From NCBI GenBank assembly GCA_038746285.1, contig JBCDKT010000010.1, positions 1-64,000 of the forward strand: a DNA stretch of 64,000 nt, written 5' to 3'. Every line of letters begins with the position of its first letter. Within the stretch, counting starts at the first letter, position 1. The notes beneath the pieces were generated by a model. It searched no databases and was not told where the DNA came from. It worked only from the letters and a program-made list of their open reading frames with translations. The translations under genes and the position numbers were made by a program. The DNA is from Bacteroidota bacterium. Lineage in GTDB: Bacteria; Bacteroidota; Rhodothermia; Rhodothermales; JANQRZ01. Below, one piece after another: positions 1 to 64,000 of this stretch.

Positions 1-204
1 CAAGAAGCGCGAATGCGAAGCATCGAGGAGCGTAGCGACTCCACCAGGCGATGCAGAGGCATCGGCGATGGAGCGCGACGCCGCAGCGGGTGGCCGTAGC
101 CGGTCGCAGGCCGCGACTTTCGTTCACCAAACAGTTTCTTAGTCTCCGCCCCGTAGAACCCGCCTCTAGGTCCCCCGTACCACCGCCCCGCTTTCGACTC
201 CGCC

Positions 205-1263
205 ATGCCCTCTGTCGCCGCCACCGCCATCGGCTTTCCGCCGCACTTCTACTCGCAGGAGACCATCAGCGACGACCTGCAGATGCTCTGGCGCGAGTAC
301 GGCGTCAACGCCGAGCGCGTCGCGCGGATGCACGAGAACACGACCGTCGAGGGCCGCCACATCGCCGTCCCGAAGGAGGAGTACTACGACCTCCGCGGCT
401 GGGAGGCCCCGAACGCGATCTTCGGCCGCGTCGCCTACGAACTCGGCCGCGAGACGCTGACCCGGCTCTTCGACGAGAGCGGCCTCGGGGCGGAGGACAT
501 GCGGATGCTCGCCTTCGCCACAACGACCGGCCTCGCTATCCCCACGATCGACGCGCTCCTGCTCAACCGGATGCCATTTCGGGCCGACACGAAGCGGATG
601 CCTCTCTTCGGGCTGGGCTGCGTGGCGGGCGTCGCTGGGCTGGCCCGCGTCACCGACTACCTGCGCGGTCACCCTAGCGAAGCCGCCGTGCTACTTGCCG
701 AAGAGTTCTGCTCGCTCACGATCCAGAAGCACGACGTCTCGATCGCCAACCTGATCGCGTGCGGGCTCTTCGGCGACGCCGCCGGGGCCGTGCTCCTCGT
801 CGGCGACGAGCACCCGCGCGCCGGGCGCGGGCCGGAGATCGTGGCGACGCGCTCGGTGCTGTTCCCGGACTCGGAGCACTTCATGGGCTGGGAGATCAAG
901 GAGTCGGGCATGCAGATCGTCCTCTCGGCCGACGTGCCGGACGCCGCGCGCGGACCGCTGAGCGACGAGATCGCCCGCTTCCTCGGCGACCACGGCCTGG
1001 CCGTCGGCGACGTTGGGCGGTGGCTCTGCCACCCCGGCGGGCCAAAGGTGATCGAGGCGCTCGAAGACGGCCTCGGGCTGAACGGGACGACGTTGGAGCG
1101 CAGCCGCGACGTACTGCGCGAGGTCGGCAACGTCTCGTCGGTCTCGGCGCTCCTCATCCTCGACGGCGTCCTCCGCGACGACCCGCCGCCCGCAGGCACG
1201 TGGGGCCTGATGCTCGCGATGGGCCCCGGCTTCGTTGCCGAACTGGTCTTGCTGAAGTGGTAA
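205..1263 (+). CDS. Type III polyketide synthase (chalcone/alkylpyrone synthase family)
   Basis: A 352-residue thiolase-fold condensing enzyme. It would load an acyl-CoA starter and extend it with malonyl-CoA to form alkylpyrones or alkylresorcinols. The Cys-His-Asn triad is visible: Cys139 in FGLGCVAGVAG, His276 in LCHPGGPK and Asn309 in REVGNVSSVS. Length is normal for the family. Bacterial homologues often sit beside an isoprenylcysteine-methyltransferase-like gene (the bpsA-bpsB arrangement of Bacillus). Here that partner lies 670 bp downstream on the same strand, with a toxin-antitoxin pair in between. The family assignment is firm; the product is not predictable. Confidence 0.9.
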   Translation: MPSVAATAIGFPPHFYSQETISDDLQMLWREYGVNAERVARMHENTTVEGRHIAVPKEEYYDLRGWEAPNAIFGRVAYELGRETLTRLFDESGLGAEDMRMLAFATTTGLAIPTIDALLLNRMPFRADTKRMPLFGLGCVAGVAGLARVTDYLRGHPSEAAVLLAEEFCSLTIQKHDVSIANLIACGLFGDAAGAVLLVGDEHPRAGRGPEIVATRSVLFPDSEHFMGWEIKESGMQIVLSADVPDAARGPLSDEIARFLGDHGLAVGDVGRWLCHPGGPKVIEALEDGLGLNGTTLERSRDVLREVGNVSSVSALLILDGVLRDDPPPAGTWGLMLAMGPGFVAELVLLKW

Positions 1264-1347
1264 GGCAGGCGCTGCGGTCGCGCTTGGAACCGATGGCAAT
1301 AGTTGCCAATTGGATGCAACTCATGTTGGGATAGCTGAACCGAAGTA

Positions 1348-1620
1348 ATGGCAACGATGAACGTATCGCTACCGCCGAGTCTGGAGAGCTTCGTGAAAAC
1401 GCTCGTCGAGACCGGGCGCTACAGCTCCGCGAGTGAGGTCTTTCGGGACGGCCTGCGCCTGCTTGAGGAGCGAGAGCACCGCCGCCGTTACACGCTGGAA
1501 GAGCTGCAGGACCTGATGCGGGAGGCTAAGCAGAGCGGTCCTTCGGTGCCACTCGATATGGAAGAGATCAAGCGCGAGGCCCGCCAGGCGTTCGAAGCAC
1601 GTCGCCCCGGTACGTCCTGA
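1348..1620 (+). CDS. parD: ParD-like type II antitoxin
   Basis: A 90-residue protein with a ribbon-helix-helix N-terminus (MNVSLPPSLESFVKTLVETG, then YSSASEVFRDGLRLLEERE) typical of the ParD/CC2985 antitoxin family. The charged C-terminal half would wrap around the toxin. It precedes a ParE toxin gene by 7 bp, the usual antitoxin-first order. The antitoxin should bind its own promoter in the 84-bp gap after the polyketide synthase gene. Its location inside a polyketide synthase/methyltransferase pair suggests insertion into that operon. Confidence 0.88.
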   Translation: MATMNVSLPPSLESFVKTLVETGRYSSASEVFRDGLRLLEEREHRRRYTLEELQDLMREAKQSGPSVPLDMEEIKREARQAFEARRPGTS

Positions 1621-1627
1621 ACACCGC

Positions 1628-1930
1628 ATGGGCCGCGTCCTTCAGACACCACCTGCTCGACGGGACATCACCGACATCTGGCTCTACCTGGCCGAACGAT
1701 CCCCGGCAACGGCAGATAAAACCCTCGACCGCCTCAATGACGGTCTCGGCCTGCTGGCGACGCAGCCGTTCATGGGTCGAGCCAGACCGGAGATAGGTAC
1801 AACGGTGCGGAGCTTCGTGATCGGCAGCTTCACTGCGTTCTACGAGCCGCTTGACGACGGCATCGAACTGCTACGCGTCATCCACGCAGCCCGAGACCTG
1901 AACCGAGCGTTTGACCTCGGCGACGAATAG
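1628..1930 (+). CDS. parE: ParE/RelE-superfamily toxin
   Basis: A 100-residue toxin of the ParE family. It has the characteristic opening (TPPARRDITDIWLYLAERS), the central Arg-Pro-Glu-Ile-Gly stretch and the ending FYEPLDDGIELLRVIHAARD, a near-consensus ParE C-terminus. ParE homologues poison DNA gyrase, but some relatives are RNases, so the target is inferred. It is encoded 7 bp after its antitoxin and 6 bp before the next gene, so it is probably cotranscribed with the methyltransferase that follows. Confidence 0.88.
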   Translation: MGRVLQTPPARRDITDIWLYLAERSPATADKTLDRLNDGLGLLATQPFMGRARPEIGTTVRSFVIGSFTAFYEPLDDGIELLRVIHAARDLNRAFDLGDE

Positions 1931-1936
1931 CAGAGC

Positions 1937-2521
1937 GTGCCGATGCCAACCTCGACTCTATTGACTGAGTGGCTTTTCTTCGGCCTCGTCGCGCTCATCG
2001 CGGTGCAGCGCGTGGCGGAGCTTCGGCTGAGCAGGCGCAACGCAGAGGCGATCCGGGCGCAGGGCGGGGTCGAGGCGGGCGCGGGGCACATGCCGTGGAT
2101 GAAAGCGATGCACACGGCGTGGTTTGTCGCCATGCTCGCCGAGGTGTTTCTGCTGGGCCGGCCCTTCGTCCCGTGGCTGGCCGTCGTCGGTTTCGTCGGG
2201 CTCGGGGTCGGGCAGGCGCTCCGCTACGCCGCGATCCGCACGCTCGGCCCACGCTGGACCACCAACATCATGATCCTGCCCGGTGCTCCGCCCGTCACGA
2301 GCGGACTCTACCGCCGCATCCGCCACCCGAACTATCTCGGCGTGATCCTCGAAATCGCCGCCGTCCCGCTCATCCACACGGCGTGGGGCACGGCGCTCGT
2401 GTTTACGGTCCTCAACGCGCTCGTCCTCCGCGTGCGGATCCGCGCCGAGGAAGCCGCGCTCCGCGAGGCGAATGCCTACGACGCGAGCGTCGGGCAGCGG
2501 CCTCGGTTTATTCCGAGCTGA
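1937..2521 (+). CDS. Isoprenylcysteine carboxyl methyltransferase family membrane protein
   Basis: A 194-residue integral membrane protein with about five hydrophobic segments. The C-terminal signature of the ICMT/PEMT superfamily is present: SGLYRRIRHPNYLGVILE, which forms part of the SAM pocket, followed by RIRAEEAAL. In Bacillus the corresponding gene beside a type III polyketide synthase O-methylates the alkylpyrone product, and that role is inferred here. The GTG at 1937 is used; an in-frame ATG lies at 1943. Its last 14 bases overlap the end of the convergent transporter gene. Confidence 0.85.
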   Translation: MPMPTSTLLTEWLFFGLVALIAVQRVAELRLSRRNAEAIRAQGGVEAGAGHMPWMKAMHTAWFVAMLAEVFLLGRPFVPWLAVVGFVGLGVGQALRYAAIRTLGPRWTTNIMILPGAPPVTSGLYRRIRHPNYLGVILEIAAVPLIHTAWGTALVFTVLNALVLRVRIRAEEAALREANAYDASVGQRPRFIPS

Positions 2522-4004
2522 CCTCGCCGAGCGTCCGCCGCGCCATCCAGCGGTTGAGCGCGACGAAACAACCGAGCGCGACGGCCCACTGCACGAGGCA
2601 GGTCATCGGGCTGAATGGGTCGAGCGGGTTGTACCAGGTGTCGGGCGCGTAGACCGTCGCGGCGAGGCCGAGCCACCAGACGAGAAGGACGACCGCTTCG
2701 AGCGGGATCAGGTAGCGGATCATCCCGTCCCACGCCGGGTGGAGCCGCCAGTCTTCGGGCGTGGCGAGTTCGCTCCGCAGCCGCGCCGCGCCGTGGCGGA
2801 TGACGGCGAAGGCAACGAACGCGCCCGATATCATCAGCGCCACGCCCCAGACGAAGTCCTGGTTGGCGAAGAAGTTGAGGTTCAGCGCACTGGGCACGCC
2901 GAGGACGAACCCGACGCCCGCGACGGTCCCCACGGCGCGGGTGCGCGGCAGCCCGAAGTCGACCAGGGCGCGGCTCGCCAGTTCGATCATCGAGATCAGC
3001 GACGAGAGCGCGGCGAACGAGAGTGCGAGGAAGAACAGCACGGCGAGCGCCTTGCCGAAGGCCATCTGCGCGAAGAGCTGCGGCATCCAGATGAACGTCA
3101 GCCCCGTCGAGGCTGGCCCGCTCGTCCGCATCACGTCGAGGATCTCGCCCCGGCTCATCTCGGCTCCGAGGACGGCGAAGACGGTCCCGAAGATCATCGT
3201 CGCCGCGAGGATGGAGACGGTGTTGTTGCCGATCCCGGTGAGGAAGGCGTTGCGGACGACGCCGTGCTCGCGCTTCATGTAGGCGGCGTAGGTCAGGATC
3301 AGGCCCCACCCGGCCCCGGTGTCCCACGCGTTCTGGGTCAGCGCCTCCAGCCACAGGCGAGGCTGGCTGAGCTGGCTCCACTCGGGCGTGAAGAGGTAGG
3401 CCAGCCCCGCGCCCGACCCCGGCAGCGTCAGCGCCCGCACGACCGCGAGCACGACGATCACGAGCAGCGTCGGGACGAGGACGCGGTTGACGCGCTCGAT
3501 GGAGCGGACGCCCTGCCAGCACGCGAGCGCGCCGAAGACCATCGCCGCGGCGTGGAAGACGAGCGGCCACCCGCTCGACTGGAACCCGTCCCAGGCCGTC
3601 ATGGCCGACTCGGTCGTGAGCGGCAGCCCGGCCAGGAGCGACTCGGTGGTGTAGTAGAAGCACCACCCGGCGACGACGGCGTAGTAGAACATGATCGCCG
3701 TGGCGACGAACCCGACGAAGGCCCCCATCCAGGCGAACCGCTCCCCCGCTAGCTTCGCAAACGTCCCGACGACCCCCTGCCGCCCGCGCTGCCCGAGGGC
3801 GTACTCGGCGATGATGAGCGGGACGCTCCAGACGAGCAGGAAGACGAGCCACGCGAAGAGGAACGCGCCGGCCCCGTCGTCCCCGCCGTTTTGCGCTGCG
3901 ATGCGCGGGAAGCGCCAGATGTTGCCCGTCCCGACGGCAATGCCGAGCACGCTCAGCAGCAGCGCCCAGCGCGAGGAGAAGCGTTGCTCGGAGGCGTTCG
4001 ACAC
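2508..4004 (-). CDS. Sodium-dependent transporter, neurotransmitter:sodium symporter (NSS/SNF) family
   Basis: A 498-residue polytopic membrane protein with the LeuT-fold signature at its N-terminus (LLSVLGIAVGTGNIWRFPRI, helix 1 with the unwound Na+/substrate site). About 11-12 hydrophobic segments follow, ending in a cytoplasmic tail. NSS proteins cotransport amino acids or related solutes with Na+. The substrate cannot be read from sequence. It is monocistronic, convergent with the methyltransferase gene and separated from the upstream ParA gene by 126 bp with no recognisable feature. Confidence 0.92.
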   Translation of the reverse strand: MSNASEQRFSSRWALLLSVLGIAVGTGNIWRFPRIAAQNGGDDGAGAFLFAWLVFLLVWSVPLIIAEYALGQRGRQGVVGTFAKLAGERFAWMGAFVGFVATAIMFYYAVVAGWCFYYTTESLLAGLPLTTESAMTAWDGFQSSGWPLVFHAAAMVFGALACWQGVRSIERVNRVLVPTLLVIVVLAVVRALTLPGSGAGLAYLFTPEWSQLSQPRLWLEALTQNAWDTGAGWGLILTYAAYMKREHGVVRNAFLTGIGNNTVSILAATMIFGTVFAVLGAEMSRGEILDVMRTSGPASTGLTFIWMPQLFAQMAFGKALAVLFFLALSFAALSSLISMIELASRALVDFGLPRTRAVGTVAGVGFVLGVPSALNLNFFANQDFVWGVALMISGAFVAFAVIRHGAARLRSELATPEDWRLHPAWDGMIRYLIPLEAVVLLVWWLGLAATVYAPDTWYNPLDPFSPMTCLVQWAVALGCFVALNRWMARRTLGEVSSE

Positions 4005-4130
4005 AGAGTTTCTGGTTTGGCGTTTCTGGTTTCTAGTCTAGGGTTGCCTGTGGCGAGTCCTTGCGTTCTACTCGGTGCCCCCGTCGCCCTCAACCAACCG
4101 GAAACTAGGAACCACGAACGAGAAACGTTC

Positions 4131-5012
4131 CTACAGGCGGTTCAGCGTCATCCACATGCCGCCGCTCAGCATGCTGGGGTCCGGGTCCGAGGACAGCGTA
4201 TTGGCCGGGGCCTGCGCAGGCTCAACCTGAGACGCCGGTGGGGCGCTGGCAGCCGCGCCGGGAAAGAGGTGGCGGTGCAGTTCGTCGGCGGCGTTGGCGT
4301 AGTCGCGCGCCCCGCGCGAGGCGATGTCGCGGTCGAAGACGGTCTCGCCGCCGTGCGTGCTCTCGGCAAGCGCCGCGCTCGTGCGGACCTCGGCGCCGAG
4401 CACCCGGTCGCCGTAGCTCTGGCGGACGTAGCGGCCGTAGCGGTCGTGGTCGCGCTTGCGGGCGTCGACCTGGGTCAGCAGGAAGAGGGGCTCGGCGAGC
4501 GACGGGTTGAGCTTGTCCTGGACGAGCTTGGCCGTGTCGTAGGTCTGCTCGGCCCCGACGACGGGCTGGTACTCGGGCGTCACCGGAATCAGCACGGCGT
4601 CGCTCGCCACGAGCGCGTTGAGGCTGAAGACCGTCATCGCGGCAGCGGTGTCGAGGAGGACGAGGTCGTAGTCGTGCCCCTGCTCGAGCGCCTCCTTGAT
4701 CCAGAGCACGTCGGTCGGGCGGCTCAGCTTGCGCGCCGCCTTCGTCATGCTGTAGGAGGCCGGGAGCAGGTCAAAGCCGTGCAGCCGCGCCACCTCCAGG
4801 TCGCGGGGCTGCACCTCGGGGTCGAAGAGCGCGAGCGAGGACCGGGCCTCAGGCGGCTCGTCAACGCCGAGGAGGCGCGTGAGGAAGCCCTGCGGGTCGA
4901 GGTCTACGGCGAGGACGCGGTGCCCACTTAGCCCGAACGCTGCGGCCGTGTGGATCGTCGTCGTCGTCTTGCCCGTCCCGCCTTTGTGGTTGCAGATGCT
5001 GAGAACGGGCAT
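4131..5012 (-). CDS. Orphan ParA/Soj-family ATPase
   Basis: A 293-residue deviant Walker ATPase. The P-loop is CNHKGGTGKTTTT near the N-terminus, the switch I region is DLDPQGFLTRLLG, and Walker B is LVLLDTAAAMTVFSLNAL. Such proteins dimerise on ATP and bind DNA to position chromosomes, plasmids or protein complexes. No parB-like partner is adjacent, so this is an orphan that may position some other cargo. The C-terminus adds a proline/alanine-rich linker and ends MLSGGMWMTLNRL, a hydrophobic tail not typical of Soj that might touch membrane or a partner. Confidence 0.9.
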   Translation of the reverse strand: MPVLSICNHKGGTGKTTTTIHTAAAFGLSGHRVLAVDLDPQGFLTRLLGVDEPPEARSSLALFDPEVQPRDLEVARLHGFDLLPASYSMTKAARKLSRPTDVLWIKEALEQGHDYDLVLLDTAAAMTVFSLNALVASDAVLIPVTPEYQPVVGAEQTYDTAKLVQDKLNPSLAEPLFLLTQVDARKRDHDRYGRYVRQSYGDRVLGAEVRTSAALAESTHGGETVFDRDIASRGARDYANAADELHRHLFPGAAASAPPASQVEPAQAPANTLSSDPDPSMLSGGMWMTLNRL

Positions 5013-5128
5013 GGGGAGCGTCGAGAGGAGAAGGTGAGCCGCCCGAAAGTACCCGCAAGGGCTTTCCGAATCAACCCGGCACCGCGTGAATCGGCCGCCC
5101 TTTAGTTCGGCGCTGGACTAACCGATAC

Positions 5129-6889
5129 ATGCCCAGTGGACTCCAGAGCTTGCCCCACCACTCCTCGGCAGGCTCTGGTCATTTTTGCCCTCCCTCGCCC
5201 CACCACGCTGCTTTGAACGCCCTCCCTCGCCACCGCTTCGTCGACCAGTTCAGCAGTTCGATCTGGGTGCTGATCTCGGGCGTGATGCTCGGGCTCAGCT
5301 TTCCACCGTTCCCTTTTTGGTGGCTGGCCTACGTGGCGCTCGTCCCCCTGCTGGTTCGCTGGAGCCGGCTGCCGCTCGGCTGGATGCTGCTGCGCGAAGC
5401 CTATTCCACGTTCCTCATCATGGCGGCGATCGCCGGGCACTGGGTGCTGTTCCACGAGCAGGTGCTGACGGCGCTCACCTCGGGCCTCGGCCTGCTGCTC
5501 CTGCCGGTCCCGATGACGCTGCCGGTCGTGGCGGCCGGCCTGGCGAAGCGGAGGTTCGGGTTCAACGCCGGCTTCGTCGTGCTCGTCACGTTCTGGCTGG
5601 CGATGGAGTTCGCGCTGATGCACGGCCCGGTGGCCATGCCCTGGCTGCTGCTGGGCAACACGCAGGCAGCGGCGACCCCGTTCAACCAGTTCGCCGACCT
5701 GACCGGCGTGGGCGGCCTGACGCTGTGGGTGTGGCTCGTCAACGGCTTCATCTTCTGGACGCTGGAGTCGCGGGTCGTGCTGGCGCGCGTGGGGCTGGCT
5801 GCGGTGGTCATCGCGCTCGTGGCGGCTCCGGTCGGCTACGGGTGGTGGCGCGTGGACAACCTGGAGACGTCCACGGCGTCGCTCGAAGTAGGTATCGTCC
5901 AGCCCGCCGTGTCACCCCGGAGTTGGTCGGACGTGACGAACGGGGCGCGCGTGGACCTCATGGCCTCGCTCTCGGTCCAGCAGCTCCAGGAGAGCGAGCG
6001 CGGCGCGCGGCGCCCGGGCCTGCTCGTCTGGCCGGAGACTTCGCTCCCGGTCTACGCTGACGCCCGGCGCCAGCGGGCGCTCTACAACCGCCTGAGCCGG
6101 TGGACGCTGCAGCACAACGTCGCGCTGCTGACGGGTGCCATCACCCGGTACGACTCGGCCCCTTCGCTGACCGTCGATGCGGTCGATGCCGAGAAGTTTG
6201 CCCAGGTCACGCCCTACTACAACAGCGCGCTGCTCTTCCAGGGGCACGGGCGCACCCAGCAGATCGACAAGATCCACATGGTTCCGTTCGCCGAGCGCGT
6301 GCCACTGGTAGAGTGGCGTCCGGCGCTCGCGGCGCTCGGCGTGGCCTCCGGCGGCGTCGGCGCTTACGGCCTCGGACGCCGCATCCGCACGATGGAGGCC
6401 GGCCCGACGCAGTTCGGCACGCTGATCTGCTACGAGTCGATCTTCGGCGACCACGCGCGGCAGTTGGCAAAGAAGGGGGCCGAGTTCCTCGCCGTGCTCT
6501 CGCAGGACGGGTGGTGGGGCCAGTCCGCGGGCTACCGCCAGCACTTCGAACTGTCGCGGCTCCGCGCGGTCGAGACCCGGCGCGCCGTCGTGCTCGGGGC
6601 CGTGACGGGCCAGAGCGGCCTCATCGGGCCCGACGGCGGCGTCCACGAGTCAACGGGGTGGATGGAGCAGACGGTGCAGCAGGTATCGGTCCCGCTGCTT
6701 CACGAGCAGACCTACTACACGCTCCACGGCGACTGGCTAGGGCGTGCTGCGCTCGTGCTCGCGCTCTTACTGACCGTCACCTGGGGGTTCGTGACGCTCT
6801 TTTTCCCGAGGTGGCGCGTGCCCTCGGAGCGGACCAAGCGGGCTCAGCCGCCACGGAAGGTCTTCGGATTCCGGCGCTCCCCGTCCTAG
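5129..6889 (+). CDS. lnt: Apolipoprotein N-acyltransferase
   Basis: Transfers the third acyl chain from phospholipid to the N-terminal diacylglyceryl-cysteine of lipoproteins in the inner membrane. Several N-terminal transmembrane helices are followed by a periplasmic nitrilase-like domain. The catalytic Glu303 (LVWPETSLPV), Lys381 (DKIHMVPFAE) and Cys434 (LICYESIFG) are all visible. A final hydrophobic helix precedes a basic tail. Residues 1-28 are proline/histidine-rich and unlike the family, so translation may really begin at the in-frame TTG at 5213 (protein starting L/M-NALPRHRF). Many lipoproteins in this window would be its substrates. Confidence 0.92.
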   Translation: MPSGLQSLPHHSSAGSGHFCPPSPHHAALNALPRHRFVDQFSSSIWVLISGVMLGLSFPPFPFWWLAYVALVPLLVRWSRLPLGWMLLREAYSTFLIMAAIAGHWVLFHEQVLTALTSGLGLLLLPVPMTLPVVAAGLAKRRFGFNAGFVVLVTFWLAMEFALMHGPVAMPWLLLGNTQAAATPFNQFADLTGVGGLTLWVWLVNGFIFWTLESRVVLARVGLAAVVIALVAAPVGYGWWRVDNLETSTASLEVGIVQPAVSPRSWSDVTNGARVDLMASLSVQQLQESERGARRPGLLVWPETSLPVYADARRQRALYNRLSRWTLQHNVALLTGAITRYDSAPSLTVDAVDAEKFAQVTPYYNSALLFQGHGRTQQIDKIHMVPFAERVPLVEWRPALAALGVASGGVGAYGLGRRIRTMEAGPTQFGTLICYESIFGDHARQLAKKGAEFLAVLSQDGWWGQSAGYRQHFELSRLRAVETRRAVVLGAVTGQSGLIGPDGGVHESTGWMEQTVQQVSVPLLHEQTYYTLHGDWLGRAALVLALLLTVTWGFVTLFFPRWRVPSERTKRAQPPRKVFGFRRSPS

Positions 6890-6945
6890 CGCCCGAGGCG
6901 CGGTGAGAAGGCCTATCTTGCGCCCTCGTCTCGGTCCCGCCGCTC

Positions 6946-7554
6946 GTGCTTCGTCTTCGCGTCCCGCTCGTCCTCGCCTCCCAGTCGCCCCGGCGGAGGC
7001 AACTTCTGGAGCGCCTCGGCCTCCCCTTCGTGGTCCATCCGAGCGATGCCGACGAGACGATTCCCCCGGGCACGGCACCCGCTGACGCCGTGGGGCTGCT
7101 CGCCGAGCGCAAAGCGCGCGCGGTCGCACCGCACCACGCCGGCGCGCTCGTCCTCGGAGCTGACACCCTCGTCGTGGTTGACGGCGACGTACTCGAGAAG
7201 CCGGCCGACGAGGCCGAGGCCATGGCGATGCTGGGCCGGCTGAGCGGGCGTTCGCACACGGTCTACACGGGCCTCGCCCTAGTCCGCGCCGAGCGTGCGG
7301 TGGCGGTGCGCGAGGCGACCGAGGTCACCTTCGCCGACCTCAGCCCCGAGGAGATCGCCGCCTACGTACAGACCGGCTCGCCGCTCGACAAGGCCGGGGG
7401 CTACGGCATCCAGGACGACCTGGGCGCGCTCTTCGTGGCCGGCGTCCGGGGCGACTACTACAACGTCGTGGGCCTGCCGCTGCACCGGCTCTACCGGACG
7501 CTTCGCACCTATTTCGCCGATCTTCTCGTCCCGCCCGGCGTTGAGGGCGCTTGA
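6946..7554 (+). CDS. maf: Maf family nucleotide pyrophosphatase
   Basis: A 202-residue Maf/HAM1-fold nucleoside triphosphate pyrophosphatase, likely acting on dTTP/UTP or modified nucleotides. Signature motifs are LASQSPRRRQLLERLGL at the N-terminus, SDADE, LGADTLVVVDGDVLEKP and the C-terminal GYGIQD followed by GDYYNVVGLPL. A GTG start is used because it immediately precedes the conserved LVLASQSPRR core. The gene lies 56 bp after lnt on the same strand and 19 bp before the amidotransferase gene, suggesting one transcript. Confidence 0.93.
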   Translation: MLRLRVPLVLASQSPRRRQLLERLGLPFVVHPSDADETIPPGTAPADAVGLLAERKARAVAPHHAGALVLGADTLVVVDGDVLEKPADEAEAMAMLGRLSGRSHTVYTGLALVRAERAVAVREATEVTFADLSPEEIAAYVQTGSPLDKAGGYGIQDDLGALFVAGVRGDYYNVVGLPLHRLYRTLRTYFADLLVPPGVEGA

Positions 7555-7573
7555 CTCCTCCCCCCTCCCCGCC

Positions 7574-8323
7574 ATGGCTCCCAGCTACGACCATCTCCGC
7601 GTCCGTCTCATCCAGGTCCGCGAGCGCCCTGCCGTCATCCAGGAGGAGCAGCAGACGTTCCTGGAGCGCTGCCACATCCGCCCCGAGCAGCTCCTGACGA
7701 CGAGCGCGCTCGCCGAACCTCTCGAAGAATCTATTCTCGACGACGTGGACGCCGTCATGATCGGGGGGGCCGGGGCGTACTCTGTGACCCACACGTACCC
7801 CTGGACCGGCGACCTCATCCGGCTCGTCGAGGCGTGCTACGAGCGTCACCTGCCGCTCTTCGGGTCGTGCTGGGGGCACCAGTTCATCGCGCGGGCGTTC
7901 GGAGGCACGGTCATCAAGGACGTGGCGCGCAGCGAGATGGGCACGCAGGAGGTGAGCCTCACCGACGCCGGTGCGGACGACCCGCTGTTCCACGATTTCC
8001 CGCACCGCTTCTCCGCCCAGATGGGACACCAGGACCGCGTCAGCGTGCTGCCGGACCAGGCCGTGGAGCTTGCCCGGAACGACACGGCCCCTTTCCAGGC
8101 GTTCCGCATCAAGGGGCGTCCGATCTACGGCACGCAGTTTCACAGCGAGCTCGACGCGGAGCGCGAGCGGCAGCGCCTCGTGGCCTACCGGGCCTACTAC
8201 ACCGAGACCCAGAGCGAGGCCGAGTTCGAGCGGACCGTAGCCGAGCTCCGGGACACGCCGGAAGTGGACGGCCTCCTCTCGACGTTTCTCCGCCGCTTCG
8301 CCGTGGCCGAGCACGCGGTCTAG
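7574..8323 (+). CDS. Class I glutamine amidotransferase-like protein
   Basis: A 249-residue stand-alone GATase1 domain. The nucleophile elbow is GSCWGHQFIARAFGG with the catalytic Cys, and the His/Glu pair is in YGTQFHSELD. The reading frame is open further upstream, but that part overlaps maf; the ATG at 7574 is the sensible start. Homologues are annotated GMP synthase-like amidotransferases; several hydrolyse gamma-glutamyl compounds. No synthetase partner is encoded nearby, so the acceptor is unknown. Confidence 0.87.
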   Translation: MAPSYDHLRVRLIQVRERPAVIQEEQQTFLERCHIRPEQLLTTSALAEPLEESILDDVDAVMIGGAGAYSVTHTYPWTGDLIRLVEACYERHLPLFGSCWGHQFIARAFGGTVIKDVARSEMGTQEVSLTDAGADDPLFHDFPHRFSAQMGHQDRVSVLPDQAVELARNDTAPFQAFRIKGRPIYGTQFHSELDAERERQRLVAYRAYYTETQSEAEFERTVAELRDTPEVDGLLSTFLRRFAVAEHAV

Positions 8324-8335
8324 GGCGGTCGGGTT

Positions 8336-8770
8336 TCAGGCTCGCAGGCTGGCCACGCTGCGGAGCGCGTCGAAGAGGTCGTCCCTGACGAACGGCTTGC
8401 TGACGTAGCCCTCGAAGCCTGCGTCGAGGAAGTCCTCGCGGTCACCGGGCAAGGCGTAGGCCGTGCACGCGAGCGCAGGCAGGGTGCGGTGCTGCGGCAT
8501 CGCGCGGATCGCCTCCAGCACGTCGATCCCCGTGCGCGACTCGCCGAGGTTGATGTCCAGCAGGGCCACGTCGAACGTGTTGGCTGCGGCGGCCTCCAGC
8601 GTCTCGTCCACCCCACCGGCGAGCGTGGCGTCGAACTCCTTGCGCAGCAGGTGGCTCAGCAGCAGCCTCGACTCGGTGTTGTCTTCCAGCACCAGAACGC
8701 GCACCCTCCCGGTCGAGGCCTGCGCGTCGTCGGCAGAAACGGCGGAAGGCGTGTCGCGCGGCTGGCGCAT
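8336..8770 (-). CDS. Stand-alone response regulator (CheY-like receiver)
   Basis: A single receiver domain with no output domain. The acidic pair and phospho-acceptor are in VLVLEDNTES and VALLDINLGES, the switch Thr is in LACTAY and the conserved Lys is in YVSKPF. The start is taken at an ATG ahead of the QPRDTPSA segment; a GTG at 8806 would add 12 residues. It is convergent with the amidotransferase gene. No histidine kinase is adjacent, so its phosphodonor must be encoded elsewhere. Confidence 0.85.
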   Translation of the reverse strand: MRQPRDTPSAVSADDAQASTGRVRVLVLEDNTESRLLLSHLLRKEFDATLAGGVDETLEAAAANTFDVALLDINLGESRTGIDVLEAIRAMPQHRTLPALACTAYALPGDREDFLDAGFEGYVSKPFVRDDLFDALRSVASLRA

Positions 8771-8965
8771 AGAAGCTGGGGGTGGGCGAAACAGAGCAAG
8801 GGGCACGCCTCGTCAGCGACGACGGGACTGCCCGGGCGACCAGTCTCTTTATCGGCGACATGCCCAATTTGTGTAAGCCGCACCGTGCTCGCTGCCTCTT
8901 CTCTCGGTGGACTTCGCCGACGAGCGGCACGCCGCCAGCGCCCCGCGAGCCCGGCTCCGAAAGAA

Positions 8966-8996
8966 GCGCGCCTGGCCTCCGATAGACCAGGCGCGC
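8966..8996 (-). terminator. Terminator hairpin after the amine-oxidase-like operon
   Basis: A perfect 10-bp stem (GCGCGCCTGG paired with CCAGGCGCGC, 11-nt loop) starts 26 bp beyond the stop codon of the minus-strand amine-oxidase-like gene. On the minus strand it is followed by TTCTTTC. It reads as a factor-independent or mixed terminator for that operon. Confidence 0.7.
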
Positions 8997-9022
8997 CTCT
9001 GCCAAGCGAGAGCCGGTGTGCC

Positions 9023-10474
9023 CTACTTGATCAGCACTACGCGCGTCGAGCCGCGCACCGAGACTCCTTCGAGCACGACGGTGTAAGTCCCGCTCGGCAG
9101 GCTGCGCCCGTCGATCTCGACCGACCGGAACTGGTCGGCGTCGACCGTGCCTTCGTAGAGCACGGCGACGCGCCGGCCGAGGGCATCGTAGAGCGCGACC
9201 GTCACGTCCTGCGCTTCGGCGACCTGGAAGCGGACGCTCGTCGTGGCGTCGAACGGGTTCGGGCGGGCTCCTTCGAGGACGTAGCCTTCGGGCAGCGTGC
9301 TCGCCTCAGCCGCGGCGCGGAGCGGAGCGGTCGACATGAACTCCTCGACCGTCGGCTCAGCGCCGGAGCGCGAGCGCCCGTCGTTGCGGAAGGGCTCCAG
9401 CGTGGGTCCGGCGACGTCGCACTGCCACGGGGTGCCTGCCTCCTTGCCCGCGCTGGCGCGGTACCAGAGCACGACGTCCTCGCCCACGAGCGATTCGCCG
9501 CTGACGAGCTGCGGCCGGTCCGGGTCGATGGCACACCCCGGGCTATCGTCGTCGAACTCGCCCGGCACGTATTTGACCGCCATCATGTCGAGCTTCGAGA
9601 AGCTATCGACCGGCAGCGCGAGGTCCGACGGCGACGGGATGATCTTGTACCCCGCCCGGAGGCTGGCGTCGCGCACGGCCCAGAAGACGCCGTCGGCCGG
9701 ATCACCCCAGGTGCGCTGGGCCTCCTGCGCGAGGCGCTTGACCTGGTTGGTCGCCGGGTTGACCTCGTAGATCTGGTCCTCGCCGTTGTTCGGCTGCCCT
9801 TCGAGGAGGTCGAAGTCGAAGCGGTAGTAGACGTGGTGGCGGCGGCTCTGATCGGTGCAGACGGCGGACGCCGAGGCGAAGGAGTACTCCGGCCGGACGC
9901 GCCCGTCGCGGTAGAAGTGCCATTTCATCCGGTAGCGGTACCAGCCCGCGTTCATATGGGTCGTCAGCACGAGTTCGTCGTCGTACTCCTCGATGGCGAC
10001 ACCCCGGAAGCTGCCAGTGTCGCCGCCCATCCCGCCGTCCTGGTTGCTGTCGCAGGTGGTCTGGACGGTGCCGGGAGTGGCGTCGGCAAAGCAGCCCCCT
10101 GGACGGATGCCCGTCACGGCGAAGCCGGCCTCGGAGTAGTTCCAGTCCCGGAAGCAGCCGCACCCGCTCCCGTCGTACTCGACGTTGAGGATGGGGGTGT
10201 GGGCGCGCTTGAAGACGAGGTAACCCCGGTAGTACGCGTTGAGGATTTCCAGGCCCGAGCCGTCGGTGCCCGAGCTTTCGGTGGGCCGGACGTAGTCGAA
10301 CGACCAGACCGGGTTGTCGGCAGGCCAGTCCACATGCCCCATGATGGGCGCGTTGCAGTCTGCCGTGGCGCTGTAGGTGGGAGGGGCGGAGAAGGTGAAG
10401 TCTTGGGCGTGCGCGGGTGCCGTGACGAGCAGGAGCCCCAGCGCCGCGATAAAGCCAGGTGATACGTGTCGCAT
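9023..10474 (-). CDS. Secreted copper amine oxidase catalytic-domain homologue, active site degenerate, type IX-like sorting domain
   Basis: A 483-residue secreted protein with signal peptide RHVSPGFIAALGLLLVTAPAHAQ. Several copper amine oxidase landmarks are recognisable in order: GLEILNAYYRGYLVFKRA (family GLxIxxVxYxGRxVxYR), GWYRYRMKWHFYRDGRV (family GNYDYxxxWxFxxDG) and GEDVVLWY (family EDIVLWYT). The topaquinone-precursor Tyr is kept (Tyr179) but its consensus Asn/Asp neighbours are Trp and Arg. The catalytic Asp appears to be Asn112, the HxH copper pair reads Arg-Arg-His-His, and the third copper His aligns with Lys344. The C-terminus (about residues 395-483) is a FlgD-Ig/type IX-like sorting domain with ARPNPFDATTSVRFQV. 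Homology is well supported; loss of oxidase activity is inferred. Confidence 0.72.
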   Translation of the reverse strand: MRHVSPGFIAALGLLLVTAPAHAQDFTFSAPPTYSATADCNAPIMGHVDWPADNPVWSFDYVRPTESSGTDGSGLEILNAYYRGYLVFKRAHTPILNVEYDGSGCGCFRDWNYSEAGFAVTGIRPGGCFADATPGTVQTTCDSNQDGGMGGDTGSFRGVAIEEYDDELVLTTHMNAGWYRYRMKWHFYRDGRVRPEYSFASASAVCTDQSRRHHVYYRFDFDLLEGQPNNGEDQIYEVNPATNQVKRLAQEAQRTWGDPADGVFWAVRDASLRAGYKIIPSPSDLALPVDSFSKLDMMAVKYVPGEFDDDSPGCAIDPDRPQLVSGESLVGEDVVLWYRASAGKEAGTPWQCDVAGPTLEPFRNDGRSRSGAEPTVEEFMSTAPLRAAAEASTLPEGYVLEGARPNPFDATTSVRFQVAEAQDVTVALYDALGRRVAVLYEGTVDADQFRSVEIDGRSLPSGTYTVVLEGVSVRGSTRVVLIK

Positions 10475-10502
10475 GGTTGAATAGGTTGGCGTTGGGAAAG
10501 GG

Positions 10503-11072
10503 TTAGCGGCTGTCGGTACGCCGGTCGCGGTTGAACCGGGTCTCGTTGCTGTCCCGGGCCGGGTCGAAGTCGCGCGAGACGATCGTGTCCGTGCCGAGGT
10601 CGACGACGATGAACCGGATGCGCTCCGCGCTCCGGCCCTCGACGTCGTACATGTCGAACATGAGGCAGCGCGAGCCGGGGGCGCAGGCGTGGCCCTTTTC
10701 CCGCACCAGCACGAACCCGCCGGAGAGCGTCGGGTTGTCGGCCCGGTCGTAGAGCGCGCCAAGCTCAGCGTCGCCGAGGATCAGGGCGCGGGCGCGGGCA
10801 ATCTCCTCGTCGCTCGGCGCGACGACGGCCGTGTCGGTGGTCGTCTGCTTGACGACGGCTCCCGACGCATCGGTAATCGTGCGGGTGTACAGGCCGCTCG
10901 ACGCGTCGTAGACGATGGTGGTGGTCCACGCTGCCGTGGCTCCGTTGTCGAGCTTGACGTCGCTCGTCCACGAGCGAACGGTCTCCTGGGCGGCGGCGTC
11001 GGGCGCTCCTGCAGCCAGCGCGAGGAGGGCGAGGACGCACAGGCCACCGCGTAGGAAAGAAGAGGGTTGCAT
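10503..11072 (-). CDS. Secreted protein resembling the N-terminal (N2/N3) domains of copper amine oxidase
   Basis: A 189-residue exported protein with a clear signal peptide ending ...AAGAPDAAAQ. The segment PSDEEIARARALILGDAEL resembles the start of the amine oxidase N2 domain (LTxxEIxxAxxLLRxDP). The later stretch RIRFIVVDLGTDTIVSRDFD resembles the N3 strand pair (AxVxVDLxxxxVxSW). The gene lies 28 bp upstream of the catalytic-domain-like gene, in the same order as the domains of an intact enzyme. I read the two as halves of a split amine-oxidase-like protein. Two cysteines bracket a short loop (CAPGSRC). Function is unknown. Confidence 0.55.
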   Translation of the reverse strand: MQPSSFLRGGLCVLALLALAAGAPDAAAQETVRSWTSDVKLDNGATAAWTTTIVYDASSGLYTRTITDASGAVVKQTTTDTAVVAPSDEEIARARALILGDAELGALYDRADNPTLSGGFVLVREKGHACAPGSRCLMFDMYDVEGRSAERIRFIVVDLGTDTIVSRDFDPARDSNETRFNRDRRTDSR

Positions 11073-11347
11073 AGGGCAAACCGGTTTAGTGAGGGAAGAG
11101 GCCGAAGGTCGTATCGATACACGCTAAGCGCAAGTCTTCCGGTGCACGTATCCGAAACCCCAGGCGGTCACGTACCCGTTACAGACGCCGGCAGCGAGGC
11201 CGCGCGGCCTCGCGTTTGCCCCGGCTGCTGGGTAAGCACGCGGCCCTTTCGCCTCGTCTCTTTACTAATCCTCTGGACTGCCCGATACCTCTGCTACGGT
11301 CGGTCTCCTTCCGCCTTCGCCTTCCGTTCGCTATCGAGTCTCACACT

Positions 11348-11623
11348 ATGGGTGCTCAACCACTCCGCTTCACGCTCGCGCACGACGCTACCCCCACACC
11401 GCCCGATCTGCCTGACAAGCGGCACGACCAGATCCAGGAGCGCCTAGACAGCGGCTTCTACCAGCGCCCCGACGTGCTGCTCGAGACCGCCGAACGCCTC
11501 TACGCTGACCTCATGGAAGGCGAGCCCCTCGACGAGATCGTCCATGCTGAAGCTCGCGATCAGCCTACCGGATACACACCGCAAACGGAACTCTCCTCAC
11601 GGCTCCAGAAACGGGTACTCTAG
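11348..11623 (+). CDS. Small protein with weak FlgM-like C-terminal helix motif
   Basis: A 91-residue soluble protein. The segment RHDQIQERLDSGFYQRPDVLLETAERLYADL resembles in outline the C-terminal helices of anti-sigma-28 factor FlgM (short helix, Gly-x-Tyr turn, Ala-Glu-x-Leu helix), but there is no flagellar context and the match is weak. The ATG at 11348 is chosen because the upstream reading frame is basic and unconserved in character. The last 25 residues run into AT-richer sequence and overlap the convergent lipoprotein gene by 27 bp, so the C-terminus may have been altered by an insertion. Confidence 0.5.
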   Translation: MGAQPLRFTLAHDATPTPPDLPDKRHDQIQERLDSGFYQRPDVLLETAERLYADLMEGEPLDEIVHAEARDQPTGYTPQTELSSRLQKRVL

Positions 11624-12496
11624 CACAATTAATTGGTTGGGCACGTTGGGGACGACAAAGTCTTTACCTGGAACCCAAAACGCCTGTATTCCAGCCCCGT
11701 ACCCCTCCATGTAGGCGAGCCCATCGATAGGCAAGTACCCTATCGGTCCTCCCCCTAGCTGGAATAAGGCATTGATCGTCGCTGTCGTTCCGTCATCGTA
11801 GTATGCGACTACCCTAGAGAAAGACCTACTATCAGTAGGTTCGTAAGCAAACAAAGCATACGACGACGAGACTTCCAGCATGACTTCGCGGTCTCGCCCA
11901 CTGCTGAGATCGACTAGACCGGACCAGAGCACCTGCGGATCCGGCCTCGCAGCGTTCGGATAGAATCTAGCTGTAGCAGCCTCGTACGAAAGAGACTCTT
12001 GGCCTGCCTCTGAGTACATGAGAGTCTCATTACTGCTCAGGCGGACTGTTTGACCACCGTTGAGCACCACTTCTACCGTACTTCGGGCTGTGTTGACGAT
12101 AGACACCCTGGAGACGTTTGCGATGTCCATGCTCACAGGCGCAGTGGAAGCCTCGTTGCCTACCCCGTCAAACGCTTTAACTGAGAGAAGCACCGTACCG
12201 TTATCGTAGTTCTTTGTGTCCCACGCGAGACTCCACGGAGCCTCTGGGTCTGTTGCTTCTAACGCTCCGTCAATCCAGAGTTCGATGCGTTCTACCCCAC
12301 TCTCGTCCGTTGCGTCCACGTCAACAGTGACTGTGCTTTCTACCGTAGCCCCGGATAGAGGACTCAGCACTGTCACTTCCGGGGGCGTGGTGTCCACGGA
12401 AGAAGCGGGTGACTCTGGAGACCCGGCATCGCAGCCAGCCGTAATCAACGCTCCGAACACGAAGCAAGTAAGACGATGAATGACTGCTACGCGCAT
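11597..12496 (-). CDS. Ig-domain lipoprotein, AT-rich relative to neighbours
   Basis: A 299-residue predicted lipoprotein with signal peptide MRVAVIHRLTCFVFGALITA followed by GCDAG, a lipobox with Cys. Residues about 30-125 look like a bacterial Ig-like domain (PPEVTVLSPLSGATV, ESGVERIELWIDGALEA, LSVKAFDGVGNEA). The rest is an uncharacterised beta-rich region. Codon use is visibly more AT-rich than in surrounding genes, pointing to recent transfer. It lies just outside the duplicated carB end, so it may belong to the same or an older accessory insertion. Function unknown; probably envelope-exposed. Confidence 0.7.
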   Translation of the reverse strand: MRVAVIHRLTCFVFGALITAGCDAGSPESPASSVDTTPPEVTVLSPLSGATVESTVTVDVDATDESGVERIELWIDGALEATDPEAPWSLAWDTKNYDNGTVLLSVKAFDGVGNEASTAPVSMDIANVSRVSIVNTARSTVEVVLNGGQTVRLSSNETLMYSEAGQESLSYEAATARFYPNAARPDPQVLWSGLVDLSSGRDREVMLEVSSSYALFAYEPTDSRSFSRVVAYYDDGTTATINALFQLGGGPIGYLPIDGLAYMEGYGAGIQAFWVPGKDFVVPNVPNQLIVLEYPFLEP

Positions 12497-12564
12497 TTGT
12501 GAAATGAGCTTGGTCAAAGAGATAGTGTCCCGGGAGCTACTGACTGCCGCATCTGGACAACCCG

Positions 12565-12644
12565 CTAACGGCTAAGATACAGATTCCTCATCTCGTAGGG
12601 GCGTCTGAAAGGCAATGATCGGTGAGGTCGGCGACGAAGGCGGT
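12565..12644 (-). repeat. Decayed copy of the 3' end of carB
   Basis: These 80 bases match the last ~78 bases of carB (13230-13307). They include the stop codon and the codons for PYEMRNLYLSR, with scattered substitutions and a 2-base indel (roughly 80% identity by eye). The accessory DUF2442/DUF4160 pair sits exactly between this copy and the intact gene end. Confidence 0.85.
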
Positions 12645-12652
12645 GTCTGTAA

Positions 12653-12952
12653 CTACGCCGCCTCAGCAGGCTCTCCATCGAAGTAAAGCCGATTCGCGGA
12701 GAGGTCAGGACCGGCAGCCCACTCGACGCCGCCGCCGCCTTCCACGATGCTGATTGCTGCAAAGGCATCGGGAACGGCAAGCTGCCGGAACACCCCTCGC
12801 GTCAGGAGCGGTGCTACATCGAAGGTCCGCACCTCAGCGTCTTCGAACGCAACACGAATCGTCGCGCCTCCAACCGCCGACACGGCGACAACACGCGGGG
12901 CCAGCGGCTCAGGGCCTACGACGACTTCTGGCTCAGTTTGGACTTCAGGCAT
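12653..12952 (-). CDS. DUF2442 domain protein
   Basis: A 99-residue protein whose core (VVAVSAVGGATIRVAFEDAEVRTFDVAPLL, then GVFRQLAVPDAFAAISI and GGVEWAAGPDLSANRLYFDG) fits DUF2442, a small domain often encoded directly beside a DUF4160 gene. The partner here ends 2 bases before this start, so the two are translationally linked. The pair is toxin-antitoxin-like in size and arrangement, but no activity is established to my knowledge. It lies between two copies of the carB 3' end and is therefore probably an acquired module. Confidence 0.8.
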   Translation of the reverse strand: MPEVQTEPEVVVGPEPLAPRVVAVSAVGGATIRVAFEDAEVRTFDVAPLLTRGVFRQLAVPDAFAAISIVEGGGGVEWAAGPDLSANRLYFDGEPAEAA

Positions 12953-12954
12953 GG

Positions 12955-13224
12955 TCAGCGAAGCGGTTCGATGGTTCCGGGAGGCTCCATGTTCAACGCG
13001 CGACTCCACGCCTGTTCCAGTTCGGCTTCGCGCAGGGCCGCCCACGCTTGCACGAGTCGCCGCTGTCGACGCGGAAGGGTGCCTGCTAGCAAGTCGCTGT
13101 CGGGAATGCTGAAGACGGCCCGGTGCTCGGCGTACTGCGCGTGAAAGTGCGGCTTGCTGTGCTGGCCCGCATCGTCGTAGTAGATCGCTATAACGATGCC
13201 GAAAAACTCGGAGATGCGCGGCAC
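12955..13224 (-). CDS. DUF4160 domain protein
   Basis: An 89-residue protein starting at GTG with PRISEFFGIVIAIYYDD, then SKPHFHAQYAEHRAVFSI, the hallmark of DUF4160 (conserved HFH in a small alpha/beta fold). It begins 5 bp beyond the carB stop codon and is followed by the DUF2442 gene after 2 bp, forming a two-gene unit. Although the frame stays open back into carB, the GTG that gives the family-typical N-terminus is the likely start. Function unknown. Confidence 0.8.
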   Translation of the reverse strand: MPRISEFFGIVIAIYYDDAGQHSKPHFHAQYAEHRAVFSIPDSDLLAGTLPRRQRRLVQAWAALREAELEQAWSRALNMEPPGTIEPLR

Positions 13225-13229
13225 GGCGG

Positions 13230-16073
13230 CTACCGGCTGAGGTAGAGGTTGCGCATCTCGTAGGGGCGGCTGAAGTGCTCGTCGGTCAGGTCGGCGACGA
13301 AGGCGATGGCTTCGCCGGTCGACTTCATCTCGGGACCTAGCTCCTTCGCCACCTCGGGGAATTTGGTCCACGAGAAGACCGGCTCCTTGACGGCGTAGCC
13401 TTCGAGCGTGCTCTCGAGCTCGCCTCGCTCGCGGAACGTCGCCAGCTTCTCGCCGAGCATGACTTTCGTCCCAATCGCGGCGTAGGCGATGCCGGTCGCC
13501 TTGGCGATGAACGGGACCGTCCGACTGGCACGCGGGTTGGCCTCGATCACGTAGACCGTCTCGTCTCTGATGGCGAACTGGACGTTCATCAGGCCCTGGA
13601 TCTCCAGACGCCGGGCGATGCGCTCGGCGTAGTCGCGGATCGTGGCCTGGACCTCGTCGGAGAGCGAGTACGGCGGGAGCACGGCCGTCGAGTCACCTGA
13701 GTGGACCCCGGCGGGCTCGATGTGCTGCAAGATGCCGCAGACTTCGAGCTCGTCGCCGTCGAAGATCACGTCGCAATCAACCTCGATGGCGTTCTCCAGG
13801 AAGAGGTCGAGGAGGATGTCGTTCTCGGGGAGCATCTGGAGGATGTCGGCGACGTAGCCCGAGACCTCTTCTTTGTTGATCGCGATCCGCATCCCCTGGC
13901 CGCCGAGGACGTAGCTCGGGCGGATCAGGATCGGGTAGCCGATCCCCTCGGCCACGTCGACCGCCTCGTCGACGGTCTGTGCCATGCCATATTCGGGGAA
14001 TGGGACGCCCAGCTCTTCGAGGATTTCGGAGAACTTACCCCGGTCCTCGGCGAGGTCCATCTTGGGGTACGGCGTCCCGAAGATGTGGATGCCGTGCTCC
14101 TGGAACCCGCCCGCGAGCTTGAGCGCGGTCTGCCCGCCGAGCTGGAGGATGACACCCTCGGGCCGCTCGTGCTCGATCACGTCGAGGACGCGCTCCCAAA
14201 AAACGGGCTCGAAGTAGAGCTTGTCGGCCACGTCGAAGTCGGTCGAGACGGTCTCGGGGTTGCAGTTGATCATGATGGCCTCGTAGCCGAGCTCGCGCGC
14301 GGCGAGGACGCCGTGGACGCACGAGTAGTCGAACTCGATGCCCTGCCCGATCCGGTTCGGGCCGGAGCCGAGGATGAGGACTTTCCGGCGGTCCGTCGCC
14401 TCGCTCTCGGTCTCGCCCTGGTCATAGGTCGAGTAGAAGTACGGCGTCTCGGCGGCGAACTCGCCCGCGCAGGTATCGACGACCCGGTAGGTCGGCGTGA
14501 GGCCAAGCTCCTTGCGATGCGCCCGCACGTCGTCTTCGGTGACCTCGTCTTTGAGGAGGAAGGCAATCTGGCGGTCGGAGAAACCGTGCTGCTTGACGCG
14601 CAGCAACAGGTTGGCCTCGAGTTCGTGGAGGGCGAGGGTGCTGATCTCGCGCTCGGTCTCGACGAGGGCCTTGATCTGGTGGAGGAACCAGGGGTCGACG
14701 CGGGTGATGTCGGCGATCTCCTCGACGCTCGCGCCGTGGGTGAAGGCGTTGCGGATCTGGAGCGTCCGGTCCCAATACGACTTCTTGAGCCGCTCGCGGA
14801 CCCTCGTCCGGTGGTCCGGGTCGCGGTCGGCCCCGAGGCCGGCGTAGCCGAGTTCGAGACTCTGCCAGGCTTTCTGGAGGCTTTCGGTGAACGTCCGCCC
14901 GATTGCCATCGCCTCGCCGACGGCCTTCATCTGGGTCGTCAGTTCCTCGTCGACGCCCTCGAACTTCTCGAAGTTGAAGCGCGGGACTTTGGTGACGACG
15001 TAGTCGAGGGCCGGCTCGAAGCACGCGCTCGTCGTGCCGGTAACTTCGTTCGGCAGTTCGTCGAGCGTGTAGCCGACGGCGAGGCGGGCGGCGACTTTGG
15101 CAATCGGGTAGCCCGTCGCCTTCGACGCGAGCGCCGAACTCCGGGACACGCGCGGGTTGATCTCGATGACGACCATGCGCCCGGTCGCGGGGTCGAAGGC
15201 GAACTGGATGTTGCACCCGCCGGCGAAGGTGCCGATCGAGCGCATTGCCCGGATCGCGGCGTCGCGCATCTGCTGGAACTGCTTGTCGGTGAGGGTCTGC
15301 TGCGGGGCGATGGTCACCGAGTCGCCCGTGTGGACCCCCATCGGGTCCAGGTTCTCGATCGAGCAGATGATGATGACGTTCTCGGCCGCGTCGCGGAGAA
15401 GTTCGAGCTCGTACTCTTTCCACCCGAAGAGGCACTCCTCGATCAACACCTCGTGGATGGGCGAGAGCTCGAGCCCGCGCGTGACCTTGCGGTCGAACTC
15501 GTCGGCCGACCACACGATGCCGCCGCCGGCCCCGCCCATCGTGAAGCTCGGCCGGATGACGATGGGCTGGAAGCCGAGCCCGCCGCCTAGCTCCTGGGCG
15601 ATCTCGTTGGCTTCGAGGAGCGACTTCGCCACACGGCTCCGCGCCTGGTCGAGGCCGATCGACTCCATGAGGTCGCGGAAGCGCTGGCGGTCCTCGGTGA
15701 TGCGGATCGCGTCGATGTCGACCCCGATCACGTCGACGCCCATTGTCTTCCAGTACGCCTCCTCGTGGAGCACCTCGGCGAGGTTGAGCGCTGTCTGCCC
15801 CCCCATCGTCGGAAGCACGGCGTCGGGCCGTTCTTTTTCGACGATCTCTTTGATTGACTTCGGCGTCAGCTCCTGGAGGTAGACCGTGTCGGCCATGACC
15901 GGGTCGGTCATGATGGTCGCCGGGTTGGAATTGACGAGGACGACCTCGTAGCCCTCGGCGCGGAGCGCCTTCGAGGCCTGGCTGCCGGAGTAGTCGAACT
16001 CGCACGCCTGCCCGATCACAATCGGGCCGGAGCCGATGAGGAGGATTTTGTTGATGTCGGTGCGTTTGGGCAC
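13230..16073 (-). CDS. carB: Carbamoyl-phosphate synthase large subunit, short form
   Basis: Makes carbamoyl phosphate from bicarbonate, ATP and ammonia delivered by CarA, feeding pyrimidine and arginine synthesis. Both ATP-grasp halves are visible: the first with ILLIGSGPIVIGQACEFDYS and MGGQTALN, the second with VLILGSGPNRIGQGIEFDYS and LGGQTALK. At 947 residues it stops after MRNLYLSR, where the E. coli protein (1073 residues) continues into the MGS-like allosteric domain. That domain is absent, so UMP/ornithine control through CarB is not expected; short CarB forms are known in Bacteroidota. The 3' end is duplicated downstream. Confidence 0.95.
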   Translation of the reverse strand: MPKRTDINKILLIGSGPIVIGQACEFDYSGSQASKALRAEGYEVVLVNSNPATIMTDPVMADTVYLQELTPKSIKEIVEKERPDAVLPTMGGQTALNLAEVLHEEAYWKTMGVDVIGVDIDAIRITEDRQRFRDLMESIGLDQARSRVAKSLLEANEIAQELGGGLGFQPIVIRPSFTMGGAGGGIVWSADEFDRKVTRGLELSPIHEVLIEECLFGWKEYELELLRDAAENVIIICSIENLDPMGVHTGDSVTIAPQQTLTDKQFQQMRDAAIRAMRSIGTFAGGCNIQFAFDPATGRMVVIEINPRVSRSSALASKATGYPIAKVAARLAVGYTLDELPNEVTGTTSACFEPALDYVVTKVPRFNFEKFEGVDEELTTQMKAVGEAMAIGRTFTESLQKAWQSLELGYAGLGADRDPDHRTRVRERLKKSYWDRTLQIRNAFTHGASVEEIADITRVDPWFLHQIKALVETEREISTLALHELEANLLLRVKQHGFSDRQIAFLLKDEVTEDDVRAHRKELGLTPTYRVVDTCAGEFAAETPYFYSTYDQGETESEATDRRKVLILGSGPNRIGQGIEFDYSCVHGVLAARELGYEAIMINCNPETVSTDFDVADKLYFEPVFWERVLDVIEHERPEGVILQLGGQTALKLAGGFQEHGIHIFGTPYPKMDLAEDRGKFSEILEELGVPFPEYGMAQTVDEAVDVAEGIGYPILIRPSYVLGGQGMRIAINKEEVSGYVADILQMLPENDILLDLFLENAIEVDCDVIFDGDELEVCGILQHIEPAGVHSGDSTAVLPPYSLSDEVQATIRDYAERIARRLEIQGLMNVQFAIRDETVYVIEANPRASRTVPFIAKATGIAYAAIGTKVMLGEKLATFRERGELESTLEGYAVKEPVFSWTKFPEVAKELGPEMKSTGEAIAFVADLTDEHFSRPYEMRNLYLSR

Positions 16074-16160
16074 GGCGGTGTGGGTGAAGCGTAGCGGTGG
16101 CGCAGACGTGGGGGCGGGTCTGAGACCCGCCCGTACAGAGCGTTGCTCCGGTTGCTCTCG

Positions 16161-16397
16161 TCAGCTGCCGAAGCCGCTGACGGTGTAGTCCTTCGGCCGT
16201 TCGAGGACGACGAGCGCGGCGTACCCGGCGCGGGGCGCGAGGTCGGAGTCGATGCCGGTCGAGGCCCCGCCCATCGCGGCGACGTGGAGCGGGAGCCAGC
16301 CGTCGCCGAGGAGGTCGTTGAGCGCGGCGAGCGAGGCGGACTCGCCCTCGGCGTCGGGGTCGTAGTAGACGATGTGTGCTTTGCGTTCGGTAGCCAT
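16161..16397 (-). CDS. Small hypothetical protein between carA and carB
   Basis: A 78-residue soluble protein (AHIVYYDPDAEGESASLAALN, GWLPLHVAAMGG, YAALVVLERP). The pattern of a short strand, helix and a second strand ending in an aliphatic run suggests a small alpha/beta domain, but I do not recognise it. Its start overlaps the stop of the preceding 62-residue frame (TGATG), so it is part of the carA-carB transcript. It might tune the synthase, but that is only a guess from location. Confidence 0.65.
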   Translation of the reverse strand: MATERKAHIVYYDPDAEGESASLAALNDLLGDGWLPLHVAAMGGASTGIDSDLAPRAGYAALVVLERPKDYTVSGFGS

Positions 16398-16585
16398 CAG
16401 GAGGCCGGAGGAAGGAGTTTAGGAGGAGGCGGACGACCGACACGCTTGCGAACGTGTCCATCGGGGTTGGGTGGGAGGAGGCCGAGCGCCTTCATCTCGC
16501 AGCGCAGCCGCCACGCGACTTCCATCGGCGGGCGCGGTACGGCGCGTCCGACAACGCGGCGGATGCGAGCGCGAGGGTCAGCCAT
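16397..16585 (-). CDS. Tiny basic hypothetical protein between carA and carB
   Basis: A 62-residue Arg/Pro-rich protein (ARIRRVVGRAVPRPPMEVAWRLRCEMKALGL, then a proline-rich tail). It begins 3 bp after the carA stop codon and overlaps the next gene at TGATG. The compact linkage argues for a real gene; the composition (many Arg and Pro in GC-rich DNA) argues for caution. No recognisable domain. Confidence 0.45.
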   Translation of the reverse strand: MADPRARIRRVVGRAVPRPPMEVAWRLRCEMKALGLLPPNPDGHVRKRVGRPPPPKLLPPAS

Positions 16586-16588
16586 CGG

Positions 16589-17710
16589 TCAGGCGGTTTC
16601 GGGGTGGGTCTCGGCGATGAGGTCGAGGAACTGGTCGAAGAGGTAGGCACTGTCGTGCGGGCCGGGCGACGCCTCGGGGTGGTACTGCACTGAGAGCCCG
16701 GGGAAGGCGACGAAGCGCAGGCCCTCGACGGTCCCGTCGTTGAGGTTGCGGTGGGTCACGCGGGCAACGGCATCGGTGACCGAGTCTTCCTCAACGGCGA
16801 AGCCGTGGTTCTGGGTCGAGATCTCGACGTCGCCTCGGTCGAGGTTCTTGACGGGCTGGTTCGCGCCGCGGTGGCCAACCTTCATCTTGTAGACCTCGAT
16901 CCCGTGCGCGAGGCCCATGAGCTGGTGGCCGAGGCAGATGCCGAAGGTCGGCAGCCCGCTCTCGGAGGCGGCCTTCGCGGTCTCGACGGCGTCCGGCATC
17001 GCGCGCGGGTCGCCGGGGCCGTTGGATAGGAAGAGGCCGTCGGGGTTCCAGTCGAGGACCGTTGCGAGCGGGGTCGATGCGGGGAAGACGCGGACGGTGC
17101 AGCCGCGCCGGGCAAACGAGCGGAGGATGTTGCGCTTGACGCCGTAGTCGTAGACCGCGACCCGAGGGCCCTCCCCTTCGGCGAAGTCGTAGGCCTCGCT
17201 GGTGGTGACGCGGCTGGCGAGTTCGAGCCCGGCCATGCTCGGGTGCGCCTTCGCTTTCGCCACGAGGCTGTCGTCGTCGAGGTCCACCGACGAGATGACG
17301 GCGTTCAGGACGCCGCCCTGTCGGATGCGCCGGACGAGCCGCCGCGTGTCGACCCCGGTGATGCCGACGAGTTCGTGCCGCCGCATCCAGGCCTCGAAGC
17401 TCTCGTCGGCAAGCGTATTGGAATACTGATCGACGAAGGCGCGCGTGACGAGGCCGGCGACCATCGGGCGGTCGGCTTCGAGGTCGGCCTCGGCCGCGCC
17501 GTAGTTGCCGATGTGCGGGTAGGTCATCATCATGATTTGCCCGACGTAGCTCGGGTCGGTCATGATCTCTTGGTAGCCGGACATGCTCGTGTTGAAGCAC
17601 AGCTCGCCGGCCGTCTCGCCGAGGTGGCCGACGGCCAGGCCGGTGACGACGGTCCCGTCTTCGAGGGCGAGCTTCGCCGGGGCGCGGTCAGAGGTAGAGT
17701 CAGGCGTCAT
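16589..17710 (-). CDS. carA: Carbamoyl-phosphate synthase small (glutaminase) subunit
   Basis: Hydrolyses glutamine and channels ammonia to CarB. The N-terminal CPSase_sm_chain domain has LALEDGTVVTGLAVGHLGET and FNTSMSGYQEIMTDPSYVGQ. The C-terminal class I glutaminase has the nucleophile Cys259 (FGICLGHQLMGLAHG) and His344/Glu346 (SVQYHPEASPGP). Length 373 residues is standard. It is the first gene of a carA-orf-orf-carB cluster. An intrinsic-terminator-like hairpin lies in its leader (see 17765-17793), which suggests control by attenuation. Confidence 0.96.
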   Translation of the reverse strand: MTPDSTSDRAPAKLALEDGTVVTGLAVGHLGETAGELCFNTSMSGYQEIMTDPSYVGQIMMMTYPHIGNYGAAEADLEADRPMVAGLVTRAFVDQYSNTLADESFEAWMRRHELVGITGVDTRRLVRRIRQGGVLNAVISSVDLDDDSLVAKAKAHPSMAGLELASRVTTSEAYDFAEGEGPRVAVYDYGVKRNILRSFARRGCTVRVFPASTPLATVLDWNPDGLFLSNGPGDPRAMPDAVETAKAASESGLPTFGICLGHQLMGLAHGIEVYKMKVGHRGANQPVKNLDRGDVEISTQNHGFAVEEDSVTDAVARVTHRNLNDGTVEGLRFVAFPGLSVQYHPEASPGPHDSAYLFDQFLDLIAETHPETA

Positions 17711-17764
17711 GGAAAGCAGGGGCCAATGGAGACTGACGTATCGTCGGGCGTGGAGGGTCGATAT

Positions 17765-17793
17765 AAAAAAAGCCTCCCCAAAACGGGAAGGCT
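17765..17793 (-). promoter_or_regulatory. Terminator-like hairpin in the carA leader (candidate attenuator)
   Basis: Read on the minus strand: AGCCUUCCC, loop GUUUU, GGGGAGGCU, then a run of six to seven U. The nine-pair stem contains one G-U pair that is a mismatch on the other strand, favouring minus-strand function. It lies about 55 bp upstream of the carA ATG. No minus-strand gene precedes it, so it is not a 3' terminator of a visible gene. Premature termination controlling carAB is the simplest reading. Confidence 0.6.
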
Positions 17794-17848
17794 AGGGAGC
17801 GAGTCGGCTCCGGTCAGGGTCGGGCAGAACGAGGCGTGCGTCGGGCAC
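17792..17848 (-). CDS. Candidate carA leader peptide
   Basis: An 18-codon frame with a GTG start encodes MPDARLVLPDPDRSRLAP and stops with a TAG that runs into the left arm of the terminator hairpin. Three Arg codons (CGC, CGG, CGA) are present, and arginine is one end product of the carAB pathway. The geometry resembles amino-acid or UTP-sensitive attenuators. In DNA this GC-rich, short GTG frames arise by chance, so support is modest. Confidence 0.3.
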   Translation of the reverse strand: MPDARLVLPDPDRSRLAP

Positions 17849-18009
17849 AGGTAGTGGAGGCAGGGTGCGCAGCAGACGGAAGCTACGCCGCGCGCCGAGG
17901 TCCGGGCAAGCCGTGCGCGCCGGCCCAGGCGCGGCGACTCGCCTTTGTGCCTCTTTTCACACCCGACCCCGCGCTATACTTCCACCCCGACACGCTGCGT
18001 TTCTCCCTC

Positions 18010-18729
18010 GTGCCCGAGCCCACCTCCCCGCATCCCCGACGTCTCCGCTCCGAAGGCCACAACCAGGCCTACCGGGCGCGCATCCTGGGCGCGCTCGCGC
18101 TGAGCCTGCTCGTGCTGACGCTGGCCTTCCGGCTCTGGCCCGCCGAGCGGCCGGCTCCCGAGCGGCGCTACGTCGCCACGCCGCAGGAGCGGATCGAGCT
18201 CGAACTGATCGAGCCGACGGCGCAGACGCGCCGGGCCGCCCCGCCCCCGCCGCCGACGCTCCCGCCCGTCGAGGTGCCGGACGACGTGGAAATCCCCGAG
18301 GAGGTGATCGAACTCGACGTGCCCGACCTTAGCCCGGACGTCGCGCCCGTCGAGATCGACGCGCCGCCGGGCTTGGAGGAACTCGACGGCGAACCCGAAG
18401 GGCCGGTCTTCGTCGAGCGCGCCGACCGCCGGCCGCGCACGGTGACGCCAGTCTTCCCAGACTACCCGCGCGAGGCTGAGCGACGCGACATCCGCGCCCG
18501 CGTCCGCATCCGCGCCCTGATCGACGAGCGCGGCCGGGTGCAGGAGACGGTCATCCTCGAACGGGTGCTGCTCGACAAGCGCGACCGCGAGGAGCGGGTC
18601 GCCGAGATCGGCTACGGCGTCGAGGAGGCTGTGCTCGACGCGGCCCGCCGCACACGCTTCCGCCCCGGCCGCCACGGCGGTCGCCCCGTGCAGACGTACA
18701 CGACGCTGACGCTCAGCGTCGGCGTTTGA
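18010..18729 (+). CDS. tonB: Energy transducer TonB-like protein
   Basis: A 239-residue inner-membrane protein. An N-terminal helix (ARILGALALSLLVLTLAFRLW) is followed by a proline/acid-rich periplasmic linker. The TonB C-terminal domain begins at VTPVFPDYPREAERRDIRARVRIRALIDERG, with the later AVLDAARRTRFRPGRHGGRPV and YTTLTLSV. It would pass proton-motive force to outer-membrane receptors such as the one at 29.7-31.9 kb. The GTG start at 18010 gives a short cytoplasmic tail; a GTG at 17947 is also in frame. No exbB/exbD is adjacent. Confidence 0.85.
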   Translation: MPEPTSPHPRRLRSEGHNQAYRARILGALALSLLVLTLAFRLWPAERPAPERRYVATPQERIELELIEPTAQTRRAAPPPPPTLPPVEVPDDVEIPEEVIELDVPDLSPDVAPVEIDAPPGLEELDGEPEGPVFVERADRRPRTVTPVFPDYPREAERRDIRARVRIRALIDERGRVQETVILERVLLDKRDREERVAEIGYGVEEAVLDAARRTRFRPGRHGGRPVQTYTTLTLSVGV

Positions 18730-18736
18730 GGCTGCT

Positions 18737-19339
18737 GTGCGCCCGTACGACCAGATCGCCGACTGGTACGCCTTAGCGCGCGACCCCGAGGCCGGCCTGG
18801 ATGATCTCGCGGCGTTCGCCTGCCCCCTCCCGGCCGGCGCGGCCGTCCTCGACCTCGGCTGCGGCAACGGCGTCCCGGTCTCCCGCTTCCTGCTCCAACA
18901 AGGCTTCGCCGTGACCGGGCTGGACTCGTCCCCAGCGATGCTGGCGAGGTACCGCACGCACTTCCCCGCCGTGCCCGCCCGCTGCGAGCGCGCCCAGGAC
19001 GCCCGCTTCGAACCGGAAACCTTCGACGCCGTCGTCGCCTGGGGCGTGCTGTTTCACCTGTCAGAGACCGAGCAGGCCGCCGTGATCGGGAAGGTGGCAC
19101 GGTGGCTCCGACCCGGCGGGCGCTTCGTGTTTACCTCGGGCGAGGCGAAGGGCGTGACGGAGAGCAAGATGGACGGCGTGACGTTTGGCTACACCTCGCT
19201 CGGCCGCGATGCGTACCGCCGTCTCGCCGAGGCGTCGGGCATGCGCTGGGTCCGGGACTACACGAACGCCTGGGACAACCACGTCTACGCCGTCCAGAAA
19301 CGCCCTCTCCAAAATGAGTTGCTGCGGCTAGCTACCTAA
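18737..19339 (+). CDS. Class I SAM-dependent methyltransferase
   Basis: A 200-residue Rossmann-fold methyltransferase. Motif I is VLDLGCGNGVPVSRFLLQQG, the acidic loop is VTGLDSSPAML, and motif IV/post-motif is FDAVVAWGVLFHL, followed by LRPGGRFVFTSGE. It starts with GTG 7 bp after the tonB-like gene, so cotranscription is likely. No substrate-specific domain is present and the substrate is unknown. It is the last core-looking gene before the accessory stretch that extends to sbcC. Confidence 0.88.
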   Translation: MRPYDQIADWYALARDPEAGLDDLAAFACPLPAGAAVLDLGCGNGVPVSRFLLQQGFAVTGLDSSPAMLARYRTHFPAVPARCERAQDARFEPETFDAVVAWGVLFHLSETEQAAVIGKVARWLRPGGRFVFTSGEAKGVTESKMDGVTFGYTSLGRDAYRRLAEASGMRWVRDYTNAWDNHVYAVQKRPLQNELLRLAT

Positions 19340-19394
19340 CGCATTCCGGTACAGAGGAAAGTCGCACCCTCTCCTCGATGAGCGCTCGACGGAG

Positions 19395-19619
19395 GTGGCA
19401 ACCAAAGCGGGTGGCTGGCCCAGCCTCAGTCGCTGCTCCAGCTGCGGCCAGCACTGGCAGATCGACATCGGCATATCTGGGTGGGATGCGAGGCATAGGG
19501 TGCAAGGCGTCGTGTATTGCCCGGTTCACCTCCACGAAATAGGTGCCCGGCGCTTCCCGGCCCGTACCCGCGAGAAGGTACTCGGAGAGTCCCGCGCTCG
19601 CAGGCCAACGTCGGGCTGA
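19395..19619 (+). pseudogene. Possible cassette ORF or gene remnant with a Cys-x-x-Cys-Gly-Gln motif
   Basis: A 74-codon frame with a GTG start containing RCSSCGQHWQIDIG and a later VVYCPVHL, which looks like a small zinc-binding protein rather than a random shadow. Its last codons enter the attC-like repeat at 19600-19709, an arrangement typical of a gene cassette. The surrounding 19340-19969 stretch has no other convincing gene; a hydrophobic fragment near 19724-19800 (LNQVLSFTDRITRSP, then a leucine/alanine run) may be another remnant. Confidence 0.28.
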
Positions 19620-19709
19620 ACGGCTCCGCGTTCGCCGTGCTACCGCCAGTCGCTATCTTCGACCGGAACGCTCCGTCCCCGGCACGGCTGAAGCGCCGCT
19701 CCGTTGTGC
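19600..19709 (+). repeat. attC-like repeat, copy C
   Basis: Shares conserved ends with two repeats near 47 kb: a left end GCAGGCCAAC (GCAGGCCGAC and GCGGGCCGAC in the others) and a right end GGCTGAAGCGCC followed ten bases later by GTTGTGC. The centre is unrelated. Length (110 bp) matches the others (115 and 110 bp from the same left motif). Conserved ends with a variable middle is the signature of integron attC sites, though the core boxes are not canonical. Confidence 0.45.
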
Positions 19710-19969
19710 CGCACTCGCGCCGTTGATGCCGCTCAACCAAGTTCTCTCCTTTACCGACCGTATCACCCGCTCCCCTTCCGTCGTGCCCCTACTCCTGGCC
19801 CTCGCAGCAGGCTTTGGCCTCGTTCGACATCCCGAGTGGGCGATGTCGGCCCCGTTCGCAGCGTCAGGGCGCTGCCCGAGTAGAGAGGATGGTCGGACCG
19901 CTCTCGCTCGGGGCGCGGCATAGCCGCACGCTGTTCTACCGCACTCCTGGTTCTCCGTACTCCCCCGCT

Positions 19970-20740
19970 ATGTCTAGGAAGCTCGATCATGCAAAGGCTC
20001 TCTACCTCGAGGGCATCCGGGATGGACGCGCACGAGAAGCCGTCACTCGCTACACAGGCGACCGCTATACCCAGCACTCGACCGGTGTACGCGACGGTGT
20101 CGAGGGCTTCGTCGCCTTCTTCGAGCCATTCATTCAGCGAAACCCGATCCGAGACATCGAGATCGTTCGCGGCATCGAGGACGGTCGCTACGTCTTCGTC
20201 CACGCCTATCAGAGCCTGAACAACGGTGCGGCCGAATGGGTCACGACGGATTTTTTCGATACTGACTCCGACGACCTAATCGTCGAGCATTGGGACGTGA
20301 TCGCACCGTACGTCGCGGAGACGCCGTCGGGCCACACGTCGGTCGACGGGCCAACGGAGATCGAGGACTTGGATCAAACCGAAGCCAACAAAGCCCTCGT
20401 CCGGTCCATGACCGAGGACTTGTTGACACCGGGTGAGCGTTCCCCGAGGGCAGCAGACTACATCGCGCAGGACATCGTGCAGCACGATGCAGACCTAGCA
20501 GACGGTCTCGACGCTTTCCGGGCGATGCTCCGCTCTCCCGACCGCTTGCAGTACCACGAGATCTTTCTGCTTGTCGGCCAGGGCAATTTCGTGGCGACGC
20601 TCTGCCGCGCGTCGCGGGGAGACCAGGAGGTCGCGCAGGTGGATCTGTACCGGATCGATGGCGGGATGGTCGCCGAGCGGTGGACCAACGCCGAGGACGT
20701 CCCGGCCGCAGCAGACTCCGTCAACGGCGGCAAGTTCTAG
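19970..20740 (+). CDS. Tandem SnoaL/NTF2-like protein
   Basis: A 256-residue soluble protein containing two NTF2-like (SnoaL) domains. The first opens with DHAKALYLEGIRDGRAREAV and YTQHSTGVRDGVEGFVAFF; the second with NKALVRSMTEDLLTPGERSP, IVQHDADLADGLDAF and GGMVAERW. SnoaL domains are small-molecule cones used as cyclases, isomerases or binding proteins. The ATG at 19970 gives the family-typical N-terminus. It lies directly left of the first sbcC-end duplicate and is probably accessory. Confidence 0.82.
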   Translation: MSRKLDHAKALYLEGIRDGRAREAVTRYTGDRYTQHSTGVRDGVEGFVAFFEPFIQRNPIRDIEIVRGIEDGRYVFVHAYQSLNNGAAEWVTTDFFDTDSDDLIVEHWDVIAPYVAETPSGHTSVDGPTEIEDLDQTEANKALVRSMTEDLLTPGERSPRAADYIAQDIVQHDADLADGLDAFRAMLRSPDRLQYHEIFLLVGQGNFVATLCRASRGDQEVAQVDLYRIDGGMVAERWTNAEDVPAAADSVNGGKF

Positions 20741-20762
20741 CCCAGCCCCAGGTGCGGCTGTA

Positions 20763-20830
20763 CAGAGGCCGATCGCGTCGTAGCCGGAGCCGTCGACGGG
20801 GTCTTTCCTGACCTCGATGCGGACGGGGAA
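20763..20830 (-). repeat. Extra copy 1 of the sbcC 3' end
   Basis: A 68-bp block matches the terminal bases of sbcC (25038-25105) with four differences. On the minus strand it encodes VRIEVRKDPVDGSGYDAIG, against VRIEVKKDPVDGSGYDVIG in the gene. It has no upstream gene body. It marks the left edge of the MarR/SDR module. Confidence 0.92.
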
Positions 20831-20848
20831 GAAACTTATGGGGCACAC

Positions 20849-20862
20849 CAATGTTTAGCACT
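20849..20862. promoter_or_regulatory. Candidate operator/promoter segment before the MarR gene
   Basis: The AT-rich stretch AATGTTTAGCACTAT just upstream of the MarR ATG contains TGTTTAG. The same seven bases occur in the opposite orientation (CTAAACA) at 21335-21341, just upstream of the downstream dehydrogenase gene. A shared half-site at both promoters would suit autoregulation plus target control by the MarR protein. Two short matches only. Confidence 0.28.
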
Positions 20863-20867
20863 ATACT

Positions 20868-21287
20868 ATGACCACTCGCTCGCTCCCCGTCCGTACGTGG
20901 CTCCGGCTCGTTCGCGTAGCCCAAAAGGTAGGCCGCGCGGCCGAAGGCCCACTCGCAGACCTCGACCTCACGGCGGGACAGTTCGCTCTGCTCGCGGCGG
21001 TCGGCGCAGCCGAAGGGGCGCTCCAAGATGACCTGGCCGGCCGGCTCGCCACCACGAAAGGGAACGTGAGCCAACTCCTCGCCAAGCTGGAAGCGAAGGA
21101 ATACGTCCACCGGGTCCCCAACGGGCGGACGAAGGCGGTCCATCTCACGCAGGGTGGGCGTGCGCTGCTCGACCGCGAGGTCCCCGCCCACGACACCTTC
21201 ATCGAAGACCGTCTCTCAGCCCTGTCCGCTGACGACCTCGACCGCCTCCACGGTCTCCTCGTCAAGCTCGACCGAAGCCTGGACTGA
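20868..21287 (+). CDS. MarR-family transcriptional regulator
   Basis: A 139-residue winged-helix regulator. The DNA-binding core is LTAGQFALLAAVGAAEGALQ, DDLAGRLATTKGNVSQLLAKLE (recognition helix) and the wing VPNGRTKAVHLTQGGRALL. Flanking helices would dimerise. It lies 63 bp upstream of the membrane-SDR fusion gene on the same strand and probably regulates it. Both genes lie between copies 1 and 2 of the sbcC 3' end. Confidence 0.9.
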   Translation: MTTRSLPVRTWLRLVRVAQKVGRAAEGPLADLDLTAGQFALLAAVGAAEGALQDDLAGRLATTKGNVSQLLAKLEAKEYVHRVPNGRTKAVHLTQGGRALLDREVPAHDTFIEDRLSALSADDLDRLHGLLVKLDRSLD

Positions 21288-21350
21288 CCCGTTACCCAGC
21301 CAACGGAAGGCGACCCCCTACTTACAGTTCACCACTAAACACTCACACTC

Positions 21351-22637
21351 ATGAAGCTCATCCTCTTCGTCCTCACCGGCGCGGTCTTCGCTGCCTTCAT
21401 CAACGCTCTCCTCTTCGCCATAGCCTCCGCGCTCGGCGGGTTCGGCCCCGGCGTAGTCGCCATCTCCGCCGGACAGCCCCTGACGCTCGCGCCCGTCGTC
21501 GTGGCGAGCGTGGGGGGCGTGGCCGGGGCTGGGCTCCTCCGGGCCGGGCTCGGCGTCGTCTTCCAGCGGTCGCGGGCGCGGTGGGTGTTCTTCGGGGTCG
21601 CGTTCGTGGTCCTGCTCCTCTCGTTCGCAACGCCACTCACTGGACTGGAAGGGGCGGGAGCTGCCGACGTCCTCGTTCTCGAACTGATGCACGTTCTGAC
21701 GTTCTTGGCGGCTGTTGTGGCCGTCGAGCATGGAACCCGGCCGTCGTGGGGATGGGGACGCGAGGCCTACGCCGAGCGCGAGGTACCGGAGCCCAAAGCT
21801 GCCTTCGTGACGGGGGCAACGGGCGGGATCGGGGCCGAGGTCGCCACCCAGCTCGCAGAGCGGGGCTGGCGCGTCGTCGGGCTGGGGCGGAGCGAGGCGA
21901 AGGCTCGCGCTGTCGAGCGCCGTGCTGGCAGCTTACCGGGCCAGGTCACCGTCCTCACGGGCGACCTCTCGCTCGTAGCCGAGGCCGACCGGCTAGCAGC
22001 GGAGGCCAGCACGCTCGCTGGGACGGAAGGGTTCTCGGCCATCGTTCACGCGGTCGGCACGCTCAAGCCAGCGTCACGGCCGACGGCCGAAGGGATCGAC
22101 GAGAACATCTCCACGTCGTGGCTCGCGCGCGTCGCCACGAACGAGAGCGTCGCTCTCGCGGACGGAGCCCGCGTCGTCAACGTCGCCGCAGCCGAGAGCG
22201 GACGCCTCCCAAGTCGTTTCGGAGCAGTCCCATCTGAGCCTGCCGACCTCGGGACCGGCATGGCGGCTCACGGCCAGGCCCAACTCACCAACGACCTGTG
22301 GGCGGCGGACCTCGCCCGGCGCGGCACCTCAGTGTGGGGCTACGGGCCGGGGGCGGTGGATACGGAGATCCGCCGAGAACTGCCCCCGCTCGTGCGCCGC
22401 CTCATGCGTCCTCTGTTCTGGGCCGAGACCCGTCCTCCAGGAGACGCTGCCGCCGACATCGTCCGGCTACTTCTCGACCGCTCGCTCCCGGCGTCTGGGT
22501 TCGCCAGCAGGACCGGACCGTTCGAGCACGCCCCCTTCATCCACGACGAAGCAAACCAGGAGGCCGTACGGCGGCTCGCGGGAAGACTCTTGTCGCAGGC
22601 CCGGGGTGCGGACCGTAGGGTAACAAAGTCGACCTGA
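21351..22637 (+). CDS. DUF6069-like membrane domain fused to a degenerate short-chain dehydrogenase
   Basis: A 428-residue fusion. Residues 1-127 form four hydrophobic helices resembling DUF6069 (MKLILFVLTGAVFAAFINAL, then APVVVASVGGVAGAGLLRAG). Residues about 145-428 are a short-chain dehydrogenase with an intact nucleotide loop (AAFVTGATGGIGAEVATQLA). The catalytic YxxxK of the family aligns with His-Gly-Gln-Ala-Gln in GMAAHGQAQLTNDL, so both Tyr and Lys are lost, and the Ser strand reads VVNVAAAESG. Probably a membrane-tethered NAD(P)-binding sensor or pseudoenzyme rather than an active reductase. Confidence 0.78.
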   Translation: MKLILFVLTGAVFAAFINALLFAIASALGGFGPGVVAISAGQPLTLAPVVVASVGGVAGAGLLRAGLGVVFQRSRARWVFFGVAFVVLLLSFATPLTGLEGAGAADVLVLELMHVLTFLAAVVAVEHGTRPSWGWGREAYAEREVPEPKAAFVTGATGGIGAEVATQLAERGWRVVGLGRSEAKARAVERRAGSLPGQVTVLTGDLSLVAEADRLAAEASTLAGTEGFSAIVHAVGTLKPASRPTAEGIDENISTSWLARVATNESVALADGARVVNVAAAESGRLPSRFGAVPSEPADLGTGMAAHGQAQLTNDLWAADLARRGTSVWGYGPGAVDTEIRRELPPLVRRLMRPLFWAETRPPGDAAADIVRLLLDRSLPASGFASRTGPFEHAPFIHDEANQEAVRRLAGRLLSQARGADRRVTKST

Positions 22638-22676
22638 GCCACCCCGATTGCCCCATGCACTTGAGCGCTTCCCTGC

Positions 22677-22740
22677 CAGACGCCGATCACGTCGTAGCCG
22701 GAGCCGTCAACGGGGTCTTTCCTGACCTCGATGCGGACGG
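22677..22740 (-). repeat. Extra copy 2 of the sbcC 3' end
   Basis: A 64-bp block matches sbcC bases 25038-25101 with three differences; the stop codon is altered (TCA to CCA on the + strand). It shares the substitutions CCTGACCTCGATG with copy 1 against CTTGACCTCAATG in the gene. It separates the MarR/SDR module from the AraC/epimerase module. Confidence 0.93.
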
Positions 22741-22858
22741 TTCGACGGGCCGGATGTTGTAGGATGCCTCAACGTGATAGCGCAGAAATACCTCTTGCGC
22801 AACTTGGCAACGTTTTACTGTAGTCCGTCAGGCGAGTTACGTTGCGCTGCCCCGAAGC

Positions 22859-23806
22859 TCAGTTACCGGTCACTGCCTTCTCGCGATTCGCCCTTAGCCG
22901 AGCGATATCGCGGGTGGGAGGGGCACCGAAGAGGCGCCTGTATTCGCGGCTGAATTGGGACGGGCTGGCGTAGCCCACGCGGTACCCAGCCGTCGCAGCG
23001 GTCAGGCCCTCGCCCAGCATCTGCGCGCGCGCCTCGCGCAATCGCAGTTCTTTCTGGTACTGGAGCGGCGTCATCGCCGTCACGGCCTTGAAGTGGCGAT
23101 GCAGCGCCGAGGCGCTCAGGCCCACCTCGCGCGTGAGCGCCTTCAGATCGTACCGCTCGGCGTAGTTCGCCTTGAGCCACGCGATTGCCTGCGCGACGGC
23201 CTGGAGCCGTGGGTTGGCCCTGGCGATCTGCCGTGCGAGTGCGCCGTGCGGCCCTGTCAAGAGCCGGTACTGGACTTCTTCGAGCACCAACGGCACAAGC
23301 GCACCGGCGTCGCGAGGAGATTGAAGGAGCCGCACCAGGCGCACGGTCGCATCGAGCAGCGTGTGGGTGACCGGACGGATAGACACGCCGCGATCCAACT
23401 CGGAGCCGCTGAGCGTAGCCTCTTCCAGGCCGTGCTTTGCCGTCGCCGCCGCTACCTCGGCCGGGTTCAGCGCGAGCGCTAAGCCTAAGCACGGCGCATC
23501 AGGGCTTGCTTCGAGCACCCGCACGATGACCGGGAGTTCGAACGACACCACGAGGCACTCGGCGGGGCCGTGCGCGAACGTCTCCTCGGCCAGGACGAGT
23601 TCTTTCCGGCCCTGCGCCAGGATCCAGAGCGCCACGCCCTGTTGCAGGTGTAGCGGACGAGTGGGCCGCGCGTACCGGATCAGCTTCAGCGGCTCGATGG
23701 TCGTAGCGTGGCTACCCTCAGCAGAGGCAAATCGTGCAATGAGGCTGGCCAACTCTGCCCGTTGCGTTGCCAGGCTAGGGTCCGTCGTGCTACTGTTCAT
23801 AGCCAT
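22859..23806 (-). CDS. AraC-family transcriptional regulator with AraC_N cupin-like domain
   Basis: A 315-residue regulator. The N-terminal AraC_N ligand domain (IEPLKLIRYARPTRPLHLQ, ALWILAQGRKELVLAEETFA, CLVVSFELPVIVRVLEASP) is followed by a double helix-turn-helix (DLKALTREVGLSASALHRHF and AGYRVGYASPSQFSREYRRLFG). This family usually controls adjacent oxidoreductase genes. It is transcribed away from the epimerase gene 260 bp away, giving a shared divergent promoter region. The ATG at 23806 matches the family N-terminus better than the longer frame to 23947. Confidence 0.9.
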   Translation of the reverse strand: MAMNSSTTDPSLATQRAELASLIARFASAEGSHATTIEPLKLIRYARPTRPLHLQQGVALWILAQGRKELVLAEETFAHGPAECLVVSFELPVIVRVLEASPDAPCLGLALALNPAEVAAATAKHGLEEATLSGSELDRGVSIRPVTHTLLDATVRLVRLLQSPRDAGALVPLVLEEVQYRLLTGPHGALARQIARANPRLQAVAQAIAWLKANYAERYDLKALTREVGLSASALHRHFKAVTAMTPLQYQKELRLREARAQMLGEGLTAATAGYRVGYASPSQFSREYRRLFGAPPTRDIARLRANREKAVTGN

Positions 23807-24066
23807 ATCGCTTGTCTCCGAAACTCGAACTCCGATAGATACTGCCTCGCTGTCGCGCACGACACTGCTGCATCTTGGGACTCTGCAAGTTCGTTTACTG
23901 TGCCGCGGCCGGAGCGGCCACGAAAGCAGATAAGTAAGATCAGGCAAGAATTGCGTGATTCTGGGTCATCCGCTCGCGTGCCGGTCCGGTTGTATCCCCA
24001 CGCTGCCTCGGCAGAACCGGACGCCAGGCGGCATTTGGCCGTTCTCCGCTTCAACATCGCCCCCCT

Positions 24067-25005
24067 ATGCCTACGCAAGAGACTACCTCCGCAATCCCCA
24101 CAGCGCGTGTTTTCGTGACCGGTGCCACCGGCTTCATCGGCTCCGCCATCACACGCCGCCTCCTGGACGACGGCTACGAGGTGACTGGCCTCGCCCGCAG
24201 TGATGCAGCCGCCGAGACCCTCCGCCAGCGAGGCATCGGCGTACACCGCGGCGACCTGACAGACCCCGCCAGCCTCGCCGCCGGCGCTCGGGCTGCCGAC
24301 GGCGTCATCCACACGGCGTTCATCCACGATTTCTCCCGGTACGAGGAGAACAACCGGATCGACCGGCGCGCCGTTGAGGCGATAGCCGACGCGCTCGAAG
24401 GATCGGGCAAGCCGTTCGTGGCGACCTCGGCCACGACGGTGCTTGCCCCTGGCCGGCTCGGCACGGAAGAAGATGCGCCGGACCCGAACAACCCAGGGTC
24501 TGTGCGTGCGGCTTCGGAGGCGGCGTTGCCGGCGGCCCGGCGCGGCGTCCGCGCGAGCGTGGTGCGCCTCCCCCCCTCCGTGCACGGCCCCGGCGACACC
24601 GCCTTCGTGCCGGCGCTCATCGAGGCCGCGCGCCAGACCGGCGTCTCCGCCTTCGTCGGGGAAGGCGAGAACCGCTGGCCGGCGGTGCATCGCCTCGACG
24701 CCGCGCGGCTCTTCCGCCTGGCCTTCGAGAAGGCTGAGCCGGGGACCGTGCTGCACGGCGTGGCCGAGGAAGGCATCCCGATGCGCCGGATCGCTGAGGT
24801 CATCGGCGAGGGGCTAGGCGTCCCGGTGCGCGCGATTCCGGCCAGCGAGGCCCCCAGCCATTTCGGTTGGCTGGCAGGCTTCGTGCAGATCGACAACCCC
24901 ATCTCCAGCGCCCTCACGCGCGAGTGGGCCGGTTGGCAGCCACAGGAGGCCGACCTACTGACCGACGTACGCGAGAACGGGTATTTCTCCCAAGAAACTG
25001 AGTGA
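24067..25005 (+). CDS. NAD-dependent epimerase/dehydratase family protein (extended SDR)
   Basis: A 312-residue extended-SDR protein. The nucleotide-binding loop is VFVTGATGFIGSAITRRLLDDGY, followed by VHRGDLTD, GVIHTAFIHDF and ATSATTVLA. The usual catalytic YxxxK is not evident: the corresponding stretch reads RAASEAALPAAR, as in several atypical members. Related genes are often paired with AraC_N regulators, as here. It ends 31 bp from the sbcC stop codon, and with its regulator occupies the space between copy 2 and the true sbcC end. Confidence 0.87.
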   Translation: MPTQETTSAIPTARVFVTGATGFIGSAITRRLLDDGYEVTGLARSDAAAETLRQRGIGVHRGDLTDPASLAAGARAADGVIHTAFIHDFSRYEENNRIDRRAVEAIADALEGSGKPFVATSATTVLAPGRLGTEEDAPDPNNPGSVRAASEAALPAARRGVRASVVRLPPSVHGPGDTAFVPALIEAARQTGVSAFVGEGENRWPAVHRLDAARLFRLAFEKAEPGTVLHGVAEEGIPMRRIAEVIGEGLGVPVRAIPASEAPSHFGWLAGFVQIDNPISSALTREWAGWQPQEADLLTDVRENGYFSQETE

Positions 25006-25036
25006 GTCCGCCGGGAGGGCGAGCACCGCGTAGCCC

Positions 25037-28000
25037 TCAGACGCCGATCACGTCGTAGCCGGAGCCGTCGACGGGGTCTTTCTTGACCTCAATGCGGACG
25101 GGGAACGCCTCCTTTAGCTCGTCGAGGTGGGTGATGACGAGGATCTTGTCGAAGTCCTCGCGGATGGCCTGGATGGCCTCGACGAGACGCTCGATGCCCT
25201 GCTTGTCCTGCGTCCCGAAGCCCTCGTCGACGACGAGCGTGCGGATGCGGACGCCGCTGCGCTCGGCCAGCAGTTGTGCGAGGGCGATGCGGAGCGCGAA
25301 GTTGACCCGGAAGGCCTCGCCGCCGGAGAAGGTCTCGTAGGGGCGCGGCACGCCGCCGGCGTCGGTGATCTTGATGTCGAGCGTCTCTTTCGTCCCGCCG
25401 GTCTTTTTGTCCTTCAGCGTCTCCAGCGTGACGCGGGTGCGACCTTTGGCGAGGCGGTCGAGGAGCGCGTTCGCCCGGTCCTCGATCTCGGGCAGGGTCT
25501 CCTCGATGATAAGCGCCGGGATGCCGTTCTTGCCGAAGGCGTCGCGGAGGTGGCGGTAGAGCGTGCGGTCCCGCATGGCGTCGCGGTGCTCGGCGCGGAC
25601 GGCCTTGAGCGCGTCGCGGTCGCGGGCGGCGCGCTCCAGGCGCTCGCGGATGCCGCCGAGGCGGGCCTGGGCGTCGCTGAGGCGGGTGGCGAGCCCGGCG
25701 CGGCGCTCGGTGTGGGTACGCTGCTGCTCGGCGAGGTCGGCGCGGGCAGCGAGGCCCGACTGCGCGGCCTCGACGGCGGCGCGGAGCGCACCGGTGTCTT
25801 CGTCGTTCTGGGCGACTTCGTCGGCAATCTGGGTACGACGGGCGGTCCAGTCGGCGAGCCGGTCGCGGGCGTTGAGGAGCGCCGAGCGGCGGTCGGGTGC
25901 CTCGGCGAGGGCGTCGCGGTCGCGGCGGACGGCGTCGTGGCGGGCGGCGTCGTAGCCGAGCGTGCCGAGCTGCTGCTGGAGCGCGTCGATCTGCCGCTGG
26001 ACCGGCGCGAAGGCCTCGCCCGAGGCGAGCTGCTCGCGGAGCGCTGCTTCCTCGCGCTGTCCGGCTTCGATCTTCTGCGCGAGCGTGTCGCGCCGCCCCT
26101 CGACCTCGCCCAGGTCGCGCAGCGTGGCTTCGTGGCGGGCGCGCTGCGCGGCCTCGGCCTGCACCTGCTCGAACCGCTCGGGGTCGAACGGAAGCTCGCG
26201 GAGCCTGTCTTCGAGGTCGGTCCGCTCGGCGCGGAGGGCGGGGCTGAAGGCGTCGTCCCGAAGCTGCCGGTCGAGGTCGTCGGCGCGGGTCCGCCGCGCG
26301 GCGAGGTCGGCGACGGCCTCCTCGGCGGTGGCGATCCGGCCCTGCACCGCGGCGAGGGTGTCGGCCACGCCGTTCTGCTGCTCGATCCGTGCCTTGAGGT
26401 CGGCAAAGCGGCGGAGCAGGCCGGCGCGCTGCTCCTGCCGCTGCTGCACCTCGCCCTCGACGCGGGCGATCCCGGCTGCGAGCGCAGCCTTTTCTTCGGC
26501 ATAGGTCTGCCCGACAGTCCGGCGGTGCTCGGGCGTGAGGTCGGTCCCGCAGGTCGGGCACGTCTCGGTGTCGAGGGCTCGCATCCGCTCGGCCTTCTCG
26601 TCCACCCGTTTCACCTCGCCCCGCAGGCGCTCGATCTCGCGCTGCAGCCCGTCGATCTCGGCCTTGACGCCGCTCCCCTGCTCGCGCACGGTCGCCTGCT
26701 CGGCCTTCACCGACTCGACTGTGGCGACGCGCTGCTCCAGGTCCGACGCCTGCTGCTTCAGACCGGGCAGGGCTTGGGCGTGGACGCTGGCCGACTTGAT
26801 CTGCTCGCGCAGGCTGCGGATGCTGGCCTGGAGCGCCCCCCGCTCGCTCGCCAGCGACTTGTCGAGCGCCGTGATGCGGGCCTCGAACGCCTGCCGCTCG
26901 GTGCGGCGGGCACGCAGGGCTTCAAGCTCGCGCTCGGCGGTGCGGGCCGCATCCAGTCCGCGCTCGGCGATGGGCCGTTCGAGGAGGCGACGCTCGGCCT
27001 CGGCGTGCGCCTTCCGGTCGGCTTGCACCTCGGCGTCGAGTTTGCCGAGGCGCTTCTCGTGGTCCATCCGCTGCCGCTCCAGCTCCAGCTTCTTCTCGTT
27101 TAGCTGCTTCTCGACCCCGCGCCAGAGGTCGGCTTTCTGGCTGAGGTCGCGGTACTCCTTGTCGAGCGCGGTCCACCGCTCGTAGTCGCGCTCGATGGCG
27201 TCGCGCTGCGCGATCAGCGTCTCGGCCTGCGTGATCCGCCCGGCGAGGTCGGTCCGCTCGCGGTCGAGTTCCTGGCGGCGTGCGGCGAGGCGGGCGAGGC
27301 GGGCCTGCTGGCCTTCGACAGTCTGGGCTAGGCTGTCGAGTTCCGCGAGGCGCTCGGTGAGGCGCTTGCCCTCGGTGTCGGCGTCGGCCTGGTCTTGTTT
27401 TAGTTTTGCAATAACAGATTCAAGCTCCGCACCCTCCTCCTTCCACCGCCCCTCGTCTTCGAGCGCCCCCGTCAGCCGCTCGATCTCCAGGTCGGCCCGC
27501 TTGCCACGCTCGGTCGCCTCCGACAGCCGGCCGCGCGCGACGGCGGCGTATTTCTCGTAGCGGTCCAGCCCGAGGATCCGGCCGAGGATCTCCTTGCGCT
27601 CGCCGGATTTCTTCTTGGTGAACTCGTCGCTCCGCCCCTGGAGCAGGAACGCCGAGTTGATGAACGTCTCGTAGTCCAGCCCGAGCGTGTCGGTGATGAC
27701 GGCCTGCGTGTCCTTGACCGAACCCTCAGTGAGCGCCCGGAAGTCGGTGCCGTCCCACGCCTGAAACTCCAGCCCCGGCTTCGAGGTCTTGCCGGAGGCC
27801 GAGCGCTGGAACGAGCGCACGACGCGGTAGCGCCCGCCTTCGAGGTCGAAGACGAGCTCGACCTGCATGTCGCGCGTGCCGATGCGGAGGAGGTCTTCGT
27901 CGGGCTTGCGGGCATCGCTCGACTTCCGCGCCTCGCCCCAGACGGCCCAGGTGATGGCGTCGAGCAGCGCCGACTTGCCCTGCCCGTTGCCGCCCGAGAG

Positions 28001-28090
28001 GCACGCGACGTGGAACTGCTCGAAGTCGAGCGGCTCGGCGTCGGTGCCGTACGAGAGAAAGTTGCGGAGCCTGAGGGAAACGGGAACCAT
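25037..28090 (-). CDS. sbcC: Nuclease SbcCD subunit C (SMC-like ATPase)
   Basis: A 1017-residue Rad50/SbcC homologue that with SbcD opens hairpins and resects DNA ends. The N-terminal lobe has Walker A GGNGQGKSALLDAITWAVWG and the Q-loop region. Long coiled-coil arms surround a zinc hook (ETCPTCGTDL, about residue 508). The C-terminal lobe has the signature FSGGEAFRVNFALRIALAQL and Walker B TLVVDEGFGTQDKQG. No sbcD gene is adjacent within the window. Its 3' end has been duplicated twice downstream by accessory insertions, but the gene itself is intact. Confidence 0.96.
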   Translation of the reverse strand: MVPVSLRLRNFLSYGTDAEPLDFEQFHVACLSGGNGQGKSALLDAITWAVWGEARKSSDARKPDEDLLRIGTRDMQVELVFDLEGGRYRVVRSFQRSASGKTSKPGLEFQAWDGTDFRALTEGSVKDTQAVITDTLGLDYETFINSAFLLQGRSDEFTKKKSGERKEILGRILGLDRYEKYAAVARGRLSEATERGKRADLEIERLTGALEDEGRWKEEGAELESVIAKLKQDQADADTEGKRLTERLAELDSLAQTVEGQQARLARLAARRQELDRERTDLAGRITQAETLIAQRDAIERDYERWTALDKEYRDLSQKADLWRGVEKQLNEKKLELERQRMDHEKRLGKLDAEVQADRKAHAEAERRLLERPIAERGLDAARTAERELEALRARRTERQAFEARITALDKSLASERGALQASIRSLREQIKSASVHAQALPGLKQQASDLEQRVATVESVKAEQATVREQGSGVKAEIDGLQREIERLRGEVKRVDEKAERMRALDTETCPTCGTDLTPEHRRTVGQTYAEEKAALAAGIARVEGEVQQRQEQRAGLLRRFADLKARIEQQNGVADTLAAVQGRIATAEEAVADLAARRTRADDLDRQLRDDAFSPALRAERTDLEDRLRELPFDPERFEQVQAEAAQRARHEATLRDLGEVEGRRDTLAQKIEAGQREEAALREQLASGEAFAPVQRQIDALQQQLGTLGYDAARHDAVRRDRDALAEAPDRRSALLNARDRLADWTARRTQIADEVAQNDEDTGALRAAVEAAQSGLAARADLAEQQRTHTERRAGLATRLSDAQARLGGIRERLERAARDRDALKAVRAEHRDAMRDRTLYRHLRDAFGKNGIPALIIEETLPEIEDRANALLDRLAKGRTRVTLETLKDKKTGGTKETLDIKITDAGGVPRPYETFSGGEAFRVNFALRIALAQLLAERSGVRIRTLVVDEGFGTQDKQGIERLVEAIQAIREDFDKILVITHLDELKEAFPVRIEVKKDPVDGSGYDVIGV

Positions 28091-28133
28091 GTCGAGTGAC
28101 GAACGACGAGTGACGAATGGGACTCACAGGTCG

Positions 28134-28679
28134 TCAGTCATCATCGTCGAACTTGTCGAGGAGGGTGTCTTGCAGGCCGGGGGCGAGGGCACAGAAGAGG
28201 TCCCACGCGCTCGGGGCCAGGGTCTGGACGGGGGCGTAGAGGACCGACTGCTCCCGCGTCTCTTCGCCGACGAGGAGCGGCGCGCCGCCGGGGAGGGCGA
28301 CGGCGCTCGTGACGAGGAGGAGCACGCTCAGGACGAGCGCGGCGCGCAGCCCGCCGAACCCGGCCCCGGCCAGTTTGTCGACCGCGCCGAGCTTGAGGAG
28401 CGCGAGCGCCCTGCGAACGAGAAAGGCGGCGAAGGTGAGCGCGCTGAGCACCGCCGCGAAGGTAACCCCGAACCCGAGCACCGGCGCGAGCCGATCCGAC
28501 AGCCCGAGGCTCGCCACGACGAGGTCGCCCACCGGACCCATCGCCCCCGCCGCGAGCCACAGCGCGACGACGAGGCCGACGGTACCGACGAGTTGGCTAA
28601 GCGCACCGGCACGCACGCCGCGCCACACGCCGAGCGCGATCAGTCCAGCGAGGGCCAGATCGAGGGTGCCGGCGGACAT
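28134..28679 (-). CDS. CvpA family membrane protein
   Basis: A 181-residue inner-membrane protein with four predicted helices (LDLALAGLIALGVWRGVRAG, LVGTVGLVVALWLAAG, LGFGVTFAAVLSALTFAAFL, ALVLSVLLLVTSAVAL). The GWRRG-like first loop and the Asp-Lys-Leu-Ala-Gly-Ala motif (GAVDKLAGAGFGGLRAALV) are diagnostic of CvpA. The start is the ATG at 28679, since the longer frame is encoded by an intergenic repeat. It precedes sbcC by 43 bp and may share its transcript. Confidence 0.88.
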   Translation of the reverse strand: MSAGTLDLALAGLIALGVWRGVRAGALSQLVGTVGLVVALWLAAGAMGPVGDLVVASLGLSDRLAPVLGFGVTFAAVLSALTFAAFLVRRALALLKLGAVDKLAGAGFGGLRAALVLSVLLLVTSAVALPGGAPLLVGEETREQSVLYAPVQTLAPSAWDLFCALAPGLQDTLLDKFDDDD

Positions 28680-28734
28680 TAGCAGTGCGCCTCGATTGTA
28701 GGTGAAGTCCCGCTCCAAGCCCCGACACTCGTCA

Positions 28735-28802
28735 TCCCCGCGCAGGCGGGGACCCACAGGTATGCTGGCCGGTGGATCCCGGATCGGGGTCCGGGATGAC
28801 CG
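28735..28802. repeat. Dispersed intergenic palindromic repeat, copy R1
   Basis: Contains CATCCCCGCGCAGGCGGGGA and, after a spacer, a segment starting TGGATCCCGGATCGGGGTCC and ending GGGATGAC. Both halves are imperfect palindromes of the kind scattered between genes in many bacteria. Related copies lie at 29566-29662 and 47866-47896. It makes spurious reading frames. Confidence 0.75.
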
Positions 28803-28896
28803 GTGTTCGAGGAATGGAATCCGGCGAGAGCGAGACCACCGAAGTGGACGCGCGGAAACGACCGCGAACGCAAAAGCGGGGGGTCACACGCCAGCA

Positions 28897-29337
28897 TCAC
28901 GCGCTCAGCAACTCCTGCACGGCGACGCGGACGCGGTTGCCGTCGGCCTTGCCCTTAAGCGCGCTCATCGCCTCGCCCATCACGCGGCCCATGTCCTTCA
29001 TCGTCGTCGCGCCGGTGCGGGCGACGATCTCGTGGACGACGCGCTGGATGTCCTCGTCGGTGAGTTGGGCAGGGAGGTACTCAGCGATGATGGTCAGTTC
29101 GTCGCGCTCGCGTTGGGCGAGGTCGTCGCGGCCGGCGTCTTCGTACTGCTGCATCGCGTCGCGGCGCTGCTTGGCCTGCTTCTGGACGATGGCGACGAGG
29201 TCGTCGTCGGTGAGTGAGCCGGAGCCGTCTTTCTGCTTTTCGATGACGGCGGAGCGGATCGCGCGAAGGGCGAGGAGCCGGGTCTTGTCCTTGGCCCGCA
29301 TGGCGTCTTTGAGGTCGTGGTCGAGGCGGTCGAGCAT
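28897..29337 (-). CDS. GatB/YqeY domain protein
   Basis: A 146-residue stand-alone YqeY domain with features typical of the family: LDHDLKDAMRAKDKTRLLALRAIRSA at the N-terminus, KQAKQRRDAMQQYEDAGRDDLA, EYLPAQLTDEDI and GATTMKDMGRVMGEAM. The domain occurs at the C-terminus of the GatB amidotransferase subunit, where it binds tRNA. The free-standing form is of unsettled function. It is separated from cvpA by the R1 repeat. Confidence 0.93.
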   Translation of the reverse strand: MLDRLDHDLKDAMRAKDKTRLLALRAIRSAVIEKQKDGSGSLTDDDLVAIVQKQAKQRRDAMQQYEDAGRDDLAQRERDELTIIAEYLPAQLTDEDIQRVVHEIVARTGATTMKDMGRVMGEAMSALKGKADGNRVRVAVQELLSA

Positions 29338-29565
29338 GCGTCGGCGGGAGGTGCGTGAGGTATCGAGTAGGGACGTAGAAGCTACGCCCGTCGCCGGTCC
29401 ACGTTTCGGCCCGCCGGACGCAGCCGCGACTCACCGACTCCTGACGCGGCTCGTCGATTTCGCCCCAACCTGGCACCGCAGGACCAGTAGACCGAACCGA
29501 ACTCACAGCCATAGTCCGATGCGCTCGCCTCGAACTCCAAACCACCCTGCTCTCCAACATCTTGT

Positions 29566-29662
29566 CATCCCGGACCCCGATCCGGGATTCAGAGGTGCGG
29601 CCGAACCGGTGGATCCCCGTCCCACGCCTTCGCGGGGACAGGCTCTGCGCGGGGATGACGGC
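29566..29662. repeat. Dispersed intergenic palindromic repeat, copy R2
   Basis: Contains CATCCCGGACCCCGATCCGG and, after a spacer, a segment ending in GCGGGGATGAC: the same two palindromic modules as R1 but in inverted orientation. It lies in the 370-bp non-coding gap (29338-29707) upstream of the TonB-dependent receptor. The rest of that gap shows no gene that I can support. Confidence 0.72.
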
Positions 29663-29707
29663 TGTACGGGAGAGGCATGCTGCGACAAAGCCGCGCATTG
29701 GTCCAAC

Positions 29708-31936
29708 CTGACCCGCTCGCTCGTCCTCTTCTTCCTCGTCTCGTGCTCCGCTGCCGCGCAGCCCGCCGTCGTGACCGGCCGGGCCGTGGACGGCGACGGG
29801 CAGAGGCTCCCGCTCGTCAACGTCTGGCTCGACGGGTCGATGGCCGGCAGCGTGACGGACGGCGACGGGCGCTTCGCGTTTGCCGCGACGCAGACAGGCG
29901 AACAGACCGTCCGGGCGACGCTCCTCGGGCATGAGGATGCCGCCGCGCGCGTCGTGCTCGCTGCGGGCGACACGGTCCGCGTGACCCTCCGCCTGCCCGA
30001 GACGCTGGCCACGCTCGGCGAGGCGGTCGTCGAGGCGAGCGGCTTTTCGAGCGGCGACGCCGAGCGCGCCACGTTCCGCCCGCTCGACATCCTCACCACG
30101 CCCGGTGCCGCCGCCGACGTGTTCCGCGCCGTCCAGACGCTTCCCGGCGTGACGACGGTCGACGAGGGCGCGGGCCTCTTCGTGCGCGGCGGCGACGTGG
30201 GCGAGACGGCCGTCCTCCTCGACGGGGCGCGGCTCCAGCACCCGTACCGCTACGAGTCGCCGACGGGCGGCGTCTTCGGGTCGATCCCGCCGTTTTTCCT
30301 CAAGGGGACGGCGTTCTCGGCCGGCGGCTTCTCGGCGCGCTACGGCAACGCCCTCTCCGGGGTCCTCGCGCTCGAAACCCTCGACGAGCCGCAGCGCGAC
30401 GCCCTCAACGCAAGTGCGGGCCTGGCCGGCGTCTCGCTCGGCGTCGACAAGCGCCTACTCGACGGGCGACTCGGGGTGCGGTTCTCAGGCAACCGCTCGT
30501 CGACGGGGCTGCTGTTCGGCGTCAACGGCATGGGCGGGGACTTCGTCGAAGCGCCGGAGAGCCGGGACGTCAACCTGAGCCTGTCGTACCGCTACGCGCC
30601 GGCGGGCCGGGTCAAGCTGTTCAGCTATGGCACCGGCACCCGCGTCGGGGCGCGCGAGCCGCAGCCGTCGTTCGAGGGTGTCTACCGGGCGCGCGAGCGA
30701 AACCGGCTCCACGTTCTCTCCTGGCAGGACCTCCGCGCCGGCTGGCTCCTCAAAGCCAACGCCTCGGCGGGGTCGTTCACCAGCACGCGTCGCTTCGGCA
30801 ACCTCGACCTGGAGACAGCCGACGAACACCTCGGCCTCCGGCTCGATGCCGAGCGCGACCTCTCGCGCCGCCTCCGCCTTGCCGTGGGCGCGACCGCGAG
30901 CCGGGCCGTAGCCCGCTTCGGCGGATCGGTCCCGGTCCTCGGCGACGTGCTCGACCCCGAGGCCGAGACGACCACGCTCCGCGAACGCTACGCGGTGACG
31001 CGGGCCGGCGGCTACGGTCTCGTCGAGGCCCAGCTCGCCCGGCGGCTCTTCCTCCAGGCCGGCGTCCGCACCGACGGGCACTCCGTGGCCGATGCCGCCA
31101 CGGTCGACCCGCGCTTCGCGCTGCGCTATCTCGTCGGGAAGCACGCGAGCCTCCGCCTCGCTACGGGCCGCTACAGCCAGTTCCCCGCGCCGGAGCAGTT
31201 CGGCGGTGAGAGCGGCAACGCCGCCCTCGGGCCGCAGCACGCCACCCACCTCATCGCCTCGGCCGAGTACGAGCGCGACCACACGCTCCTCCGTGCCGAA
31301 GCCTACCTCAAAGACTACGACCGGCTTGTCGTCCGCGCCCCCGCTGTCGGGGTGCCGGGCGGCCGCTACGAAAACGCAGGCACCGGCTGGGCGCGCGGAG
31401 TCGACCTCTTCGCCAAGTACGGCGCGTTCCTGCTGACGCGGGTCGACGGCTGGGCGTCGTACAGCTTCCTCCAGACGCGCCGCACCCAGACGCGCTCGCT
31501 CGGTGGCACCGTCGCGCTCGGCGACGGGCCGGCCCCGTTTGAGGCGACGCACCACCTGACCGTCGTCGGCAAGGCGCGGGTGTGGCGGTTCCTCGCTGTC
31601 GGCACCTCGCTGCGCGCCGCCTCGGGCCGCCCGCACACGCCGGTCGTGGATGCCGTCCCGCCGAGCGCGGACGAGGCTCCCTACTACCTCCCCATCGAGG
31701 GGCCGGTCGGGAGCGAGCGTCTGCCGGCGTTCGTCCGCGTGGACCTCAACGCGTCGTGGTACCAGCCGTTCGGCGATGGGCACAGCGCCACCTTCTTCGT
31801 CTCGGTCGGGAACGTGCTCGGGCGGGCCAACACGCTCGGCTACGACTACGCACTCGACTACAGCACCCGCACGCCGCGCGCGACCAGCTACGACCGCTTC
31901 GTCTTCGCAGGCGTCAGCCTGTCGCTCGTTCGCTGA
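29708..31936 (+). CDS. TonB-dependent outer-membrane receptor
   Basis: About 742 residues. A signal peptide (TRSLVLFFLVSCSAAAQ) is followed by a carboxypeptidase-regulatory-like domain (VVTGRAVDGDGQRLPLVNVW, GSVTDGDGRFAFAA), a plug (AADVFRAVQTLPGVTTVDEG, LFVRGGDVGETAVLLDG) and a 22-strand-type barrel ending in an aromatic-rich strand. The family imports siderophores, vitamins or oligomers using TonB energy. The start is uncertain: no ATG, GTG or TTG lies close to the signal peptide, so the CTG at 29708 is used. The nearest upstream in-frame ATG (29519) would make the repeat R2 part of the protein. Confidence 0.85.
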   Translation: MTRSLVLFFLVSCSAAAQPAVVTGRAVDGDGQRLPLVNVWLDGSMAGSVTDGDGRFAFAATQTGEQTVRATLLGHEDAAARVVLAAGDTVRVTLRLPETLATLGEAVVEASGFSSGDAERATFRPLDILTTPGAAADVFRAVQTLPGVTTVDEGAGLFVRGGDVGETAVLLDGARLQHPYRYESPTGGVFGSIPPFFLKGTAFSAGGFSARYGNALSGVLALETLDEPQRDALNASAGLAGVSLGVDKRLLDGRLGVRFSGNRSSTGLLFGVNGMGGDFVEAPESRDVNLSLSYRYAPAGRVKLFSYGTGTRVGAREPQPSFEGVYRARERNRLHVLSWQDLRAGWLLKANASAGSFTSTRRFGNLDLETADEHLGLRLDAERDLSRRLRLAVGATASRAVARFGGSVPVLGDVLDPEAETTTLRERYAVTRAGGYGLVEAQLARRLFLQAGVRTDGHSVADAATVDPRFALRYLVGKHASLRLATGRYSQFPAPEQFGGESGNAALGPQHATHLIASAEYERDHTLLRAEAYLKDYDRLVVRAPAVGVPGGRYENAGTGWARGVDLFAKYGAFLLTRVDGWASYSFLQTRRTQTRSLGGTVALGDGPAPFEATHHLTVVGKARVWRFLAVGTSLRAASGRPHTPVVDAVPPSADEAPYYLPIEGPVGSERLPAFVRVDLNASWYQPFGDGHSATFFVSVGNVLGRANTLGYDYALDYSTRTPRATSYDRFVFAGVSLSLVR

Positions 31937-32005
31937 CGCTCCGCGTCTACCTCCGTATCCGCACGCCGTCTCTCCTCCAACCCCGTACCTTCAACCTCCG
32001 AACCC

Positions 32006-32773
32006 ATGACACGCTTTCTCTCGATCCTCGTCTTCCTCGCCGCGCTCGTACCTGCGACCTACGCGCAGGACGCCGCCGCGCTCATACTCGACGCCAAGCA
32101 GGTGCTCCAGCAGGGCCTCGATGCGGGCAGCGAAGAGTCGATCCTCCGCGCCCGCGCCGCCTTCGAACGCGCCACCGGAACCGACGACGACCGCCTCGCG
32201 GCCCTCGCCCACTACTACGTCGCCCTGACCAACATCCGGGCGCAGGTTCTCCTCGACCGTGAGACGGAGAAAGAGCGCATGGTCGAGCTCGTGGACAACG
32301 CCATCGAACACCTCGAAGCCTCGATCGAGCGCGACCCGGCGCTCCCCGAGTCGCACGCGCTCCTCTCCAGCACCTACGGCCAGAAGCTCGGGCTCAAGCC
32401 GATGCTGACGATGTTCCTCGGGCCGAAGGTCAGCCGGACGATGGACAAGGCTAAGCAGCTCGGGCCGGACAACCCGCGCGTCGTCTTCACCGAGGCGCAG
32501 TCGCTCTACTTCACCCCGAAGATGTGGGGCGGCAGCCGCGAGCGCGCCCTCGAAGGCTTCGAGCGCGCCGCCGCGCTCTACGAGGCCGAGACCGACCGCG
32601 ACCCGCTCCTCCCCGGCTGGGGCCACGACGAGGCCTACGCCTGGCAGGGCATCGCGCTCGACAGCTTCGACCGGACAGACGAGGCCCGCGCTGCCTTCGA
32701 GCGGGCGCTGGAGATCAACCCGAACTACGGGTGGGTGCGCTACGACCTCCTCCCCGGCCTCGCCTCCAACTGA
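32006..32773 (+). CDS. Secreted tetratricopeptide-repeat protein
   Basis: A 255-residue exported protein with signal peptide MTRFLSILVFLAALVPATYA. The mature part is helical with TPR-like units (LAALAHYYVALTNIRAQ, AIEHLEASIERDPALPESHALL, ALEGFERAAALYEAETDRDP, AYAWQGIALDSFDRTDEARA followed by AFERALEINPNYGWV). It follows the TonB-dependent receptor by 69 bp on the same strand and may assist it in the periplasm. No enzymatic domain is seen. Confidence 0.82.
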   Translation: MTRFLSILVFLAALVPATYAQDAAALILDAKQVLQQGLDAGSEESILRARAAFERATGTDDDRLAALAHYYVALTNIRAQVLLDRETEKERMVELVDNAIEHLEASIERDPALPESHALLSSTYGQKLGLKPMLTMFLGPKVSRTMDKAKQLGPDNPRVVFTEAQSLYFTPKMWGGSRERALEGFERAAALYEAETDRDPLLPGWGHDEAYAWQGIALDSFDRTDEARAAFERALEINPNYGWVRYDLLPGLASN

Positions 32774-32792
32774 GCGCGCACTGACCTACCTC

Positions 32793-33392
32793 GTGCCCGA
32801 CATGTCCGTGCCCAGAGCCTCCGTCTTCATCGCCGTCAGCGTTGACGGGTACATCGCCCGCGAGGACGGAAGCCTGGACTGGCTTCACGGTCACGGCGAG
32901 AGCGACGAGGGTGACCACGGGTACGCCGACTTCATGGCCTCCATCGATACCCTCGTCATGGGCCGCAAGACGTTCGAGAAGGTCCTCACGTTCGGCGCGT
33001 GGCCGTACAGCGGCAAGCGAGTTGTCGTCCTGAGCAGCGGGTCGCCACTAGTGCCCGAGGAACTGGAGTCGGAGATCGAAGTGCTCGCGCTCGAACCCGA
33101 AGCGCTTCTCCGGCACCTCGGATCGACCGGTACGGAGAGCGTCTACGTGGATGGAGGTGTGACCGTTCAGCGTTTCCTGCGCGCCGGACTGGTTCAGGAG
33201 TTGATCGTCACGCGGGCACCTGTCCTGATCGGCTCTGGCACCCCGCTGTTCGGCAGTCTACCCGAAGATGTAAGACTGGAGCACGTCGAGACGCGGGCGT
33301 TCTCGAACGGCCTAGTCCAGAGTCGGTATCGCGTCCTCGGTGCCGCCGAGCTTTCTTCTGTCCACAAGTCAGACGAGCAAGCCCGTGCCTGA
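32793..33392 (+). CDS. Dihydrofolate reductase family protein (RibD C-terminal domain)
   Basis: A 199-residue RibD_C/YyaP-type protein: VFIAVSVDGYIAREDGSLDWL at the N-terminus, DTLVMGRKTFEKVLTFGAWPY and SVYVDGGVTVQRFLRAGLVQEL. These are NADPH-binding folds related to DHFR, mostly of unknown substrate. A GTG at 32793 or an ATG at 32802 could start it. Its end overlaps the sensor kinase start by 8 bases, so the kinase and regulator are probably translated from the same message. Confidence 0.88.
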   Translation: MPDMSVPRASVFIAVSVDGYIAREDGSLDWLHGHGESDEGDHGYADFMASIDTLVMGRKTFEKVLTFGAWPYSGKRVVVLSSGSPLVPEELESEIEVLALEPEALLRHLGSTGTESVYVDGGVTVQRFLRAGLVQELIVTRAPVLIGSGTPLFGSLPEDVRLEHVETRAFSNGLVQSRYRVLGAAELSSVHKSDEQARA

Positions 33393-34533
33393 CGTCCCTC
33401 CGACTCCCCCGCTGCCGCCGCCACGCCTGAGCGCCCGAGGGCTGGCGATTGCCGCCGGCCTCGGGGTGCTCTACGCGGTGGCGAGTGGGCTCGTCGTCGC
33501 CCAGCTCGACGGCAGCAACGGGTTCTACGACGCGCCCTACCCCGTCGCGATCGTCGGCGCCCTCGTCGAGTACGCGCTCGTCGGCGTGCTGATGCTCGGG
33601 GCGTGGGCGCTCGTGATCCGAGGCCTCGACGGTGCTGGCTGGGGCTGGAAGCTAGCAGCCCACCTTGTGCTCGCGCCCGTGTTTGCGGTCGCGTGGTACG
33701 CGCTCTACGCGCTCGTCGTCGGCGCGATGACGGGCGAGAACCTCCTGGACATCGCCGACATCTTCGTCGACGGGCGGTGGGGGCTGTTCTCGAAGCTGAC
33801 GGAGTACGTGCTGATCGTGGCGGTGCTGCACACGGTGCGCGAGGTGAACCGGCTGCGCGCGCGCGAGGCGCAGGCGCGCGACCTCGCTGCGCTCGCACAG
33901 GAGCGGGAGCTGGCCGCGCTCAAGGCACAGCTCAACCCGCACTTCCTCTTCAACGCGCTCAACTCGATCAACGCCGCGCTCGCGGGGCGGCGCGAGGACG
34001 CCCGCTCGATGGTAGTCGGGCTGGGCGACCTGCTGCGCTACGCGCTCGCCGCCTCGGAGCGGGCCGAGGTCCCACTCGCCGAGGAGGTCGCAGCGGCCGA
34101 GGCCTACCTCGCCATCGAGCAGCACCGCTTCGCCGACCGGCTCCGGGTCGAGGTCGCCGTCGCGCCCGACGCGCTCGCCGTCCCGGTGCCGCCGCTCGTC
34201 GTGCAGCCGCTCCTGGAGAACGCCGTCCGCCACGGCCTCGCCCCAACCGAGCGCGGCGGTACGGTCCGCCTCACCGCCCGCCGCGACGGCGGGCACCTCC
34301 GCATCACCGTCGAAGACAACGGCACCGGTGCCTCCGACCTCGACCCGGCCGCGCTGCTCGATGCGGGCGTCGGGCTGCGCAACACCGACCGGCGGCTGCG
34401 GACGCGCTACGGCGAGGCGGCCGGGCTGCAGATCGACGCGCCGTCGGACGGAGGCTTTCGCGTCCGCTTCGCCATCCCGGCACCCGTCGCCGAATCGCCC
34501 CCCATCCTCGAACCGGCGGAGGCATCGGTATGA
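33385..34533 (+). CDS. LytS/YehU-type sensor histidine kinase
   Basis: A 382-residue membrane kinase. Four or so transmembrane helices occupy the N-terminal 150 residues, then a short coiled coil (REAQARDLAALAQERELAAL). The His_kinase domain is diagnostic: LKAQLNPHFLFNALNSINAA with the phospho-accepting His. The HATPase_c region has PPLVVQPLLENAVRHGLAP (N box) and ITVEDNGTGA (G1). The GTG at 33385 fits the overlap with the preceding gene. The stop overlaps the regulator start (ATGA), so the two form a two-component system. Confidence 0.92.
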   Translation: MPDVPPTPPLPPPRLSARGLAIAAGLGVLYAVASGLVVAQLDGSNGFYDAPYPVAIVGALVEYALVGVLMLGAWALVIRGLDGAGWGWKLAAHLVLAPVFAVAWYALYALVVGAMTGENLLDIADIFVDGRWGLFSKLTEYVLIVAVLHTVREVNRLRAREAQARDLAALAQERELAALKAQLNPHFLFNALNSINAALAGRREDARSMVVGLGDLLRYALAASERAEVPLAEEVAAAEAYLAIEQHRFADRLRVEVAVAPDALAVPVPPLVVQPLLENAVRHGLAPTERGGTVRLTARRDGGHLRITVEDNGTGASDLDPAALLDAGVGLRNTDRRLRTRYGEAAGLQIDAPSDGGFRVRFAIPAPVAESPPILEPAEASV

Positions 34534-35297
34534 ATCCCGTCCGCACGGTGATCGCCGACGACGAGCCGCCGGCGCGCGCGCTCGTCCGGGAGTACCTCGC
34601 GGGCGTGCCCGAGGTCGAGATCGTGGCCGAGGCGACGAGCGGGACCGAGGCCGTCGAGGTGCTGCGCCGCGAGCGGCCCGACCTCGTCTTTCTCGACGTG
34701 CAGATGCCGGGGGCGACGGGGTTCGAAGTGCTCGAACAGCTTGCCGCCGCCGGCGACCCACTCCCCGCCGTCGTCTTCTCGACGGCCTACGACCAGTACG
34801 CCCTCGGTGCCTTCGAGGTTAGCGCGGTCGACTACCTCCTCAAGCCCTACAGCGCCGAGCGCCTCCGCGCCGCCCTCGACCGCGCCCTCGACCGGCTCCG
34901 CGCCGCCGCGCCGTCGGACGATCTCGAACGGATCGCCCAGCTTCTCACGCACGACGCCGCGCGCTCGCCGTTCGCCGACCGGCTGTTTCTCCGCGTCGGG
35001 ACCCGGATCGTGCCGGTGCGGACCGCAGATCTGGAGTGGGTTGAGGCGGCGGGCGACTACACGACGCTGCACGCCGCCGGCGAGACCTACACGGCGGGCC
35101 TCACGCTCTCGGCCCTCGCCGAGCAGCTCGACCCGGCGCGGTTCGTCCGCGTTCACCGATCGACCGTGATCGCGGTCGACGCGCTGCGGCACCTGGAGAG
35201 CGACGGCAGCGGCGGCTACGTCGCCACGCTCGACGGCGGGGCACGCGTCCGCGTCAGCCGCTCCTACGCCGGGGCCATCCGCGACCGCATCGCCTGA
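34530..35297 (+). CDS. LytTR-family response regulator
   Basis: A 255-residue regulator translationally coupled to the LytS-type kinase. The receiver domain shows the acidic pair in TVIADDEPPARAL, the phospho-acceptor Asp in LVFLDVQMPGATGFEVLEQL and the switch region VFSTAYDQYALGAFEV with LLKPYSAERL. The C-terminal LytTR DNA-binding domain includes RLFLRVGTRIVPV, LEWVEAAGDYTTLHA and RVHRSTVIAVDALRHLE. Targets are unknown. Confidence 0.94.
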   Translation: MNPVRTVIADDEPPARALVREYLAGVPEVEIVAEATSGTEAVEVLRRERPDLVFLDVQMPGATGFEVLEQLAAAGDPLPAVVFSTAYDQYALGAFEVSAVDYLLKPYSAERLRAALDRALDRLRAAAPSDDLERIAQLLTHDAARSPFADRLFLRVGTRIVPVRTADLEWVEAAGDYTTLHAAGETYTAGLTLSALAEQLDPARFVRVHRSTVIAVDALRHLESDGSGGYVATLDGGARVRVSRSYAGAIRDRIA

Positions 35298-35448
35298 CGT
35301 AGAGCACCGACCGCGCTCACCCTGAACCCATCGCCCTGCAGCGGGACGGGAGTGCCACTAGGTAGGGCGTGCTCGCCGGGCGCGCCGTCCTCCCCCGGCT
35401 GCGCCAAGCAGCAGCGGACGCCTCCCCGCGTCTCTACTGCAAGCGTCT

Positions 35449-36258
35449 CTACCGCAGCACGAGGCGGATCGCGAAGACGCCGATCCCGACTTGCATCGCG
35501 CCGAGGGCGACGGCCGAGTAGGTGTCGAAGCGCTCGAAGTCCTCGCGCAGCGCCGGGTCGCCGGAGCGAGCGTACTCGTCGAACTCCCGGTCGCCCTTGA
35601 ACTTGAAGTGGGCCGCGAGCGCGCCCGCGCCGAGCGCGAGGCCGAGCGCCGCCGCGTCGATCCAGTAGTTGGGCCGCCGGCTCTCGGCGAGCGTGACCTC
35701 GCCGGCCCCAGCCTCGGCGAGCGTGATCGGGCGGAGGACGACGCTGTAGGTGTTGTCGAGCGCATCGCCCGGCACCTGGCGCACCTCGGTGTAGCCGGTC
35801 TTGCGAACGACGAGGGTGCCGCCGAGTGGTTCGTCGGCGAAGAGGTCGAGCGGGGTCTCGCCGAGGCGCTCGGTTGTCCCATCCTCCTGCTCTAGCACGA
35901 CCGCCGCGCCGAAGGGGAAGCTCTCGACCCGGTAGCGGAGCGGCACGTCGAGCCGGACCCTCGTCGTCTCACCGGCGCGGACCTCGACCTCGGCCTCGGC
36001 CGAGCGGGGCTGCCACGACGCCGCGGTGGCCTCGCGGAGCACGAGGCGGTGCGCGCCTGGCGCGAGCTCAAATCCTGCTGGCGTCACGGGTCCGAGTAGG
36101 GCTTCGCCGTCGTAGAGCATCCCGTCCGGTAGGTTCGTCTCGACGATGACCGTGCCCGTCGATGGCAGTGCAGGAAGGAGGAACGCGCTAGCGTCAGCAG
36201 GCTGCGCGAGGGCAGCCGCCGGGGCCAGTGCGATCAGAAGGCAGAGGAGACGGGTCAT
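35449..36258 (-). CDS. Secreted PEGA-domain protein
   Basis: A 269-residue exported protein (signal MTRLLCLLIALAPAAALAQP). Two PEGA-like repeats follow: TGTVIVETNLPDGMLYDGEA and FGAAVVLEQEDGTTERLGETP with GGTLVVRKTGY. Near the C-terminus are two hydrophobic segments (IDAAALGLALGAGALAAHF and AVALGAMQVGIGVFAIRLVL), suggesting insertion in a membrane. Its ATG overlaps the stop of the propeller lipoprotein gene (ATGA), making it the third gene of the outer-membrane peptidase operon. Confidence 0.8.
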   Translation of the reverse strand: MTRLLCLLIALAPAAALAQPADASAFLLPALPSTGTVIVETNLPDGMLYDGEALLGPVTPAGFELAPGAHRLVLREATAASWQPRSAEAEVEVRAGETTRVRLDVPLRYRVESFPFGAAVVLEQEDGTTERLGETPLDLFADEPLGGTLVVRKTGYTEVRQVPGDALDNTYSVVLRPITLAEAGAGEVTLAESRRPNYWIDAAALGLALGAGALAAHFKFKGDREFDEYARSGDPALREDFERFDTYSAVALGAMQVGIGVFAIRLVLR

Positions 36259-37451
36259 CGTTCGTCGGTGCTGGCGACCGGCGAGGCGGGCCGGAAGGCG
36301 TGGATGTGGCGCGGCTCGGCGAGGACGAGGAGCGTGCCGTCGTGGAGGACCGGCGTCGTCTTGACGCGGCCGTCGAGGGCGGCGTCCCAGAGGACCTCGC
36401 CGGTCGCGCGGTCGAGGGCGTAGAGCATCTCGTCGTACGCGCCGGCGAAGACGACGTCGGCCGTGAGGAGCGGGGCCGAGCCGAAGTTGCCGTCGGCGCG
36501 GAAGCGCCAGCGCTCGGTGCCCGTGGCCGCGTCGAGCGCGCGGAGGATGCCGTCGCTCGCGCCGACCACGACGAGCCCGTTGTCGGCCGCAGGCGTGCTG
36601 AACCGTACCTCACCGTTGCCAGCCTCGACCGTCCAGGCCGCCGTGCCCGAGGCCGCGCCGAGCGCGACGAGCCGGCCCTGGGTCGTGGGGACGAGGAGCA
36701 GGTCGCCGCTGGAGGTGGGGGTCTCGTAGACCGCCCCCCCGAGTTCTTCAGTCCAGCGTACAGTGCCACTCGCGAGGTCGAGCGCCGTCACGCGGCCCCG
36801 GTCGTCGGCGACCGCGACCATGCCGGGCGCGAGCAGCGCGGGGGTAGCGAAGAAGCCGGCGGCGGAGTCAGGCACGGCGCTCCAGCGCACGGAGCCGTCG
36901 GCCGGGTCGAGGGCGCGGACGGTGCCGTCGGTCCCGGCGGCGACGAGCAGGTTGCCCGACGGCGTTTCCGCCAGCAGGAGCCCCGCCTCGTGCGGCCCGG
37001 CGCGGAGGCTCCACACCCGCTCGCCCTTGACGAAGTCGTACCCGAGGATCGTCCGCTTCCCGGCGGCCACGGTGGCGTAGAACCTCCGCCCGGTCAGCAC
37101 GGCGGTTCCTTCCAGCGGCTCGCGGAAGTCGACCCCGGTCCTCTTGCGGCCCGTCTCGAGGTCCACGGCCCGCACCTCGCCCTTGCGCGTCGTCACGATC
37201 ACCAGGCCGTCGGCCGCGAGCGCCGCCGCCGGCCCGAACGCCCCGTCGGCGTCGTGGCGCCAGGCCGCTTCGAGCGGGAGCGCGAGGCGCTGCTCGGTCG
37301 CGTTGCTCCGCGTTGCCGTGCCGCCCTCGGTCGCCCAGTCGTCCGCGCCGAGGCGCAGTGGCTCGCCGAGTTGAAAGACGGCGCAGGAACTGAGAACGGA
37401 AGCAAGGAGGAGCGGAAGCAGAGAAGCGTACGCGAGGCTGAACCTCGACAT
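36255..37451 (-). CDS. PQQ-type beta-propeller lipoprotein
   Basis: A 398-residue lipoprotein with signal RFSLAYASLLPLLLASVLSS and lipobox Cys. The rest is a series of PQQ-like blades (VRAVDLETGRKR, VRALDPADGSVRWSA, VTALDLASGTVRWTEELGG, LVALGAASGTAAWTVEAG, LRALDAATGTERWRF, LYALDRATGEVLWDA), as in the BamB scaffold. The start at 37451 is backed by a rare clear Shine-Dalgarno, GGAGG seven bases upstream. It follows the barrel-peptidase gene by 47 bp and overlaps the PEGA gene. Confidence 0.87.
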   Translation of the reverse strand: MSRFSLAYASLLPLLLASVLSSCAVFQLGEPLRLGADDWATEGGTATRSNATEQRLALPLEAAWRHDADGAFGPAAALAADGLVIVTTRKGEVRAVDLETGRKRTGVDFREPLEGTAVLTGRRFYATVAAGKRTILGYDFVKGERVWSLRAGPHEAGLLLAETPSGNLLVAAGTDGTVRALDPADGSVRWSAVPDSAAGFFATPALLAPGMVAVADDRGRVTALDLASGTVRWTEELGGAVYETPTSSGDLLLVPTTQGRLVALGAASGTAAWTVEAGNGEVRFSTPAADNGLVVVGASDGILRALDAATGTERWRFRADGNFGSAPLLTADVVFAGAYDEMLYALDRATGEVLWDAALDGRVKTTPVLHDGTLLVLAEPRHIHAFRPASPVASTDER

Positions 37452-37498
37452 CACCCATCCTCCGCTCTTCCATTCTTTCGATCTTCCGCTCATCAACG

Positions 37499-40400
37499 TC
37501 AGAAGTTGTAGCCGAAGAAGAACTGCCGGAAGGGGTCGCGCTCGTCCCAGTCGAGGCCGTCGGTGAAGCGCCAGCCGACGTCGTAGCGGAGGACGAAGCC
37601 GCCGAAGATGTTCATCCGCAGCCCGAGGCCGAGCGCGCCGAGGTCGGTCCCGGCGAAGAGCTGGGGCTGGCGCTCGTTGTAGCCGCCGTTCCAGACGTGG
37701 GCCGCGTCGGCGAAGGCCGCGCCGCGGAGGTTCACGATCCCGAACGGCGCGAGGATCGGGAGGTAGGCGCTCGGGCGCTCCAGGATCGGGAAGCGGAGTT
37801 CGTGCGAGGTGAACCACATGTGCTGGCCGCGGACGCGGAAGAGCGGGAAGCCGCGCAGGTCCCAGCTCCCGCCGAGCAGGAACAGCCGCGCCTCGCGCCC
37901 GACGTTCGTCTGCGCCAGCCCCCACGAGGCGAACGTCACGCCGGGGACGATGCGGAGGTAGTGGCGGAGGTCGGCGCGGAGCGTGTAGTAACTCACGTTC
38001 GAGAAGCGCACGTCGGTCGTGTAGGCTGCCGTCGCCGTCGCCTTCCAGCCGTCGACCGGGCCGTTGAAGCCGTAGAGCGCGTTGTCGTGCGTCACCGAGA
38101 GTGCGTTCGAGAGGAGCACCGCCTCGCGGTCGACCTGCACGACGGGGATCTCCTTGCGGCTGTAGTTGAGCGAGGTCGAGACGTCGACGCGCTGGAACTT
38201 CGAGAGCGGGTAGCTCACGAGGCCCACGGCCCCGACGAGCTCCTCGAAGAAGACCGGGAACTCGCTGACCGCGTCGGGGTCGGTGAGGTCGAAGCGCTGG
38301 CCGCTGAAGCGGTAGGCCCCGTAGCCGTAGTTGGCCCGCCGCCCGAGGTGGATCCGCGTCACCGACGCGTTGAGGCCGTCGACGAACGAGCGGCCCGGCA
38401 CGCGCGTCGAGTAGGCCGAGACGAAGATCTGGTCGTTGCCGAGGAGGTCGGAGAAGGCGAGGACGGCCCCGCCGTTCGTGCCCCAGACGGGGTTCGTCGA
38501 GAGCGCGCCCTGGGCGGCGTCGAGCGAGTACTTCTTGCGGTACGGCCGGCGGCGCTCGGGGTCCTCGACTTCGAGCCGGCCATAGCTCCACGGGCCGCGG
38601 GGCGGGCCGTCGGTCTCGCCTGCACCGTCGCGGTAGACGAGCCCGACGCGGGCCGTGCGGCGCGGCGCGGCGAGCAGCGAGTCGGCCGAGGTCTGACGGA
38701 TCGTGAAGCGCGAGTCTTCGAGCGTCGAGAACAGCAGGCGGCCGTCGTCGGTCCAGACCGGGTCGAAGGCGGCCCCGGTGAAGTCCGTGAGCTGGGTGAC
38801 GGTCGGGCCGGTGACCGGCGAGGCCGTCGGCTGCGAGGCCGCGGACAGGGAAGCCGTGGGCAGCGGGCGGCCCGAGGCGTCGGCGAGGGCGACGGGGCGG
38901 TCGCCGGTGAGGTCGGCCACCCAGAGGTTCTGGCCGCTGAACTTGCCGTCGGCCTCGCGGCGCGACGAGATGAAGACGAGGCGCTCGCCGTCGGGGCTCC
39001 AGTCCGGGGCGAGGTCCATCTGCGGCCCGCGCGTGACGTACTCGACCTGGCCGCCGGCGAGGTCGAGCGTGAAGAGGTTGTAGTGCCCCGTCTCGCCGAA
39101 CTCGGTGCGGTCCGACGAGAAGGCGAGCACCGAGCCGTCGGGGCTCCACGCCGGGTCGCGGTCGTCGTAGGTGTCATTCGTGAGCTTGCGGAGGGCACCG
39201 GCGCGGGTGTCGTAGGTGTAGAGGTCCGAGAAGCCGGAGCGCTCGATGCCGGTGAAGGCGAGGCGCGTCCCAGTCGGGTCCCACGACGGCGAGTAGACCG
39301 CGACGAGGCCGGGGAAGCGGTAGGTCTCCCCCATCTGGTCTCGGGCGAGGTCGTAGACGTGGACTACGTCGGCGTCGCCGCTCTTGGTGACGAAGGCGAG
39401 CTGCCCTGAGCCGCTCACGTCGAGCTGGCTCTCGAAGAAGTGGAACGCCTCGAAGCGCGCGTTCCGCTCGCCCCGGACGAGCACGCGGGGCTCGGCCGTC
39501 GGCGTCCCCGCCGCGTCGACCTCGACGGCGTAGAGGCTGGTGTACCCGTCGCGGTTGGCGACGAAGGCGATCTCGCGGCGGCCGTCGGCGTGGCGGAAGA
39601 ACGTCGGCTTGCCGTTGAAGCCGCGCGCGGCGACGGCGTCCGAGACGAGCGTCGGCGGCGTGGCCTCGTCGAGCTTCGGGAGGTACTGCGCGTGGACCCA
39701 TGCCGTCCAGCGGTCCGCGATCGCGCGGTAGTCCTCCCGGAGGACGTGCTCCATCACCTTGCGGAAGTCGGGGTCGCGCCAAATCTCCTCGAAGAGCCGG
39801 AGCAGCTTGTCCTCGCCGTAGGTCTCGGCGATGAAGCGGCAGACGGCCTCGCCCTCCTTGTACATCAGGTACGTCCCGAAAATCCGGTCGAGGTCGTCGA
39901 GCGGGACGAAGTAGTTGCTCGCCACGGCGTCGCGGAGGACCATCTCGTGCTGGAAGTCCGGCTCGCCGCTCCAGTACTCGGCGATGCCCTCGGTGAACCA
40001 CAAGGGCGGCGGCGCGGTGAACGGGCGGCGGTGGTCCCGCATCACGCGCGTCAGCTTGGAGTAGGTGAAGACGTGGACCAGCTCGTGCCGGATCACCCGG
40101 CGGAAGCGGTGGAGGTTGCCGTTGGCCGGGATCACGACGCGGCCTTTGAGGAACTCGAAGAACCCGCCGACGCCGTCGGGGATGAAGCCCGGCGTGACGT
40201 TGGTCTGCTTGAAGTGGAGGTTCGACGAGTAGAAGATCATCGGGACGCGGTGCCCGAGCGAGAAGTTGAAGCGGTTCTCGAGCTCCTCGTAGCTCTCCTC
40301 GGCGAAGTGCGCCCCGTGCTCGGCGAGCGCCTGCATCTCGGGGTAGTAGTAGATGTCGAAGTGGTCCGTCTGGAGGACGTGCCAGTCGAAGGCGTCGTAC

Positions 40401-40510
40401 TGGACCTTGTTGCGCCCAAAGTAGAAGTGGTACTGGGCCGCCGCCGGGAGGGCGGGCAGCAGCAGGCCGACCACAAGGAGCGCGGAGGCGAGGCGGAAGC
40501 GTCGGGGCAT
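37499..40510 (-). CDS. Gluzincin peptidase fused to TolB-like propeller and outer-membrane beta-barrel
   Basis: A 1003-residue secreted protein (signal MPRRFRLASALLVVGLLLPA, then LPAAAQ). Residues about 30-300 are a peptidase MA-like metallopeptidase with HELVH (142-146) and the third ligand in LWFTEGIAEYWSG (Glu174). The middle third carries PD40/TolB-type blades (DGRREIAFVANRDGYTSLYA, SPSWDPTGTRLAFTG, DPAWSPDGSVLAFSSDRTEF, APDWSPDGERLVFISSR). The C-terminal third resembles an Omp85/BamA-type barrel and ends in an aromatic strand, FFFGYNF. The combination implies a surface or periplasmic protease anchored in the outer membrane. Confidence 0.85.
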   Translation of the reverse strand: MPRRFRLASALLVVGLLLPALPAAAQYHFYFGRNKVQYDAFDWHVLQTDHFDIYYYPEMQALAEHGAHFAEESYEELENRFNFSLGHRVPMIFYSSNLHFKQTNVTPGFIPDGVGGFFEFLKGRVVIPANGNLHRFRRVIRHELVHVFTYSKLTRVMRDHRRPFTAPPPLWFTEGIAEYWSGEPDFQHEMVLRDAVASNYFVPLDDLDRIFGTYLMYKEGEAVCRFIAETYGEDKLLRLFEEIWRDPDFRKVMEHVLREDYRAIADRWTAWVHAQYLPKLDEATPPTLVSDAVAARGFNGKPTFFRHADGRREIAFVANRDGYTSLYAVEVDAAGTPTAEPRVLVRGERNARFEAFHFFESQLDVSGSGQLAFVTKSGDADVVHVYDLARDQMGETYRFPGLVAVYSPSWDPTGTRLAFTGIERSGFSDLYTYDTRAGALRKLTNDTYDDRDPAWSPDGSVLAFSSDRTEFGETGHYNLFTLDLAGGQVEYVTRGPQMDLAPDWSPDGERLVFISSRREADGKFSGQNLWVADLTGDRPVALADASGRPLPTASLSAASQPTASPVTGPTVTQLTDFTGAAFDPVWTDDGRLLFSTLEDSRFTIRQTSADSLLAAPRRTARVGLVYRDGAGETDGPPRGPWSYGRLEVEDPERRRPYRKKYSLDAAQGALSTNPVWGTNGGAVLAFSDLLGNDQIFVSAYSTRVPGRSFVDGLNASVTRIHLGRRANYGYGAYRFSGQRFDLTDPDAVSEFPVFFEELVGAVGLVSYPLSKFQRVDVSTSLNYSRKEIPVVQVDREAVLLSNALSVTHDNALYGFNGPVDGWKATATAAYTTDVRFSNVSYYTLRADLRHYLRIVPGVTFASWGLAQTNVGREARLFLLGGSWDLRGFPLFRVRGQHMWFTSHELRFPILERPSAYLPILAPFGIVNLRGAAFADAAHVWNGGYNERQPQLFAGTDLGALGLGLRMNIFGGFVLRYDVGWRFTDGLDWDERDPFRQFFFGYNF

Positions 40511-40685
40511 GGAACCGGAGGCGAGACGAGGAACGATAGGACTATCGGCCGCCCCCGTCAAGGGCTTTCGCCGCGCCCCTTTGCTGTTTCCCGGTGCGCA
40601 TGCTTGCACCTTTGCCGCCTGCACCGTATTCTCAGGCGCTTCCGGCTCGCTCCGCCGTCGTGTCCCGTCATGTTCGCTGCGCTCG

Positions 40686-41021
40686 ATGAAGGTCCGCCAG
40701 ACGCTCCGCCCCCGCCAGCCCGGAACGCGGCGCTTCGCCGCCCGCTACGCCGACCGGCTCGTCTGCGTCCGCTACCGCTAAGACGCCGATCAGCAGCGGC
40801 GGATGACGACCGTGGAGTTGATCGTGGACGAGGGAGCCTGGGTGCCGAGGCCGGGGACGGTAGTAGGCGTCCGGGTGGTGTGGGGCGAGAAGCACCTCGC
40901 TAGGCAGATCAAGCGCGCGGCCGGGCGCTGGGACGCCGAGCGGAAGCTGTGGCTTCTCCCGTACCGGACCGTGCAGCGTCTGGGACTGGGAGAGCGCGTC
41001 GTCCGGCTCGACGGTCACTAG
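40686..41021 (+). pseudogene. Small accessory gene interrupted by a TAA codon
   Basis: Two consecutive in-frame pieces, separated only by a TAA at 40779-40781, read as one protein. The first is MKVRQTLRPRQPGTRRFAAR, then YADRLVCVRYR; after the stop come DADQQRRMTTVELIVDEGAW and VVWGEKHLARQIKRAAGRWD, then a C-terminal tail. The second piece could be re-initiated at ATG 40803. I recall similar intact small proteins of unknown function on mobile elements, where the position of the stop is a Tyr codon. A single-base change (TAC/TAT to TAA) explains it. It marks the left edge of the accessory island. Confidence 0.6.
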
Positions 41022-41034
41022 AACTAGAGATGCC

Positions 41035-41070
41035 TCTCTACATGTAGTGATCGATCACCACATGTAGAGA
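41035..41070. repeat. Near-perfect 36-bp palindrome between convergent genes
   Basis: The arms TCTCTACATGT and ACATGTAGAGA flank an inner GTGATCGATCAC; 17 of 18 position pairs are complementary. The sub-block CTACATGTAG is itself a palindrome. No U-run follows on either side. It lies between the interrupted gene and the end of the restriction endonuclease gene, and is AT-richer than the surroundings. It could be a bidirectional terminator, a protein-binding site or a recombination site. Confidence 0.85.
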
Positions 41071-41104
41071 TTCTCCCATCCGCATAATCATTGGTTATAC
41101 AGAA

Positions 41105-42589
41105 TCAGCCGAGAGGCAGACCGAGAGTTGGCTGATCCGGTCCTCCTCGTGCATCGCCTTCCCGCCATACAGGCGTTGCCATCTTCAGATCGCGGATGCG
41201 CTCGGCCTGTGCCTGAAGGATGCGCCCCAAGTTAGCCGGACTCTCCCGGATCGCCTCAAAGTCCGCCCGATCCAGTAGGAAGATCGTCACCGACGAGTTC
41301 TGCATGATCGCGTCGGCGTAGCGCCGGGCGTCACGGGTGAACGGCGCGTTTGCCAGCACGAGAATGTGCGTTACCCGCGTGAGCGGGATCAGCCCGACCT
41401 CCTTCGCCACGTCCTCCAACCGGACCTGCCCCGACGGTATGTTCTTGCACTGCACCTGCCATGTCGTGGGCACCGCCCCGAACAGCCCGGCCATCAGCAC
41501 GTCCACTTCGCTGTACCCGGTTTCCTCAGCCCGGCGTCGCCAGCCGACGAACCGGAGTCCGAGCAGACGCATCACCATCACGGCGAACGCTTCCAACGCC
41601 TGACCCTTCTCGTGCTTGTCCTTCGAGCCGAGCGAAGTGTAAATGTCGGCAGGCCGCTTGCGGTAGTAGGCCGTCAGCGCCGGGTCGAGGTCCTTCAGCG
41701 TCCGCTCCAGAAACGGTTCCAGCACCTCAGCCCGGAACGCCTCCGTCGTCCGCAACTCCGAAGTCTTTCCGCTGCTGGTGCCACCCGTGCGGTACTCGAT
41801 AAGCCTTGCGGCTTCCAGCGGACGGAGCACTTCGTTGGGTAGCGATCCGCGACCGATCCGCACGCCCTCGGCAGCTTCGGCAAGGTCCCGTACCTCGGCT
41901 GCCGGTGTCCAGCCGTCCGGGTCGAGACGGGCAAGCGCTTTCGCAAAGGCGATCTGTTCGGGTGTCAACGCCGCCAGCGCCGCGATAGCGTCGTCGTCCA
42001 TCCCCACGAGCTGTTCCTTCACCGCCGGGTCTGGTCGCCATGCTCCGGCTCCGCGCCCGCTCTCCGGGAGCAGCCCCGCTTTCGCCAGCCACATCCGCAT
42101 CGTGTTGATTGCGGTGTTGTGGACGGAGACGCGGAAGCCCTGATCCGAGAGGTACTGCGCGAGCGAGTCGCCGGTGATCTTGCGCCCGTCAAGGTGCATT
42201 TCTTGCGCTCCCTCCACAACGCGAAGGCCGCCGAGGTTCAGAACGACGTGCCGCGCAAACGCTCGGTACAGATTGTCCTCGTTCAGCTCAGCAAGCCTCT
42301 GCGTGAGATCGGTTGCTTCGTAGGTCCCTGGCATGAGCAGCCCGTACTGTGCTCCCGCTTCCATCGGGTGGCGGCGGGTGCGCCGGGTCGTCCTCAGCTT
42401 CTTTCCAATCCACACCGGCGGTGTGTTGAGCGCTTCTTCCAGCGCGTCCAAGTCCCCGCTGTGCTGAACGGCAGCGCGAACGTAGTCCGGCAGGCTTACC
42501 AAGTCGGGGCTGAAGCCTGTGCCGACGGGAATCTGACTTTCCTTGCTTGCTGTCCCCACGCTACGCCCTCGTTTCGTCTTCGGTCTCAT
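41105..42589 (-). CDS. Mrr-like PD-(D/E)XK restriction endonuclease
   Basis: A 494-residue protein. The C-terminal half has the Mrr-type nuclease core: Glu333 in QALEAFAVMVMRLLG, Asp363 in GYSEVDVLMAGLFG and the Gln-x-Lys pair 380-382 in WQVQCKNIPSGQV, followed by VTHILVLANAPFTRDARRYA. The N-terminal half is helical, with winged-helix-like segments that may recognise DNA. It starts inside the 3' end of a small HTH gene (29-base overlap) and is probably cotranscribed with it. No methyltransferase is adjacent, so a type IV-like enzyme that cuts modified DNA is plausible. Confidence 0.75.
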   Translation of the reverse strand: MRPKTKRGRSVGTASKESQIPVGTGFSPDLVSLPDYVRAAVQHSGDLDALEEALNTPPVWIGKKLRTTRRTRRHPMEAGAQYGLLMPGTYEATDLTQRLAELNEDNLYRAFARHVVLNLGGLRVVEGAQEMHLDGRKITGDSLAQYLSDQGFRVSVHNTAINTMRMWLAKAGLLPESGRGAGAWRPDPAVKEQLVGMDDDAIAALAALTPEQIAFAKALARLDPDGWTPAAEVRDLAEAAEGVRIGRGSLPNEVLRPLEAARLIEYRTGGTSSGKTSELRTTEAFRAEVLEPFLERTLKDLDPALTAYYRKRPADIYTSLGSKDKHEKGQALEAFAVMVMRLLGLRFVGWRRRAEETGYSEVDVLMAGLFGAVPTTWQVQCKNIPSGQVRLEDVAKEVGLIPLTRVTHILVLANAPFTRDARRYADAIMQNSSVTIFLLDRADFEAIRESPANLGRILQAQAERIRDLKMATPVWREGDARGGPDQPTLGLPLG

Positions 42590-42809
42590 CAGCGGCGGGG
42601 GGACGTCCGCCCTTGTCCGGTTCGTACTGCACCACGTCTTCCCGCAGCACGAGTGTTCGGCCCGCCACCTCGTAGGTGCGGAAGCGGCCCTTCTGAACGA
42701 GTTGATGAATCGCCTGCCGCGAGACGCCACGGATGTCCGCCGCCTCCGACTGCGAGACCCAATCGTCGAGCTTTCTTGTTTGCCGAGTCGTTCCGATCTT
42801 GAGGGTCAC
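42561..42809 (-). CDS. Excisionase-type helix-turn-helix protein
   Basis: An 82-residue protein with a GTG start. The core KLDDWVSQSEAADIRGVSRQ, then AIHQLVQKGRFRTYEVAGRTLVLREDV, is the MerR-like HTH_17/excisionase family that binds DNA. It lies directly upstream of and overlaps the endonuclease gene, and is divergent from the PLD nuclease gene 30 bp away. It most likely controls the shared intergenic region. Confidence 0.8.
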   Translation of the reverse strand: MTLKIGTTRQTRKLDDWVSQSEAADIRGVSRQAIHQLVQKGRFRTYEVAGRTLVLREDVVQYEPDKGGRPPAADETEDETRA

Positions 42810-42839
42810 CCAACACTCTACCTCAGAACACCTCGCCCG

Positions 42840-43712
42840 TTGACGACAGGACGATTCATCAAGCACCTCGGCCGCGGCTGGGGCCACCATCTTGCTCAAT
42901 TGCTCGGAGCAGCAGAGTCGAGTCTTACTATCTCGTCGGCCTACGTCACGAAGACTGGAGTGGACTACCTCGTAAAGCACGCCGCGCCACGGGTACTGAA
43001 GCGGGGACAGGTCACCATACTTACAGACCTGTCGCCGGAGCACACAGCACAAGGATCAACAGACCCCGAGGCGCTCAGTCGGCTGTACGACCATTCCGCG
43101 AGCTTTCGCCTTGTCCACCTTCCCCGCCTCCACAGCAAGGTTTACGTCGCGGACGACCAGCAAGCCATCGTGACGTCCGGCAACCTCACGGCGGGTGGCC
43201 TCCGCCTGAACTACGAGTACGGTCTACACCTGCTCAACGCACAGCTAGCGGCTGAGGTAAGGCGTGACGTGCTGGACTACGCCGCGCTCGGGGCGAGCCT
43301 AGACCTAACCACCTTGAACGAGTTCTGCGCCCACGCTCGCAAAGCGAAGGACGCGTTGGCGGAGGCAACCACACCGACACCGGCGCAGGAGCGATTCCGC
43401 GAGGCCGTGCGCCAAGCCAAAGACGTACTCGTTCGAGGCTACACTAGCGGCGAACCGATCCATACGGTGTTCGAGCGAACGGTCCTCTACGTGCTTCGGC
43501 GTGAGGGACCAATGACCACAACCGACCTCCACGAACACGTCCGCCAGATTCACCCTGACCTCTGCGACGACGAGAACCGCATCATTGATGGGGAGAACTT
43601 CGGGCGGAAGTGGAAGCATGCCGTCCGTACAGCGCAGCAGCACCTGAAGCGCCGGGATGCAATTCGCAGATCTGAGGACGGCCGCTGGCACCCTCTTTCC
43701 AGCAATGGATGA
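42840..43712 (+). CDS. PLD-family nuclease with C-terminal winged-helix-like domain
   Basis: About 290 residues from a TTG start. A single HKD motif is present: His98 and Lys100 in RLHSKVYVADD, followed by IVTSGNLTAGGL. Earlier segments ISSAYVTKTGVDYLVKHA and VTILTDLSPEH fit the phospholipase D-like nuclease fold, which dimerises to form one active site. Residues about 205-288 (VFERTVLYVLRREGPMTTTD and GENFGRKWKHAVRTAQQHLK) look like a winged helix found on other phage-defence nucleases. It overlaps the next gene by 8 bases. The start is uncertain. Confidence 0.72.
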   Translation: MTTGRFIKHLGRGWGHHLAQLLGAAESSLTISSAYVTKTGVDYLVKHAAPRVLKRGQVTILTDLSPEHTAQGSTDPEALSRLYDHSASFRLVHLPRLHSKVYVADDQQAIVTSGNLTAGGLRLNYEYGLHLLNAQLAAEVRRDVLDYAALGASLDLTTLNEFCAHARKAKDALAEATTPTPAQERFREAVRQAKDVLVRGYTSGEPIHTVFERTVLYVLRREGPMTTTDLHEHVRQIHPDLCDDENRIIDGENFGRKWKHAVRTAQQHLKRRDAIRRSEDGRWHPLSSNG

Positions 43713-44004
43713 TCCTCGACGACAACTCAGCATGACGGCGATCCGAAAGATCAGACGTGCCTTTGTGGATCTCAGCGATGAGCAAGCTGACCGCGTAGCC
43801 GTTCTTCTCGCCGAGCGTGGGCCGCTCTCAGGGGCGTTGAACCCGCCGTGGGAAGAACGCATACCGCAGACGTGCGACGAAGTGGAGGCGCTGGTAGTTG
43901 CCGTTTTCGATCAGCATGTCTTCGAAGCGACAGAGCCGAGGCGCGAAGACTTCGACCTCGCCATGCTTTGGGAGGCTGTAGCTGAGGTGAAGCGCGAGGG
44001 CTGA
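43705..44004 (+). CDS. Small acidic hypothetical protein in the nuclease operon
   Basis: A 99-residue protein with no domain I recognise. It is helical and acidic (IRKIRRAFVDLSDEQADRVA, CDEVEALVVAVFDQHVFEA, REDFDLAMLWEAVAEVKREG). Its ATG overlaps the PLD nuclease stop codon by 8 bases, so the two are translationally coupled. It may be a regulatory or immunity partner, by position only. Confidence 0.65.
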   Translation: MDDPRRQLSMTAIRKIRRAFVDLSDEQADRVAVLLAERGPLSGALNPPWEERIPQTCDEVEALVVAVFDQHVFEATEPRREDFDLAMLWEAVAEVKREG

Positions 44005-44042
44005 GCTGTTTGCGCTCCCGAAGTCCATAAGGAGCCATCGAG

Positions 44043-44729
44043 CTGATTTGCGCTCCCTTCCGCTCTCATGAGGACGGCCTCCCCGAGTGGGTGAAGAACG
44101 CCTCCGACATGTATCGGCGGCGGGGAGCGCTCCCCGAGGATAGCGTGATCCTGGTGCTGTTCAAGAACGGCTCGAAGTCCGCAGGGGAGCCATCCCTCGT
44201 GGGGTGCCTCGACTTCGGCGGCATGAGCGTCGAGGACATCGAAGGCAAGTTCCGGCGGTGGGCCGATCCCGACGCTTCGGGAGATGCGGCAGGCGTGCAG
44301 GGCGGCCACGGCAACGGTGGGAAGTGCTACATGACCCAGATGTTTGAGGCGCACTCATATGCCCACACCCTCAAGAATGGGCGCGCCAGCCGCTACGGCT
44401 TTCAAAGCGGCTCTCTGACGCCTGGCTACTTCGGCCAGCGCGATGACACGGTAGAGGACCCTGACGCCGAACTCAACCAGGCGCTGGTCGACTTCGGCTT
44501 AACCATCAGCGACCTCCCGGAGGCGGCACGCACGGCGTGGGAGTCGAGTCGCGGCTTCACCCTCTTGAAGGGCGTGAGCGCCAAGGACACCGAGAGCCCG
44601 CACGGCATGAAATACGTCGTAGACGGCGACCTCCCGACTCCGAGCGGTCATAGCGTGCGGGTGCGGACAGTCTGGATCGTGGACCCAACGGACCCCCGCC
44701 CGCGTCTCATTACCGCTTACTCCGCTTGA
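44043..44729 (+). CDS. GHKL-type (Hsp90/MutL fold) ATPase, stand-alone
   Basis: About 228 residues. The Bergerat ATP-binding fold is visible: N box LPEWVKNASDMY (Glu, Asn and Asp spaced as in Hsp90/MutL), G1-like CLDFGGMS and glycine-rich lid GVQGGHGNGGKCYMTQMF. If translation began at the GTG at 44091 the N box would be truncated. A clear AAGGAG at 44029-44034 instead points to a non-standard CTG (44043) or ATT (44046) start. There is no transducer domain, so it probably works with a partner, perhaps the adjacent nuclease. Confidence 0.62.
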   Translation: MICAPFRSHEDGLPEWVKNASDMYRRRGALPEDSVILVLFKNGSKSAGEPSLVGCLDFGGMSVEDIEGKFRRWADPDASGDAAGVQGGHGNGGKCYMTQMFEAHSYAHTLKNGRASRYGFQSGSLTPGYFGQRDDTVEDPDAELNQALVDFGLTISDLPEAARTAWESSRGFTLLKGVSAKDTESPHGMKYVVDGDLPTPSGHSVRVRTVWIVDPTDPRPRLITAYSA

Positions 44730-44745
44730 CCTACCGAGAACAGCT

Positions 44746-44973
44746 ATGATCCGAGAACACGATACCATTGTGCTGAGGCGTGACCTCCCGGCCCTGGGTC
44801 TGGAACGAGGGGACGTCGGGGCTGTCGTCCATATCTACGGCGACGGGGCTGCCGTGGAGGTGGAGTTCGTTTCTGGAGCCGGGACAACGGTTGGCGTGGA
44901 GACGCTGGAACTGGGGGATGTCCGTCCGCTCGGTCGGGATGAGATCCTACACGCAAGAGCCATAGCCGCCTAA
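44746..44973 (+). CDS. DUF4926 domain protein
   Basis: A 75-residue small beta-barrel-like protein: HDTIVLRRDLPALGLERGDV, GAVVHIYGDGAAVEVEFVSG and LELGDVRPL, matching DUF4926. These proteins are common singletons near toxin-antitoxin and restriction genes. It starts 16 bp after the ATPase gene and is followed by another small gene after 28 bp, so it belongs to the same operon. Function unknown. Confidence 0.82.
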   Translation: MIREHDTIVLRRDLPALGLERGDVGAVVHIYGDGAAVEVEFVSGAGTTVGVETLELGDVRPLGRDEILHARAIAA

Positions 44974-45001
44974 CTGTTCTGCGGCCTCCGACTTGACAGC
45001 C

Positions 45002-45502
45002 ATGTTCTACTGGAGGAAAAGCATGATCGACGCCCTCCGCAAGACGGCTTCCGACGCGACCGGGGACGCCGCCCTCGATTTGTACGCGACGTACTGCCAG
45101 CTTCGCGAGCAAGGCCTCAGGAAGCAGGCGCTGGTTCACGTCACAGAACTCGCTGACGAACTGGCGACTGAGCCATTTCAGCGACGCCAGCGTTTCGTTG
45201 GCTGGGTGCTTCGCCGGTCAGTCGAGGGCAAGCACGCATCAGACGGAACGCTTCTCCTCCCGCATCCATTGGTCCGCCGCTTGGTCGAGCCGACGCTGGT
45301 CGATTGGACGCGCTGGGAGCCCGAGGACCCCGAGCCGCACTTTTGGCTCGGTATGCTGTCGTCGGGGCACGGGACGAACGCCGTGTTTGCCACAGCTGCC
45401 GAGCAGAATTTCCGGGACGCGCTGTCGAGAGATCCAGCTTACGAGCCAGCGCTACAAGGCTTGATCGACCTTGAGCAATGGTTCGGTTCGCTCGGAGACT
45501 GA
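45002..45502 (+). CDS. Hypothetical TPR-like helical protein
   Basis: A 166-residue helical protein (IDALRKTASDATGDAALDLY, LREQGLRKQALVHVTELADE, TAAEQNFRDALSRDPAYEPA). The last segment looks like a TPR helix pair. Possible starts are TTG 44993, ATG 45002 or ATG 45023. It is the last gene of the nuclease/ATPase operon; the insertion sequence begins 28 bp after its stop codon. It may be an immunity or scaffold protein, which is not testable from sequence. Confidence 0.65.
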   Translation: MFYWRKSMIDALRKTASDATGDAALDLYATYCQLREQGLRKQALVHVTELADELATEPFQRRQRFVGWVLRRSVEGKHASDGTLLLPHPLVRRLVEPTLVDWTRWEPEDPEPHFWLGMLSSGHGTNAVFATAAEQNFRDALSRDPAYEPALQGLIDLEQWFGSLGD

Positions 45503-45549
45503 CCTGCCTTTGGGCCGCAGAACCCCCATAACAAGGTGGGTTGTCAAGA

Positions 45550-45843
45550 GGCGGCTTTCGATTTCACAAAGGCACACCGAAGCAGGCGGCGCGCAGGGCA
45601 CGACGCCGAGATCAAGAGCACGGCACCACCCGCTCAGATCTCGTACGGTCTCCGCCGCCGCTTCCATTCCGCACCGTAGACGGTGCGCGGAGCGTGGCGG
45701 GCCAGACCCCCATACGGGCTCGCACGACCGCTACGGTCGCTGACACAGGTCATGCTCGACCTCACCTCGGCCCAGATCTGCTTCGGTGGCTGGGACCCTG
45801 TGGTCCCCCTCCTGCCTTCCCATTCCCGCGCGAGGAACTCGGG
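45550..45843 (-). ncRNA. Candidate bridge-RNA region of the IS110-type element
   Basis: This gene-free stretch 3' of the transposase holds three compact hairpins: CGCACCG/CGGTGCG (45670-45687), CGACCG/CGGTCG (45725-45739) and GGGACC/GGTCCC (45792-45807). IS110-family elements are known to encode a structured bridge RNA in a non-coding end that pairs with donor and target DNA; in IS1111 members it lies downstream of the transposase. Strand and ends are guesses. Confidence 0.35.
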
Positions 45844-46920
45844 CTACGGTCCAGTTATGCTGGTCGGGCTTGGCAGCGCGGATGCCCGATCCGCGTAAGG
45901 CCACTGCTCTTGCTTGACGCGACTCAGGACAGCGCCCTTGAACCGGCCGTTGAAGTCTTCCTGCTTGCGCAGGACGTGGTAGGCGATCCGGGCGAGCTCC
46001 TTCGCCACCAGCGCCCGCGCTACCGGACCGGGCTTCTTCCGACGCTTGCGCCGGTACCACTCGCGGACCTCGGGGTAGTACTGGACCGCGCGCACGGCGG
46101 CGTGGCTGAAGGCCAGCTTCAAGTAGCGGTTACCCTCGCGTGAGCGCTTGTGCCGAACCCGCTCACCGGAGTTGTCCGCCCCCGGCACGAGGCGGCAGTA
46201 CGAGAAGAACGAGCGGTCGGAGGCGAAGCGGGCGATGTCGTCGATCTCCAGCTTCAGCGTGAAGGCGCACACCTTGCCCACGCCCGGAATGCGCAAGAGT
46301 CGCGGCACGTCTTCGTCGGGCACGAGGTGCGGGTGCAGCGCCCGCTCCAGCTCCTTGATCTGTCGTTGCAGCAGGTCCACCTGATCGAGGTGGCACCGTG
46401 CCTGGAGCTGCATCAACTCCGGGAGGTCAGCGATGTCCTGCACGTTCACCTTCTCCAGCAAGCGGGCGACGGAGTTGAGCGCCCCGACGCGGCGCTCGAC
46501 CAGCGTGAGTCGGGTGCGGAGCACGTCGCGGAGCGGGCGGAGGTCGCCTGAGATCCCGTGAGCCTCGGGCAGAAGGTTGACCCGTAGGAGTTGGGCCAAG
46601 GTACGGGCGTCGTGCGCGTCCGTCTTGACCTTTGCACCCGTGATAGCCTTGACGCCTTTGGCATGAGCAAGGCGGAAGTCGACGCCGAGCGCGGCGAGGG
46701 CGTCTTGGACCCAGTACCAGCCGTTGGTGGCTTCGGCGACGGCGCGGTGCTCCCCTTCGGGCCCAGCCGGAAGCTCCGCGAAGTAGAGGGCGAGGGAGTC
46801 GGCGCGGGCGGGGAGCTTCTTCCGGGCGACCTCCCGGCCGGAGGCGTCGACGGTGAGAGCGAGGACGGAACGCTTGTGGAGGTCGAGGCCGGTAAAGAGC
46901 GTGGTGGACGAGGCAGACAT
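45844..46920 (-). CDS. IS110-family transposase
   Basis: A 358-residue DEDD-type transposase. The N-terminal DEDD_Tnp_IS110 domain begins FTGLDLHKRSVLALTVDASG and continues with AVAEATNGWYWVQDALAALG and GAKVKTDAHDARTLAQLLRV, which contain the acidic residues. The C-terminal Transposase_20 domain has LLRIPGVGKVCAFTLKLEI and SYCRLVPGADNSGERVRHKR, then GNRYLKLAFSHAAVRA. It appears full-length and may be active. Confidence 0.95.
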   Translation of the reverse strand: MSASSTTLFTGLDLHKRSVLALTVDASGREVARKKLPARADSLALYFAELPAGPEGEHRAVAEATNGWYWVQDALAALGVDFRLAHAKGVKAITGAKVKTDAHDARTLAQLLRVNLLPEAHGISGDLRPLRDVLRTRLTLVERRVGALNSVARLLEKVNVQDIADLPELMQLQARCHLDQVDLLQRQIKELERALHPHLVPDEDVPRLLRIPGVGKVCAFTLKLEIDDIARFASDRSFFSYCRLVPGADNSGERVRHKRSREGNRYLKLAFSHAAVRAVQYYPEVREWYRRKRRKKPGPVARALVAKELARIAYHVLRKQEDFNGRFKGAVLSRVKQEQWPYADRASALPSPTSITGP

Positions 46921-46990
46921 GGCAGCGGGCGTCAGGTGGGCGGTTCGTTCCAGTGGATACGCTGAAGTACCTTGTTGGAAAGATCCCGCC

Positions 46991-47105
46991 GCAGGCCGAC
47001 AAAGGGCGTCAGCGCTCTCGGCTCGTCCGAGCGTTGGTGTCTACATTGTCTCGTACAACCATCGTGCTGCTTGCCCTTTGCGGCTGAAGCGCCAGACTGT
47101 TCTGC
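46991..47105 (+). repeat. attC-like repeat, copy A
   Basis: Left end GCAGGCCGAC, a shared inner block CGTCCGAGCGTTGGTGTCT (CGTCCGAGCGTCGGTGTCT in copy B) and right end CGGCTGAAGCGCCAGACTGTT (CGGCTGAGCACCACACTGTT in copy B). The remaining centre differs. It ends 19 bp before the start of the kinase-like gene, and the IS110-type element abuts it on the left. Confidence 0.55.
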
Positions 47106-47124
47106 TGCATACCTCCGGAGAAGA

Positions 47125-47643
47125 ATGCGTCGAGTCTTGGTGATCGGTTCCGGCGGTGCCGGGAAGTCCACCGTCGCGGCTCGGATCAGCCAGCGGCTCG
47201 GCCTCCCGGTCATCCATCTCGATGCGCTCTACTGGCAGCCGGGGTGGGTCGAGACCCCGGCGGATGAGTGGGAGCAAATCGTCCGGCAACTCCTCCCGCG
47301 TGAGGCTTGGGTGATGGACGGCAACTACGGAGGCACACTCGACCTCCGCCTCGCCGCTGCCGACGCCGTCGTCTTCCTCGACACGCCGCGCCTGCTTTGC
47401 CTCTGGCGCGTTGTCAAGCGCTGGGCACAGTTCTACGGTCGGTCTCGTCCCGACATGGCGCGAGATTGCCCGGAGCGTCTGACGGAGGATTTTGTCCGCT
47501 GGATCTGGCGGTATCCGCAGGAGCAGCGGCCTCGCATCCTTGATAAGCTGCGAGCGGTCGAGCAGGAGAAGCGGGTCGTCGTACTCGCTTCAACAACCGA
47601 GGTCTGCCACTTTCTAGATCGTCTACCTTCCTGTGCTGCATAG
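47125..47643 (+). CDS. P-loop kinase-like ATPase (DNA topology modulation/FlaR-like family)
   Basis: A 172-residue AAA_17/adenylate-kinase-like protein. The Walker A loop is VLVIGSGGAGKSTVAARIS, then LPVIHLDALYWQPGWVETP (family-typical Leu-Asp-x-x-x-Trp-x-Pro), WVMDGNYGGTLDLRL and VVFLDTPRLLCLWRVVKRW. A GGAG lies 5 bp upstream of the ATG. Homologues are annotated as topology-modulation proteins, but the substrate is unproven. It fits tightly between two attC-like repeats, in the manner of an integron cassette gene. Confidence 0.85.
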   Translation: MRRVLVIGSGGAGKSTVAARISQRLGLPVIHLDALYWQPGWVETPADEWEQIVRQLLPREAWVMDGNYGGTLDLRLAAADAVVFLDTPRLLCLWRVVKRWAQFYGRSRPDMARDCPERLTEDFVRWIWRYPQEQRPRILDKLRAVEQEKRVVVLASTTEVCHFLDRLPSCAA

Positions 47644-47761
47644 CCCACACTGCGGGCCGACAGCACATGCGAGCGTTCTTGCTTCGTCCGAGCGTCGGTG
47701 TCTGGCCGCGTCCGCCCAGCCCGTCGTCAGCGTGCTCCGGCTGAGCACCACACTGTTGGGC
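47643..47761 (+). repeat. attC-like repeat, copy B
   Basis: The outer arms form an imperfect palindrome (GCCCACACTGCGG at the left, CCACACTGTTGGGC at the right), and the right arm ends in GTTGGGC, matching the attC R' consensus GTTRRRY. The kinase gene's stop codon overlaps the left arm. It shares both conserved ends with copies A and C. The remaining gap to 48012 holds only the R3 repeat and no supportable gene. Confidence 0.58.
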
Positions 47762-47865
47762 ACAGCCTTCACTCTAGTGCTGCGACAAGCTCCCGTTGAC
47801 AGGTAGGCCATCCTGAACGTGGTTCAGACCGCGCAGCAGCGGCGCAGCCCATCTACGGGCCACGC

Positions 47866-47896
47866 CTCAGATCCCGGATCGAGGTCCGGGATGACA
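47866..47896. repeat. Dispersed intergenic palindromic repeat, partial copy R3
   Basis: The block CAGATCCCGGATCGAGGTCC, continuing GGGATGAC, matches one palindromic half of R1 and R2. Confidence 0.65.
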
Positions 47897-48012
47897 AAGA
47901 AGAAAGTCTGTCCGTCTCAACGTGCCAGAGGACTAGGCTCTGTCTGGATGTTCAGCTGACTCGTCCCGCGACTGAGCTTGTTCGTTAGCTGAGCCTCTGA
48001 ACCCTCCCGCTC

Positions 48013-48635
48013 GTGCCGCTCGAGACCTGGCTTGCTTTCACCGCGACGCTCGTCGCCGTCGTTCTCGTGCCCGGCCCCGCCGTGCCCCTCGTCGTCTCCC
48101 ACGGGATGTCCGGCGACCGGCTTGCAGGCTTCCTGGCAAGCCTCGAGATCGCAGGGTCGGGTGCAGGCTTCCTCCTCCTCACGGCCGCTGGGCTCTCCGC
48201 CGTCCTTCTCGCATCGGCCACGGCGTTCGAGGGCGTCCGGTGGTGCGGTGTTGCCTATTTGGCTTGGAGCGGTGCCCAGATGGTCCTTGGTGCTCGCGGT
48301 GCAGCACGGACTGAGGTGGACGGCCACAATGCTTTCGGCTACCGCCTCTTTGTCCACGCGTTCGTTCTCCAGTCCGGGAGCCCTAACGCGGTCGCGCTCT
48401 TTGCGGCGCTCCTCCTCAGTTCATCGACCCTGCCGGCAGCGCGTCGCTCCAATTTCTCATCCTCGGCACCACCTCCGTGGTAGTCGAGGTCATGGTCCTC
48501 GGGCCGTGCACGGTCCTCGCGCAGTGGGTCTGCCGCACGTTCGACACGCCGGCCGCCCTCGTTTGGCAACGGCGTATCAGCGGCGTGATCCTCCTCACGT
48601 CGGCACTCGGACTCGCGCTGACGAGGCGTCGCTAG
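48013..48635 (+). pseudogene. LysE/RhtB-family exporter gene with a frameshift
   Basis: The first frame (GTG start) encodes the typical LysE N-terminus: TWLAFTATLVAVVLVPGPAV, then LAGFLASLEIAGSGAGFLLL and QSGSPNAVALFAALL. Near 48414 the frame changes. The +2 frame continues with the expected QFIDPAGSASLQFLILGTTS, VEVMVLGPCTVLAQW and ISGVILLTSALGLALTRRR, ending with TAG at 48633. Together they span the normal ~207 residues. A one-base deletion (consistent with a lost base in the CTCCTCCT run) explains it, unless it is a sequencing error. Confidence 0.78.
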
Positions 48636-48685
48636 GCGCTGGTCCAGCTATCCCACCGCCGGCGCAAGGCACCGGGCCCGTCTGA

Positions 48686-49068
48686 GTGGTCGTGTCTACG
48701 CCGACTTCCTCGGCCCGACCGTCGCCGCCGACCCGCTCATCCGCGACCTCTCGCTCGGGAACGCGGGCAAGGTCGGGATCGTGGGCGCGCTGCTGCCCGC
48801 GCCGCGCCTCGTCGTGCTCGACGAGCCGTTCGCCAACCTCGACCCCCGCGCCCGGCTCCAGCTCGAAGCCCTCCTCCGGGCCGAGCGCGAGCGCGGCGCG
48901 ACCCTCCTCGTCTCCAGTCACGCCCTCGACCACGTCGTCGACGTGTACTCGCGCGTGCTCGTCCTCGCCGGCGGCCGCGTCGTGCGCGACACGCCCTCGA
49001 CCGGGCGCACCCTCGGCGAACTCCGCTCCTTCTTCGCCCCGACCGGCCACGGTCCGGCTGAGGTCTGA
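48686..49068 (+). pseudogene. 5'-truncated ABC transporter ATPase
   Basis: Only the C-terminal part of an ABC-2-type ATPase remains. It begins abruptly near YADFLGPTVAADPLIRDLSL, keeps the degenerate signature LSLGNAGKVGIVGALL and Walker B LVVLDEPFANLDPRARLQL, then the H-loop VSSHALDHVVD, and ends PTGHGPAEV. There is no Walker A upstream and no permease partner downstream. The break around 48685 marks the probable right boundary of the accessory island. Re-initiation at GTG 48781 could still make a short fragment. Confidence 0.75.
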
Positions 49069-49173
49069 CTCAGGGTTCAGACTCCCGCACTTCGACGCCG
49101 TCGCGGGGACCGAACCGGGCGAACGCGTGCGCGTACCCGGAGCCTCGCGCTGTCCATGCTGCCCCAACCCGTT

Positions 49174-50400
49174 ATGAACCCGCTCGCCTCACTGCTGCTG
49201 CTGCTGATCCTGGGCATGGCGCTCGGATGCGACCCAGTCGCCGAGCCACCATCCTCGGTGCCCGACTCGGCCCTGGCGATCCCGGTCGTGGACGCCTCTG
49301 CACACGACCCGTCGGGCATTCGCGAGATCGCACCCGGCGTTCTCAGCCTGTTCGCGTCCTCGCACCCCGAATTCGGCGGACGGCTCCGCCAGTTCGTCCT
49401 CGACACGAACGAGCCGGAGCCGGCGTGGACGCTTGTGGAGCATTGGCCGACGCTCACGCCCCGCGCCGACATGGCCTGGCACGTTGCCTGGATGGAGGCA
49501 TACGGTTACGACGCCGACACCCAGATCGAGCACACTGAACTCGCCGCCGTCGCGCCGACGCTCGTCGACGCCGGCACGGTCTACTTCCACCTCTACAACC
49601 CGCCCGGCCGGGCGTGGGCGACCGCCAACGGCGAGGAGCCCGCGATGTTCGCCGCGCTCTACCGCGCCACGGCGATGGGCACCTATCCCACGCAAATCTG
49701 GTCGATGGACCCGGTGCCGGTCTACTACTCCGACGACACCACCTGGGCCCGAGGCGGTCCACGCGCCGTCGATGCACAGGTCTGGGATGACGCCGACGGC
49801 CAGCGCTACCTCACCTTCGGCTCGTGGGATCCGGCGCAGCGGAACGTCATCGCCATCGCCGACCTGGACGAGGCGACGGGCCGCATCGTGGGCTTCGACG
49901 CAGATCAGCCGGGCTACTACCCCGAGGGGGGGCATCCGTCCATCCATCCCATCGCCACGTTCGGTGAGGGGGCCTACAGCTTCTACCGCGACGGCTACTA
50001 CTACCTCTTCCTCAACCTCGGCGGGTGCTGCAGCGGCCTCGACAGCACCTACGAGATCGTCGTCGGGCGCTCGCGCTCGGTCTACGGCCCGTACGTGGAC
50101 GACCGGGGGCACAGCTTCATGGGCCGCTACGAAAACCGCGATGGCCCCAACACCGAGGTCTTCCCCGGCAGGTCCGTCCTGGCTGGCCTGAGGGGGCAGA
50201 CGCGCTTCATCGGGCCGGGGCATGCGGGTCTTTTCCAGCCCGAACCGAACCCGCAGGCGGAAAGCCCCCTCTGCCTCTCGTTCCACTTCTACGACGGTGA
50301 GGATGACGGGCGTCCCAAATCGGCCACGCGCCCGCTCGCCTTCGACGGGGAGGGCTGGCCCTACGTCGTCGCCGACGAGGCGTGCACCCTGGGCGTCTGA
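49174..50400 (+). CDS. GH43-like (endo-arabinanase-type) lipoprotein
   Basis: A 408-residue lipoprotein: signal NPLASLLLLLILGMALG with lipobox Cys. The body shows a five-bladed glycosidase pattern of family GH43: WSMDPVPVYYSDDTTWARGG, AVDAQVWDDADGQRYLTFGS, the cysteine/STY block GGCCSGLDSTYEIVVGRSRS with VYGPYVDDRG, and FIGPGHAGLF. These resemble arabinan endo-1,5-alpha-L-arabinosidases. Catalytic acids would include the Asp of AVDAQVW and a Glu I cannot assign with certainty. Likely surface polysaccharide degradation; no susCD pair is nearby. Confidence 0.78.
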   Translation: MNPLASLLLLLILGMALGCDPVAEPPSSVPDSALAIPVVDASAHDPSGIREIAPGVLSLFASSHPEFGGRLRQFVLDTNEPEPAWTLVEHWPTLTPRADMAWHVAWMEAYGYDADTQIEHTELAAVAPTLVDAGTVYFHLYNPPGRAWATANGEEPAMFAALYRATAMGTYPTQIWSMDPVPVYYSDDTTWARGGPRAVDAQVWDDADGQRYLTFGSWDPAQRNVIAIADLDEATGRIVGFDADQPGYYPEGGHPSIHPIATFGEGAYSFYRDGYYYLFLNLGGCCSGLDSTYEIVVGRSRSVYGPYVDDRGHSFMGRYENRDGPNTEVFPGRSVLAGLRGQTRFIGPGHAGLFQPEPNPQAESPLCLSFHFYDGEDDGRPKSATRPLAFDGEGWPYVVADEACTLGV

Positions 50401-50636
50401 CGGCCCCGCGCATCTCGGCGGCTTCGATCCAACCGTCCCGGAGAGGCATCTGTCAGCGTCCGGTCTCCACCACCTCCCCTCGGCCCGCCGTCGCGTCGAC
50501 GAACGCGGCGCGCAGGGCGTCCGCCTCGGAGCGGCGCACGCTGAACGTACCCCTTGAGGGACGTGTCGTCGTCATCGGGGCCGGAGCCACACGTCCGCCG
50601 AAATGGGCGATATTCAGGACCTCCGCTGCGCTTGAC

Positions 50637-52595
50637 ATGTCCTCTCCTTCCCCCCACATACGCATCGGAACGCTCGCGTTCGCGCTCGACAGCCCGCGCT
50701 GCGGCGTCCCACCGCACGGCGGTGGTCTCAGCGTCGAACTCGTCGCTCGGGCGGCCGACCCGGAGGCAGCGCACGCGGCGGGCCTGGTCCACGACTACAA
50801 CCGAGGGTCGGACGGCGGCCTTCTCCGCTTTCGCCTCACCGCGCGCAGCGTCTACGGGCCGGGCGGCGTACCGGCGGGCCACTTCGAGATCGAGCGCGGC
50901 CGGACACAGGACCCCTACGCCCGGTTCCAGGTCGAAGGTGCGGACTACCCGCTCGGCTTCAACGGGGCCGTCGCCCTCGCCGAGGGCCGCGCTACTGTCC
51001 GAGGGCAGTTCGCCTGCTCCTACGACACGAGAGCCCCCAGCTTCGACGTGGACATCGAGGTGACACTCGATGTGGAAACCATCGACTGGTCGGGGTACGT
51101 TTTCGGCAGCCTCGACGAGATCGCCCGGGCACCGCAGGCGACCGTCCAGCGCGCGACCCTCGCCTTCCCCGAGTTCGAGACGCTACCGCCCGAGATCACG
51201 CGCCTCGGCGCGCTTAGGTCGCTGACGCTTGAGAACCGGCAGGCCCACGGGTTCACGCTCCCGCTCCGCGACCTGACACCCGAGATCGGCCGGCTCCGCT
51301 CGCTCGAAGCGCTCGCCATCAACGGAGCCGCCCTCGCCGACCTGCCACCCGAGATCGGCCAGCTAGAGAACCTGGAGGCGCTGACCGTCGGGACGTGCGA
51401 CCTCACGAGTGTGCCAGACGCGGTGTGGCACCTCCCCCGCCTCAAGCAGCTGTCGCTCGCCGGTAACCGGCTCGGGTCTATCCCTGCCGACCTAGATCTG
51501 CCTGCGCTGACGTCGCTGAACCTGAGCCGGAACGCGCTCCGCACCGTCCCGGCTGCCCTCGCGGATCTACCGGCGCTCGACCACCTCGCACTCGAAGGAA
51601 ACCCGCTGGAGGCACTCCCGGACGCGCTCCGGTCGGTCCCGAGGCTGAAGCTGACCATCGAGGAACGGCAGCGGCTGCTTCCGGTCGCGTACCCGGGCGC
51701 GGACGACGGCTACCCAGAGGCGGTGTACCGCATCGACGGCTGGCCGGAGCGCAAGCAGCAACTCGACGCCCTTCTCGAGGCAGCCGGGGCAGACCTCGAC
51801 GCCCGGGTGCGGACGTTCGCGGAGCAGACCGCGCGGCCGAGCATCGGCTTCCAGCAGGTCGAGACGGCATCCAGCGACCGCCTCGGCCGGAGCCGGTTCG
51901 GTGGGATGCCCGACCTGCCGGAGGGCTGGGACTATCCCCGCTTCGGTTCCAGCGAATCGGACCTCGCGTACGAGTTCATCGCGCAGATCGACTGCGAGGC
52001 CCTCGCGCCGCTCCAGGACTACCTTCCGCGCGCGGGCGTGCTCTACGTCTTCCTCTCGACGATCCATGACGTCTACGGACGGGGCACAGCGTACCCCATC
52101 GTCCTCGTCCGCCACTACGACGGGCCGCGGGCGGCGCTCCGGCCCGGCTCCCGGTTCGCCCTCACGCGGGACGACTATTTCGAGATGCTCGACCCGGAGT
52201 ACGAGCCGATGGAGGTGGCGGCCGCCGCGAGGGTGAGCCTGCCGCCCTCGTACCCGCTACGCCAAAACACGTACCTCTTCCGCAACGCCCTGGCAGCAGT
52301 CGGTGGCGACGAAGATGATTTTATCGATGCCTACCAGGGCGTCGACGAAGACGTGGGCGAGCAGGAATTCAACCACGAACTCGGCGGCTACGGGTTCAGC
52401 CAGCACGAGCTTCCCGAGATCGAGGTAGCCCTCGCTGCCGGCGGCGACCCGGCCGACTGGTTCACCCTCCTCACGGTGCAGAGCCGCGGCAGCATGCAGT
52501 GGGGCGACGCGGGCGACCTCTACGTCGTGATCCACAAAGCCGACCTCGCCCGGAGCGACTTCTCCCGCGTCCAGGCAACGATGTACAGCAGCTAG
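50637..52595 (+). CDS. Leucine-rich-repeat protein fused to a DUF1963 domain
   Basis: A 652-residue cytoplasmic protein. After an uncharacterised beta-rich region (residues 1-140), five or six leucine-rich repeats follow (LPPEITRLGALRSLTLENRQ, LPPEIGQLENLEALTVG, LPRLKQLSLAGNRLGSIPAD, LPALTSLNLSRNALRTVPAA). The C-terminal 270 residues are a DUF1963/YwqG-like domain (SRFGGMPDLPEGWDYPRF, LAYEFIAQIDCEALAPLQDY and FTLLTVQSRGSMQWGDAGDL followed by YVVI). YwqG-like proteins are often linked to contact-dependent toxins or metal binding. The start is the ATG at 50637, after a gap with no gene. Confidence 0.82.
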   Translation: MSSPSPHIRIGTLAFALDSPRCGVPPHGGGLSVELVARAADPEAAHAAGLVHDYNRGSDGGLLRFRLTARSVYGPGGVPAGHFEIERGRTQDPYARFQVEGADYPLGFNGAVALAEGRATVRGQFACSYDTRAPSFDVDIEVTLDVETIDWSGYVFGSLDEIARAPQATVQRATLAFPEFETLPPEITRLGALRSLTLENRQAHGFTLPLRDLTPEIGRLRSLEALAINGAALADLPPEIGQLENLEALTVGTCDLTSVPDAVWHLPRLKQLSLAGNRLGSIPADLDLPALTSLNLSRNALRTVPAALADLPALDHLALEGNPLEALPDALRSVPRLKLTIEERQRLLPVAYPGADDGYPEAVYRIDGWPERKQQLDALLEAAGADLDARVRTFAEQTARPSIGFQQVETASSDRLGRSRFGGMPDLPEGWDYPRFGSSESDLAYEFIAQIDCEALAPLQDYLPRAGVLYVFLSTIHDVYGRGTAYPIVLVRHYDGPRAALRPGSRFALTRDDYFEMLDPEYEPMEVAAAARVSLPPSYPLRQNTYLFRNALAAVGGDEDDFIDAYQGVDEDVGEQEFNHELGGYGFSQHELPEIEVALAAGGDPADWFTLLTVQSRGSMQWGDAGDLYVVIHKADLARSDFSRVQATMYSS

Positions 52596-52680
52596 TGCAT
52601 CCTCGGGGGGCGCGCCCCGTAGCCTCGGGGCAGTACGACTCCTCCCCGCGCTCCGCGTACGACCCCGACCAGAACGGACC

Positions 52681-53844
52681 ATGCTTCACCTCACCCTGAC
52701 CGAATGGCTGGCCTCCCTCGTCGCGGGCGGGGCCGTCGTACTCGGCGTCGCCGTTGGCGGGGTGCTGCTGGCGCGGCGGCCAGGGAGCCGGACGGCGAAC
52801 CGGGCGATGGGCTGGCTTCTCTTCGCAGCCGCTGCCGCCGTCCTCCTTGAGCTTGTCGTCAACGTGCGCCCGCCGGACGCCGCGTGGTCGATTGTCTTCC
52901 TGCCCCTCTCCTACACGTACGCGCTCGGGCCGCTGCTCTACCTCTACGTCCGCATCAAACTGGGCCGCACGGGCCGGCTGCCGGTCTGGCACTGGGTGCT
53001 GCCCGCGCTGCAGGCTGCGCTCACCGTAGGCGTCGCCCTCGCGCCCACGGCGCTCCAGGTGGCGTACATGAACGAGGTCTACGCCCCCTGGTATGGTGCG
53101 CTGGAGGACGTTGTTTTCGCGGCAAGCCTCGGCGGCTACCTCATGCTGAGCTACCACGTCCTCAACCGCGCCGAAGCGTCGGAGCGCTTCGACTGGGAGC
53201 GCAGCAACCGGGTCTGGCTGCGCCGCCTCCTCGCCGGAAGCGGCCTCGCTTTCGCCGTCAGCCTGGGGTTCAACGTCGCGGGTCCGCTCGCGTGGTACGT
53301 CTGGTCGTTCAACATCTACGCCTTTGAGGGCGCTGCCTTCGCCGAGAACGTAGCCTACAGCGCGCTGCTCTACTGGATCGCCGTCAACGGGTTCGTCCAG
53401 GCCGTCCCGCAGGCGCGCGCGATCCTCCGCAGGCCAGCACCGGACCCCAGGACGTCCGACCGCAAGGCCCACTACAACCTCAGCCCGGACCTCGTGGTCG
53501 AGCACGTCCGTGCTCTCAACCGACTCGTCGCCAGCGAGCGTCCCCACCTCAACCCCGACCTGACGCTGCCCGTGCTGGCCGACCAGCTTGGCGTGACCGA
53601 CAAGGTGCTCTCCTACGTACTCAATGAGGGCATGGGGACGACCTACACGGACTACGTCAACGGCCTCCGCGTGGACGAGGCCAAAGCGCGGCTCGCCGCG
53701 CCCGAGGCGGAGCACCTGACCGTCCTCGGCATCGGGCTCGACGCCGGGTTCCGCTCGAAGGCGACCTTCAACCGGGCCTTCAAGCGGGCGACCGGGCAGA
53801 CACCGTCGGCGTTCCGGGCGGCGGGCCGTCTCAGTGGGTCGTGA
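52681..53844 (+). CDS. Membrane-anchored AraC-family regulator
   Basis: A 387-residue protein with seven or so transmembrane helices (LASLVAGGAVVLGVAVGGVL, WLLFAAAAAVLLELVVNV, TYALGPLLYLYVRIKLGR, VLPALQAALTVGVALAP and others). A C-terminal AraC DNA-binding domain follows (LPVLADQLGVTDKVLSYVLN and LGIGLDAGFRSKATFNRAFK, then RATGQTPSAFR). Such one-component membrane regulators are common in Bacteroidota. It lies upstream of doxX and a lipoprotein gene, which may be its targets. Confidence 0.92.
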   Translation: MLHLTLTEWLASLVAGGAVVLGVAVGGVLLARRPGSRTANRAMGWLLFAAAAAVLLELVVNVRPPDAAWSIVFLPLSYTYALGPLLYLYVRIKLGRTGRLPVWHWVLPALQAALTVGVALAPTALQVAYMNEVYAPWYGALEDVVFAASLGGYLMLSYHVLNRAEASERFDWERSNRVWLRRLLAGSGLAFAVSLGFNVAGPLAWYVWSFNIYAFEGAAFAENVAYSALLYWIAVNGFVQAVPQARAILRRPAPDPRTSDRKAHYNLSPDLVVEHVRALNRLVASERPHLNPDLTLPVLADQLGVTDKVLSYVLNEGMGTTYTDYVNGLRVDEAKARLAAPEAEHLTVLGIGLDAGFRSKATFNRAFKRATGQTPSAFRAAGRLSGS

Positions 53845-53936
53845 GACGCATGTTCCGAGTCCCGAAGATTCCCTGAGGCGCACCGAGGCAGCTAGAGGCG
53901 GTTTTTTGCGGCACGTCTCATCCGACCTCTGCTGCC

Positions 53937-54422
53937 ATGCGCCGTTTTCTCGACTTCGTCTTTTCCAGGGCTCAGACCCATTCCCTGCCGACCGATCTCG
54001 GCATCGCACTGCTCCGCGTCGCGACCGGCCTCGCGCTGGCGCTCATCTTCGAGAAGGTGCTGCCGCGGGACGGCGTCTGGGGGCCCCAGGCGTGGTTTGT
54101 CTCCGACGTGGCCGAGATGGGGTTTCCGTTCCCGGCGTTCTTCGCCTGGGCGGCGGTCCTGTCGGAGTTCGTCGGCGGCATCCTGCTCGTCGCCGGGCTG
54201 GCGGCGCGGCCGGCAGCGCTACTCAACGCCATCGTCCTGTTCGTAGCGGCGTTCGTCCACCACGGCGGTGACGTCAGCATGGACGGGCTGATGGCGACCA
54301 CCTTTCTCGTCATGACGACGACGCTGCTCCTGACCGGGCCGGGGCGCTTCAGCCTCGACCACCTCGTGGCCTCCCGGCTCGGGGCGCGCCGCTCGTCCGC
54401 TCTCATCGGAGGAACTGCATGA
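53937..54422 (+). CDS. DoxX family membrane protein
   Basis: A 161-residue protein with four helices. The DoxX signature is seen in LGIALLRVATGLALALIFEK, then FPFPAFFAWAAVLSEFVGGI, LLVAGLAARPAALLNAIVLF and MATTFLVMTTTLLLTGPGRF. DoxX proteins are quinone- or thiosulfate-related membrane components whose roles vary. Its stop overlaps the ATG of the following lipoprotein gene (ATGA), so the two are coupled. Confidence 0.9.
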   Translation: MRRFLDFVFSRAQTHSLPTDLGIALLRVATGLALALIFEKVLPRDGVWGPQAWFVSDVAEMGFPFPAFFAWAAVLSEFVGGILLVAGLAARPAALLNAIVLFVAAFVHHGGDVSMDGLMATTFLVMTTTLLLTGPGRFSLDHLVASRLGARRSSALIGGTA

Positions 54423-54811
54423 TGACCTACCTCTTCGCTCGCCAACCCCTCGCGGCCACCCGACTCCTCGCACTCTGGTGCGCTGCCGCCCTCGCCCTCA
54501 CCGGCTGCGGGGCCACCAACTCGACCGTCAACATCGAGCCCGGCGAGCAGTTCGTCCTCGGGGGCGGCAGCGGCAGTGCCTTCCGCGTCCAGGTCCAGAA
54601 CCTCGGTCCGGGGCCGATCACCGTCCGCAGCCGCTCGGCAGGCGGCGAGGTGTCCGACCTCGCAGTGCTCGAACCGGATGAGCAGGAGACGGTGCGCTTC
54701 CCGGCCCGGGCATCGGCCCTGCTCTCGAACGCGTCGGAGTTTGCCACCCAGGTCGCCGTCCGCATCTGGAGCGTCGGGAGGCTTGGGATGGGCTACGACC
54801 CTGTCGAGTGA
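54419..54811 (+). CDS. Small hypothetical lipoprotein
   Basis: A 130-residue protein with a signal peptide and lipobox (LLALWCAAALALTGCGATNS). The mature domain is a short beta-sandwich-like stretch (STVNIEPGEQFVLGGGSGSA, FRVQVQNLGPGPITVRSRSA, LEPDEQETVRFPARASALLS). It is translationally coupled to doxX. No known domain. Confidence 0.75.
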   Translation: MMTYLFARQPLAATRLLALWCAAALALTGCGATNSTVNIEPGEQFVLGGGSGSAFRVQVQNLGPGPITVRSRSAGGEVSDLAVLEPDEQETVRFPARASALLSNASEFATQVAVRIWSVGRLGMGYDPVE

Positions 54812-54843
54812 CCGGACCTGTCGCGTGGCCGGAGCCGGACGCG

Positions 54844-55494
54844 CTACACTTCGCCCTTGCGGAAGATGAAGCGGACGGTGGCGGCCGGGCCCTGGTGGAA
54901 CGGGCCTTCGTTGAGCGTCACGTCCGTCGGCTCGCACAGGAGGATGTCGCCCCAGATGAAGTGCTGCCGGAGTTCGCGCGGCTTCACCATCAGGTCGAGC
55001 GTGGGCGGGCCGCCCGAGGTGTAGCCGTCGGTGCGCTGCTCGGGGCGGAACCACTCGGCGACGAGGAGCGCGCCGGGCTTGAGCGCGGCCTGGATGGCGG
55101 TAAAGAGCCGGAGCCGCTCGCTCATCCGGAGGTGGACGAAGGTGCAGACCACGCCGTCCCACTGCCGCTTCGGCATCCAGAAGCCGAGGTCGGCGTGCTC
55201 GGTGGCGACCGTCACGCCGCGCTCGGCGGCGAGGGCGCGGGTCTTCTCGAGGCCGGCCTCGGCGTAGTCGATGGCGGTCACGCCGAAGCCCTGCCCGGCC
55301 AGCCAGACGGCGTTCCGGCCCTCGCCGCAGCCGAGGTCCAGGAGGTCGGCCCCGGCCGGGAAGCGGGGGGTCTCGGCGGCGATGAACGTGTTGGGGCGGG
55401 TGCCGTAGGTGTAGACTTCGCTGCCGAAGCGGGCGTCCCAGAAGGCGGAGCGCTCGGCGATCGGCGCGGGCGGCGGGGTGGTGTCGTCTAGCAA
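54844..55494 (-). CDS. TehB/thiopurine-type SAM-dependent methyltransferase
   Basis: A 216-residue class I methyltransferase. It starts with the TehB-like FWDARFGSEVYTYGTRPNTF, then motif I ADLLDLGCGEGRNAVWLAGQ and the acidic loop GVTAIDYAEAGLEKTRALA, followed by VCTFVHLRMSERLRLFTAIQ and LKPGALLVAEWFRPEQ. Members methylate tellurite, thiols or small metabolites. The gene is convergent with the small lipoprotein gene. Confidence 0.88.
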   Translation of the reverse strand: MLDDTTPPPAPIAERSAFWDARFGSEVYTYGTRPNTFIAAETPRFPAGADLLDLGCGEGRNAVWLAGQGFGVTAIDYAEAGLEKTRALAAERGVTVATEHADLGFWMPKRQWDGVVCTFVHLRMSERLRLFTAIQAALKPGALLVAEWFRPEQRTDGYTSGGPPTLDLMVKPRELRQHFIWGDILLCEPTDVTLNEGPFHQGPAATVRFIFRKGEV

Positions 55495-55764
55495 CGCGGT
55501 GCGGGGTCAGTCCAGGGTGAGCGACGGTGCAAGCATAGGACATTATGCAGCGAGCCGCAACCCCCTTTTCTGACGTTTTTTCCCAGAGGATGCCACGGAC
55601 CGGTTGCGCTCACGACGTCTTCTGCCAGGCCGAAGACCGCAGACGGCTGACCACAGACCGCTGGGTCGAGCCGTTTCCCGCCGTCTGCGGTCCGTCGTCG
55701 GCGGTCTCCGCACTTGCTGCCGCCTCTAGAGCGCTTGCTGCTGCGCTGAAGTCCATAGCACGTT

Positions 55765-57561
55765 CTAGCGATCTGCGATTTTGCTCGCTGCGGCCTCCGC
55801 CTCGTCGATCAGCGTCTCGATGGCCCCGAGCCCCTGCTGCCAGAAGGCCGGGTCCTGCAGGTCGATGCCGAGCCGCCCGACGAGGACGTGCGGCCAGTCC
55901 GAGCCGCCGGCCCGGAGCAGGCCGAGGTAGGCGTCGGCAAAACCATCTTGACCGTCGCGGTAGCGGGCGTAGAGCGCGAGCACGAGGAGTTCGCCGAAGG
56001 CGTAAGCGTAGACGTAGCCCGGCGTGTGGACGAAGTGCGGGATGTAGCTCCACCAGCGCCGGTAGTGCTCGCCGAGCGTCACGGTCTCGCCGTACATCCG
56101 CCGCTGCGTGGTCATCCAGTGCTCGGCGAAGTCGTCCGCCGTCAGCTCACCCTGCTCGCGCCGGTGGGTGTGGACCGCCTCTTCGAAGCGGTTCATCGTG
56201 ACCTGCCGGAAGACCGTCGCCATCGAGTCGTCGATCTTCTGGACGAGCATTGCGAGGCGTGCCTGAGGGTCCGTCTCGGCCCCGAGAAGGCGCTGGAAGA
56301 CCAGCATCTCGCCGAAGACCGAGGCGGTCTCGGCGGTCGTTAGCGGCGTGTCGGCGTGGAAGACGCCCTGCTCGCGGGCGAGGTACTGGTGGACGCCGTG
56401 GCCGAGTTCGTGGGCGAGCGTCTGCACGTCGCGGACCTTGCCGGTGAAGTTCATCAGGATGTATGGGTGCACGCTCGGGACGGCCCCGTGGCTGAAGGCG
56501 CCGCCGCGCTTGCCCTCCGCCACCGGCGCGTCGATCCAGCGCCCGTCGAAGAACCGCTCGGTGATGGTCCCCATCTCCGGGTGGAACGCTGCGTAGGCGT
56601 CGAGGACGGTGTCGCGCGCCTCGTCCCAGGCAACGTGCCGGTCGGCCTCGCCGATGGGCGCGTAGCGGTCGTAGTCCATCATCTCGCGGAGCCCGAGGAG
56701 CCGCCGCTTGAGGCTGTAGAACCGCTCCGAGAGGTCGTACCGGCTCGTGACGGCGTCGACGAGCGCCTCGACCGAAGCGTCGGCGATCTCGTTGTCGAGG
56801 TTGCGCGCGGCGATCCAGTGCTCGTAGCCGCGCAGCCGGTCGGTCGAGGCCTTGTCGGCCAGGACCGTGTTGAAGACGTAGGTGAGCGGCCGGCTGAGGT
56901 CGGCCAGTCCGCCGGTGAGCGCCAGCGCGGCGTCGCGGCGGAGGCTGCGGTCGGCGTCGTGGAGTTTCGAGAGGACGACCTGCTCGGTGAGCGTCTCGCC
57001 GCGGAGCTCGAAGCGCGCCGCGCCGAGCGTCTCGTCGAAGAACCGGTTCCACGCGGCCCGGCCCGTCACCGATTTCTCGGAAAGCACCCGCTCCTCGCCC
57101 TCGGAGAGGACGTGCGCGCGGCGCAGGTGGAGGAGGTCGAGGTGGTGCCGGTAGCGCGCCAGCGCCGGGTTTTCGACGAGGCGCTTCGCCCGGTCTTCGT
57201 CCAGCCCCGCCCACTCGACGTCGAAGAAGATGAGTCGCTGGCCGGCCTGCGTGTAGCGCTCCCGCACGCGCTGGAGCAGCGCCCCACGCTCGGCGTCCTC
57301 GGTGTCCGTGGACCAGTTCAGGTAGGCGTAGGTGTAGGCGCGCCCAAGCCGTTCGTGGACCGCTTCGAGCGCCTCCATCGCTCCGGCCAGCGCGGCCGCA
57401 CCGAGGTCGGCGACGCGCCCCCGGTAGCGCTCGGCGAAGGCGTTGGCCTCAGCATCGGACCGGTCGAGGTCCGCGCCGAGCGCGTCGGTGTCAGCGTAGA
57501 GGTCGGCGAGGTTCCAGCGGACGGCTTCGGCGCCGGCCGAGGGCGCGAGGGTATCGGGCAT
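55765..57561 (-). CDS. pepF: Oligoendopeptidase F (M3 family)
   Basis: A 598-residue cytoplasmic zinc peptidase of the PepF branch. The HExxH motif is in QTLAHELGHGVHQYLAREQG, with the third ligand in TTAETASVFGEMLVFQRLLG. The N-terminal helical part and the C-terminal FVHTPGYVYAYAFGELLVLA are typical. It degrades short peptides. The start codon lies immediately downstream of a 15-bp tandem repeat. The 270-bp gap after its stop codon holds an inverted GGACCG-containing stretch but no gene. Confidence 0.95.
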   Translation of the reverse strand: MPDTLAPSAGAEAVRWNLADLYADTDALGADLDRSDAEANAFAERYRGRVADLGAAALAGAMEALEAVHERLGRAYTYAYLNWSTDTEDAERGALLQRVRERYTQAGQRLIFFDVEWAGLDEDRAKRLVENPALARYRHHLDLLHLRRAHVLSEGEERVLSEKSVTGRAAWNRFFDETLGAARFELRGETLTEQVVLSKLHDADRSLRRDAALALTGGLADLSRPLTYVFNTVLADKASTDRLRGYEHWIAARNLDNEIADASVEALVDAVTSRYDLSERFYSLKRRLLGLREMMDYDRYAPIGEADRHVAWDEARDTVLDAYAAFHPEMGTITERFFDGRWIDAPVAEGKRGGAFSHGAVPSVHPYILMNFTGKVRDVQTLAHELGHGVHQYLAREQGVFHADTPLTTAETASVFGEMLVFQRLLGAETDPQARLAMLVQKIDDSMATVFRQVTMNRFEEAVHTHRREQGELTADDFAEHWMTTQRRMYGETVTLGEHYRRWWSYIPHFVHTPGYVYAYAFGELLVLALYARYRDGQDGFADAYLGLLRAGGSDWPHVLVGRLGIDLQDPAFWQQGLGAIETLIDEAEAAASKIADR

Positions 57562-57606
57562 GAGACAGAGGACGGTGAGACGGAGGACGGTGAGACGGAG
57601 GACGGA
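57562..57606. repeat. 15-bp tandem repeat (three units) before pepF
   Basis: Three near-identical units of GAGACGGAGGACGGT lie immediately upstream of the pepF start codon, overlapping its translation initiation region. Unit-number changes could alter pepF expression. Confidence 0.8.
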
Positions 57607-57654
57607 AGGTAGGCGCGAAGCGCGAGGGTCTCGTTAACTTTTCCGGTTTTTATT

Positions 57655-57717
57655 CCCATTCCTCCCATTCCTCCCATTCCTCCCATTCCTCCCATTCCTC
57701 CCATTCCTCCCATTCCC
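57655..57717. repeat. 9-bp tandem repeat (seven units)
   Basis: Seven consecutive copies of CCCATTCCT (the last ends CCC). They lie between the divergent pepF and ytxJ genes. This is a minisatellite in which slippage is likely; it is not a CRISPR, since there are no spacers. Confidence 0.95.
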
Positions 57718-57795
57718 TCTCGTCCCTGCAACCTTGCCGGGGCGGGCGAGTTGAGAAGCGCGATGCCTTTCTTCCCCTTCACCTCCCGTCGCCTC

Positions 57796-58146
57796 ATGGC
57801 TAAGGTCAAAGAACTCCACGTCCCCGCTGACTTCGACGCGCTCCTCGACGCCTCGCACGAACAGCCCGTCGCCCTGCTGAAGCACTCCATTTCGTGCCCG
57901 ATCTCGGCCGGCGGCCAGAAAGAGTTCGTCAAGCTAGAAGGCGACGACGATCCGCCGCTCTACGGCCTCGTCGTCCAGTATGTCCGCGAGCTCTCGAACG
58001 AGATCGCCGAGCGGCTAGATGTGCAGCACGAGACCCCTCAGGCACTCCTCATCTCGGGCGGCGAGGTGGTCTACCATGCCAGCCACTACGACATCTCCGC
58101 CGACGCGCTCCGGGACGCCGCCCGCCAGGCCAGGCAAACGTCCTGA
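57796..58146 (+). CDS. ytxJ: Monothiol bacilliredoxin YtxJ (DUF2847)
   Basis: A 116-residue thioredoxin-fold protein. The active site is KHSISCPISAGG, with a single cysteine in a CPxS context as in YtxJ/BrxC, which removes bacillithiol from thiols or acts in that redox network. Other family marks are YGLVVQYVRELSNEIAERLD and HETPQALLISGGEVVYHASH. It implies a bacillithiol-using organism, as known for several Bacteroidota/Rhodothermota. The ATG at 57796 matches the family start. Confidence 0.9.
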   Translation: MAKVKELHVPADFDALLDASHEQPVALLKHSISCPISAGGQKEFVKLEGDDDPPLYGLVVQYVRELSNEIAERLDVQHETPQALLISGGEVVYHASHYDISADALRDAARQARQTS

Positions 58147-58373
58147 GGCTGAACAAACAAACCTACACACATTGAAATCATAGTGGAAACCCCCATAGTC
58201 AAAAAGCCCACAGGCGCACGTCGATAGTTCCTCATTTGAGCCCACCCCACGCCGGCCTACTCTTATACTTATTCTACTAGAGAGCCCGCGTCGGTACCTC
58301 AGCAGGCGCTCTACTGCTCAGGGACCGATGATACCGTCAGGTCTGTTTCCGTTCATCCCAACTAGGTGATCCT

Positions 58374-58571
58374 ATGAAGAAGTACATGGCACCCTCCGTC
58401 ACCGACTACGGCGACGTGGCCGCGATCACGGCGACGCTGGGCGACCCCTTCACGGGCGACCAGTCGTTCGACGTGGACGGCAACGTGATCGAGGAAGGAC
58501 TCAACTCGATCAACCAGTGCCCGACCACTGAGTTTGAACTCTGCGAGTTCAACGACGGCGGCAAGCCGTAG
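58374..58571 (+). CDS. Lasso-like RiPP precursor peptide
   Basis: A 65-residue peptide. The N-terminus MKKYMAPSVTDYGDVAAIT fits the lasso-peptide leader pattern Y-x2-P-x-L-x3-G-x5-T (Tyr4, Pro7, Val9, Gly13, Thr19). The remainder (GDPFTGDQSFDVDGN, then a tail with two cysteines) is acidic and longer than characterised lasso cores. No macrolactam synthetase, protease or RRE gene is in the window, so this is an orphan precursor or a leader-like peptide of another kind. It has a 227-bp AT-rich upstream region and its own terminators. Confidence 0.62.
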   Translation: MKKYMAPSVTDYGDVAAITATLGDPFTGDQSFDVDGNVIEEGLNSINQCPTTEFELCEFNDGGKP

Positions 58572-58575
58572 ACAC

Positions 58576-58638
58576 GTCCGGTCCTCGCGACCGGACCGTC
58601 GGCACTGCAGGCTCCGAGGCAGACGCTTCGGGGCCTGC
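58576..58638 (+). terminator. Two hairpins after the RiPP precursor gene
   Basis: The first is GTCCGGTC/GACCGGAC with a 5-nt loop (58576-58596). The second has outer stem GCAGGC/GCCTGC (58607-58638) with further inner pairing and is followed by ATTCGTTTG. Together they look like a terminator for the small peptide gene. Confidence 0.68.
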
Positions 58639-58713
58639 ATTCGTTTGGGCTCGGCCCAGACAGCCTGAGAGCATGTTATGGACTCGGTTAGGTCTCAGCG
58701 TTCTCCTGCCTGC

Positions 58714-58796
58714 GCGTCGAGGATGTCGAGGTCTTCGGTCGGGTTGTTCTGCGGGGTCCCGGAGCGCGCCGTGAGCGGGCTGCTCTCCAGGCTGAG
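58714..58796 (-). repeat. Extra copy of the polyferredoxin gene 3' end
   Basis: An 83-bp block matches 59499-59581 with six differences. On the minus strand it encodes LSLESSPLTARSGTPQNN, against LSLESGPLTARFGTPQNN in the gene, and then TEDLDILDA. No upstream gene body is attached. The DUF4864 gene lies between this copy and the intact gene end. The rest of 58572-58961 holds only the hairpins above and no gene. Confidence 0.95.
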
Positions 58797-58961
58797 CACT
58801 GTCCGCTTCGGCAGGTTCGGCTCGGTGAGGGTTTCGATCTCGGTGGGGAGCGCGCCGCGACACCGAGGACGGCGGCGCTCCAGACGCGTGACACGGCAGC
58901 ACGGGACGTTGGCGGGTGACGCCCCGATGGCTACGCCGCCCGGCACGCCGCAACGCTTACC

Positions 58962-59432
58962 TCAGATCCGTCGCAGTCCGTTGGTGCGCGGCATCTCCGT
59001 CTCGCGCATCACGCTGTCCGTCATCCAGCACTCATCGTAGTCACCGCCGCTCTGCTTCGAGAGGCCGAATACGTAGCTCACCCGCCGCCCGTCGGGCTGC
59101 ACGAGCGTGACGCGCTGCGCGGCTTGGTCTTCCTCCACCCGCATCTCGCCGTACTCCGCGCGGTCGAAGCCGAGCATGGCGCCGTACGCCGGTCCTTTCA
59201 CCATCGCGGCGAACCGCCCGATGGGGCCGGTGGCGCGGCGGTTGGCGGGCGACGCGAAGCGGAACGCCGCCTCGATGCCCGCGTCGGGGTGCGGCTCGTC
59301 GTTGTGCTGCAGCGCCTCGACCTGCAGGCGGACGACCTCTTCGGGCGAGAGGTCGGGGCTGGGCTGCGGTTCATCGGACGGGTCAGGAGCAGCAGCGAAG
59401 AGAAGCACGGCGAGAAGGGCGAGCGCGGACAT
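58962..59432 (-). CDS. Secreted DUF4864 protein
   Basis: A 156-residue exported protein. A short signal (SALALLAVLLFAAAPDPSDE) is followed by a DUF4864-type core: VVRLQVEALQHNDEPHPDAG, IEAAFRFASPANRRATGPIG and FAAMVKGPAYGAMLGFDRAE, ending ECWMTDSVMRE. Some relatives are small periplasmic alpha/beta proteins of unknown role. It is bracketed by the true and the duplicated 3' ends of the polyferredoxin gene, so it was probably inserted there as a unit. Confidence 0.82.
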   Translation of the reverse strand: MSALALLAVLLFAAAPDPSDEPQPSPDLSPEEVVRLQVEALQHNDEPHPDAGIEAAFRFASPANRRATGPIGRFAAMVKGPAYGAMLGFDRAEYGEMRVEEDQAAQRVTLVQPDGRRVSYVFGLSKQSGGDYDECWMTDSVMRETEMPRTNGLRRI

Positions 59433-59491
59433 GGCAGCGAGCGTCGATGTGGACGACTTCCACGACCCAAGCGTGCTCAGAGATCCGCCTT

Positions 59492-60922
59492 CTAGGACGC
59501 GTCGAGGATGTCGAGGTCTTCGATCAGGTTGTTCTGCGGCGTTCCGAAGCGCGCCGTGAGCGGGCCGCTCTCCAGGCTGAGTACGCCGCGCGGGCACACC
59601 GCCGAGCAGACGCCGCACCCGACACAGCTCGCCCGGACGATGTTCTGCCCGCGCTGCGCGTACCACCGCACGTCGATCCCCATCTCGCAGTAGGTCGAGC
59701 AGTTGCCGCACGAGATGCACTGGCTGCCGTTGGTGGTGATGCGGAAGCGCGAGAAGAACCGCTGCTGCAAGCCCAAGATCGCCGCCATCGGGCACCCGAA
59801 CCGGCACCACACCCGGCTCCCGAAAACCGGGTAGAACCCGACCCCGATCACGCCGGCGAACATCAGCCCGATGAAGAACACGTACCACTTCTTGAAGCCC
59901 TCGGCGACGGGCCCGAGCACGCCCCACTGCGCATTCGCCCACAGGATGAGCGTCGTCAGGACGATGAACGCGAGCACGCCGTGGATCATCCAGCGCTCGA
60001 TGCGCCAGGCGCGGAGGCTCTTGTCGGAGAGGTGCCGGTAGGGGTCGCCGGCGGTCTCGGCGAGGCCGCCGCAGCCGCACACCCAGGAGCAGTACCACCG
60101 CTTGCCGAAGAAGTACGTCAGGACGGGCGTGCCGATGAAAATCATGGCTGCGCCGAAGATGAGCGCCGCCAGCGGCATCCACCCGAACGTGTCGGGCCAG
60201 AGGCCGTCGTAGTCGAGCGGCCAGAAGTAGTGCAGGTACAGCTCCGGCTGGCCGAAGAACACGAGGAGGTACGGGAGCGAGTACCCGAAGACGAGCTGGC
60301 AGAACATCACGCTCGCCGTGCGGATCCGCTGGTAGCGGACGTGGCGGTACTTCAGCATCGCCCGGACGCCCATCGTCGCCACGGCGAGGGTGTAGAACGA
60401 GCCGTACATCACCCACTGCCGCGAACCCTCCGGGTAGCCGAGCAGGTTCGAGATGGGGTCGAAGACGGCCACGAGGCCGGCGAGGTACTGCGGGAACCAG
60501 TAGACGAGCACGTAGAGGCCGGTCAGGAGAATCCCCCAGAGCCAGCCGGCGTGGCCGCGCGCCTGCTGCGCGCTGAACATGATGCCGTGGTTGTGGGTGC
60601 CCGCATGCCCACGGCCATACGTCAGCCACGCGTAGGCCACCCCACCGCCGCCGAACCCGAGCACGACGACCGCCATCAGCAGGCCGCTGAAGCCGGTCCC
60701 ACTCGCCCACCCGGCCAGGCACGCGAGCGCCGCGAGGCCGACCGCCGCGAGGGCCACCTTCTGCCCAGCTGACGGGTGGTAGGCCGGGTTTCCCGTTAGC
60801 GACAGCGACGGGTCGTAGGTCGGCACCTGGTCGAACGAGGGCCGGTCGGCGCTCAGCGGGAACGGGGCCTGGGCGGTCCGTTCGGCGCGCGGTCGGTCTA
60901 GGGTTTGGGTCGTCATGAGCAT
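59492..60922 (-). CDS. Membrane-bound polyferredoxin (NosR/NapH/CcoG-like)
   Basis: A 476-residue inner-membrane iron-sulfur protein. Several transmembrane helices surround NapH-type cysteine motifs (WYCSWVCGCGG and WCRFGCPMAA). Two 4Fe-4S ferredoxin clusters follow (CISCGNCSTYC and CVGCGVCSAVC). It is encoded 26 bp downstream of an FAD-dependent oxidoreductase, so electrons probably pass from NAD(P)H through the flavoprotein to this membrane chain. Terminal acceptor unknown. Its 3' end is duplicated downstream. Confidence 0.85.
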   Translation of the reverse strand: MLMTTQTLDRPRAERTAQAPFPLSADRPSFDQVPTYDPSLSLTGNPAYHPSAGQKVALAAVGLAALACLAGWASGTGFSGLLMAVVVLGFGGGGVAYAWLTYGRGHAGTHNHGIMFSAQQARGHAGWLWGILLTGLYVLVYWFPQYLAGLVAVFDPISNLLGYPEGSRQWVMYGSFYTLAVATMGVRAMLKYRHVRYQRIRTASVMFCQLVFGYSLPYLLVFFGQPELYLHYFWPLDYDGLWPDTFGWMPLAALIFGAAMIFIGTPVLTYFFGKRWYCSWVCGCGGLAETAGDPYRHLSDKSLRAWRIERWMIHGVLAFIVLTTLILWANAQWGVLGPVAEGFKKWYVFFIGLMFAGVIGVGFYPVFGSRVWCRFGCPMAAILGLQQRFFSRFRITTNGSQCISCGNCSTYCEMGIDVRWYAQRGQNIVRASCVGCGVCSAVCPRGVLSLESGPLTARFGTPQNNLIEDLDILDAS

Positions 60923-60948
60923 CTCGGTTGCATGTCCTGCGCCTGCCG

Positions 60949-62319
60949 CTACGAGCCGGCCAGCACGTCCAGCCGCTGCCGCCAGCCGCGCCGGCGCTTG
61001 AGCGTGAGCGAGCGGCCCGTCTGGCGGTTATACTGCGCGACGAAGTCGGCCTCGTGCTGCGGGGTGAACTCCGGGTCGAAGTTGGCCGCGCCGAGGTTCT
61101 GAAGCACGGTCTCGATGCCGGTCCCCTCGGTGATCCAGTGAGTGCACACGTCGTGGCGGTAGCGGATGCCCATCACGTTGACGGCCGTGAGCCGGGGCAC
61201 CGCGGCCCCGTCGCCCGACGTGTCGGCGGCGAAGGCGTAGTTGAGGCGAATCGCCTTCTCGGCCGTCGGGTGCTGCCAGTAGAGCGTGCGCTCGTGCTCG
61301 GGGAGCGTGGTCTGGAGGCGGCCGTAGACCTGCCACTCGAGGTCGAAGAACTTGGCCGAGTTGAAGAACACGCCCGGCGCGTAAGGCCGCACCCGGTCCG
61401 TGATCCCGAAGGCGGCCGTCGCGCCCTGCTCGCGGCCCGCGTACCACAGCGGTTCGAGCGGCGGCCGCTCGGGCGGCGGCGTCCGGTGCTGTGCGCAGTC
61501 GCCGGCGGCGAACACGCCCGGCACGTTCGTCTCCATGTACCGGTCGACGAGGATGCCCCGGTCAGTCTCGATCCCGGAGCCTTCGAGAAACCTGATGTTC
61601 GGGGCCACGCCGATCGCGATGCCGACCCACTGCGCCCCGACCTCGTCGCCGTGATTGGTGCGCACGGCGCGGACGCGGCCCGCGTCGTCCGTCAGCACCT
61701 CGGCCAGTTCGGTCTTCAGCCGGAGGTCGATCCCGCGCGCGCGGATGTGGTCGTTCACCATCCGCCCTTCCTCTTCGGGAAGCGCCGCCGGGAGGTACCA
61801 GTCGCTGCGTACGAGCAGCGTCACGCCGATCTCGCGCGTGTGGAGCATCTCCGCCAGTTCGACGCCGATCAGCCCGCCGCCGACCACAACCGCGTGCTGC
61901 ACCCCGGCCGTGTCGGCCTCCATCCGGTCGAGGTCCTGCATGCTGTAGAAGCCCTGCACGCCGCGCGCGTCCTCGCCCGGCCAGCCCGCGAAGCGCGGCA
62001 CCGAACCCGTCGCCAGGAGCAGCTTGTCGAAGCGCAGCGTGCCGCCGGACCGGAGATGCAGGCACCTAGCGTCGGTATCGACCCGCTCGACGTAGTCGCG
62101 GAGCAGGTCGATCCGGTTCTTTTTCCAGAACCCGTCTTCGTAGGGCTTAGTGTGGGTGTAGGTCATGTCGCCCATGTAGATGTACATGAGCGCCGTGCGC
62201 GAGTAGAAGTGGTCGGTCTCGGCGGAGATGACCGTGATCCGGGCCCCGGCGTCCAGCTTGCGCACATGGCGCGCCGCAGTGATTCCGGCGATTCCGTTCC
62301 CGATGATGACGAGGTCCAT
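60949..62319 (-). CDS. NAD(P)/FAD-dependent oxidoreductase
   Basis: A 456-residue flavoprotein of the pyridine nucleotide-disulfide family. The FAD Rossmann loop is DLVIIGNGIAGITAARHVRK, the second nucleotide loop is HAVVVGGGLIGVELAEMLH and the FAD-binding aspartate is in VPGVFAAGDCAQH. The C-terminal 150 residues are an extra domain. The ATG at 62319 starts right at the FAD motif; the longer frame is unlikely. It is cotranscribed with the polyferredoxin gene. Confidence 0.9.
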   Translation of the reverse strand: MDLVIIGNGIAGITAARHVRKLDAGARITVISAETDHFYSRTALMYIYMGDMTYTHTKPYEDGFWKKNRIDLLRDYVERVDTDARCLHLRSGGTLRFDKLLLATGSVPRFAGWPGEDARGVQGFYSMQDLDRMEADTAGVQHAVVVGGGLIGVELAEMLHTREIGVTLLVRSDWYLPAALPEEEGRMVNDHIRARGIDLRLKTELAEVLTDDAGRVRAVRTNHGDEVGAQWVGIAIGVAPNIRFLEGSGIETDRGILVDRYMETNVPGVFAAGDCAQHRTPPPERPPLEPLWYAGREQGATAAFGITDRVRPYAPGVFFNSAKFFDLEWQVYGRLQTTLPEHERTLYWQHPTAEKAIRLNYAFAADTSGDGAAVPRLTAVNVMGIRYRHDVCTHWITEGTGIETVLQNLGAANFDPEFTPQHEADFVAQYNRQTGRSLTLKRRRGWRQRLDVLAGS

Positions 62320-62565
62320 AAGCAGGCAACGCGCGGTGGGTGATGCTTCTGCGGAGCATACTGTCTTTAGCCTAACATACACCAGCGCACCTCCTTAGGG
62401 TATCACGAACGCATCAAGGGACGTCACGAAGAGGTCAAGTCGCCCGGCCGCGGACCTCATTATCATCGGTCAGCCGCCTCCCGCATCTAGCGAGGGGCTG
62501 CCGAACCAGAGCCGCCTGCTGCCTATCTTCGGCTCCCGACTCTCGACCCCGGACTTCCGCCTCTC

Positions 62566-63450
62566 ATGGTCTATGGCATCACCGGCAACACGAACAAGGA
62601 GAAGCTCTGGCAGCCCGCTGCCGACCTGATCCGCTGGCTCCAGAGCGAGGGCCTCCCCTTCTGCCTCGACCGGCGCGTCGCAGCCGGCCTCGCCGAGCGC
62701 GGCCTGATCGCCTCAGCCACCGCCGGGGCGTGCCGCACCGACGACCTCGCCGAGACCTCTGACCTCGTCCTCTCGTTCGGGGGCGACGGGACGCTGCTCA
62801 ATGCGGCCCACCAGATTGGCACGCGCGAGACGCCGGTCCTCGGGGTCAACATCGGGCGGCTCGGGTTTCTGACGAGCGCCGAGGTGGCGGAGGCCGAGCA
62901 GGCCATCCGGCAGATCGAGGCCGGGCTGCACGAGGTCGAGGAGCGCGAGGTGCTGGAAGCGACGGTCGACGGCCGGGCGGACCCGCCGCGCTGGGCGCTC
63001 AACGACTTCGTCGTCGCCAAGAGCGGCTCTGCCTCGATGATCGACGTGCAGGTCCACGTCGACGGCTACTACCTCAACGACTACTGGGCCGACGGCCTCA
63101 TCGTCGCCACGCCGACCGGCTCGACGGCCTACTCGCTCGCCGCGGGCGGCCCGCTCCTCGCACCCGACTCCGGCGCGCTCGTCCTCACCCCGATTGCCCC
63201 GCACACGCTCACCACACGGCCCATCGTTTTCCCCGGCCGCGTCGAGGTCACCCTCCGCGTCACCTCCCGCGCCGCGTCGTTCCTCCTCGCCCACGACGGC
63301 ACGAGCGACCTCATCGAGTGCCCCGAGGCCGGCGAGGGCGGCGTCGAGATCACCGTGCGCCAGGCCGCTCACCGCGTCCGGCTCGTCCGGCTGCCAGGGC
63401 GGGGCTACTTCCAGACGATCCGCGACAAGCTCTCCTGGGGCCAGCGCTGA
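62566..63450 (+). CDS. nadK: NAD kinase
   Basis: Phosphorylates NAD to NADP. The 294-residue protein shows the GGDGT motif in LVLSFGGDGTLLNAAHQIGT, the NE/D-like region GVNIGRLGFLTSAEVAEAEQ and the substrate-binding WALNDFVVAKSGSASMIDVQ, then DGLIVATPTGSTAYSLAAGG. Length and motifs are standard. It is divergent from the flavoprotein gene across a 246-bp gap. Confidence 0.95.
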   Translation: MVYGITGNTNKEKLWQPAADLIRWLQSEGLPFCLDRRVAAGLAERGLIASATAGACRTDDLAETSDLVLSFGGDGTLLNAAHQIGTRETPVLGVNIGRLGFLTSAEVAEAEQAIRQIEAGLHEVEEREVLEATVDGRADPPRWALNDFVVAKSGSASMIDVQVHVDGYYLNDYWADGLIVATPTGSTAYSLAAGGPLLAPDSGALVLTPIAPHTLTTRPIVFPGRVEVTLRVTSRAASFLLAHDGTSDLIECPEAGEGGVEITVRQAAHRVRLVRLPGRGYFQTIRDKLSWGQR

Positions 63451-63480
63451 GCTGCTCCGCGAACGAGCACACCACGGGAA

Positions 63481-63512
63481 AGCGGCGGCCGGGGAGGTCC
63501 CCAACCGCCGCT
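63481..63512. terminator. Bidirectional hairpin between nadK and a secreted-protein gene
   Basis: The outer stem AGCGGCGG/CCGCCGCT encloses a second stem GGGGA/TCCCC. It lies between two convergent genes, 30 bp after nadK and 28 bp beyond the minus-strand stop codon. On the minus strand it is followed by TTTCCCG. Confidence 0.6.
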
Positions 63513-63540
63513 CCAGGCTTCGACGCCTTCGGTGCTGCGT

Positions 63541-64000
63541 CTAGCGCGTCAGGCTGAGCTGGCCCGAGGTCAGCTGCGTGCCGGCCCGGAGCTGCCACAC
63601 GTAGACACCCGAGGCGAGGTCCCGCGCGTCGAACGTCGCTGTGTGCACGCCGGCCTCCTGCGTGCCTTCGGCGAGCGTGGCGATCTGACGGCCGCGCATG
63701 TCGTAGATGACGAGGCGCACGTCGGTGGCCTCATCGAGGGTGTAGCTGATGCGTGCTTCGTCGGGCGTCGGGTTCGGGTAGACCGAGACACCGAGCGCTT
63801 CGGCCGTGGCGGCGGCTTCGAGGCGGGACGCCTCCGTCATGCCGGCCGTAGCCGGGCCGTTGGGCACCGGCTCACCTGGACGCGCCAGCGGGCACGGCCC
63901 CGACGTAAGCGAGCCGGTGAAGCCGCCCGTAGTGCCGGCGCTGCTGACCCAGTCGCCGCTGTAGGTGAACGGGAACGACCCACCCGCGACGTTTCCGTTG
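63541..64000 (-). CDS. Secreted protein, C-terminal part with type IX-like sorting domain (5' end outside window)
   Basis: The frame stays open to the window edge, so only the last ~152 residues are seen. The terminal domain has VSVYPNPTPDEARISYTLDE, VRLVIYDMRGRQIATLAEGT and DLASGVYVWQLRAGTQLTSG, a FlgD-Ig/Por-secretion-type sorting domain similar to that of the amine-oxidase-like protein at 9-10.5 kb. Upstream residues (GTTGGFTGSLTSGPCPLARP) look like the end of a secreted beta-rich domain. The function is not determinable from this fragment. Confidence 0.8.
   Translation of the reverse strand, partial: NGNVAGGSFPFTYSGDWVSSAGTTGGFTGSLTSGPCPLARPGEPVPNGPATAGMTEASRLEAAATAEALGVSVYPNPTPDEARISYTLDEATDVRLVIYDMRGRQIATLAEGTQEAGVHTATFDARDLASGVYVWQLRAGTQLTSGQLSLTR

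Follow-up and report, generated by a model that had tools for sequence, protein, structure and literature searches.

Orphan copies of gene 3' ends behind sbcC and other host genes of a Rhodothermales genome: a putative trace of genes acquired with no dedicated insertion enzyme

The sbcC 3' end and the modules behind it

The window analysed here, the whole stretch of 64,000 nucleotides shown above, carries an intact gene for an SbcC/Rad50-type exonuclease subunit whose product scores 302.7 bits against TIGR00618, below the 478.5 cut-off, and shares 88% and 68% amino acid identity with its counterparts in a genome of the same genus (G001, which an 88% match identifies as Rhodothermales MAG IP29b_bin.81) and in one of the same family (G002). 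The first-pass annotation had reported that the terminal 65 or so bases of this gene occur three times in the window, and block alignment bears this out, with all three copies in one orientation within 4.3 kb. The features of this region, in window coordinates, are:

25037-28090, minus strand: intact sbcC/Rad50-type gene, from the ORF call, with its stop codon at 25037-25039
25038-25105, minus strand: present sbcC 3' end, the gene copy of the repeat
22741-25036, unstranded: module 1, taken as the newest, with an AraC-type regulator (22859-23806, minus) and an epimerase-fold SDR (24067-25005, plus); Pfam AraC_N, HTH_18 and Epimerase
22677-22740, minus strand: orphan sbcC tail o1, 64 bp, 61 of 64 positions identical (95%)
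20831-22676, unstranded: module 2, with a MarR-type regulator (20868-21287, plus) and a membrane/SDR fusion (21351-22637, plus); Pfam MarR_2 and adh_short
20763-20830, minus strand: orphan sbcC tail o2, 68 bp, 64 of 68 positions identical (94%)
19970-20740, plus strand: third convergent accessory gene, SnoaL-like (Pfam SnoaL_2), the outermost module

A 19-nt core of the repeat has exactly three matches in the window against 0.25 expected (up to three mismatches allowed), and a search of the whole 4.08-Mb genome with the sbcC end returned three good matches (E values of 1e-52, 1e-23 and 5e-23; next best 0.009) and no fourth copy. Both orphans terminate at the sbcC stop codon and their inner borders are nearly equal, at 64 and 68 bp. 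The duplication is confined to the last 64-68 nt of sbcC, which excludes decayed full-length paralogues, one of the cases that had been named in advance as fatal to an integration reading. The claim that the orphans share substitutions which the gene lacks holds at position 25085, where both carry C (AGG for AAG), a state absent from the gene and from G001 and G002. It fails at position 25094, where both relatives carry the orphan state and the sbcC gene alone has ATT, so that the gene itself is the odd one out. Non-synonymous differences in these orphans are about as numerous as synonymous ones; the sbcC locus alone therefore does not discriminate on the origin of the tails, and evidence for two joined alleles at sbcC itself is thin.

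The MarR, SDR, AraC and epimerase contents proposed by the first-pass annotation were recovered with Pfam (E of 1e-3 or less), but the DUF6069 domain that it placed at the SDR N-terminus was not. Its count of two modules has to be revised to three, since the SnoaL-like gene (stop at 20740) ends 22 bp from o2; each of the three modules has a plus-strand gene whose end lies 22-39 bp from an sbcC-type end. No older sbcC tail was found beyond the SnoaL-like gene in 19300-19969. The absence of an integrase was correctly noted: there is none among the module genes, nor among the identified sbcC-flanking genes of G001 and G002, and the window contains no Rfam family or tRNA.

Serial acquisition at sbcC is supported by the near absence of the module genes from the order, by their lower GC3 (78-84% in the sbcC-region module genes, against 92% in sbcC and carB) and by the state of the relatives. 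Across the other order-level genomes searched there are almost no relatives of these genes. The only occurrences of the epimerase in the order are this one and a 39% match in G012, and its relatives at 50-60% lie on plasmids of many phyla, an HTH regulator adjoining one and a TetR regulator another. Searches of 114 genomes of the order and of a 395-genome sample of the phylum gave no relative of the membrane/SDR fusion, and no close donor of the MarR/SDR module was found among the 395 phylum genomes and plasmids. G001 and G002 both have sbcC without the modules, and neither has an orphan copy within 15 kb downstream of the gene, which is followed by an MscS-type gene in G001 and by an EamA-like transporter gene (assigned by eye) in G002.

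To the left of about 19.3 kb the window matches, in collinear order, a different part of G001 and G002; the sbcC end is thus also a rearrangement border in this genome.

Orphan tails behind other host genes

Two further host genes lie in the window. An 87-bp orphan repeat of a gene for a 4Fe-4S membrane protein was found by a repeat search of the window, and carB was added by a directed scan:

13230-16073, minus strand: carB, carbamoyl-phosphate synthase large subunit, second host gene (NF003671, 1432 bits)
12653-13224, minus strand: carB insert between carB and the orphan tail, a DUF4160 and DUF2442 pair, toxin-antitoxin-like (Pfam)
12564-12648, minus strand: orphan carB tail, 80% identical to 13229-13311, with mainly synonymous changes
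59492-60922, minus strand: gene for a NapH-type 4Fe-4S membrane protein, third host gene (Pfam Fer4 domains; TIGR02163 at 64 bits, below cut-off)
58800-59491, minus strand: its insert, a DUF4864 gene (58962-59432) and a 5' fragment of a ComM/YifB-type gene (to 58893) (Pfam)
58713-58799, minus strand: orphan tail of the 4Fe-4S gene, 92% identical to 59498-59584

The orphan carB tail, which is foreign, codes for the same protein end, EMRNLYLSR; its synonymous changes number at least six, and neither G001 nor G002 has them. Behind the 4Fe-4S gene the order here is DUF4864, then 95 bp of a truncated ComM-type gene at the junction, then the tail. The corresponding gap is empty in G001; in G002 a DUF4864 and a ComM-type gene lie close by, a layout of the donor type.

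Gene 3' ends were compared with non-coding copies, using genes from a simple codon-usage gene finder, in 1.14 Mb of this genome (G000; 4.08 Mb in 134 contigs), 0.43 Mb of G001, 0.44 Mb of G002 and 0.35 Mb of other Rhodothermales. Simple-repeat matches in L105 and L043 and tandem paralogue matches on C1 (at 146 kb and 166 kb) were discarded. Fourteen pairs of gene and orphan tail were obtained in the scanned parts, 11 in this genome and three in G002, and none in the samples of G001 or the other Rhodothermales. At the rate of this genome 4.2 and 3.4 pairs would be expected in those two samples, respectively, and the probability of finding none is 0.015 and 0.033. The pairs beyond those already given are:

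G000:C1, gene 34057-35541, orphan 33446-33492
G000:C2, gene 50920-53043, orphan 46080-46173
G000:C3, gene 113266-114951, orphan 115518-115596
G000:C3, gene 77102-77869, orphan 78559-78619
G000:C5, gene 85661-87298 (cut), orphan 84294-84370
G000:C5, gene 20215-22305, orphan 19704-19742
G000:C27, gene 14027-16450, orphan 17190-17233
G002:C5, gene 358673-359932, orphan 360640-360714
G002:C5, gene 254098-255339, orphan 253603-253664
G002:C5, gene 395924-399397, orphan 400084-400206

All 14 pairs are direct, with the orphan downstream and 39-123 bp long (about 40-95 bp in this genome), and in all of them the homology ends between -3 and +6 nt from the end of the stop codon. Direct coding/non-coding repeats fall at the downstream 3' end in 14 of 25 cases (chance about 2e-24 under uniform placement), and no inverted repeats were present at gene 3' ends in the scanned sequence. 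The layout common to these loci is a host gene, a foreign module, 39-123 bp of the 3' end of the host gene stopping at its stop codon, and then other DNA, which is either an older module or the former neighbour of the host gene. Thirteen different host genes are affected across the two genomes of the family, at least ten of them in this genome, and they include sbcC (twice), carB, the 4Fe-4S gene, an M48-type peptidase gene (by eye), an H+-pyrophosphatase gene, a carboxyltransferase gene, comEC and a RecG-like gene (by eye). Inserts include ParE, PIN/FitA-like, UPF0150/HicB with a HicA-like frame, DUF433/DUF5615, DUF4160/DUF2442, GIY-YIG and PIN-like pairs, and a toxin-antitoxin-like insert stands at 8 of the 13 host loci, a raw count in which some members were named by eye. 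The module design of one regulator plus one SDR, proposed from the sbcC locus, does not carry over, as the other inserts are mostly toxin-antitoxin-like pairs.

At two sites, carB and the carboxyltransferase gene on C3, relatives retain an uninterrupted neighbourhood. The distance from carB to the next conserved gene is about 50 bp in G001 and 1.7 kb here, and that from the carboxyltransferase gene is 97 bp in G001, 80 bp in G002 and 1328 bp here. The intervening order here is DUF4160/DUF2442, tail and a lipoprotein-like gene at carB, and HicAB, tail and a decayed DUF433 pair at the carboxyltransferase gene, with no tail before the next native gene at either site. These orders imply an insertion made up of an inner and an outer module, with the tail between the two.

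The presence of the same structure at other gene ends led us to reject an attachment site specific to sbcC. Of the serial integration at one gene end that the first-pass annotation proposed, serial acquisition is supported, but a special feature of the sbcC site or an integrase-type reaction there is not, as the footprint also occurs behind 12 further host genes of this genome and G002, two of them in this window. What happened at sbcC is thus an event of a known type that recurs across the genome, and it is this distribution that is apparently undescribed; the open-access literature searched gave no account in which gene 3'-end tails serve as a systematic footprint.

Origin of the orphan tails

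Substitutions in the tails of the 14 pairs comprise 57.7 synonymous and 39.3 non-synonymous changes (58 of 97 synonymous). A neutrally decaying copy of the gene's own end would be expected to show about 28% synonymous changes (P=6e-11), and about 44% with all gene-side synonymous change added (P=0.001, a value that is slightly optimistic because the two sbcC orphans share one change). The predominance of synonymous change implies that tails of two diverged functional alleles were joined, and the orphan stop codon is of a different type from that of the gene at two loci. Most of the tails were thus functional gene ends in separate lineages before joining.

It is rather likely that the orphans behind sbcC are displaced sbcC 3' ends, left by successive additive acquisitions through recombination in a shared gene. 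DNA of a related genome, carrying its own tail of a gene X together with its neighbour Y, would recombine with the resident X, most probably as a circularised fragment and by a single RecA-type crossover in the X tail. Alternatively, recombination in X on one side could be combined with end-joining inside the resident tail on the other. Either route would produce the order X-Y-x'-Z, in which X remains intact and nothing is deleted. At sbcC there would have been at least two such events, each displacing the previous tail, so that o2 would be the oldest tail, o1 the next and the present gene end the newest. RecA-dependent deletion between longer direct repeats removes inserts, which may be why only short tails persist; an insert of the toxin-antitoxin type would in addition resist its loss. 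The homologous joint on one side is apparent in a host gene that is intact and continuous and a tail that is homologous to its 3' end. Junction microhomology amounts to 8 bp at comEC and about 3 bp at the 4Fe-4S gene, the only two assessable cases. The competence genes comEC and comM are present in this genome, and no integrase specific to sbcC is needed.

Several observations count against recombination in the shared gene. In 8 of 11 co-oriented cases no more than 18 bp separate the last stop codon of the module from the orphan tail, a closeness not predicted for random fragment ends. The outermost module has no tail on its far side, and none of the genomes searched qualifies as a donor by having either module behind sbcC.

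There is some small chance that the modules are instead cassettes of an undescribed kind, small units without an integrase and for the most part toxin-antitoxin pairs, each moving together with a 40-120-nt copy of the host 3' end and entering precisely behind the stop codon by recombination in trans. If so, host genes would remain intact and arrays would accumulate behind many genes, with an extrapolated number of about 40 in this genome. We regard as unlikely a mobility of this kind in which the host 3'-end copy serves as integration site for small circles, with a recombinase in trans that is possibly the chromosomal integron integrase. The compactness of the modules, which often start 0-75 bp past the host stop and end 0-18 bp before the tail, fits such mobility, as does the distribution of integron integrases. 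That of this genome (G000:C27; 456.6 bits against TIGR02249, whose cut-off is 265; at least two cassettes adjoin it) and that of G002 are intact and tails are present in both, whereas the gene of G001, where no tails were found, has an in-frame TGA; this correlation is, however, based on three genomes. The HicAB insert ends in GCATAACCC, like one of two cassettes adjoining intI, but each module is followed by a tail and not by an attC site: none was found at module 3' ends beyond a 9-nt R''-like start at the HicAB insert. Moreover, the thirteen unrelated host ends have no common motif by eye, and AraC/epimerase and MarR/SDR modules are atypical as integron cassettes.

Site-specific integration of integrase-less, cis-mobilizable islands in the sbcC 3' end, with accretion in the order attL-attI-attR, would account for repeats at a gene 3' end, nearly equal inner borders (64 and 68 bp) and stacking. 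We consider it improbable, as no integrase or related element occurs at sbcC in the examined genomes and as the 12 other gene ends, with their different sequences, would require as many integrases. A target duplication upon insertion within a single lineage, with the outer copy then decaying, is improbable to the same degree. Direct repeats of tens to about 100 bp do surround addiction-type modules, as for restriction-modification genes (PMC3874152), but in the present cases the homology always ends at the stop codon and does not run on, the substitutions are too synonymous and the carB tail is foreign. An assembly chimera of strain variants in this metagenome-assembled genome, conceivable in a fragmented assembly of 134 contigs, is very improbable with copies that differ by 4-20% plus indels (longest exact shared stretch below 40 nt at sbcC), no N in the sequence read and the same pattern in G002.

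Relation to known systems

Single genes and small operons are commonly gained without an integrase, usually leaving no trace. Displaced tails would offer a simple, countable footprint of it, giving the insertion point, the order of events and, through tail divergence, the kinship of the donor, and they point to a way for toxin-antitoxin modules to arrive at chromosomal sites with no mobile element involved and the neighbouring gene unharmed. This genome appears to carry such a footprint, formed without a dedicated insertion enzyme, behind at least ten of its genes.

In Helicobacter pylori, restriction-modification genes have inserted with long target duplication, according to the accounts of Nobusato et al. 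2000 given in PMC1643837, PMC3874152 and PMC4978471. As those accounts describe it, the likeness lies in integrase-less, addiction-type genes between direct repeats of about 100 bp derived from the target, with relatives empty; long direct target repeats (39-123 bp) and an empty site in a relative (at carB and the C3 carboxyltransferase gene) are indeed found here. In contrast to those accounts, the present repeats are always gene 3' ends up to the stop codon, they join diverged alleles, and they accompany many module types and stacking; the synonymous excess and the foreign carB tail do not fit a duplication of the recipient's own target.

Cis-mobilizable elements (CIMEs) and the accretion of ICEs and IMEs similarly involve stacked, integrase-less modules bounded by copies of gene 3' ends. 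The direct repeats here resemble attL and attR and one copy completes the gene, but no cognate integrase was found in the modules or among the identified sbcC-flanking genes of G001 and G002, and in place of one conserved attachment sequence there are 13 different gene ends, many of them unrelated host ends in one genome. Integron gene cassettes share with the present modules their compactness, frequent toxin-antitoxin content and an integrase in the genome, and differ from them in that here a gene tail replaces attC at the module end and the sites are scattered and single.

Single-crossover and homology-facilitated illegitimate recombination combine a homologous joint in a shared gene with a non-homologous joint elsewhere and leave a partial target duplication (PMC3240628); the homologous joint and the partial duplication are seen here, and the other joint may be non-homologous or microhomologous. 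In the laboratory, Amarir-Bouhram et al. observed single-crossover integration of circularised DNA with partial target duplications of 109-950 bp (PMC3240628). Those are selected laboratory events, in contrast to the present ones, which are natural and fixed, with duplications of 39-123 bp and a far border near the stop codon.

Collinearity border near sbcC

Collinearity of the window with contigs of a same-genus genome (G001:C17) and a same-family genome (G002:C16) stops at about 19300, past the methyltransferase gene but before the SnoaL gene, and in both of these genomes sbcC is located elsewhere.

Sequences near the 4Fe-4S orphan tail

Adjoining the orphan tail of the 4Fe-4S gene, at window 58663-58707, is a 40-nt sequence that also occurs close to where many contigs in the source genome end; this repeat is probably an insertion-sequence end and the cause of the assembly breaks. 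A small gene at 58374-58571, of which the source genome and G001 contain several further copies (77-95%), encodes a 65-aa product resembling a precursor of a RiPP or lasso peptide.

Other loci of the source genome

The contig carrying comEC and its orphan tail (G000:C27, locus L199) also encodes:

8920-9909, integron integrase, intact, with at least two adjoining cassettes

One of these cassettes encodes a Fic-type protein (assigned by eye). The G001 copy of the integrase gene, in contrast to that on G000:C27, contains an in-frame TGA. Where the comEC orphan tail is joined, 17137-17200 is a degenerate copy of nearby sequence (18692-18795), and the sequence copied resembles a tRNA gene with its promoter. 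On G000:C3, the 5' end of one gene (-36 to +41) has a 77-bp copy upstream of it, 86% identical (133944-134019 and 136417-136493), and this pair is possibly a mirror case of the 3'-end orphan tails.
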